From the NCBI GenBank assembly GCA_029938045.1, contig JAPYOT010000015.1, positions 1 through 32,538 on the forward strand: 32,538 nt of DNA, read 5' to 3'. Within the stretch, counting starts at the first letter, position 1. Each line of letters opens with the position of its first letter. Positions 1-32,538 of the stretch are shown here, one piece after another. The position numbers and the translations under genes are program-made. Origin of the DNA: Fidelibacterota bacterium (GTDB lineage Bacteria; Fidelibacterota; Marinisomatia; Marinisomatales; TCS55). The notes beneath the pieces are model-generated. The model was not told the DNA's origin. It was given only the letters and a program-made list of their open reading frames with translations, and did no database searches.

Positions 1-533
1 ATCATTACTTTGGACCATTTTTCAATCCCGCCTTTCACGCCTTTAACAATGACCCCAATGCACAAAGTCATAAATAAAATCTGGTAAATTACGGGACTCC
101 ACGCACTGGTGATAAATCCATTAAACATGGCTCCCGCTGCTTCAGGATTACCTGCCAACACGTCAAAACCGCCAGAAAATGAATCAATGATATATTTTAA
201 TATCCACCCACCCACAACGCCGTAAAAAGAAAGAATGACAAAAGCAGATGCTACGCCAAGATATCCCACCCATTTCCAATTGGTACCCGGAGCCAGTTTT
301 TCAAAGGCGCCCACCGGACTTAATTGCGTCTTACGTCCAATCACAAACTCAGCAATTACGATAGATAACCCTACCACCAGGATACAAGCCAAATATATTA
401 GCGTAAAGGCACCGCCCCCATTTTGGCCAGCCATTGAGGGATATTTCCAAATATTTCCAATACCAACTGCCGAGCCCGATGCCGCCAGGATAAATCCTAA
501 TTTTGACCCCCATTGTTCACGATTTTGACTCAT
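1..533 (-). CDS. Sodium:neurotransmitter symporter (NSS/SNF) family transporter, C-terminus cut by window edge
   Basis: About 177 N-terminal residues are present and the reading frame stays open at position 1. The start reads MSQNREQWGSKLGFILAASG and continues with the NSS signature of TM1 (SAVGIGNIWKYP), which in this family forms part of the Na+ and substrate sites. A Gly-rich stretch (GQNGGGAF) and hydrophobic segments matching TM2-TM4 follow. NSS proteins of bacteria import amino acids or related amines with Na+ across the inner membrane; the substrate cannot be read here. The ATG at 533 overlaps the TAA of the upstream DUF5683 gene as TAATG, implying coupled translation, so it is the last visible gene of the alaS operon. 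The family call is strong; the gene is incomplete only because the window ends. Confidence 0.9.
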   Translation of the reverse strand, partial: MSQNREQWGSKLGFILAASGSAVGIGNIWKYPSMAGQNGGGAFTLIYLACILVVGLSIVIAEFVIGRKTQLSPVGAFEKLAPGTNWKWVGYLGVASAFVILSFYGVVGGWILKYIIDSFSGGFDVLAGNPEAAGAMFNGFITSAWSPVIYQILFMTLCIGVIVKGVKGGIEKWSKVM

Positions 534-943
534 TATTTTTCTTCCTCTTTTTGATTGAGTTTCTCTATATCTTCGTTCATAATGTCATTGAATGGATGCA
601 AATGTGCTTCAACTATGGCATCGAGAAGGCCGTAAATATAGACAAATCCTATCCACCATCCATATTTGTTTCTCTGTTTTAAATATGTTGCTTTTTGAGT
701 GACATCATTACCATCATAATTTTTGTATTTATTGGCAAAATCAATATATAATAATCCAGATGCAAATGCCGCACCAATCAGTAAACCACCCTTGATTGGC
801 TGGCCGTTATAAAATTGTCCACCACCGGGAAACAACAATGCTCTTTTCACAGCCTGACCGGGTGTTTTTACCGAAAGACTATCCGCTTCTTGAGCCACAA
901 CAGTCATTGTAAATAATAGGAGCGTAATTGCCTTTTGGATCAT
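533..943 (-). CDS. DUF5683-like small envelope protein
   Basis: This is a 136-aa protein with an N-terminal signal peptide (hydrophobic core from about residue 4 to 17, cleavage after VVAQ). A Gly-rich hydrophobic hairpin follows (PGGGQFYNGQPIKGG, about residues 39-53, then a hydrophobic stretch). A second hydrophobic segment lies near residues 95-113, and the tail is charged (EKLNQKEEEK). The PG-GQ-YNGQ-KG pattern is typical of DUF5683 proteins, small predicted membrane proteins of FCB bacteria with no established function. It lies 7 nt downstream of the RidA gene, and its stop overlaps the start of the NSS transporter. The domain call comes from motif recognition; the biological role is unknown. 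Confidence 0.7.
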   Translation of the reverse strand: MIQKAITLLLFTMTVVAQEADSLSVKTPGQAVKRALLFPGGGQFYNGQPIKGGLLIGAAFASGLLYIDFANKYKNYDGNDVTQKATYLKQRNKYGWWIGFVYIYGLLDAIVEAHLHPFNDIMNEDIEKLNQKEEEK

Positions 944-950
944 TCAGCTT

Positions 951-1334
951 TTACAATGCAGCAATGCATTCTATTTCTACATCCGTACCTGCAGGTAATC
1001 CGGAGACAGCCACCAATGATCTGGCCGGTGCATCATCTTCAATCAAGTATTCATTAAAGACTTCATTCACGGCACCATAGTGGGTCATATCCGTCAAAAA
1101 TACAGTAAATTTGGCTACCTTAGATAAATCGGTTCCTGCCCGTTCCAAAATGGCCGATAAATTTTTAAACACTTGCACAACGCGATCCTTGAAATCACCC
1201 TCGATCAACTTATTTGTATCCGGATCGATGGCAATCTGCCCTGCCGTAAATACAAATCCATTGGCGATAACCGCCTGATTGTAAGATCCAATTGGGTTGG
1301 GTGCATGTGCATCCGTAATGACGTGTCGTTCCAT
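951..1334 (-). CDS. ridA: RidA family enamine/imine deaminase (YjgF/UK114)
   Basis: This 127-aa protein is full length for the Rid family. It contains the N-terminal IGSYNQAV motif (residues 15-22), GFVFTAGQIAIDP (26-38), and the C-terminal APARSLVAV block with Arg105 plus a VEIECIA ending with Glu120. In RidA the equivalent arginine binds the substrate carboxylate. The enzyme hydrolyses reactive 2-aminoacrylate and related imines released by PLP enzymes, protecting them from damage. It is cytosolic, with no signal peptide. The ATG at 1334 is preceded by a clear AGGAG Shine-Dalgarno sequence. It sits between the PPC-domain gene and the DUF5683 gene in the alaS operon. Subfamily (true RidA versus Rid1-7) is inferred from the retained arginine. 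Confidence 0.93.
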   Translation of the reverse strand: MERHVITDAHAPNPIGSYNQAVIANGFVFTAGQIAIDPDTNKLIEGDFKDRVVQVFKNLSAILERAGTDLSKVAKFTVFLTDMTHYGAVNEVFNEYLIEDDAPARSLVAVSGLPAGTDVEIECIAAL

Positions 1335-1343
1335 TTTTGTCTC

Positions 1344-1769
1344 CTAATAGTTAAAATCCATACAAAATAGACCAATGTTCGGGTCAAATTTTCTTTGTCC
1401 ATCTGTATCTATTTTTCGCAAAATGAATTCACCAACGGCACCCACTTTTGCTTCGAATAAATGACCGCCTTTCACACCAAAATCATGATCTGAGATGGTA
1501 ATGTGTGCATGAATAAAAGGTTCCCCATCCTTCAGCAAAATATTGCCTTGATAAGATGTGAGTTCCCAAATATCCTCAAACGTTTCTATAATATATTTTT
1601 TATTCGCTAAATCATAGGCACCCAATTCAATATCCTTGATAGCGCCGATGCCCGAGAGTTGACCATTTACAATATTGCGGTCCTGACAAAATTGAGTGAG
1701 GGTTACCATAATTTCTTCATCCTGTTCCACATAAATAATGTAGGTGTCTCCGTCTTGTTTATACTGCAT
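1344..1769 (-). CDS. PPC/DUF296-domain protein
   Basis: This 141-aa protein consists of a single PPC (DUF296) domain. Visible hallmarks are the GIGAI-D-ELGAYD segment (residues 40-53), HAHITIS (87-93) and GGHLFEAKVGAV (101-112). His87, His89 and His103 are in the positions where bacterial and archaeal PPC proteins bind a metal. The domain forms trimers and in plants is attached to AT-hooks; no AT-hook or other DNA-binding element is present here, so a transcription role should not be assumed. It is cytosolic. The gene starts 8 nt after alaS, preceded by an AGAGAGG-type ribosome site, and is followed 9 nt later by ridA. The biochemical function is unknown. Confidence 0.82.
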   Translation of the reverse strand: MQYKQDGDTYIIYVEQDEEIMVTLTQFCQDRNIVNGQLSGIGAIKDIELGAYDLANKKYIIETFEDIWELTSYQGNILLKDGEPFIHAHITISDHDFGVKGGHLFEAKVGAVGEFILRKIDTDGQRKFDPNIGLFCMDFNY

Positions 1770-1777
1770 AACCTCTC

Positions 1778-4360
1778 TTAATTTTGAATTGTTTTTTTAA
1801 TAATATCGAAACTTTTATCCAGAGCGGATTTTAATGCTTTTGCGTCTTGTCCTCCGGCCGTTGCGATATGGGGCTTCCCGCCACCACCACCGCCCATTTC
1901 AGCACCTATTTCTTTTGCCAAAACGCCAGCCTTCACACCATCTTTGACCAAATCCGGACTCACCACAATAACCACCATGGGTTTTTCACTATCCGCACCC
2001 AACACACCTACACCGCTCTTCAGTGAACTCAATAAAGTATCCCCAAAGCTTTTTAACTCATCCATGGATGAGGCATCGGTCATTTCTATTACAATTTGGT
2101 GGCTTCCCACACCCATCGCTTTATCGACCAATGACTTGGCATTAAAAGTTCCGCCCGATTTCTTCTGTTTCTTTAATTCTTTTTCTAATGCTTTCTTTTG
2201 GAGTAATAATTGATCCACCCGTTCAACCACATCATCTGATCCGCAATTTAATTGAGCTTGAACCGCATACATAGCATTCGCTTGATTCTGTATATATTCT
2301 ACTGCTTTTGGGCCTGTAACGGCCACGATTCTACGTACCCCGGATGCTAATGAAGATTCTTCTGTTATTTTAAATAAACCAATATCTCCGGTTCGATTTA
2401 CATGGGTACCTCCACAAAGTTCTTTTGAGAAATCACCCACAGTTACCACCCGGACTTCATCACCATATTTTTCACCAAACATGGCGGTTGCTCCTTCTTT
2501 TTTAGCCTCATCGAATGCTTTAACTGAAATATTTAACTCTTTGTTTATCTGTATTTCGTTATTTATAATATTCTCAATTTCTCGGACGTGTTCAGCAGTC
2601 AATTTCTCAGAATGGGTTAAGTCAAACCGAAGATAGTCGGGATGAACCAGCGAACCGGCCTGGTGTACGTGATCGCCTAAGACCATTTTCAATGCCCGAT
2701 GCATTAGGTGTGTTGCTGTGTGATTTTTTCGAATATTCTGGCGGCGAGCATGGTGAACATCACATTCAACTTTTCCATTGAATTCTTTATCTATACTCCC
2801 TGTACAGATATGAATAAACGAATCCCCGTCTTTGGTTACATCAACAACCTCAAGAGAAATGCCCTCTCCTTGAATGGTGCCCGTATCACCAACCTGACCA
2901 CCTGACTCTGCATAAAAAGGCGTATTGTCCATTACTACCATTATCTGATCACCTTGACAAGCATGTCGTCGAATTGTGGATGGAGTCGACAATGTTTCGT
3001 ATCCTTTAAAGTCTGAGTCGCTACCTTTAGAAATTTCAATCCACTTTAACTCACTGGATTCGGCGGTGAATTTACCCGCTGCTTTGGCCCGTTTTTTCTG
3101 CTGTGCCATTTCATCGTTAAAACCATTTTCATCCACATCAAGCCCCTTTTCCCTCGCCATGAGTTGGGTTAAGTCTAATGGAAAACCGTAGGTATCATAT
3201 AATTTGAATGCTTCTGCCCCGGAAATAGTTTTCCCAGAACTATTTTTCAACACTTTTTCAAAATGGTTAATTCCCCGATCAAGGGTATCGTTGAAGGATG
3301 ATTCCTCTACCTTAATCACTTTTTCAATATGTGATTGCTTATCCACAATCTCCGGAAAGATTTCTCCCATAACGCCACCGAGGGTACCGACTAAATTATA
3401 AATAAATGGTTCATGTTGATCCAGCATTCTACCAAAACGGGCAGCACGGCGTAAAATCCGCCGTAATACGTACCCTCTCCCCTCATTTCCGGGCAACCCT
3501 CCATCCGCAATAGAAAAGCTCAACATGCGGATATGATCCGCAATCACTTGGAATGGTACGGGATTATCCGTAAACGATTGGCCCGTTAATTTTTCCGTCT
3601 CCTGAATAATGGGTGTAAATAAATCTGTGGCATAATTGTTGTTTTTATTCTGCAGCACTGAAACGATACGCTCAAAACCGGCGCCAGTATCCACATGCTT
3701 CGCTGGAAGATCCTCCAGACTTCCATCCTTAAGCCGATTATTTTGAATAAAAACCAGATTCCATAATTCCCAATATTGATCCGAAACATTCACGCCATCC
3801 GCAGTTTGCTTCGATGGATCATCCCCAACATAATAATGAATTTCCGAACAAGGGCCACAGGGCCCCGTTTCTCCCATTTCCCAAAAATTATCCTTTTTAC
3901 CGCATTTCAATACACGAACAGGATCAATACCTGTAACTTTAGGCCAAAGATCAAACGCTTCATCATCTTCATGATACACGGTGGCCCACAGTCTGTTTTT
4001 ATCCAAACCCCACACATCTGTAAACAATTCCCAGGCCCATTGAATGGCTTCCGCTTTGTAATAATCACCGAAAGACCAGTTCCCAAGCATTTCAAAAAAG
4101 GTATGGTGGAAATTATCCACACCCACTTCTTCTAAATCGTTATGTTTTCCACTGACGCGAATACATTTTTGGCTATTCACTGCTCGAGGGTGATCCGGTT
4201 CTTTCTGGCCAAGAAAGATTGGTTTGAATTGATTCATCCCTGCATTCGTGAATAACAAGGTTGGGTCATCCAGAGGCACGACGGATGAGCTGCGAACAAA
4301 GTGATGATCTTTGTCCGTAAAATAGTTGATAAATGTATTTCGTATGTCTTGGCTTTTCAT
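1778..4360 (-). CDS. alaS: Alanine--tRNA ligase
   Basis: This 860-aa protein is close to the usual bacterial length (E. coli about 876). It starts with the class II catalytic domain, visible as RSSSVVPLDDPTLLFTNAGM and GNWSFGDYYK. The editing domain carries the zinc motif HTATH (His547, His551) with CGGTH (Cys649, His653). The C-Ala/DHHA1 region ends in a Gly-rich GGGGGGKPHIATAGG segment. It attaches alanine to tRNA-Ala and clears Ser- and Gly-mischarged tRNA. The gene begins 5 nt after the stop of the TSP3-repeat barrel gene and lacks an obvious Shine-Dalgarno sequence, as is frequent in the FCB group. PPC, ridA, DUF5683 and NSS genes follow with spacings under 10 nt. All key residues appear intact. 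Confidence 0.98.
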   Translation of the reverse strand: MKSQDIRNTFINYFTDKDHHFVRSSSVVPLDDPTLLFTNAGMNQFKPIFLGQKEPDHPRAVNSQKCIRVSGKHNDLEEVGVDNFHHTFFEMLGNWSFGDYYKAEAIQWAWELFTDVWGLDKNRLWATVYHEDDEAFDLWPKVTGIDPVRVLKCGKKDNFWEMGETGPCGPCSEIHYYVGDDPSKQTADGVNVSDQYWELWNLVFIQNNRLKDGSLEDLPAKHVDTGAGFERIVSVLQNKNNNYATDLFTPIIQETEKLTGQSFTDNPVPFQVIADHIRMLSFSIADGGLPGNEGRGYVLRRILRRAARFGRMLDQHEPFIYNLVGTLGGVMGEIFPEIVDKQSHIEKVIKVEESSFNDTLDRGINHFEKVLKNSSGKTISGAEAFKLYDTYGFPLDLTQLMAREKGLDVDENGFNDEMAQQKKRAKAAGKFTAESSELKWIEISKGSDSDFKGYETLSTPSTIRRHACQGDQIMVVMDNTPFYAESGGQVGDTGTIQGEGISLEVVDVTKDGDSFIHICTGSIDKEFNGKVECDVHHARRQNIRKNHTATHLMHRALKMVLGDHVHQAGSLVHPDYLRFDLTHSEKLTAEHVREIENIINNEIQINKELNISVKAFDEAKKEGATAMFGEKYGDEVRVVTVGDFSKELCGGTHVNRTGDIGLFKITEESSLASGVRRIVAVTGPKAVEYIQNQANAMYAVQAQLNCGSDDVVERVDQLLLQKKALEKELKKQKKSGGTFNAKSLVDKAMGVGSHQIVIEMTDASSMDELKSFGDTLLSSLKSGVGVLGADSEKPMVVIVVSPDLVKDGVKAGVLAKEIGAEMGGGGGGKPHIATAGGQDAKALKSALDKSFDIIKKTIQN

Positions 4361-4365
4361 AGGGT

Positions 4366-5949
4366 TCAGAATGAAAAAGAAGTTTCTATGGATCGAATAT
4401 CAATTGTTTCGTTATCTCCGCCGATTTTCCCATCACCATTCATATCACGGAAAGATCTGCGAAATGTGTAATTCAGCACCAATCCCTGCCCCAGTGCAAT
4501 GCCCAGTTGATAGCCTAAGATCGTGCTTTCTGTATAATCGAATTTAAATGGATTCGGCACATTTCTCTGCTGATAAAATGCCCGGGCGTGCTGAATTTTG
4601 CTAACGGCCTTTTTTAGGCGAATGGATGCTAATAACGTCTGATTTTTGTCATCAATAAAATCTCCCTCTGGAGTGGACCATATTTCTCCCAGCATATCAT
4701 GAAAGGACGCACTGGCTTCAAACATGGGCCCCACATTCAGAACCATCCGCGCGAAATATCCTTTTTGTTTCCCAAACCGCCCTAACGCTGACTCTTTTGT
4801 TTTTAATAAAATTTGATTACCCCCTCCAGATGAAAAACGGATTCGCTCAATTTCGTAGAGACGGTTCCAATAATTAAATTCAAACCGACCTTTGGGCATC
4901 ATGCGATATTCAAAATAAAACCGTGCAGGGCCAAATCGCGACGAGACGCCGAATGGAACTAATCCCGTACCGAGAGATAATGATTCACCGGTCCCGGGAT
5001 GGACTGTCTCCCCTATCATCTGGGCCATTTGGGCATAGAGAGAGATAGAAAAATTATCTTGTGTCACCAAAGGATACCCAATATCCAAGGAAAATGCCAT
5101 TATATTATCCGAATCCTCACTCAAATTGATTGGATTCCCTTTGCGAAAAATATCCTGATCCAAAATGACAGTCTCTCCAGTCCAACCTGGAACTCGGCTA
5201 TCCAAAGTATCCGTAATGCCATCCCCGTCAATATCCCATTCATCGGGATTATTATCAGCTATGCCGTCCCCATCTGTATCCACCCACCAATTTTTATCAT
5301 TGGGAAAATCATCCACAATATTTGGCCGCCCATCTCCATCACTGTCTTTTAGACCCAAGTATTGATTTCGATCGGATACAATCGAAAAGCCAATGGGCAA
5401 TCCCATGACTTTCCGCGTAACAATTCTTCCACCAAATAAACCGATGTTTTCCTTGAAGTCATTAGCGAATCCTTCTATATTGTTATACTTAGTATTATAT
5501 TCAAAATTAAATCCGGTTTTTCGTTCCTGGGGATACAGCATGGTGTTGGTATAACCACTGACTAAAATACCATAGCCCAAATCCACCCGATCCAACGCAC
5601 CAACTTTTCCGTAAATACGATCACCGGGATATCCATATCGGATATAATATATTTTATCAATGAGTGTGTTTTTGATGGCATTGGCAGAAGAAAAATCCCA
5701 TTCATCTGAATGAATGTTTCCCTCTGCATCAAAATAAATAACCAGATCCAGAGCCACACCCCACTTACCAATGGGGATGACAGGCCGCATGGCAATTTGA
5801 TTCCACACCTTGCCATCAATAGTAACAGCACCCACAGCCGCTTTATTTTGAATTTGGGAATTCAATGGCATTAGGCAAACCATAATAATAACGAGAAATA
5901 TGTTCCGAGGGTTTCTCATACGAGAGGAGAAATTACTCTGACCACCCAT
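4366..5949 (-). CDS. Predicted outer-membrane beta-barrel protein with a thrombospondin type 3-like calcium-binding insert
   Basis: This 527-aa protein has a signal-like hydrophobic stretch at residues 17-30. A second ATG (residue 11, position 5919) would give a tidier signal peptide and may be the true start. Residues 202-250 hold three Asp-rich TSP3-like repeats (DSDGDGRPN, DTDGDGIAD, DIDGDGITD), which bind Ca2+ in other proteins. The rest alternates aromatic and polar residues in beta-strand fashion and the protein ends in ETSFSF, a terminal Phe as favoured by the barrel assembly machinery. This suggests an outer-membrane barrel with a calcium-stabilised surface loop. The function is not recognised. 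It is the first gene of the operon leading into alaS. Confidence 0.7.
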   Translation of the reverse strand: MGGQSNFSSRMRNPRNIFLVIIMVCLMPLNSQIQNKAAVGAVTIDGKVWNQIAMRPVIPIGKWGVALDLVIYFDAEGNIHSDEWDFSSANAIKNTLIDKIYYIRYGYPGDRIYGKVGALDRVDLGYGILVSGYTNTMLYPQERKTGFNFEYNTKYNNIEGFANDFKENIGLFGGRIVTRKVMGLPIGFSIVSDRNQYLGLKDSDGDGRPNIVDDFPNDKNWWVDTDGDGIADNNPDEWDIDGDGITDTLDSRVPGWTGETVILDQDIFRKGNPINLSEDSDNIMAFSLDIGYPLVTQDNFSISLYAQMAQMIGETVHPGTGESLSLGTGLVPFGVSSRFGPARFYFEYRMMPKGRFEFNYWNRLYEIERIRFSSGGGNQILLKTKESALGRFGKQKGYFARMVLNVGPMFEASASFHDMLGEIWSTPEGDFIDDKNQTLLASIRLKKAVSKIQHARAFYQQRNVPNPFKFDYTESTILGYQLGIALGQGLVLNYTFRRSFRDMNGDGKIGGDNETIDIRSIETSFSF

Positions 5950-6011
5950 TGGAGTTCAATCTCTAATTCCCGTTCCGCACATGGTTCTTTCCCCCTAAAT
6001 TCTTTTGTCCT

Positions 6012-6320
6012 ATGGCTCATATTTCTCAACCCACGACAGAAGATTTGACTTCCTATTCACCAGAGGAAATTAAAATTTATATTTTTTCTTTGCAGGATGC
6101 ACTTCAATCAAAACTGAATAGCGGATTATCCATGGATGATATCCTGGACTCGGAAGATCCATTTGAATCCTTGGAACCTCTCCTCCCTCAGGAAGTTTAT
6201 CCTATTTTAGTATTAGCCATGATTAATAACATTCGAACCGATACCGTCATAGATGCGGTGCTGGCAGGACTGAAACAAGGAATCCAGCAATTCCGGAACA
6301 GCGGTGATAATAATTCGTAA
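6012..6320 (+). CDS. Hypothetical protein, acidic, 102 aa
   Basis: I do not recognise this protein. It is acidic and predicted mainly helical, with no signal peptide, membrane span or Cys cluster. An N-terminal half rich in Ser, Glu and Asp (SPEEIKIYIFSLQDALQSKL, then a DDILDSEDPFESLEPLLPQE segment) is followed by a more hydrophobic helical C-terminal half. It is probably a small cytosolic helical protein. It is the first gene of a plus-strand operon diverging from the TSP3-barrel gene, with only 62 nt between the two starts. The reading frame is supported by the tight packing with the next gene, which begins 4 nt (or, from an alternative GTG, inside it). Confidence 0.62.
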   Translation: MAHISQPTTEDLTSYSPEEIKIYIFSLQDALQSKLNSGLSMDDILDSEDPFESLEPLLPQEVYPILVLAMINNIRTDTVIDAVLAGLKQGIQQFRNSGDNNS

Positions 6321-6324
6321 AAAT

Positions 6325-6933
6325 ATGATGCGTTTCATCCTGCTACTCTCCCTAACCATTTTACAATCCCAATCTATTTGGATTCAGGATATTGATATTT
6401 CGACAAAAAAGAATGGTATCTTTATCAAAGTACGCTCCGATAAACCAATCACCCCAGACCAAGTGTCGGGATGGTATAATGAATCCACATCCTGGTATTA
6501 TATGACCCTACATAAAGCAAGCGGGGATACAGCCCAATTGGAAAAAGTACGCCTCACCTACCCCGTTAAACAAATTGAATGTGTCCGAGCGGGAGAATCT
6601 CTTCAAATTGGATTTCGCTTGGGCACATCAGTAGAACAGTCTGAATTTTATCATGCATCCGATCCGCCTGAACTACTGGCCTCCCTCCGGTTTCCTCTGT
6701 CCGAAGTTTTGGCATCGATCGCGCAGGAAAAACCATCGCCGCCGCCTTTGATTGGAAGGACTAGGGTGAAAAGGCCTTTTTGGATTAAAGGCGCTTATTT
6801 CATTGGAGCAAGCCTAACAGGTGCTGGGTTCCTTTCAGGTGAAACGCAAAAAGGATGGGAAATCCCTGTGGGAATGGGAATTATTGCCGTCGCATATGTG
6901 GCTGAAAACTTTATTATTGGGAAAAAGAAATGA
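6325..6933 (+). CDS. Hypothetical exported protein with C-terminal membrane anchor
   Basis: Translation from the ATG at 6325 gives 202 aa. A GTG at 6304 in the same frame overlaps the previous gene and adds seven residues (MIIIRKN) before the signal peptide, so the ATG at 6325 or 6328 is preferred. The N-terminus is a signal peptide (MMRFILLLSLTILQSQS). A domain rich in predicted beta strands of about 110 residues follows; its pattern is loosely reminiscent of AMIN-type domains, but this is only suggestive. After a Pro-rich linker (EKPSPPPLIGR) come two hydrophobic segments and a basic end (IIGKKK). It is likely periplasmic and held in a membrane. Its stop overlaps the start of the 36-aa membrane peptide (ATGA). 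Confidence 0.68.
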   Translation: MMRFILLLSLTILQSQSIWIQDIDISTKKNGIFIKVRSDKPITPDQVSGWYNESTSWYYMTLHKASGDTAQLEKVRLTYPVKQIECVRAGESLQIGFRLGTSVEQSEFYHASDPPELLASLRFPLSEVLASIAQEKPSPPPLIGRTRVKRPFWIKGAYFIGASLTGAGFLSGETQKGWEIPVGMGIIAVAYVAENFIIGKKK

Positions 6934-7040
6934 CCGATAATTTACCTTACTTCGCCTGGTATTATGTTGGCGGTATTATACTGATGGCTCTTTTTTATCG
7001 CCTACGACTTCATCTGAAAGGGAAAAATCAAAAAAAATAA
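6930..7040 (+). CDS. Small single-span membrane protein, 36 aa
   Basis: This short frame encodes 36 residues starting MTDNLPYFAWYYVGGIILMA, followed by a basic tail rich in Arg and Lys (LFYRLRLHLKGKNQKK). The single hydrophobic segment (about residues 7-23) with positive charges after it predicts an inner-membrane peptide with its C-terminus in the cytosol. Its ATG overlaps the TGA of the upstream gene (ATGA at 6930-6933) and its TAA overlaps the ATG of the protease gene (TAATG at 7038-7042). Two exact start/stop overlaps make chance unlikely and imply translational coupling. In size and topology it resembles CcmD-type helper peptides, but no sequence identity is claimed. The function is unknown. 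Confidence 0.72.
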   Translation: MTDNLPYFAWYYVGGIILMALFYRLRLHLKGKNQKK

Positions 7041-8791
7041 TGAAGCAACGCATTGCAACATTATTGTTTATCGCAAACAGTTGGGCTGGTATACCACAAC
7101 AGTCCATAGCTGCGGTTATTTCTGCCTTTTCTGATCATCCAACTCAGGATCGGCACCTGACTCCCCATTTATTGGAAATCGCCAAGCATGGACATGATTT
7201 GAATGCCATAGAACGAACCCAATTGGAAGCAATCGGTTTTAATTTCAATTATCCCCTTGTATCCAGAAGCGCCGCCCTCCGTTCAGAAGCAGTGGGATTG
7301 GATCAGTATTTTGACAATGGAATCTTCCGTTTTCATTTCACCACCACGGGAAGGAATGCAGTGAATACGACCGATGATAATAATGATGGGATTCCAAATT
7401 ATATTGATTCCGTGTCCGTTGTTTTCAATATAATTTCCAATGGTATTCATAAAGGACAAGGATATTTGATGCCACCCAGTGATGATTTTTATACCAGCAA
7501 TCGGGATAAGGGCGGTTCTGAACATTATGATATTTATATCCGAAATATATCTTCCCGATATTATGGTTATACCCAACCGGAGGAATTTGCCCAGGGAAAA
7601 GGTGACAATGAACGATCCAAAACAGTTGTAGAAAAAAATGCTTTTACCAGTTATATGGTCATCAGAAACAATTATATAAATTTTCCCTTACCTGAATTAG
7701 AAAATATTAAAGTAACGGTCGCCCATGAATATTTCCATGCAATTCAATTTGGGTATGATGGATGGGAAATGCCCTGGCTTCTGGAAGCATCTGCTGTATG
7801 GATGGAAGAAGAAATGTATGATGATATCAATGATTGCTATCAATATATGTCCGATTGGTTCAATCAACCCCATCGGTCACTGGATGAAGATGGGTATCAT
7901 TGGTATGGTTCATTCATCTTTTTTGAATATATAGCACAGCATATGGGTGGCGCAAAAACCATCCGGCGATTATTTGATGAATCGGTTCAATCCGATAGCC
8001 GAGAAAGGGACGGTAGCCACGCCGCTTTAAATGCGTCTCTCAAGCAACAGGGATTTTCTTTTCAGCAGGCGTTAAATGGCATGTCAGTTGCGAATAAAAT
8101 TATGTCATCATTACCCGCTGCAGACAATTTTGCATACGATGAAGCTGAATCCTACCCTGTTGACGGTCCGGCTATTCTGAAAAAAGTCAATTTTCAAACC
8201 GGAAATCGTGATACCGTTTTTTCCACAAGACTATCTCGATTCGCCAGCCAATACGTTCAAATAATCACGCAAAAACCGGTTCAGGTGGATTTAATCAATA
8301 CCAGCGGACCCATGTCCGATCTTCAACTAAATGCCATTCTCAAGAAAAATGATAATTCCTATTTAGTCATTTCCAGTCCATCCATCAATATTGATCCGGT
8401 GGAATTAAAATCGATTCACCTATCTGTTGTCAGCCATGATACAGTTGGGGGCGACTGGAATTATCAATTGGCCATTCAGGATGGAAAATCAGGAACCGAT
8501 GCCAATGTGCCGGTAGAATTCACTATTGGGAACCCATATCCAAACCCATTTAACGGCAATGTTCAGTTTTCCATCTACATGCTGAAGGAATCTTCCGTTT
8601 CGATTGATGTTATTGATTTGAGTGGGAAACGAGCGAAGCGACTTTATAAGGGAAATTTATCAACGGGAAATCACAATTTTAATTGGCATGGGAAAGATAG
8701 TTCAGGGAATCAAGTAGCATCCGGCGTGTATTATATCAAAGTATCGGGGAAATCTTCTGAAGACTGGCGTCCTGTTACGTTTGTGAAATAG
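7040..8791 (+). CDS. Secreted HExxH metalloprotease-like protein with type A (T9SS) C-terminal sorting domain
   Basis: This is a 583-aa protein with an N-terminal signal peptide (cleavage around residue 17-25). A short Asp-rich, TSP3-like segment (DDNNDGIPNYID, residues 112-123) precedes the catalytic region. The zinc motif is VAHEYFHAIQFGYDG with His229, Glu230 and His233; a likely third ligand is Glu249 in WLLEASAVWMEEE. This arrangement resembles the MXAN_6640 family of putative metalloproteases. From about residue 493 a FlgD-Ig-like sorting module begins (NPYPNPFNG at 498), with the usual LSGKRAKRLYKG and GKDSSGNQVASGVYYIKV blocks. Such modules direct type 9 secretion. The substrate is unknown. 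It is the last gene of the 6012-8791 operon. Confidence 0.85.
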   Translation: MKQRIATLLFIANSWAGIPQQSIAAVISAFSDHPTQDRHLTPHLLEIAKHGHDLNAIERTQLEAIGFNFNYPLVSRSAALRSEAVGLDQYFDNGIFRFHFTTTGRNAVNTTDDNNDGIPNYIDSVSVVFNIISNGIHKGQGYLMPPSDDFYTSNRDKGGSEHYDIYIRNISSRYYGYTQPEEFAQGKGDNERSKTVVEKNAFTSYMVIRNNYINFPLPELENIKVTVAHEYFHAIQFGYDGWEMPWLLEASAVWMEEEMYDDINDCYQYMSDWFNQPHRSLDEDGYHWYGSFIFFEYIAQHMGGAKTIRRLFDESVQSDSRERDGSHAALNASLKQQGFSFQQALNGMSVANKIMSSLPAADNFAYDEAESYPVDGPAILKKVNFQTGNRDTVFSTRLSRFASQYVQIITQKPVQVDLINTSGPMSDLQLNAILKKNDNSYLVISSPSINIDPVELKSIHLSVVSHDTVGGDWNYQLAIQDGKSGTDANVPVEFTIGNPYPNPFNGNVQFSIYMLKESSVSIDVIDLSGKRAKRLYKGNLSTGNHNFNWHGKDSSGNQVASGVYYIKVSGKSSEDWRPVTFVK

Positions 8792-8822
8792 AAAAATTAT
8801 TGGGGAATCTTTTAAAATATAA

Positions 8823-10991
8823 TCAGATCTTCTTAGAAACAGTCAAGGAGAGGTGTCTTTCCTCTCCCATGTTTCTCTCCAATTCGGTGTAGTAATATTG
8901 GAACATATTCTCAACTCGAAACAGAAAATCCCACCCCCGATAATCGTATCCTAAACTGGCATTCCAAATGTGGATTGGTACGCGCTTATCTTCTCCCGAT
9001 ATGGCGTTCTCCTGGAATAATTTCACTCTTTCAATTCGAGACATATATCGATTCTCAAGTGTCGCTGTAACACCCATTAATCGTGTACCAATCGTCGTCA
9101 CCAACGTATGACGAAAACGATAGGCCAAGGTATCAATGGTATTGCCGTCTTTATCAATTTCTTCCGGGTCCAAGTTTGTATAAGCAATTGAGAATAAAAG
9201 CGTTTGATTAAACAGTGCACCGGATGCACCCACTTCTAATCCGGTTATTCTCGCATCGGTCAAATTTTCGAAATGAATAATCCCTTTATCATCGGGATTC
9301 GCTACAATTAATTGGTCAAAAGTGGATTTAAACGCTACCACATCCATGGTCATGTCAGAAATCCATTTATTCCCCGGCAATTTTACGGTCATACCCACTT
9401 CCCCGGCTTGGCTTCTTTCCGCAATTAAATCCGGATTTGGTTCCACTTTAAAAATATTCAATTGGGTTCGGGTGTACATTTCTGCTATTGCAGGAACGCG
9501 AAAACCACTACTTACAGAACTTCGAAATGATAACCAATCAAACATTCGGAAATTCAATGCAATTTGCGGTGCGAGCGACTCATCCAGTTTTTCGTCATCC
9601 ACGAAATAAGTCTCCATCCTGGCACCTGTATTGAGGGTCAGTTTTTTCCCAATTCGCTGCTGTGCCTGGATATAGGCAGCCATGGACAAACTTGAATGGT
9701 CTCCATAAACCCCTGCCCTAATTTTTGCTGTTTGACCCACAACCCCTGCGGTAATCTGGGTGGATTGACCCAATGTTGTGGAAATCAGTATTTCGCCGTA
9801 GCCTTTTTGTTCATCAATGCCATTATCATTGGTTGCACTATGATTCTGCCACCATACATCATACATGGAACCCTTGAGTTTGATGACCGTTTTATCCGAA
9901 AGAATCATATTAAAAAATCCATTCAAATGTAATTTAGTCCCTTCGGTATAATCATCTTCTTCTCCACTTGGCGCTGAAAAAGGGTTAGCTGCATTTTTCC
10001 ATTGGGAGGCCAGAGCTGTTTTATCAGAATAATAATTGGCAAATAGGGATGCATTATACCGCTCACCAAAATTGAATTTAACTTTCCCCGTGATATTATT
10101 GGCATCTGTCCAACCCTGCCGTTTATACCCATCGGATTTTGCTTTATGAAACCGCACCCATGCGCTATGTTTCCCAATGGGGCGGCTGTGGGTTAAATCC
10201 AAATAATTGAACAATCCCGGCTGAGATCGCCATTGCCACTGTTTATACTTCGGTTCACTGTACATTCCCGATTTTAATCGAAAACGGGTTTCAGCTTTTG
10301 TTGGAGCATTTTTTGTGAGGATATTGACTACGCCACCCAGAGCACTTGAGCCGTACAACGCTGACCCGCCGGAGCGAATAATTTCTACATGATCTATTTC
10401 ACTGATGGGAACCATGGTCCATGTAATATTTCCGGCGCCGCTCCCCAAAACAGGAACACCATCAATCAACAATAATGACCTGTCACCTACCCCAAGTGTA
10501 TAACCAGATGTACCACGGATATTTAATTGTCCCCGAATCGAACTGATTCCCGGTTCAAACTTCATCACTTCTACCAAGTTTACGGCGGCGCGGTCATGAA
10601 TTTTTCGGGGACCTATGACAGACATGGACACAGGCAATTCCATCACATCCTGCACATTACGGCTGGCGGTGACCACAACTTGGGGGGCTGACAAAACATC
10701 CTGTTTAAGTTGAATTTCAATAAGAACTTCCTTATCAGCGACGACTATATTTTTTTCGGTGTGTTTTTCAAAACCGATCATACTGATCACAAGAGTGTAT
10801 TCACCGGGATTCAATTGATCAATTGTGAATTGACCATCTATGTCTGTGGTTGTACCCATAAATGTATTTTGAACCAGAACATTCACACCCAAAAGCGGTT
10901 CATCATTATCCGCTCGATGTACACTCCCGGTAATGGATCCTTGGGCAGAAAGAATAGACAATAAGAAAGAGATAAGTATTACTTTTTTCAT
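8823..10991 (-). CDS. TonB-dependent outer-membrane receptor
   Basis: This 722-aa protein has a signal peptide (residues 1-17), then a carboxypeptidase-regulatory-like domain (GSITGSVHRADNDEPLLGVN to about residue 85). A plug domain follows (VVVTASRNVQDVMELPVSMS; LLLIDGVPVLG; SGGSALYGSSALGGVVNILT) and then a barrel of about 490 residues. It imports a ligand across the outer membrane with energy from TonB-ExbBD. No ligand-specific motif is visible, and the protein is shorter than SusC-type glycan receptors, so siderophore, cobalamin or metal-complex uptake are all possible. The ATG overlaps the stop of the upstream lipoprotein gene (ATGA at 10988-10991), so the two are translated together. It converges on the protease gene with 31 nt between them and no convincing terminator. 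Confidence 0.95.
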   Translation of the reverse strand: MKKVILISFLLSILSAQGSITGSVHRADNDEPLLGVNVLVQNTFMGTTTDIDGQFTIDQLNPGEYTLVISMIGFEKHTEKNIVVADKEVLIEIQLKQDVLSAPQVVVTASRNVQDVMELPVSMSVIGPRKIHDRAAVNLVEVMKFEPGISSIRGQLNIRGTSGYTLGVGDRSLLLIDGVPVLGSGAGNITWTMVPISEIDHVEIIRSGGSALYGSSALGGVVNILTKNAPTKAETRFRLKSGMYSEPKYKQWQWRSQPGLFNYLDLTHSRPIGKHSAWVRFHKAKSDGYKRQGWTDANNITGKVKFNFGERYNASLFANYYSDKTALASQWKNAANPFSAPSGEEDDYTEGTKLHLNGFFNMILSDKTVIKLKGSMYDVWWQNHSATNDNGIDEQKGYGEILISTTLGQSTQITAGVVGQTAKIRAGVYGDHSSLSMAAYIQAQQRIGKKLTLNTGARMETYFVDDEKLDESLAPQIALNFRMFDWLSFRSSVSSGFRVPAIAEMYTRTQLNIFKVEPNPDLIAERSQAGEVGMTVKLPGNKWISDMTMDVVAFKSTFDQLIVANPDDKGIIHFENLTDARITGLEVGASGALFNQTLLFSIAYTNLDPEEIDKDGNTIDTLAYRFRHTLVTTIGTRLMGVTATLENRYMSRIERVKLFQENAISGEDKRVPIHIWNASLGYDYRGWDFLFRVENMFQYYYTELERNMGEERHLSLTVSKKI

Positions 10992-11443
10992 TCGGAAAAT
11001 AGAATGGTTTGGTCGATTTCTATTACTTCCTGATCTTCCAATTGGATAGCTCTTTGTAGGTGAGGTGTTTTATCCAGGACTACAATAGGTAAATTTCCGG
11101 AAGCCATAAATGAATCTATTTTTGCAAAAAATACGCCGGGATCTATGGTTAATCCTGCACCAGCAATAAAATAAAATCCCGGCTCAAGTTGAAAGAAATA
11201 TTCAGATTTTTTGGATGGAGAAAGCATAGGCGTGCTATAAGAAACAAGTCCCGCCGCGAGGTTGCCTGGATCTAAACTTTTCAAAACAATCAAGGCTACA
11301 GCTTGAATTGAATCGGGCCATTCCCCCTCAATAAATAATTTCCCCTCTACACCGGCTACCGGTTCCAGGCTATCCGGTGATTCACAACTCCAGATGAATC
11401 CAAGGACAGAAAATATTATTATTAATTTGCAGATTAATTTCAT
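10988..11443 (-). CDS. Hypothetical lipoprotein, probable partner of the adjacent TonB receptor
   Basis: This 151-aa protein has a lipoprotein signal peptide (hydrophobic core followed by GFIWSC, acylated Cys20). The mature part opens with an acidic linker and a beta-rich segment (VEGKLFIEGEWPDSIQAVAL), then FFQLEPGFYFIAGAG, reminiscent of a small transthyretin- or prealbumin-like fold. No known family is recognised. Its start overlaps the stop of the GNAT-like gene (ATGA at 11440-11443), and its stop overlaps the start of the TonB receptor. By analogy with SusD-type partners it may cap or feed the receptor, but it is far too short to be a SusD, so that role is inference from gene order alone. 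Confidence 0.72.
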   Translation of the reverse strand: MKLICKLIIIFSVLGFIWSCESPDSLEPVAGVEGKLFIEGEWPDSIQAVALIVLKSLDPGNLAAGLVSYSTPMLSPSKKSEYFFQLEPGFYFIAGAGLTIDPGVFFAKIDSFMASGNLPIVVLDKTPHLQRAIQLEDQEVIEIDQTILFSE

Positions 11444-12156
11444 TTGAGTAATTCCGGGTATCCTAAAATTACAACCACATCACCATTATAAATATCCATT
11501 CGTTCCCAAATTGGTGCATGTTCCTTAGACGGTTGTGGTGTATTCACTAAGACTTCTCCTTCAATCAAGGAATGTTGAACGGAATAGGCATCTACTTCAG
11601 GAATAAGCCAACGCGCAATATCGACCGCCGCAGGATTAATAAAATCTGCCCTAGGTGAAACCATTAGCCCCCGCTGTTCGCACATGAGAGTAAAGTATTT
11701 ATATACAATGGGGTTTTGGGTTCGGACTAAAAATATATCTGCGGGAAGGATGGCGACCTTTAGTTCATTGATTAAGGGATAAATCCCCTGGTTTTGAATA
11801 TTTTTGTTCAATATGGTTACGCGAAAATAATTAACTATTTTACGCTCAATCTCATACCCTTCATTGATAGAGAAACCAATGATATTTTTATTTTCATCCA
11901 GGATGTGAATCCAAAGATCCGCATTCTGATTGCGGTGGATGAATGCATCCAAGCCAATATCGTTCCCCAAACCATTTTTGGACACCGTATGGTGTTGGCC
12001 AATGATATCCATCACTTTAGACGATTTACGTGTTTCTATATCCGGCCAACGCTTTTTAGGCTGGATGATTTCAATATCAAATCCCTGGTTCATGGATTTT
12101 AAATGTTCCAATAGAGATTGAGCCTGGGGAAGTGATTTATAGTCGGTCCTAGTCAT
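11440..12156 (-). CDS. Unrecognised cytosolic protein, possibly GNAT-like fold
   Basis: This 238-aa soluble protein has no signal peptide or membrane span. The central part resembles a GNAT acetyltransferase core: a strand with NIIGFSINEGYEI, a strand followed by RVTILNKNIQNQGIYPLI (compare the acetyl-CoA-binding Q/R-x-x-G-x-G/A loop), a helix, then IFLVRTQNPIVYKYFTLMCE near the C-terminus. The glycine loop is degenerate (QNQGIY), so coenzyme binding is uncertain. It lies 46 nt after comM and overlaps the lipoprotein gene (ATGA), placing a cytosolic protein in a TonB-receptor operon. The family assignment is tentative; treat it as hypothetical unless a structure prediction confirms it. Confidence 0.5.
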   Translation of the reverse strand: MTRTDYKSLPQAQSLLEHLKSMNQGFDIEIIQPKKRWPDIETRKSSKVMDIIGQHHTVSKNGLGNDIGLDAFIHRNQNADLWIHILDENKNIIGFSINEGYEIERKIVNYFRVTILNKNIQNQGIYPLINELKVAILPADIFLVRTQNPIVYKYFTLMCEQRGLMVSPRADFINPAAVDIARWLIPEVDAYSVQHSLIEGEVLVNTPQPSKEHAPIWERMDIYNGDVVVILGYPELLK

Positions 12157-12202
12157 TTGGTATAAGGTGTTTCCAATCGGGAAGTTAATTATGAATTATG
12201 AA

Positions 12203-13741
12203 TCACCCCAACCAGAGTTGCCGATCTAAACTTCTATATTGGATGGCTTCGCTGAGATGGGTTGCATCTATATCTTTGGCATGACTTAAATCGGCAATGG
12301 TTCTGGATACTTTCAATATGCGGTCGTATGCCCGAGCCGAAAGGCCCAGTTTATCCATGGCCGTTTTTAATAATGCACCTGCCTCTTTGGATAATTGGCA
12401 ATACTTCTTCAGATCATTCGATTCCATCTGTGAATTGGAGAAAATGGGAGCATTCTCATATCGATTCAACTGGACTTGTTTCGCATCCTGCACTCGGGAT
12501 TTCACAGCTTTGGATGGCTCTCCCGGATCGCGATCGGCCAACTCCGTAAAAGGAACCGCCGGCACCTCTACATGAATGTCAATCCGATCTAACAAAGGTC
12601 CTGAAATGCGGCTCATATATTTCTGGATCATCTGCGATGTACAACTGCATTCGTTATGGGCATCTGTGGCATAGCCGCAAGGACATGGATTCATAGCTGC
12701 CACCAGCATAAATCGAGATGGATAGCTCAAACTCACAGCGGCGCGGGCAATAGTGACAACACCATCCTCCAATGGCTGTCGCATGACCTCCAGTACATTC
12801 TTTTTGAATTCCGGTAATTCGTCCAAAAATAATACACCATTATGAGATAGACTTACTTCTCCCGGCCGGGGAATGGCGCCGCCCCCAATTAACCCAGCAT
12901 CTGAAATAGTATGGTGAGGCGATCGAAACGGTCGCGTGGCAATAATGCCCTCACCTTGGGGCATGACGCCCGCTACAGAATGAATTTTGGTGGTCTGAAG
13001 CGCCTCTTCTAATGTGAGGTCCGGGAGAATAGTGGGAATTCGTTTCGAGAGCATGGTTTTACCACTCCCAGGTGGACCGATCATAATGAGGTTGTGTCCA
13101 CCGGCGGCGGCCACTTCTAAGGCCCGCTTCACATGCTCCTGCCCTTTTACATCGGTGAAATCGAGATGATAATGGAGATTGGAGTGAAACAATTCATGCC
13201 GATCAACAACGACTGGCTCTTTGTCCAATTCATCATTCAGGATTTGCACCACTTCCATGAGGGATTTTGCACCGACCACTTTCACTTCATCCACAATACC
13301 CGCTTCCCGAGCATTTTCTTCTGGGAGGATGATGCCCTTAATTCCTTTATCCCGGGCGCAAATGGCAATCGGTAAGGTTCCTTTCACCGGGCGAAGTGTT
13401 CCATCTAATGCCAATTCACCAAGCATCATGAGTTTATCTAAATATTCTTTTTGGATGTAACCCATAGCGGCGAGGATTCCAATGGCAATAGGCAGATCGA
13501 ATGCAGATCCTTCTTTGCGAATATCCGCCGGGGCGAGATTCACAGTTACATGTTTTCGGGGAAATTTGAATCCGGAGTTTTTAATGGCGGCGGTAACACG
13601 TTCTTTACTTTCTTTCACCGCCCCTTCCGGGAGACCTACTGTTATAAATCGGGGAAGTTTTGCGCCGGAGAGGCTTGCCTCCACATCCACCACATAGGCA
13701 TCAATCCCGAGGATGGCACTACTGAGTACTTTAGCAGGCAT
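12203..13741 (-). CDS. comM: YifB/ComM family Mg chelatase-like AAA+ ATPase
   Basis: This 512-aa protein is standard family length. The N-terminal LonC-like domain (residues 1-170; EASLSGAKLPRF, GLPEGAVKESKERV, GELALDGTLRPVKG) is followed by an AAA+ Mg-chelatase module. Its Walker A is GPPGSGKT (222-229), Walker B is VLFLDELPE (303-311), and a sensor region follows. A Cys cluster (CPCG at 353-356, CSC at 365-367) lies in the MNPCPCG motif, and the C-terminal lid domain contains RAYDRILKVSRTIADL. ComM homologues are hexameric helicases that promote branch migration during natural transformation. Whether this host is transformable cannot be told from here. Upstream is a 176-nt gap that should hold its promoter; the GNAT-like gene follows after 46 nt. 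Confidence 0.95.
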   Translation of the reverse strand: MPAKVLSSAILGIDAYVVDVEASLSGAKLPRFITVGLPEGAVKESKERVTAAIKNSGFKFPRKHVTVNLAPADIRKEGSAFDLPIAIGILAAMGYIQKEYLDKLMMLGELALDGTLRPVKGTLPIAICARDKGIKGIILPEENAREAGIVDEVKVVGAKSLMEVVQILNDELDKEPVVVDRHELFHSNLHYHLDFTDVKGQEHVKRALEVAAAGGHNLIMIGPPGSGKTMLSKRIPTILPDLTLEEALQTTKIHSVAGVMPQGEGIIATRPFRSPHHTISDAGLIGGGAIPRPGEVSLSHNGVLFLDELPEFKKNVLEVMRQPLEDGVVTIARAAVSLSYPSRFMLVAAMNPCPCGYATDAHNECSCTSQMIQKYMSRISGPLLDRIDIHVEVPAVPFTELADRDPGEPSKAVKSRVQDAKQVQLNRYENAPIFSNSQMESNDLKKYCQLSKEAGALLKTAMDKLGLSARAYDRILKVSRTIADLSHAKDIDATHLSEAIQYRSLDRQLWLG

Positions 13742-13883
13742 TAATACACACTGGCTAAATTGTTAATAATCAGCATTTTATTTTATTCTGAATTCAATAT
13801 CATACATATCAACTATTAGTTCATAGCTATCAGAATTTGATACGCCAAGGCATCACAGGGCAAGGAATTAAAATGGATGGGAA

Positions 13884-13903
13884 TTGCAGGAAAATCCCTG
13901 CAA
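13884..13903 (-). other. Inverted repeat (7-bp stem) between comM and the ispG operon
   Basis: TTGCAGG (13884-13890) and CCTGCAA (13897-13903) form a perfect 7-bp stem with a 6-nt loop, 14 nt past the stop of the 63-aa protein gene. In the minus direction the hairpin is preceded, not followed, by a T run, so it is not a textbook intrinsic terminator. It could still act as a 3' stabilising hairpin of the ispG transcript or a weak terminator ahead of the comM promoter. The rest of the 13742-13917 gap is AT-rich and holds no recognised element. Confidence 0.4.
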
Positions 13904-13917
13904 AAAAAGATTTGGTT

Positions 13918-14109
13918 TTAGAAACACCCTTTCAGGGACGTATATCCAAAATAGGGGATAATTAAATAGAGGATTGAATCGCGGATGAGGTAAAAAAAGA
14001 AAAATGCAAAAACCACTTGCCAGCCCTTCTTTTTCATCAAGAGTTTATAGCCCCCTTCTCTTCTGATATCCCGCCACTCATTGATAAAGTTTGGACGGTA
14101 AAATGACAT
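13918..14109 (-). CDS. Small membrane protein, 63 aa
   Basis: The ATG at 14109 overlaps the TAA of the preceding gene (TAATG), so it is preferred over an upstream ATG at 14160 that would overlap the neighbour by 52 nt. The 63 residues start [20 protein letters not shown], a basic amphipathic stretch. A hydrophobic segment follows (QVVFAFFFFYLIRDSILYLIIPYFG, one long or two short spans broken by Arg-Asp) and the protein ends KGCF. It is a probable inner-membrane peptide with a cytosolic N-terminus. No family is recognised. It is the last gene of the TPR-ispG-unknown operon and is followed by an inverted repeat. Confidence 0.65.
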   Translation of the reverse strand: MSFYRPNFINEWRDIRREGGYKLLMKKKGWQVVFAFFFFYLIRDSILYLIIPYFGYTSLKGCF

Positions 14110-14549
14110 TAATTTTCCGGTTTTATTTTTCCAAATTTTAAGTTTTCGTATTTCTCCCAAATCGTCTCACCGGCCGCCTGCTGAAACCGAAAAGCAAAAG
14201 ACAGGGCATCATCAAATGAATTCCCTGTGAATTCTTCATGACTGTAATATTCATCAATCCAGCCGATAAATTCTTTCATTCCTGTTTGATTCACCTGGTC
14301 AAAAATACCATAAATCATTTCAGCCCTGTTATCATAATACCAGGTGGTGACTTCACCATACCCTAAATCTTTTATCATTTTCTGGTGGGTATCATATACC
14401 TGGGTGAGATATGAGAATAAAAATAATTCTTTTTCCTGGGACTCTAAGGTCTTCCAATAGACTGCAATGGCGTTAGGTGCAGGATCTGTTTTCTTTTCCT
14501 GAGCGCCAATGAGCATCATGGTGCAAAGTAGTGTGAATATGAATTTCAT
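14109..14549 (-). CDS. Hypothetical exported protein, 146 aa
   Basis: The start is set at the ATG at 14549, one nucleotide after the ispG stop, because it has an AGGAAG ribosome site 6 nt upstream and begins exactly at a signal peptide ([17 protein letters not shown]). A frame extension to 14576 would overlap ispG. The mature protein of about 130 residues is predicted helical, acidic, and rich in Tyr, Phe and Glu (for example [20 protein letters not shown]), without Cys or known motifs. It is probably periplasmic. The close coupling to ispG upstream and a small membrane protein downstream suggests co-expression, but no role in isoprenoid synthesis is implied by its sequence. Confidence 0.72.
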
Positions 14550-14550
14550 A

Positions 14551-15624
14551 TTAATCTTCCTGATGGTCTGTTTCAAATTCGGTAATGAGTTCTTCTAACT
14601 TGCCAATGGCTTCTTTTTCCGAAACTTTACCGCGATTTTCACCTTGATAATACAAATGTCCAGCCCCTTTACCAAAGGCGATTCCGAGATCTGTGTGCGT
14701 CGCTTCTCCCGGTCCATTTACGGCGCATCCCATGAGGGCGACGGTCATGGGTGTTTTCACATTTTGGAGTTTTTCTTCCATTTCTCCAGCGATTTTAAAT
14801 AAGTCCACCTCTAACCGGCCGCAGGTAGGGCAGGCCACAATCGTCACACCTTTGCTGGCCAATCCCAACGATTTCAATATTTCAAACCCAACGCGGACTT
14901 CTTCAACGGGATCGTCCGTTAAACTGACGCGAATTGTATCGCCGATTCCTTTTGCCAATAATGTGCCAATACCCACGGATGATTTGATAGATCCGGATTT
15001 CGTCGGTCCCGCTTCCGTCACACCTAAGTGTAGTGGATAATCATATTGTTCGGAAAAAAGCTCGTAAGACGCCATCATGAGATTCACATCCGACGCTTTT
15101 AGTGAGACGATAATATTATCAAAATCATGTTCCTTACAAATATCAATATGGCGTTTGGCACTTTCGACCATGGCTTCGGCGGTGGGATAGCCATATTTTT
15201 CTATCAAATCTTTTTCGAGGCTGCCTGCATTCACGCCGATCCGAATGGGAAGGTTGGCTCCCTTCACTTTTTCCAACACTTTTTTCACCCGTTTTTTCCC
15301 ACCGATATTCCCAGGATTGATACGAATTTTATCCGCCCCTGCATCCACCGCTTCTAAAGCCATGCGATAGTTAAAATGGATATCCGCCACCAAGGGCACA
15401 TTCATCCGTTTTTTAATTTCATAAAGTGCATCTGCGGCAGGTTGATCCGGTACTGTAATACGGATAATTTGGCATCCTGCTTCTTCCAGCCGTTCTACTT
15501 CTTTTAGTGTTGCTGTAATATCATGGGTTTTGGTGGTGGTCATAGACTGAACCGATATGGAATGTTCACCACCAACGATGAGGTCACCAATCTTAACTTC
15601 TCGTGTTTTTCTGCGTTTCATCAT
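14551..15624 (-). CDS. ispG: 4-hydroxy-3-methylbut-2-enyl diphosphate synthase (GcpE)
   Basis: This enzyme converts MEcPP to HMBPP in the methylerythritol phosphate pathway, using a [4Fe-4S] cluster and reduced flavodoxin or ferredoxin. About 357 aa are encoded from the ATG at 15624; a TTG at 15639 in frame is the longest possibility. The TIM-barrel half shows [12 protein letters not shown]-like and [13 protein letters not shown] segments. The cluster-binding half shows CPTCGR (Cys265, Cys268) and [11 protein letters not shown] (Cys300, Glu307), the three Cys and one Glu that hold the cluster. This is the short two-domain form; Bacteroidota, Chlamydiae and plants usually have a large inserted domain. 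It lies between a TPR protein gene and a small exported protein gene with minimal spacing. Confidence 0.97.
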
Positions 15625-15652
15625 GATTTGAAGGGCCAAAAATTACAACGGA

Positions 15653-16762
15653 CTATCCTTGATATGGTTCATCCAAATATTGTTTTGCCAAAATAATGGC
15701 ATGGGCATGGTTATCCCTTTTAATGCATTTTTGATAAGCCATGACTGCTTCCATCCGCTCATGTTTTTTATCATGAATTTGTCCTTTTAATAAATAGGCA
15801 TTTGCCAGGATGGCATCCAATTCAGCATCATATAAATCAATGCATTTATTGATAAAGCCCAATGCTTTATCATCATCACCATTTAGAAAATAATAATGGC
15901 CCCAAACATAGTTCAAATAGGATGTAAACCACTGTTGATGCCGTCGGGTGAGTTTGGGTAATTGCTGATTGAGACGGTTCAATTCTTTTTTAGCCAATTT
16001 CAATTGACCATTCCGCAAGAGACTTTCGGTATAATGAACCTGAAAATCAAAATTGCCGGGATATTTCTCTGCCAACGTTCGGCTCACTTCCAACCCGCGC
16101 GCATTATTAATATCGGAAAATTGGTAAATAAATGATAAAACACTCATGGCTTCCGTATCTGCCCACTGACTTTGCGTTGCTGCCACTTCTATCTTGGTAA
16201 TGCCTTCTTCTATCGATGCATCCAAACCAAACATTTCTGCCCCCGCTTTCACAAGGATATTGCTCAAGCCTGCATAATATTCTACAATCCCAATAGGTAA
16301 GTAGGCATCCGTGAGATATGGATCTTTTTCAAGTGCTTTCTGGATAACACGAAATCCACTGTAAGCAGAAATGAGTGTGGGAATCCACTTTTTTTGTCCC
16401 AAAAGAATCCGTGCTTTCAATCCCCGGGCCGTGCCGCTATACAATAGATATTCCGGATGGTCTGGGTGGGCGACCAATAAGGAATCATAAATCGATTCAA
16501 TTTCACTCAAGTTTGCATTCAGGTTAGCGTAAATCTCATTTTGCGGCAGGTGCGCTTCATTCCGGCGCCAGTGAGCCGCCGCCCAGGTGACGTGAACGCC
16601 TGGGTGATTGGGGAAATCTTTTCGTGCTTGAGTAAGTATTTGGATACTCTTATCGAATTCATAATTATAAAACGCATCTACGCCGGCGCGGACGGCCTTG
16701 TCGCCGGGATGCTGACTCAATAAAATGGATAGAGTAAAAATGAAAATTGGAATGCGTTTCAT
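15653..16762 (-). CDS. Exported TPR-like repeat protein
   Basis: This 369-aa protein has a signal peptide (MKRIPIFIFTLSILLSQ). The mature protein is helical, with TPR-like units: AFYNYEFDKSIQILTQARKD near residues 31-50, a region around YLFNGDDDKAL, and a final unit (HERMEAVMAYQKCIKRDNHA). The middle segment (PIGIVEYYAGLSNILVKAG) resembles a conserved uncharacterised tetratricopeptide family of FCB bacteria. It probably acts as a periplasmic protein-protein scaffold; the partner is unknown. It starts the operon that continues into ispG, with about 28 nt to the preferred ispG start. Upstream, 110 nt separate it from the amidohydrolase gene. Confidence 0.75.
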   Translation of the reverse strand: MKRIPIFIFTLSILLSQHPGDKAVRAGVDAFYNYEFDKSIQILTQARKDFPNHPGVHVTWAAAHWRRNEAHLPQNEIYANLNANLSEIESIYDSLLVAHPDHPEYLLYSGTARGLKARILLGQKKWIPTLISAYSGFRVIQKALEKDPYLTDAYLPIGIVEYYAGLSNILVKAGAEMFGLDASIEEGITKIEVAATQSQWADTEAMSVLSFIYQFSDINNARGLEVSRTLAEKYPGNFDFQVHYTESLLRNGQLKLAKKELNRLNQQLPKLTRRHQQWFTSYLNYVWGHYYFLNGDDDKALGFINKCIDLYDAELDAILANAYLLKGQIHDKKHERMEAVMAYQKCIKRDNHAHAIILAKQYLDEPYQG

Positions 16763-16790
16763 AGGTCTATAAATTAGGATGATTTATTCC

Positions 16791-16806
16791 AAACCACCGA
16801 TGGTTT
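16791..16806. other. Short inverted repeat in the amidohydrolase-TPR gap
   Basis: AAACCA, a 4-nt loop CCGA, then TGGTTT form a perfect 6-bp hairpin 28 nt upstream of the TPR gene start and about 67 nt past the amidohydrolase stop. No T run follows on either strand. It could be an operator or a weak transcript-end hairpin; nothing in the sequence decides between these. The remainder of the 110-nt gap shows no recognised promoter. Confidence 0.3.
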
Positions 16807-16872
16807 CCATTCATTTAATACATGGTTAGTTGCAATTGTGAACCTGAAAATGAATATGGCATGGACATTGTA

Positions 16873-18573
16873 TCAATCTCTCCAATCGAGTTTCTTCAAT
16901 CCACCTCTTTCTTTCTTTTGCTTTTTTACCATCATTTCAACATCTTTTAATAACTGTTTTGCATCATAAATAATGCCATCTTTAATGGTATAGAGTATAC
17001 CTCCAACCAGTTCAGCTTCTGCTGTTTTATTGTTTAATCGAACGACACCCGTCCCATAAAGAACCTTGATATTTTCAATAGGATTCTCATCTATAATAAC
17101 CAAATCTGCTAGTAATCCGGGTCGTATAATGCCAAATTGAATATCTTCTCCTTTCGGTTCAAAAATTGCTTCCGCACCATGCTTTGTGGCGCCCCGAAAA
17201 ACCTCAAGCGGGTGGAATCCTGCTTCTTGCAAAAGTTCCATTTCTTCCACAGTAGAAAACCCAAATAGGTTATACGTGTATCCCGCATCTGAACTCACTG
17301 TCACTCTTCCACCTGCATTTTTATAATCATTCAAAAAAGACATCCATACCCGGTAAAAGTTTTTCCAGGCTACTTCATCTGCCGTAGTCCAATCGAAATA
17401 ATAAGCCCCATGGTTATACCTGCTCGGTATATAATAATTCCAAAGTGACGGCAGCGTATATTTTTCATGCCATACGGCAGTTTGGGCACGCATCACATCC
17501 CGTGTAGCGACATATGCCGTCATGGTTGGATCAATAATAAAATTATATTCCAGTAATTCATCAATAAGGGCTTTCCATTCCGGAGATCCTCTTTCGTGAA
17601 TCAAATTCCACTGTCTGGCCACTTGCCCAAAACGATGCTGTTCATTATTATAATTCATATCGTAAGGCCAGGGTTGTACATCATTTTTTTTATACAGCGC
17701 TTCAAAAAGACCATAAAAATGGGTCTGATTTTTCAAGCCTAAGCGGGCTGCATCAATTAAATTCATATCAGCAACCCCTGTCTGCGCTAGGTGGGCCACG
17801 GAACCCATTTTATTGGCATTAGCCTCTTCCAAAAGCGCTTTCATAATCTGAGGTCTCGGAGATGTTAGCTTTAACCCATCAATTCCTTTTTTCTTTGCGT
17901 ACCTTACCCATTTCTTGGCTGTTTCAGGATCATGAATAGGCCCGCCTTTCCAGTCTGCTCCATTCCCAGGGCGGTCATAAACATAAATCCGTGGCGCAAC
18001 AATTTCATTCTTTGCACTTCTTTCCTTTTCATTAAGCGCCCATTCCGTTGGTCCAAGTGCAACCCCTCTTACAGTGGTAATACCATGAGCCATCCATAAT
18101 TTATATGTATACTCTGCATCAGGGGCTTTAAACTGGTTTCCGCTATGAATATGAAGATCTACAAAACCAGGCAATATATACATCCCCGTAGCATCAATTT
18201 CATAATCGCCTTTTTTGGGCCGTTTTGATTCGTTAATGGGAATACCCGGATAACCTACATTTTGCACCTTGACAATCTTATTATTTTCAATAACAATATC
18301 CATCGGACCCCGCGGTGGACCACCGGTACCATCGATTACAGTCCCACCTCGAATGACTAACCTTTTATAAGGTCCCTTACCTTCATTTTTTTTTCTATCC
18401 GGCGCTGCATTCGGTCCTTGTGAACTCAGCCTTGCTACTTCTAAAATCTCTTTTTTCTTCTGGTTGCTCAGTTGTTGACCAGATGCTGATATAATAATCG
18501 ACAGCAAAATCATTGCATATTTTCTCATATGAAAAAATGCTTTTTCGATTTTATCATTTTTTGATTTATTCAT
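16873..18573 (-). CDS. Exported metal-dependent amidohydrolase
   Basis: This 566-aa protein has all the landmarks of the amidohydrolase superfamily: the N-terminal beta-sandwich start (RLVIRGGTVIDGTGG, residues 71-85), LPGFVDLHIHSG with His141 and His143, Lys235 in DGLKLTS (likely carboxylated), His261 in VAHLAQTG, His285 in THFYGLFEA, and Asp429 in VSSDAGYTYN. It is therefore a probable binuclear hydrolase of C-N bonds; the substrate is not readable. An AGAGG ribosome site 8 nt before the ATG at 18573 supports this start. It puts 15 charged residues before the signal peptide (MRKYAMILLSIIISASG, from residue 16). It lies 32 nt after the Asp-box propeller gene and is probably co-transcribed with it. 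Confidence 0.92.
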   Translation of the reverse strand: MNKSKNDKIEKAFFHMRKYAMILLSIIISASGQQLSNQKKKEILEVARLSSQGPNAAPDRKKNEGKGPYKRLVIRGGTVIDGTGGPPRGPMDIVIENNKIVKVQNVGYPGIPINESKRPKKGDYEIDATGMYILPGFVDLHIHSGNQFKAPDAEYTYKLWMAHGITTVRGVALGPTEWALNEKERSAKNEIVAPRIYVYDRPGNGADWKGGPIHDPETAKKWVRYAKKKGIDGLKLTSPRPQIMKALLEEANANKMGSVAHLAQTGVADMNLIDAARLGLKNQTHFYGLFEALYKKNDVQPWPYDMNYNNEQHRFGQVARQWNLIHERGSPEWKALIDELLEYNFIIDPTMTAYVATRDVMRAQTAVWHEKYTLPSLWNYYIPSRYNHGAYYFDWTTADEVAWKNFYRVWMSFLNDYKNAGGRVTVSSDAGYTYNLFGFSTVEEMELLQEAGFHPLEVFRGATKHGAEAIFEPKGEDIQFGIIRPGLLADLVIIDENPIENIKVLYGTGVVRLNNKTAEAELVGGILYTIKDGIIYDAKQLLKDVEMMVKKQKKERGGLKKLDWRD

Positions 18574-18605
18574 TTTTTATACCTCTATTATTTGAAAGTT
18601 TTTCA

Positions 18606-21233
18606 TTAATAATATTTTTTTACCGTGAAATTTTTCTGCATTGTTTTTATCTTTGTTTCCAGCTGCAATCTATACATGCCTGGCTTAATGTACTTTTCAT
18701 AATGTCTAAAATAAGGGAGATCACTGTTTTGCGTTTCTATTACCAGATCCCATCGCAGCTGGTTCAAGCCCTTACTGGCCATAAAATCCATTTTCCAAAT
18801 GGTATTTTTTTTGTTTTGATCTATAATTGAAATATTGACTTTTCCTTTTTGTGGTATCCAGAAACTAATAGGCAATTTGGTAATTGTTGTTTGATCCATA
18901 TCTCCACTGGTGTCCATCTGTTTGGGATATTGGGCATGAGGAATATCAAACAAATGATATCTATTTTTTTCATTGGTGTTTAATTGAAAGGCCTGATGGA
19001 TTGGGTTGAGACTTAAATAATAGATCCCCCTGCCATGCGTACCTGCCACCAATTCATTTTCCCTTTTTTGTATGGCTAAATCGGCAACGCTGACAGCAGG
19101 CATGTTATTGCCCAAAAGATTCCAAGACTTGCCGCGATTGACCGATATGTACACGCCTCTATAACATCCAGCGTATAAAATATTTTCATAAACAGGATCT
19201 TCTTGGATTACATTCGCTGGATCGTTCGGCAAATCTGCTGTGATCGAATTCCATGTCTTGCCATAATTCTCTGATACAAACATATAATTATTTAAATCGT
19301 CATAATTGATACCTGTCATTGCCAGATAAACCCGGGACTTCTTGAAGTTGGATGGCTGGATACTGCGAATATATGCATTGGGTAATCCGCCAGAAAACTC
19401 TTCCCAGGACTTTCCATCATTTTTGCTGGTCCAAAAAGCACCATGATCTGTACCAACATACAATAATCCCGGCAGCAGCGTTGATTCAGCTATAGCTCCT
19501 GCTGCCCATGAATTTTTTTCAGGTTTTGATGATTTTGCAATATTGCCGCTGATTATTTGCCAACTGTCCCCGCGATCACTGGATTTGATCACATGGTTTG
19601 CACCGTGGTATAATGTTTTTGAATCGTGGGGAGAAATGAAATAAGGAGATACAAAATTGTACCTTAGATTATTTTCTTTGGATGTTTTTTTACGGCTGGG
19701 ACCAATTGTAATGGATGTATCTGTCGCCATATCTTTTCGCAGTCCGTCACCATGCTGGCGACTGAAATAAACCGTATTGGGATCCTCTGGATCGACTTGG
19801 GTCACGCAACCATCCCCACCACTCCAAGGATCAATCCATAGATATTTCCATGGATCATGTTTATGCGGATTCCATTCCTTCGCTGGCCCATAGACTGTAG
19901 CGTTATCCTGAACACCGCCATAAATATTGTAAGGCTGTTGATCATCCAAAGTGATATCATAGAATTCGCCTGTGGGGATATTATTAAGGTGCAGCCAGTT
20001 TTCTCCCTTATCATAGCTGACATATAAACCACCGTCATTACCCAATGCTAAATGATTTGGATTCAAAGGATTGATCCATAATTCACAATGGTCCAAATGA
20101 AGAGTTTGAGCGGGGCTGGGCTGCAGATGCTGAATATTGCCTCCAACAGTACTAAATGTTTTTCCCCCATCTTTGCTATGCGCCATGCGTACGCCAAGCG
20201 AGTAAATCTCATCATCATTTTTAGGGTTCACATAAATATCTGCAAAATACCACCCGATGTTATTCCCGGGAAAAATACGCAGCGTATCATTATGAGATCT
20301 TTCCCATGTAACGCCCCCGTTCATTGATTGATAAACCTCAGCTGAATTTCCTTGAGTCTCATTTCTATTATCTATTAACGCATAAACTTTTTGTGCATTC
20401 TGGTACGATACAGCTAGACCAATTCGCCCAATTTTTGGTTTATCCGGTAAACCATTTTTTGATCTTTTCCAACTTGATCCACCATCAGAACTGTAATAAA
20501 TACCGCTATTAGGGCCATACACACTTTCCGCAATATTTGTATTATCATTGTTCTCCCACATGGAAGCATAAATTATATTGGGATTAGAGTGGGCGATTAC
20601 TATATCGTTGGCCCGCGTATCTTCATTGACATACAAAACGCGCTCCCAATCTTTACCGCCATTGGTGGTGCGATAAATTCCTTTGGAAGTGCTTTCAGAC
20701 CAAAATTTTCCCATGGCAGCCACAAATACAATATCCGGATTGAGTGGATGCACTGCTATTTCACTAATATGCCATGTTTCTTCTAAGCCTAAATGTACCC
20801 AGGTCTCCCCGCCGTCATCTGAGCGGTAAACACCGGTACCCGGCATAGTAAAATTTCTGTTTTTTCGCAGGCTCTCGCCAGTACCCAAATACAGGATATC
20901 AGAATTGGAAGGGGCTATTGCAATATCACCTATCCCCAATGTCGGCTGATTTTCAAAAATAGGTTTCCAATCCAACCCATTATTCGTAGTCTTCCACAAA
21001 TTGCCTGAACCAAAAGCAACATACATGGTTCCCGGTTGATTCGGATCGCCCTGCAAGGCTTCTACGCGCGCGGAATTAATGACCGGTCCCGCTGAAATCC
21101 ATTTTACTTGAAAAGGCGTGTTCTCTTTCGCTTCTTTATAATCTTCAAATGAGGAAAACAGCGGAATTTCTGATTCTTGTCCAGTAAGGAAATTGCTCAA
21201 GAATAATACTGCTAATGGCCAAAGATATTTCAT
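18606..21233 (-). CDS. Secreted VPS10/sortilin-like Asp-box beta-propeller protein
   Basis: This 875-aa protein has a signal peptide (MKYLWPLAVLFLSNFLTGQ). At least ten Asp-box (BNR) turns are visible through the chain, such as SDDGGETW, TTNGGKDW, SSDGGSSW, SMNGGVTW, SKDGGKTF, SYDKGENW, SSDRGDSW, SKNDGKSW, SENYGKTW and SVNRGKSW. This points to a large, possibly double, propeller like the VPS10 domain. The last ~130 residues form a beta-rich module that is not an obvious type 9 sorting domain. Homologues are often labelled glycosyl hydrolase on propeller similarity alone, and no sialidase active-site set is visible. It is probably a periplasmic or surface binding or scaffold protein working with the downstream amidohydrolase. 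Confidence 0.85.
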   Translation of the reverse strand: MKYLWPLAVLFLSNFLTGQESEIPLFSSFEDYKEAKENTPFQVKWISAGPVINSARVEALQGDPNQPGTMYVAFGSGNLWKTTNNGLDWKPIFENQPTLGIGDIAIAPSNSDILYLGTGESLRKNRNFTMPGTGVYRSDDGGETWVHLGLEETWHISEIAVHPLNPDIVFVAAMGKFWSESTSKGIYRTTNGGKDWERVLYVNEDTRANDIVIAHSNPNIIYASMWENNDNTNIAESVYGPNSGIYYSSDGGSSWKRSKNGLPDKPKIGRIGLAVSYQNAQKVYALIDNRNETQGNSAEVYQSMNGGVTWERSHNDTLRIFPGNNIGWYFADIYVNPKNDDEIYSLGVRMAHSKDGGKTFSTVGGNIQHLQPSPAQTLHLDHCELWINPLNPNHLALGNDGGLYVSYDKGENWLHLNNIPTGEFYDITLDDQQPYNIYGGVQDNATVYGPAKEWNPHKHDPWKYLWIDPWSGGDGCVTQVDPEDPNTVYFSRQHGDGLRKDMATDTSITIGPSRKKTSKENNLRYNFVSPYFISPHDSKTLYHGANHVIKSSDRGDSWQIISGNIAKSSKPEKNSWAAGAIAESTLLPGLLYVGTDHGAFWTSKNDGKSWEEFSGGLPNAYIRSIQPSNFKKSRVYLAMTGINYDDLNNYMFVSENYGKTWNSITADLPNDPANVIQEDPVYENILYAGCYRGVYISVNRGKSWNLLGNNMPAVSVADLAIQKRENELVAGTHGRGIYYLSLNPIHQAFQLNTNEKNRYHLFDIPHAQYPKQMDTSGDMDQTTITKLPISFWIPQKGKVNISIIDQNKKNTIWKMDFMASKGLNQLRWDLVIETQNSDLPYFRHYEKYIKPGMYRLQLETKIKTMQKNFTVKKYY

Positions 21234-21301
21234 ATGCTCAATAAAAAATAATTAACTAACAATAGCTCGGTATACATCATCTCTAAAGCTTAAAGAGGAT
21301 T

Positions 21302-21321
21302 GCTGACAATAGTATGTCAGC
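21302..21321. other. Inverted repeat upstream of the Asp-box propeller gene
   Basis: GCTGACA (21302-21308) and TGTCAGC (21315-21321) form a perfect 7-bp stem around a 6-nt AT-rich loop, midway in the 150-nt gap between the TPR gene stop (21384) and the propeller gene start (21233). There is no T run for intrinsic termination. The symmetry and position 69 nt ahead of the start fit an operator or the end hairpin of the TPR transcript. The rest of the gap is AT-rich with no recognised element. Confidence 0.38.
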
Positions 21322-21383
21322 TGATTATATGGTTGTAAATAAAAATAGAGAAACCAATCATGGAAGGATTAAGAAAGGATTTG

Positions 21384-23213
21384 CTACCCCGAAATCTTCC
21401 CAGCTAAGAGCAACCATCCTCGTGCATCATTGCTGGTGGGGTCTAAGTCCATGGATCGCCCCCATGCGGCTTTGGCCATTGCAGATTCTTTCATTTTCCA
21501 ATAAGTTATGCCGAGCCCCAAATAGGTTTCGGAATCGGAGGGTTTAAGTTCAATGGCTTCCTGGTAAGCCGCTAAAGATTCCCTGAACATTCCTTTATCA
21601 CGATAAAAACCACCTAACGTTCGCATGGAACCGGGAAGCCATTGCCCTGAATTTTTATTGACACTTAAGGCTTTGCGAAAGGCAGTTTGACCCAGACTTG
21701 ATTCACCGATACGATTATATTCTACTGCTAATATATAATAGGCTTGAGGCAAAAGAGATCGGACCTCTTGATTATGGGGATCATAATGGAGTAAATCTTC
21801 CCAAGAAGAGGCGGCTCTTCCCCATTCACTCCCTATAAAATAACTGTGTCCCTGTTTAAACCGTGATGCCGTATCTGCAGGATCCAGTCTTATCGCATCG
21901 CCATAAGTCAGGGCTGCATATATATGTTTTCCCTGTCCAGAATATAAATCTCCCAAAGCCACATAAGATTCATGGTGTGTTGGATCTTTTTTAATGGCTT
22001 CTTGATAACTGGCTTTTGCTTTAGCTGGATCTCCCAACCCTTCAAATGCTCTTCCCTTTAAATAAATAAATCCACTTTGTCTAGGAAATAATTCCTGGCC
22101 ACCCTGCGCCAGTTTGGCCGCATATTCAAAATTGCGATCGTCTAAGTTTTTTCGAATGGTTTGTATTCGCTGGGCCGGTCCGCTGGGATCCCGTTCGGAT
22201 GACTTGGCTAAAATATCATCGGATAAATTTCTATTTTCTTTCGTACCAAACAAAGTAGCCATGGCTTCGATTGTTGACCGATGGTTGGGTTGTACATCCA
22301 TAGCTTCATCAAAAGAATGCCGTGCTTTTGTCATTTGCCCAAAACGAGAGAAAAACGAACCTAAGTGAAAATGGACATCCGCATTAAATGGATTCTGGGC
22401 TGCTAACTTTAAATATATTTCTTTCGCATCTTCAAATCGGCCGTTTCCTTCATAATTCCGTGCCAAATCCACTTGTTTACGGATATCATTCGGTTCGGTG
22501 CGGGCAGCATTTTCAAGATCGTTGGTTGAAGGAGCTCTTCTGGTTTCAATGCGTCTTACTTTCTTCTTATCCGTTTCATCGAGATAATGGGTGGCCCGGG
22601 CGAGATTACGGGAACTTAGCTCAAATGCTTCAGCAATATTATAAATGTCATTAGCATATTTTACAGGACTAATGGTTGGAATATCCGAAAGCCGGGGCAC
22701 TTTAGCTTTCGTGGCATTTCGGCTGGCAACTTGGTTTCCCCGTTTTTTCAGGATCGACTGAAGCTGTTGTACTTTTTTCTTATTGGAAGAAGAAGGGTTC
22801 AGTTTATAGGCTTTTTGATAATCCTTTAACGCAGCGGCATAATCTTTATTCTTCGCCTTGGAATTCCCTCTTTTTGCATAAGCGGTTGCCTGGGCAGCCT
22901 TTTTACTCGAAGGTTTTTTCTTACTGGATTTTTTCCCACCCTGTTTTTTCGCTAAAGAAGTGAGTTGTTGGACTTTCTTATTATAATTTTTTGACGGACT
23001 GAGCTTGTATGCTTTTTTATAATCAGAAAGGGCGCCGCGATAGTCCTTTTTCTTCGCTTTTGAATTACCTCGTTTCGCATATTTGGACGCTTGGGATGCT
23101 TTGGCTTTTTTTGATTGTGCCAGTACAATAGAGGAATTATTGGGGACAGGCAGAATCCCGACCAAAGCTATGGCCAGGATAAATCGGGTGGTCCAGATAT
23201 AAATCGATCGCAT
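21384..23213 (-). CDS. Exported TPR protein with duplicated Lys-rich N-terminal repeat
   Basis: This 609-aa protein has an N-terminal hydrophobic signal (residues 9-32, cleavage near VLAQ). A very basic region (residues 34-170) contains two copies of a 46-residue TPR-like unit, YAKRGNSKAKxKDYxxALxD and what follows. After a linker, classical TPRs cover about residues 235-609, for example DAKEIYLKLAAQNPFNADVH, KAKASYQEAIKKDPTHHESY, YAALTYGDAIRLDPADTAS, SLAAYQEAIELKPSDSETYL and AKAAWGRSMDLDPTSNDA. The basic N-terminal arm could bind peptidoglycan, LPS or nucleic acid; this is speculation. The protein probably scaffolds an envelope complex. It sits between the metal-related block and the propeller gene, with 48 nt to the upstream gene. 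Confidence 0.82.
   Translation of the reverse strand: MRSIYIWTTRFILAIALVGILPVPNNSSIVLAQSKKAKASQASKYAKRGNSKAKKKDYRGALSDYKKAYKLSPSKNYNKKVQQLTSLAKKQGGKKSSKKKPSSKKAAQATAYAKRGNSKAKNKDYAAALKDYQKAYKLNPSSSNKKKVQQLQSILKKRGNQVASRNATKAKVPRLSDIPTISPVKYANDIYNIAEAFELSSRNLARATHYLDETDKKKVRRIETRRAPSTNDLENAARTEPNDIRKQVDLARNYEGNGRFEDAKEIYLKLAAQNPFNADVHFHLGSFFSRFGQMTKARHSFDEAMDVQPNHRSTIEAMATLFGTKENRNLSDDILAKSSERDPSGPAQRIQTIRKNLDDRNFEYAAKLAQGGQELFPRQSGFIYLKGRAFEGLGDPAKAKASYQEAIKKDPTHHESYVALGDLYSGQGKHIYAALTYGDAIRLDPADTASRFKQGHSYFIGSEWGRAASSWEDLLHYDPHNQEVRSLLPQAYYILAVEYNRIGESSLGQTAFRKALSVNKNSGQWLPGSMRTLGGFYRDKGMFRESLAAYQEAIELKPSDSETYLGLGITYWKMKESAMAKAAWGRSMDLDPTSNDARGWLLLAGKISG
22743..23081 (-). repeat. Intragenic tandem duplication in the TPR gene
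   Basis: Residues 45-90 (22944-23081) and 112-157 (22743-22880) of the TPR protein align without gaps, sharing YAKRGNSKAK, KDY, AYKL and KKVQQL. The offset is 67 residues, or 201 nt. The DNA copies have drifted at third positions, so this is an old duplication held by selection on the protein, not a recent slip. Confidence 0.75.
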
Positions 23214-23261
23214 GATACGGAAACGAATTTACAACAGCCGAATGGTTATGAAAGGTCTATT

Positions 23262-24452
23262 TTAGCGGAAAGCTGAAAGAGAAACCCATTGGGTCATAAC
23301 GCGACCGTTTTCGCCCCCCTCAGTCCAGGCAAAGAAGAGTTGATCATCCACTATTTCCATCTGGGGATAACCGGAAACACGCCCCGGTTGAATTTCAGAA
23401 ACGATTCGCGGTGTTTGAACATTTCCAGATTTAGATACTATTGAAGTAACGATATCGGTTGTTTCTTCTGCCATTTCAATCCAACTGACCATGACTTCTG
23501 TTTGGCTAATCCATGTTAAATCTACCCGGCCAATTGGTTTAGATAAATCGACGCGAATAGGTGCAGAAAATGAGGCGCCGTCATTATGTGAAAATGCCAC
23601 ATTAACTGTGGGCGTTTCATTGGGTGAAGTATACCAGGCAATGGCCAAATCATTCCCATTAGCAGCCAGCATGGGGCCATTTACGGGGCAGCCGCCAATT
23701 AACCAATTGTCCTCATGAACGGGATAGGGTTCAAACCATTTACCATCCGCATAACGAATAATATTAATATCGCGGATTTCTTTTTCAGATCGGTCACGAT
23801 AGGCAATGATTAAACTATTTCCCGTTTGAATAGAACTGGTGGGACAACATTCACACACCCGGTTGTCCAGCATTGCTTCTGTACCCAATTGACCATCCAC
23901 CATGGTGGAATGATATAAGGCCATATCTCCCATAGAATGGGTCACAGGATCATAGGCGCCCATGTGGCGGCCATCCAGCCATACAAACCCCAGGGATGCA
24001 TCCTGCTGTTGGAAAAATGATAAAAATCCATGCTCCCCTTTTGGATCAATATCGCCATGAGGAATCACCGATTCAGACCATGATTTACCCCGATCTTTGG
24101 AATGGGATATTTGAACATTATAATCGTAAGGACCATTTCCGCTTTTTTGAAGCCAATGAGACACCAATTGATCCCCGCCCACTTCATAAATAGACGGAAA
24201 GTCGGCCCAGTTCACAAAGTAAGGATCCCCGGATGTAATGGTTTGGCCTTCTGTCCATGTTCCTTTCGAAAATTCAGACCATTGTAATGCCCATTGTACC
24301 GAATCAACCTTCTCAAACCAGGACATGAGGAGTCCACCATTTTCTGTAGCAGAAACACGGGGATACCGACTGCCATTCATTGTAGACGGAAGAGAGAATT
24401 CAGGGGTTGAACACCCAAGAAGAAATAGGGATAGAAGAATGTATTTTTTCAT
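23262..24452 (-). CDS. Asp-box/sialidase-like lipoprotein with a CxCC cysteine cluster
   Basis: This 396-aa protein has a lipoprotein signal peptide (LFLLGC, acylated Cys14). The mature part looks like a six-bladed propeller with Asp-box turns (SKDRGKSW near 118, HNDGASF). The unusual feature is a Cys cluster at VCECCPTS (Cys200, Cys202, Cys203) with a further Cys255 in GGCPVNGP. These are the only cysteines apart from the lipid-bearing one. They could bind a thiophilic metal or form disulphides. The usual sialidase arginine triad and nucleophile Tyr-Glu pair are not evident, so exo-alpha-sialidase annotation would rest on fold alone. It follows the HMA lipoprotein gene after 91 nt and may belong to the metal-handling block. 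Confidence 0.75.
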   Translation of the reverse strand: MKKYILLSLFLLGCSTPEFSLPSTMNGSRYPRVSATENGGLLMSWFEKVDSVQWALQWSEFSKGTWTEGQTITSGDPYFVNWADFPSIYEVGGDQLVSHWLQKSGNGPYDYNVQISHSKDRGKSWSESVIPHGDIDPKGEHGFLSFFQQQDASLGFVWLDGRHMGAYDPVTHSMGDMALYHSTMVDGQLGTEAMLDNRVCECCPTSSIQTGNSLIIAYRDRSEKEIRDINIIRYADGKWFEPYPVHEDNWLIGGCPVNGPMLAANGNDLAIAWYTSPNETPTVNVAFSHNDGASFSAPIRVDLSKPIGRVDLTWISQTEVMVSWIEMAEETTDIVTSIVSKSGNVQTPRIVSEIQPGRVSGYPQMEIVDDQLFFAWTEGGENGRVMTQWVSLSAFR

Positions 24453-24469
24453 TTTTTATCAATGTTTTC

Positions 24470-24497
24470 GTAGAGACGCATCGCTATACGTCTCTAC
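24470..24497. repeat. Perfect 9-bp inverted repeat, likely dispersed element
   Basis: GTAGAGACG (24470-24478) and CGTCTCTAC (24489-24497) form a perfect stem around a 10-nt loop (CATCGCTATA). Similar GTAGAGACG...CGTCTCTAC palindromes are widely iterated between genes in other bacteria, from general knowledge, so this may be a copy of a REP/MITE-like element. No T tract follows on either strand. A second, weaker hairpin (GGGGA...TCCCC) lies at 24515-24534. Both sit between the HMA lipoprotein gene and the Asp-box lipoprotein gene. Confidence 0.6.
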
Positions 24498-24543
24498 ATA
24501 TTTATTTTATCATTGGGGACCTTCAGGCATCCCCTATGTTTAA

Positions 24544-24873
24544 TTATTGACCTTCCGGCATTTTACAGCAGAGTTCCAAATTGGCATATGCATCGGGATC
24601 TGCCTTTTTATCATTGACACTATACCCTATAGATGTAATGGCTTTTTCTATGGCTGGGAAATCAATAAGCGATGCCTTATAGGTCACTTTTCCTGTTTTG
24701 GCTTTCAAGTCGATTTCAACTTTCTTTACGCCTTCAAGGTCAGCAACAGCTTCTTCCACGCCCATTGAACACATCATGCATTGCATGGAGTCTAATTTCA
24801 ATTCAGCCGTTTTGGTATCGCTGCTGCAGCTGATTAAAAAGCTCATCGCTATTATACTAATGATTGATTTCAT
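24544..24873 (-). CDS. Lipoprotein with a heavy-metal-associated (HMA) domain
   Basis: This 109-aa protein has a lipoprotein signal (FLISC, Cys16), so the HMA domain is outside the cytosol. Residues 25-90 form a typical ferredoxin-like HMA fold: the metal loop MQCMMCSMGVE (Cys32, Cys35, flanked by Met), VEEAVADLEGVKKVEIDLKA, KVTYKA, and AIEKAITSIGY. The tail adds another pair (Cys102-Cys103) and Met. HMA domains bind Cu+, Hg2+ or Zn2+ through the CxxC pair and pass the metal to partners. Here the likely role is periplasmic capture or delivery. An AGAGGA ribosome site lies 5 nt before the ATG. It follows the multicopper oxidase after 92 nt, which supports copper, without proving it. Confidence 0.9.
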   Translation of the reverse strand: MKSIISIIAMSFLISCSSDTKTAELKLDSMQCMMCSMGVEEAVADLEGVKKVEIDLKAKTGKVTYKASLIDFPAIEKAITSIGYSVNDKKADPDAYANLELCCKMPEGQ

Positions 24874-24965
24874 TGTATCCTCTTTTTCTGTTTATAGAGA
24901 TTAATTTTGCACAATTATTAGTACGGATATTAATCCCAGTTTTGTTTCTTTTAATATTGTTTTTT

Positions 24966-26711
24966 TTACCGAATCAAAACCATTTTTCGCGTCCGATGTT
25001 CCCCGTTCATTTTGAGGGTATAAAAATATATCCCTGAAGGCATATACCTTCCAAAATCATCTTTTCCGGACCAATAACTTTTATACATACCAATGGGTTG
25101 ATATGCGGTGACCAATGTGGCAACTTTCTGGCCCGAAATATTATAAACGATTAATTCTACTGAACCCGGTTGAGATAATTCATATTGAATAATTGTTTTT
25201 GGATTAAATGGGTTTGGATAAGATGGATGAAGTAAAAAATCTTTCGCAATTAATGGAAATTCATCCACACCTGCCAACATATCTACCACAATAAACTGGC
25301 CCATCATTCCAGCGTCCTCGTGGTTCAAAATATGACAATGGTACATGTAGGGAACTTCATCGTCAGCGAAATCCCTGAATTCAGTGATAAATCGAACTGT
25401 TTCCTGAGGTTTCACCAATACAACATCCTTCCGACCACCTTCCGCCTTGGATGGTTTCACACCATTCCTATTTAATATATAAAATTGCACATCATGAATA
25501 TGGAATGGATGGGCAATTGGCGATTGATTTGTGATTTCCCAGATTTCAGTATTGTTCAATGGAATAATTTCATTAATAACATCCATATCAAAACTTGCAC
25601 CATTTATTAAAAAATCTCCATTGAGTGCCACTTGCCCCATGGAAACTGCAGTTAATGAGAAGGTCCTTGTTGTATCTGCATTAATTTCTGCCAATGGGGT
25701 CACTGACACCAAAGTTTCTGGAATTGTTGTAACAGGATTACTGGTCGGTGCTACCACTTTGAATTGAATGATTGAAAAATCAGAACCATTCAGTGGGTTG
25801 GGATTATACCCATCCAACGTCATGCCCGCACCCATTCCCGGATTGGTGGCACCATAAATGCCATTGCCAAATTCTGAAGCATAACTCATCAAGGAGATTG
25901 TTTGACCTTCCATCGATGAGAAATCGATCAATATCTCCGCCCTTTCTCCCGGGGAAAGCTGAAGACGGGTTATTGCATTGGTACTTTCTAATAATCCCCC
26001 GTCTGATCCAATTTGAGAAAATGACCTATTATCACTTAACCCAATGTTAAATACGCGCTGGGACGCACCATCGAGTAATCGAAAACGCACCACTTGTGCC
26101 GGCACATTTAATTGAGCATTAATAGTTGCATTTACCATCAACACATTGTCTGAATTTGAAGGGACTACAATTTCTTTATTGCTATCAAATGTTTTGGTTT
26201 GAATCACCAAAGGAAAATCGTCAACCCCGTAAGATCTTGGCAATGTCAATGCTGATTCTTCACTATCCCTTATGATGATAAACCCGGCAATTCCCATTGA
26301 CACATGTAAATTCGTTTTTGTATGCAAATGGGGATGATACCAAAAGGTGGTTGCTTTATCCAATACTGTAAATTTAGGATTCCATGTGACGCCCGGAGCA
26401 ATGGTTGTATGTGGACCACCATCATTCTCAGCAGACACATGCATGCCATGCCAGTGGATCGTAGTTGTATCCGCCAATTGGTTGGTGACTTTAATATCCA
26501 CAGAATCACCATTATTCATAATCAAGGTTGGGCCAAGAATATTTCCATTGGCGCCCATGGTGGCTGTATTAATGCCTTCATAAAAGGAATACGTTCCATT
26601 CTGAAGGGTTAAGTTAAAATCAGTCCCACTGAGTGTATCGGGGATAATGAGTGAATTTTGGGCGAATGAAATACTCAGTAATCCCAATAGTAATAATAGT
26701 ATTTTTTTCAT
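24966..26711 (-). CDS. Secreted multicopper oxidase with type A C-terminal sorting domain
   Basis: The frame extends to a TTG at 26834, but the ATG at 26711 starts a signal peptide (MKKILLLLLGLLSISFAQ) and has an AAGGAAT ribosome site, giving 581 aa. All four copper motifs are present: HWHG (86-89), HPHLH (126-130), HPFHIH (401-406) and HCHILNHEDAGMM (458-470). The His-Cys-His cysteine 459 and axial Met make the type 1 site, and the others the trinuclear cluster. Such enzymes oxidise Cu+, Fe2+, Mn2+ or phenols with reduction of O2 to water. From residue 495 a sorting module follows (PSYPNPFNPKT, YNISGQKVATLV, PSGIYFYTL). It suggests release to or display on the cell surface. Unlike CueO it lacks an obvious Met-rich copper insert. 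Confidence 0.95.
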   Translation of the reverse strand: MKKILLLLLGLLSISFAQNSLIIPDTLSGTDFNLTLQNGTYSFYEGINTATMGANGNILGPTLIMNNGDSVDIKVTNQLADTTTIHWHGMHVSAENDGGPHTTIAPGVTWNPKFTVLDKATTFWYHPHLHTKTNLHVSMGIAGFIIIRDSEESALTLPRSYGVDDFPLVIQTKTFDSNKEIVVPSNSDNVLMVNATINAQLNVPAQVVRFRLLDGASQRVFNIGLSDNRSFSQIGSDGGLLESTNAITRLQLSPGERAEILIDFSSMEGQTISLMSYASEFGNGIYGATNPGMGAGMTLDGYNPNPLNGSDFSIIQFKVVAPTSNPVTTIPETLVSVTPLAEINADTTRTFSLTAVSMGQVALNGDFLINGASFDMDVINEIIPLNNTEIWEITNQSPIAHPFHIHDVQFYILNRNGVKPSKAEGGRKDVVLVKPQETVRFITEFRDFADDEVPYMYHCHILNHEDAGMMGQFIVVDMLAGVDEFPLIAKDFLLHPSYPNPFNPKTIIQYELSQPGSVELIVYNISGQKVATLVTAYQPIGMYKSYWSGKDDFGRYMPSGIYFYTLKMNGEHRTRKMVLIR

Positions 26712-26830
26712 TTTGATTATTCCTTTAAAAGTATGGTGATAATTCGTATGTGTATCCAATTGAATTGAAATAGATGGAAACACCTCGTACCTATTTAGAT
26801 GGTTGTTTTTATCAACGGTTACAATATTTT

Positions 26831-27358
26831 TCAATTTTCTAATCCACTCGGTCGGTTTTTAAATATTAAAACGATCGTAATAAGGATTATTCCAATTTCT
26901 ATCCAGAATAATAATCCATTGTCCATATAGAATGAAAAATAAGGGTTTTGGACCATTTCCCAGACAGGTAGTTGTCCTTGTTCTGGTTGAATTTGATAGA
27001 GGAAATAATCTTTATCGCTGAATGGGTAAAGCCATTTTATTCCCACGGTTCTGGCTGTAATCCAATCCGTGATAAGATGCAGTTGTGTGCCTAAAAATAT
27101 GCCCAATGAAATTGGTTTAATTTTTTTATTCTGTATTATTCTACCTACAAAAACCATGAGGCCAAATATTACAATCCAACATATGGGTGTATGCAAAATG
27201 GAATGGTGACCAGCAACGGTTTCAGACATTAAGCCGTCCACATCGGGTAAAATGGAAGCTATGAGTAATACTGGCATAAACGGAGATATAGTCCATAATG
27301 GACTTTTAACAAATTGTCCCAGAATATATCCGGATGCTAAATGGGATGGTAGGAACAC
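26831..27358 (-). CDS. Membrane-bound metal-dependent hydrolase-like protein (DUF457/YdjM-like)
   Basis: This 175-aa protein is translated from a GTG at 27358, 8 nt after the preceding stop. It has hydrophobic segments near residues 25-40, 58-75, 90-98 and 150-168. Conserved polar positions fit the family: His6 in PSHLASGY, Asp in ILPDVDGL, GHHSILHTP, and HLITDWITA. Members are small inner-membrane proteins related to phospholipase C-type metal-site hydrolases; YdjM of E. coli is LexA-regulated. The substrate is unknown. It precedes the multicopper oxidase by 119 nt and follows the NTF2-like lipoprotein, so it lies within the metal block though its own role in metal handling is unsupported. 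Confidence 0.78.
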   Translation of the reverse strand: MFLPSHLASGYILGQFVKSPLWTISPFMPVLLIASILPDVDGLMSETVAGHHSILHTPICWIVIFGLMVFVGRIIQNKKIKPISLGIFLGTQLHLITDWITARTVGIKWLYPFSDKDYFLYQIQPEQGQLPVWEMVQNPYFSFYMDNGLLFWIEIGIILITIVLIFKNRPSGLEN

Positions 27359-27366
27359 GGATTATT

Positions 27367-27657
27367 TTATTTTACAGGTTTACTGACTGATTGGGTATGC
27401 ACAACTTTCCAGGTATCATTTATCCATCGAAATAAATAAGTCCCGTGACCTTTGTTATGGATCTTGCGACCACCCCCTTCAAAATACCGAGCCTCGTCCC
27501 AATCCAAAAAATGTTTACGGAAAGCAGCGCCAGCGCCATTTTCCCAACCGAGGCGAATATTATCAATAATATTTTTAATTAATGCTTCATTGTAATCGGC
27601 CATGCTATTTCCACAACCAACCAGGGTTAATGTTAAAAAGAATATTAAATTTTCCAT
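27367..27657 (-). CDS. Shortened NTF2/SnoaL-like lipoprotein
   Basis: This 96-aa protein has a lipoprotein signal (TLVGC, Cys15). The mature 81 residues look like the two ends of a NTF2-like (DUF4440/SnoaL) domain: the first helix and entrance strand (IRLGWENGAGAAFRKHFLDW, then ARYFEGGG at 56-63) joined directly to the last two strands (GHGTYLFRWINDTWKVVHTQ, 71-90). Normal domains have about 45-50 more residues in between. The frame is open and the ribosome site (AAGGGAG) is good, so this appears expressed rather than decayed, but the fold may be incomplete. It sits between the outer-membrane barrel gene and the DUF457 gene. The length comparison is from memory of the family. Confidence 0.65.
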   Translation of the reverse strand: MENLIFFLTLTLVGCGNSMADYNEALIKNIIDNIRLGWENGAGAAFRKHFLDWDEARYFEGGGRKIHNKGHGTYLFRWINDTWKVVHTQSVSKPVK

Positions 27658-27697
27658 GAGTTTCTCCCTTGTTAGATTTTGTTTTACACCCTATTAT

Positions 27698-28501
27698 TTA
27701 AAACACAAAGCCAATCCCGGTTTGAACCATAACACCTTTTGAAAGGCTGGCCTTATCCGCATATTCGCTCACAGGAATCTTTATATCAATCCGTGCCATA
27801 ATGCCTCCCTTATACAGCACGGCAACGGGGCCAGTGAATAGGCGAAAATCTTCGTTTCCATCTTTATCTATCTTCGCCTGATATGTACCATCCCACATAA
27901 GAAAAAACCCAGTATTGGTTGCGTTTATATGAAGAGGGTGCCACCCGAGATTCACATCAAATCCAAATAAAGTTGATCCATCATCCAATGACCAGCCATA
28001 GATGTCATATAACTGGTAATATTTGAAATTTTCTGCATTGTAGGAGAGGCTTAATCCATAGCCCCCTTTACTGGGAAGGATATCAGTGTTATCGCCTGTT
28101 TTAAACCGGATCTGAGGTGTAACACTATAGTTGCCAGTTGATCGATTTAAATTAAAGTATTTTTTCAATGGAAGGGCAACAATCAAGTCACCCAGTCCTT
28201 TATGGCGAACAATAGGGTTTCCCCAATCAATTAATTGTTTTTCACTCTTAATTTGATGATAAGGCAGTTTAAAGGTGGCACGGATGGATCGCTTCCAGGT
28301 ATATACGCCTTCGAGCCATGTGGTTTGACGGTAATAACTTTTATCTGATATCGATCCACCGTCTAACATTTTATCCGAGCCCAGTGTTTCATACCTGAAC
28401 TGGAATCCCCAACCCCCTGCCCAGCGCGGTGCCATATCCATAACGGGTTGATGGGCCGAAACGATTCCCAGGAGACTGAGAATCACCATACTTTTATTCA
28501 T
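27698..28501 (-). CDS. Predicted outer-membrane beta-barrel protein
   Basis: This 267-aa protein has a signal peptide (MNKSMVILSLLGIVSA) and a mature part of alternating aromatic and polar residues typical of barrel strands (WGFQFRYE, LGLGDL-like turns such as KGLGDLIVALPLKKYF, YSVTPQIRFKTGD, GYGLSLSYNAENF). It ends VQTGIGFVF with a terminal Phe. It resembles the broad MetA-pathway/transporter-type small barrels annotated near metal genes, but no specific family is certain. Its start lies 8 nt after the stop of the MerT-like gene, so it is probably co-transcribed; a pore or sensor for the same metal is a reasonable inference. The mature N-terminus has His and Met residues (HQPVMDM). Confidence 0.75.
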   Translation of the reverse strand: MNKSMVILSLLGIVSAHQPVMDMAPRWAGGWGFQFRYETLGSDKMLDGGSISDKSYYRQTTWLEGVYTWKRSIRATFKLPYHQIKSEKQLIDWGNPIVRHKGLGDLIVALPLKKYFNLNRSTGNYSVTPQIRFKTGDNTDILPSKGGYGLSLSYNAENFKYYQLYDIYGWSLDDGSTLFGFDVNLGWHPLHINATNTGFFLMWDGTYQAKIDKDGNEDFRLFTGPVAVLYKGGIMARIDIKIPVSEYADKASLSKGVMVQTGIGFVF

Positions 28502-28509
28502 ATTTCCCC

Positions 28510-28890
28510 CTATAAATCGAAGTAAACGAGGATAGGAACCAATGCATAAGCAAAGAATGCGCCCACGGCCAAAACACTTGCGGAAATATAAAACATCCGT
28601 TTGTTGAATCGCCCAGTCACATCACATCCGTCCTCACCCGCATCCACATCACAAGCCACTTTCTGGTTCGGTTTAAAAACCAAATATCCATTAAGGGCAA
28701 TCAGAATGGCAGCAATAATAAATATCCATCCTTTATTCATGGAAAGGGGAATTAAAAATGGGAATACGGAAAGCATGGAACTAACGGCTGCGCCGCCTGC
28801 TATGGTGGCAACCACCGCGGGGAGCACACAGCATAATAAGGTGCCTGAAGAAGTAAAAAGAGTTAGGACACTTATGGCCTTTTCCTTCAT
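28510..28890 (-). CDS. MerT-like inner-membrane metal transporter
   Basis: This 126-aa protein has three to four hydrophobic segments (about residues 5-33, 34-50, 54-72, 97-122). The first carries LLCCVLPAVV with adjacent Cys20-Cys21, matching the CC-V-L-P motif in TM1 of MerT and related carriers. A loop after TM3 has a second pair (Cys80 and Cys89, ACDVDAGEDGC), where MerT also has a cysteine pair. MerT moves Hg2+ from periplasmic MerP into the cytosol. The gene overlaps the upstream HMA protein gene as ATGA, exactly the MerP-MerT logic, although here the order is HMA first. The metal cannot be told; no merA or merR is in the window. Confidence 0.78.
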   Translation of the reverse strand: MKEKAISVLTLFTSSGTLLCCVLPAVVATIAGGAAVSSMLSVFPFLIPLSMNKGWIFIIAAILIALNGYLVFKPNQKVACDVDAGEDGCDVTGRFNKRMFYISASVLAVGAFFAYALVPILVYFDL

Positions 28891-29276
28891 TTGGAGGCCT
28901 TTTCGTATTCTTTTACCTTGAGTTCGGATCCAGTAGGATTCACATAGGATTTAAGGACTTCATAGCCCGCATCCGTAATTACATTCAGTGCTTTATCAAT
29001 ATTCGGCTTCTTATTCTTTTTTAAACCAACTTTGACAAATTGATGGGTGATATCCGTATAAACACCTTTGGTGTATTTTTTCTTATCCACAAACTTCATT
29101 TTGGATAGGCCTTTTTGCAAACCGTGTGCACAAAAAGAACACACGAGACCTTTTACTTGAAAGACCAAGTCTTCTTGACCGACTTCGACTTTTTGACCAT
29201 TAATTTCAACTGATTGCCCATAGGATAATCCAGCCAAACCAATGGTAAATATGAGATATTTAATAATATTTCGCAT
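28887..29276 (-). CDS. Exported HMA-domain protein, MerP-like
   Basis: This 129-aa protein has a cleavable signal peptide (residues 1-20, ending GLSYGQ). The HMA domain (about residues 36-110) contains the CxxC metal loop VKGLVCSFCAHGLQKGLSKM (Cys46, Cys49), then a strand (FVKVGLKKN) and helix (IDKALNVITDAGYEVL). A 15-residue Lys/Glu-rich tail follows. Compared with MerP (about 72 mature residues) it has an added loop rich in Lys (FVDKKKYTKGVYTDITH). Its stop overlaps the MerT-like start, so the two should be made together. It is likely the periplasmic donor to the CC membrane protein. An AAAGGAA ribosome site precedes the ATG, downstream of an intrinsic terminator. Confidence 0.88.
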   Translation of the reverse strand: MRNIIKYLIFTIGLAGLSYGQSVEINGQKVEVGQEDLVFQVKGLVCSFCAHGLQKGLSKMKFVDKKKYTKGVYTDITHQFVKVGLKKNKKPNIDKALNVITDAGYEVLKSYVNPTGSELKVKEYEKASK

Positions 29277-29299
29277 AAAACAAATTCCTTTCTTGAATT

Positions 29300-29327
29300 A
29301 AAAAACCATACCGCCTTCTGTGGCGGT
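29300..29327 (-). terminator. Intrinsic terminator or attenuator ahead of the MerP-like gene
   Basis: On the minus strand ACCGCC, loop ACAGAA and GGCGGT form a perfect GC-rich 6-bp stem, and six T residues follow after a 4-nt spacer (ATGG). It lies 17 nt after the stop of the Cys-rich protein gene and 24 nt before the MerP-like start. It could end the upstream transcript or allow partial read-through (attenuation) into the MerP/MerT-like operon. The 4-nt gap makes it weaker than ideal. Confidence 0.62.
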
Positions 29328-29344
29328 TTAGAAAAGAAAAATGT

Positions 29345-29716
29345 TTACGCTAGGAGAGGTCGATTAAATGCGGTGGGTGGGTCCGGTGGATAATCAAATT
29401 CCACCGGATTAAAATTAATGTGATATTTTGCATAAAATTCAATGGATTGAACTACAGTCAAAACATCCAAGTCTATTTTCAAATTGAACTGATGAGATGG
29501 TACTGCCATTATGGGTATAAATAAACCACTCATGTCGCAGCTTTTCATATCCATATAACAGGTTTTTGGAGTTTCCACTTCCATCTTAGAATCACAACAG
29601 GTTACCTTTTCTAATTCACAACATGGCATGTCGCAATCAATGTGCGGCAACAATGGCGCTGCGATGGCCATTGTCATCAATAACAACAAAAAGACTGAAA
29701 TAGTACGCTTAAGCAT
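29345..29716 (-). CDS. Exported Cys/Met-rich small protein, putative metal binder
   Basis: This 123-aa protein has a signal peptide (MLKRTISVFLLLLMTMAIAA). Right after it lies a thiol-rich segment (residues 25-61) with seven Cys, arranged as CDMPCC, CC, C and C, plus His25 and several Met; none occur in the rest of the protein. The C-terminal half (residues 66-123) is hydrophobic to aromatic and ends PPDPPTAFNRPLLA, a tail style seen in small uncharacterised proteins next to copper genes in FCB bacteria (from memory). It is a likely periplasmic metal sponge or sensor. It follows the 2H phosphoesterase gene by 23 nt and is separated from the MerP-like gene by the terminator at 29300-29327. Confidence 0.72.
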   Translation of the reverse strand: MLKRTISVFLLLLMTMAIAAPLLPHIDCDMPCCELEKVTCCDSKMEVETPKTCYMDMKSCDMSGLFIPIMAVPSHQFNLKIDLDVLTVVQSIEFYAKYHINFNPVEFDYPPDPPTAFNRPLLA

Positions 29717-29739
29717 ATTTAAATTTACCGATTAAAAGG

Positions 29740-30243
29740 CTATTCGTTCCAAAATACTTCATAAACGGTTTTCCAGTGTTCAACTGCTTTCGATGTATCA
29801 ATAATAGCAATCCCGCTAAATTTATAAAACTGTTGAATACGTAAACTATCAACAATTCCCATCCGCTCCTTTTCTTCCATTGTTTTATAGATTAAACTGA
29901 TATGGGGGACAAAATCTTCATTGGGTGGTTGTTTATTTTGTAATAATTGGTATAGCTGATTTAATAGTTCATTCTTTTCTAATTCAATGAATACCGTTTT
30001 CCAAATGTTGCTGGATTGATTGAGTTTGATAGTTTTTACCTTGAAAGGATTTATATCAATTTCTTGAATAATATCTTTGGCTAATTCCAGATCAAATACA
30101 GGACTGAAAAGCGTACAATGGGGCTGAAAGGATTGCGAATTATATACTTTAGATAATTCTTCTATCTTATTATATATTAGCTTATGATCATTTTTTGATG
30201 GCAAAAGCCAGATGGAATATTTGGGGTGACCCGATATTTTCAA
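29740..30243 (-). CDS. 2H phosphoesterase (2'-5' RNA ligase/cyclic phosphodiesterase-like)
   Basis: This 167-aa protein has two H-x-T/S motifs, PHCTLFS (His42, Thr44) and PHISLIY (His114, Ser116), which make up the catalytic dyad of the 2H superfamily. The opening YSIWLLPS and the spacing fit the cyclic phosphodiesterase branch, which opens 2',3'-cyclic or ADP-ribose 1'',2''-cyclic phosphates; the exact substrate is not known. It is cytosolic. The start is a TTG at 30243, with a GAGGTGA ribosome site placed inside a hairpin (see 30253-30289), so expression may be limited or regulated. It lies between the DUF5916 gene and the Cys-rich protein gene. Confidence 0.85.
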   Translation of the reverse strand: MKISGHPKYSIWLLPSKNDHKLIYNKIEELSKVYNSQSFQPHCTLFSPVFDLELAKDIIQEIDINPFKVKTIKLNQSSNIWKTVFIELEKNELLNQLYQLLQNKQPPNEDFVPHISLIYKTMEEKERMGIVDSLRIQQFYKFSGIAIIDTSKAVEHWKTVYEVFWNE

Positions 30244-30252
30244 AATTAATCA

Positions 30253-30289
30253 CCTCATCTCGAATAGGACGTCACGCCCTGTTCTGAGG
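30253..30289 (-). promoter_or_regulatory. Hairpin that covers the ribosome site of the 2H phosphoesterase gene
   Basis: On the minus strand an outer stem CCTCA/TGAGG (30285-30289 with 30253-30257) encloses an inner stem GAACAGGGCG/CGTCCTATTC with one C-A mismatch, one G-U pair and a 3-nt TGA loop; a 4-nt GAGA bulge lies on the 3' side. The 3' arm TGAGG is the Shine-Dalgarno core of the following TTG start at 30243. The structure could hide the ribosome site, act as the end hairpin of the DUF5916 transcript, or be a copy of a dispersed repeat. Confidence 0.5.
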
Positions 30290-30346
30290 ATTTGAAAAAT
30301 AGAAAGATAAGTTCTTAATAATTAAAATGGTGGATTAAGTTAAAAG

Positions 30347-32515
30347 TTAGAGCGCAAACAACTTGGTGAATTTCAGGGCAATCATGCCATTATCCTTTTC
30401 ATCCCCTTTTAAATCTGAAATATTGGAAAAGACTAAAAAGAGATCGCTCAATGGGGCATGGATTATATTCATCCGGAAATTACTCACCAATTTTTCATCG
30501 GCAGCATTGTATTGGAAATAAAGTTTATTCAACAACTTTACCGAATGATTATATTTTATTTTCAATGTATAAATATCCGCATTCACGGTGGCATCGGGAA
30601 ACTTTACGACATTTTTATTTAAACCAAAATCGACACTAAATCGATATCCCCGTTTAATCGTAGCAGAAATCCCCACTGAATTCCGCGTCCCATGAAAATA
30701 ACTCCCGAAATTTGCATTTCCGTTGATGGTGATAAATTTCGTTCGATCACCACGATAATATAGACTCACATTATTAAAAGAATAATGATCCGCCGGCACT
30801 TCTGCCCCATATAAAGTAAAAGGTGTTTTGATTATTTCTTCCGTCCGAGTTACGCTGGAAAAAAGCATGGCACCACTCATAAACTGAACATCCAATCCTG
30901 CCTTTACTGCACGGCTTTCCAAATATCCATCCAAATTATCAAATTGATTGATAAATACATAAGGGTTCACACTCAGAAACGGACCGGAGGAATACCGTTT
31001 ATGCATCCCGGCAGTTACAAAGGTTTCTCCCACATTTGTCCTCTGAATAAATCCAACAGATGGTGTAAAGTTCGCCCCCACTTTTTTATAATAGGCTGCA
31101 AGATCCCATTTGTTATCCCGCCATGCCATCACCACACGGCCGGCTAAATTATCACCATCTGCATCCGGGTTCTCGGTTTGAGCGATATAAGAATAAATGA
31201 GAAGCTTATTAATATTGAAATTCAAATCCACACCCATGGATCGATGATCTCTATCTTCTCCATTGGAATTTCGATTAACTAGAATGGCACCAATATTAGA
31301 TTTCTTCAGAAAATTACCTCGGATCCGGGACACATTGTATTGGGTGCGAGGCACATTTTCCGTACCCTCTGCCGTCATGTTGAGATATCCTACATCAAAA
31401 TTCCCAACCTTTCCACTGAGTCGCGCACCACCGGTTATTGGAATTTGCTGTCCATCTTCCAAACCAATTCGTCTGCTGTGAAACATGGTAAAGGATCGAC
31501 TGTATCTGCTGGGGCCCATTCGGTATAAATAGTTAGATATATCTCCAAATTCAAATAGACTGGCATTTTCCATGAAAAAATCCCGTTTTTCCGGAAAGAA
31601 TAAAGGGAATCGTGTAAGGTTTACCCGCTCTTCATCCGCATCAACTTGAGAAAAATCGGTGTTGTAGGTTGCATCCAGAGTGAGACTTGGTGTTATACTA
31701 TATTTTATATCTAATCCAACGTCAGTATTGTTGGTCTTCTCTTCGGCTGAAATACGATTGCCCATACCAAAGGGCTTCACCTGGAGGTTCCGACCGGGCT
31801 GAATATCCCTAAGTCCTTTTAACGTCCCCCCTTTGGATACAGAAATCAACTTTTCAAATGGTTCAATGGGACTCCAGTACAAATCTTCTCTTTTCCGCCG
31901 TACACGTCTCAGAAAATTGATGCCCCAATCCTGCTCCCCATCACTGGGGTTAAACCGCAAACTGGTCAGGGGAAAAGCCAATTCAATTTCCCATCCATAG
32001 TCATGTATTGACGTCTTGGGATAAACAATACCTTCCCATGCACGGTTCAGGCTTGTACCGTCATTATTAATATACATGTCCTTGATGGCGCCAGCAGGAT
32101 TAAATAAAAATGCATAACCGCTTTTATCATCATTAAATGTATCCAGCATGATGGCAAAAGCATCCGAACTCTGTGAATCGAAATCCTGCTCCAGGCTTTC
32201 GATTATTATTTTATCCGGTTCAGAATCGTAAAGAATGGCGGACACATACAGAAAGTCCTTATCATATAAAACGCGAACCACTGTTCTTTCTGTAGGAAGA
32301 TACCCTGGATTGGGTTGGGACTGGTAAAATTCTGTTATAGAATCCGCTGCCATCCATGCCGATTCATTCACATGACCGTCAATGAGAATTTCACCGGGTG
32401 ATTTAACTGCATTCATGGTTGGTCGGGGAAATGTTTTTAAGTCAATAGCGGATTCATTTCCCAATAAGATGGGATATGTAAATAAAAGAATTTGAAGAAA
32501 ATAACGGCGGATCAT
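30347..32515 (-). CDS. CBM9-like/DUF5916 outer-membrane protein
   Basis: Translation from the ATG at 32515 gives 722 aa; this start has GGAG 8 nt upstream, while an ATG at 32527 adds four residues (MEYF) before the signal peptide (MIRRYFLQILLFTYPILLG). Residues about 30-225 form a CBM9-like sandwich: EILIDGHVNESAWMAADSI, VVRVLYDKDFLYVSAILYDS, and GWEIELAFPLTSLRF. The DUF5916 region follows (DATYNTDFSQVDADEERVNL; FPEKRDFFMENASLFEFG), with barrel-like strands and a terminal LKFTKLFAL. It is typical for FCB bacteria and is proposed to bind or move glycans or other ligands at the outer membrane; the ligand is unknown. The right edge of the window is 11 nt beyond the longest frame. Confidence 0.88.
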   Translation of the reverse strand: MIRRYFLQILLFTYPILLGNESAIDLKTFPRPTMNAVKSPGEILIDGHVNESAWMAADSITEFYQSQPNPGYLPTERTVVRVLYDKDFLYVSAILYDSEPDKIIIESLEQDFDSQSSDAFAIMLDTFNDDKSGYAFLFNPAGAIKDMYINNDGTSLNRAWEGIVYPKTSIHDYGWEIELAFPLTSLRFNPSDGEQDWGINFLRRVRRKREDLYWSPIEPFEKLISVSKGGTLKGLRDIQPGRNLQVKPFGMGNRISAEEKTNNTDVGLDIKYSITPSLTLDATYNTDFSQVDADEERVNLTRFPLFFPEKRDFFMENASLFEFGDISNYLYRMGPSRYSRSFTMFHSRRIGLEDGQQIPITGGARLSGKVGNFDVGYLNMTAEGTENVPRTQYNVSRIRGNFLKKSNIGAILVNRNSNGEDRDHRSMGVDLNFNINKLLIYSYIAQTENPDADGDNLAGRVVMAWRDNKWDLAAYYKKVGANFTPSVGFIQRTNVGETFVTAGMHKRYSSGPFLSVNPYVFINQFDNLDGYLESRAVKAGLDVQFMSGAMLFSSVTRTEEIIKTPFTLYGAEVPADHYSFNNVSLYYRGDRTKFITINGNANFGSYFHGTRNSVGISATIKRGYRFSVDFGLNKNVVKFPDATVNADIYTLKIKYNHSVKLLNKLYFQYNAADEKLVSNFRMNIIHAPLSDLFLVFSNISDLKGDEKDNGMIALKFTKLFAL

Positions 32516-32538
32516 GAAATACTCCATAGTAAATAAGA

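Follow-up and report, generated by a model that had tools for sequence, protein, structure and literature searches.

The window, that is, the entire 32,538-nt stretch of DNA analysed here, is one contig of a 1.72-Mb metagenome-derived genome of a marine bacterium (~91% complete) and carries what is probably (probability about 0.6) a copper-stress operon of Neomarinimicrobiota, in which a nascent leader protein would provide Cu(I)-responsive control over a thiol route consisting of a secreted HMA protein, a three-helix membrane protein (hereinafter, the carrier) and an outer-membrane barrel (Table 1). We conclude that the carrier belongs to the MerT superfamily and has been placed in a copper regulon, and we infer from this placement that it transports copper and in which direction. 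Given that the operon looks to be switched by a copper-sensing leader, a mercury-type carrier has seemingly been taken over for copper.

Table 1. Features of the window and of related loci discussed in the text.
Sequence	Feature	Coordinates	Strand	Remarks
Window	BNR-repeat-like lipoprotein, recurring in the same cluster	23262-24452	-	
Window	HMA lipoprotein, CMMC site	24544-24873	-	Pfam HMA 8.9e-13, CopZ 1.6e-14
Window	CueO-like multicopper oxidase with type IX secretion tail	24966-26834	-	likely start near 26711
Window	YdjM-type membrane protein, recurring in the same cluster	26831-27358	-	PF04307 3.9e-15
Window	96-aa protein	27367-27657	-	
Window	Outer-membrane-type protein, apparent mature N-terminus HQPVMDM	27698-28501	-	weak BLAST link to PF13557-type proteins of relatives
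Window	Carrier, MerT-superfamily three-helix membrane protein, Cys20-Cys21/Cys80/Cys89	28510-28890	-	126 aa
Window	Secreted HMA (MerP/CopZ-like) protein, CSFC site, Lys-rich insertion	28887-29276	-	129 aa
Window	RNA stem, bases after leader stop pairing with HMA Shine-Dalgarno region	29277-29344	-	
Window	Inner hairpin ACCGCC/GGCGGT followed by T-run, terminator-like	29310-29327	-	pattern scan
Window	Secreted Cys-rich leader protein, CxxxC, C-terminal PPTAFNRPLLA-stop, CutF-like	29345-29716	-	123 aa
L038	Gracilimonas carrier gene	5959-6417		frame-broken
L075	Vibrio plasmid carrier gene	~7001-7360		unannotated
L076	Vibrio plasmid carrier gene	6989-7348	+	unannotated
L032	MerA-like FAD oxidoreductase with in-frame TGA	11313-12770	-	
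L033	MerA-like FAD oxidoreductase with in-frame TGA	6102-7559	+	
L110	MerA-like FAD oxidoreductase with in-frame TGA	3404-4801	-	

The carrier, its HMA partner and MerT

An earlier note on this DNA had described the HMA and carrier genes as a MerP/MerT-like pair, and the anatomy that it reported is borne out: the HMA stop and the carrier start share the tetranucleotide ATGA, Cys46/Cys49 of the HMA protein and Cys20-Cys21 (CCVLP), Cys80 and Cys89 of the carrier are all present, and the extra Lys-rich loop of the HMA protein is an insertion after the first helix, with D64-K65 invariant. Among the 12 loci that are complete at this junction, the two genes overlap by 1-11 nt in ten (by 4 nt in six) and are spaced by only 3 nt in the remaining two, so the overlap is not due to chance. 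Cys20, Cys21 and Cys80 are conserved in 16 of the 16 carrier relatives and Cys89 in 15, the exception being a frame-broken copy. The carrier contains three hydrophobic stretches, and its Cys-bearing loop is the one richest in Lys/Arg.

The HMA protein is a secreted ferredoxin-like domain with a CxxC site, the signal peptide having been judged by eye. Its AlphaFold2 model (pLDDT 82.6) adds an N-terminal hairpin to the ferredoxin-like domain, and its best structural matches are CopZ (2qif) and further Cu(I) HMA domains, MerP (1osd and 1afi) ranking lower; the match to the Pfam HMA profile is weak (E 0.12). The model of the carrier is poor (pLDDT 61), too poor for placing the cysteines on one path, and the Foldseek matches obtained with it are meaningless; PDB sequence searches with the carrier found no match.

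Profile comparison, one of the checks proposed in the earlier note, relates the carrier to MerT as a separate sister family. When aligned by hhalign with 16 bona fide MerT sequences from the same phylum, the carrier family yields a probability of 96.4% (E 1.2e-9, score 57.7, identity 16%), and the CC, Cys80 and Cys89 fall on the MerT cysteines, all four in register. The best of 60 block-shuffled controls scored 29.3 and the reversed control 18.8; on these grounds, we rejected an unrelated CC protein as the identity of the carrier. None of the 16 family members matches the Pfam MerT profile (PF02411) at E<=1; 15 of the 16 are hit by the NCBIfam MerTP profile (NF033556), the strongest at E 1.8e-6, which still falls well short of the profile's cut-off. 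In the phylogenetic tree, MerT and the carrier family occupy separate branches (100/100), and the mer-linked copies from Neomarinimicrobiota and Gracilimonas form a supported group (98/97). The relatives on Vibrio and Variovorax plasmids retain the same four cysteines. Judged from sequence, the carrier is a sister family of MerT, without being a member by the MerT profile.

Leader protein and RNA stem upstream of the HMA gene

In the 15 aligned loci (the window and 14 others), the leader displays the pattern C-x-x-x-C-C...CC, with CxxxC present in all 15 and an export signal judged by eye. The C-terminus conforms to [PS]L[LI][AIC]-stop in 15/15, the remainder of the protein being divergent, and PP is found within the last 15 residues in nine of the 15, including the window. 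The DUF2946 (PF11162) profile matches none of the 15 leaders and exceeds its cut-off in none of the 245 genomes of the phylum.

The leader-HMA gap measures 48-77 nt, and the outer stem, which hides the HMA ribosome-binding site, starts 1-5 nt past the leader stop in 15/15 loci. The fold of the window stem (-20.6 kcal/mol, z -4.5) was not equalled in any of 200 shuffles. Because column-wise pair counts would have required a better MAFFT alignment of the leader gaps than was obtained, co-variation was assessed by arm-swapping among 13 distinct loci, L034 and L037 having been dropped from this and the background comparison as near copies; pairing was -10.7 for own arms versus -6.6 for crossed arms (0/100000 permutations). 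A z<=-2 was reached by 12 of the 13 leader gaps versus none of 41 background gaps; six leader gaps have z from -4.3 to -5.6, and two leaderless gaps (L103 and L108; z -0.8 and +0.6) contain no stem. The meaning of the inner hairpin is unsure because locus L022 has no T-run behind its counterpart.

The leader family is present in 72 of the 245 genomes. Beyond the operons already read, 40 leader stretches were fetched, one of which (L194) was too short to read, leaving 39 loci. The first ORF following the leader encodes an outer-membrane efflux protein (OEP) in 33 of these and CusB in one (HMA, DUF4396 and others in the other five), which places leader homologues ahead of copper/silver efflux genes of the CusC/CusB type in 34 of the 39; the CusB-type motif YxCPMHP appears ~2.4-2.65 kb downstream in 18 of the 39 and farther in one. 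The hidden ribosome site recurs as well, with z<=-2 in 25 of the 35 usable gaps (55-130 nt; 0/20000 permutations), although ten miss this threshold and some of the start codons, picked by script, are doubtful. Within the window's own genus, the leader precedes the OEP gene in six genomes read that have no carrier and the HMA-carrier-barrel genes in the three genomes that have one. In one of these three (G088), a second leader lies at a contig end, with no readable partner.

Genomic settings of the carrier and of the HMA-barrel pair

The carrier family was found in 16 of the 245 Neomarinimicrobiota genomes, with a profile search adding one weak match (E 0.008), and, outside the phylum, in Gracilimonas and on two Vibrio plasmids; no relative was found in the viral contigs searched. 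The carrier relatives adjoin an outer-membrane protein gene, and overlap with the HMA gene is usual. One setting, linked to MerR or mer, comprises four genomes of the phylum (G070, G190, G191 and G193) and the two Vibrio plasmids; in the second, to which the window's clade belongs and which lies outside such links, the order is leader, HMA, carrier and outer-membrane protein. In G190, G191 and G193, the carrier is located near HMA proteins, a PF13557-type outer-membrane protein and a CopZ-type 2Fe-2S chaperone, and in G190 and G193 it is preceded by a MerR-type regulator (144 bits in G193, cut-off 151); this regulator, with three spaced Cys, obtains its highest score as MerR (144 bits vs 122 for CueR). 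G191 encodes merB and a MerA-like oxidoreductase in the same stretch as the carrier, and G070 true merA and MerT ~17 kb away from it. The cluster on the Vibrio plasmids runs from a MerR-type regulator through a GDCCVxC protein, the carrier and a secreted HMA to an outer-membrane-type protein; copper resistance genes adjoin this cluster on one of the two. In view of such neighbours, the carrier family, taken overall, retains ties to mercury, and its substrate may differ between clades.

Several of these loci display irregularities. The carrier gene is unannotated on both Vibrio plasmids, where the CDS annotated as 'heavy metal-associated domain' has been given too early a start and runs across the carrier in a different frame, and the Gracilimonas gene is frame-broken beyond the first loop cysteine. 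A 3.4-kb contig labelled Gammaproteobacteria (L037) encodes an HMA protein of the Neomarinimicrobiota kind (84% identity) and the start of a carrier (94%), and is probably mis-binned. Three MerA-like FAD oxidoreductases, two of which adjoin merB, lack the C-terminal CC of MerA and contain, at the position of the first redox cysteine, an in-frame TGA (GGT-TGA-VNEGC); because, in addition, tRNA-Sec scores over the cut-off in all three genomes, these enzymes are likely selenoproteins.

That the pair occurs without the rest of mer, as originally proposed, is correct for the window, where no MerA, MerB or MerR was found beside the carrier, and for its ~91% complete genome, which contains no PF02411 MerT, no MerB and no MerA over the cut-off; it does not extend to the family, which elsewhere sits with MerR, merB and a MerA-like enzyme. 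The best MerA-profile match in the window's genome (356 bits, cut-off 454) was rejected as a mercuric reductase and taken for a lipoamide dehydrogenase because of its apparent lipoate/2-oxoacid dehydrogenase gene neighbours and missing C-terminal CC. A search of this genome for heavy-metal P1B ATPases was negative, and the partner that normally handles cytoplasmic copper is therefore either missing or unassembled. Support for avoidance of P1B ATPases by carrier genomes is unclear, as these enzymes are present in 5/16 carrier genomes versus 5/10 carrier-free congeners.

The copper-type neighbours mentioned in the earlier note are real; in the window they are an HMA lipoprotein and a multicopper oxidase resembling CueO. 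The oxidase contains the Cu-oxidase_3 and Cu-oxidase_2 domains and the His motifs of the copper sites, and scores 366.7 bits against CueO, below the cut-off of 525. The 96-aa protein resembles an internally shortened copy of a 161-aa protein encoded in the same place in L022.

By contrast, the pairing of the HMA and MerT-like proteins needs correction: the constant pair is HMA plus the outer-membrane protein. HMA is found in 33 of the 245 genomes, 21 of which lack the carrier. The outer-membrane gene directly follows HMA in all eight carrier-free loci read and the carrier in all 12 window-type loci possessing one; in every leader-type locus read, it follows either the carrier or HMA. These outer-membrane proteins, of two families, share a conserved His after the apparent signal peptide in 18 of the 18 window-type or HMA-only loci compared, whereas the mer-linked ones have no such N-terminal His, the cleavage site in this comparison being our own judgement. 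A P1B ATPase adjoins the HMA-barrel pair in G109. Four small pelagic genomes of 0.8-1 Mb (L102, L103, L108 and L109) retain the pair without leader and carrier.

Proposed function and comparison with known systems

The anatomy of the operon suggests that the secreted leader would sense periplasmic Cu(I) through its CxxxC during its own synthesis. The metal would slow export of the leader, the ribosome would pause at the leader end and cover the first bases past the stop, and the stem would open and free the HMA ribosome-binding site, as for CutF. The periplasmic HMA chaperone, the inner-membrane thiol carrier and the outer-membrane barrel may then act together as a single thiol route spanning the envelope. 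The carrier, homologous to MerT by profile, would move Cu(I); removal, from the cytoplasm via carrier and HMA to the barrel, is favoured over uptake since the regulon serves efflux and oxidation, direction being the weakest step of the scheme. That HMA, carrier and barrel constitute a small ATP-free copper-removal route over both membranes, replacing CusCBA behind the same sensor, is a tentative and rather doubtful extension.

The idea, put forward in the earlier note, of a mercury-carrier fold re-used for another metal thus survives in part, with MerT homology and copper-type regulation and neighbours for it and the mer-linked relatives elsewhere against it. For the copper reading, we count MerT homology, the leader features, the controlled RNA pairing, the Cus-type company, the multicopper oxidase and the P1B ATPase of G109; against it count the MerR- or mer-linked relatives in G070, G190, G191, G193 and Vibrio, the lack of a DUF2946 match, PP in only 9/15 leaders, the carrier pLDDT of 61, the missing P1B ATPase and, in the available part of its description, CruR, a similar leader that works the other way, controlling a copper-repressed transporter. 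The stem itself might do no more than terminate transcription or damp translation to a fixed extent, the leader sensing nothing; the T-run of the window would fit, but its absence from L022, the constant spacing of the outer stem from the leader stop, the conservation of the leader C-terminus while the remainder diverges, and the stemless gaps of leaderless L103 and L108 make this quite improbable. That a small hydrophobic protein with no kinship to MerT acquired the cysteine pattern by convergence or chance is highly improbable: low identity and the 16 missing Pfam matches agree with it, but the hhalign score of about twice that of the best shuffled control, the MerTP matches, the register of the four cysteines, the HMA partner and the MerR-linked relatives do not.

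The two remaining alternatives concern metal and direction. MerT-type carriers are known as importers. This role, together with the lack of a P1B ATPase in the window's genome and the precedent of CruR, could mean that the module imports scarce copper for cuproenzymes under a leader acting in the CruR sense (copper = off); we consider this unlikely, given that homologous leaders in the phylum precede efflux genes in 34 of the 39 loci read, that the stem position fits the CutF mode, in which a paused ribosome opens the stem, and that a copper oxidase is part of the same operon. Alternatively, HMA and the carrier could still import Hg(II), to be handled by a non-mer reductase or buffering thiols, as might be expected from a sister family of MerT with a relative clustered with merB and a MerA-like enzyme (G191) and, in G193, a regulator scoring higher as MerR than as CueR. 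This reading is unlikely, considering that the window has no adjoining MerA over the cut-off, MerB or MerR, that the leader family heads Cus-type operons and that import without reduction would harm the cell. Copper-stress control by the leader, with the HMA-carrier-barrel route under it, is the reading that we retain.

The carrier family, on the margin of the mercury-carrier superfamily, occurs in a mercury-linked and a copper-linked setting, and therefore substrate choice of MerT-type carriers becomes testable by comparison of sister proteins. With the leader family, which the DUF2946 profile misses, CutF-like copper sensing by a nascent peptide would reach into Neomarinimicrobiota, and the leader-HMA stem is a concrete candidate RNA switch. 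The HMA-barrel pair, occurring with no pump, prompts one to ask how copper crosses the outer membrane in such cells. Literature searches found nothing joining 'MerT-like' and copper, nothing on CutF in Marinimicrobia itself and nothing on SAR406, copper and multicopper oxidase; the term Marinimicrobia is absent from the available part of the CutF text (PMC9973294).

MerT has three helices, with CC in the first and a further two Cys in the loop that joins helices 2 and 3, and an HMA partner. The carrier shares all these features with MerT/MerTP but has no PF02411 match and forms its own tree branch; in the window's clade, it also lacks an adjoining MerA, the leader and neighbours being copper-type. 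Similarly, the HMA protein resembles MerP and CopZ in its ferredoxin-like fold and CxxC site, and differs by the extra N-terminal hairpin, the Lys-rich insertion and the weak Pfam HMA score.

According to the accessible portion of its description, CutF of the Rhodobacter capsulatus cutFOG operon is a short leader with a Sec-type signal and CxxxC upstream of copper genes, a stem-loop hides the Shine-Dalgarno sequence of the next gene, and CutF relatives most often lie upstream of OEP/Cus-type efflux genes (PMC9973294). The window leader is likewise short, exported, equipped with CxxxC and followed by copper genes and a stem over the next Shine-Dalgarno; however, it has no DUF2946 match, ends in PL[LI]x with PP in only some family members, and heads HMA-carrier-barrel genes. 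CruR of Bordetella, as far as the accessible text goes, is comparable in sensing copper as a nascent leader and in having a Cys motif together with an arrest motif at its C-terminus, but, unlike the window leader, has CXXC, RAPP, a 162-nt spacer and Rho termination, and heads the operon of a TonB-dependent transporter turned down by copper (PMC9426467). Finally, CusCBA copper/silver efflux genes of this phylum are preceded by the same leader family, whereas in the window operon, which has no RND pump, the HMA-carrier-barrel genes occupy the same place.
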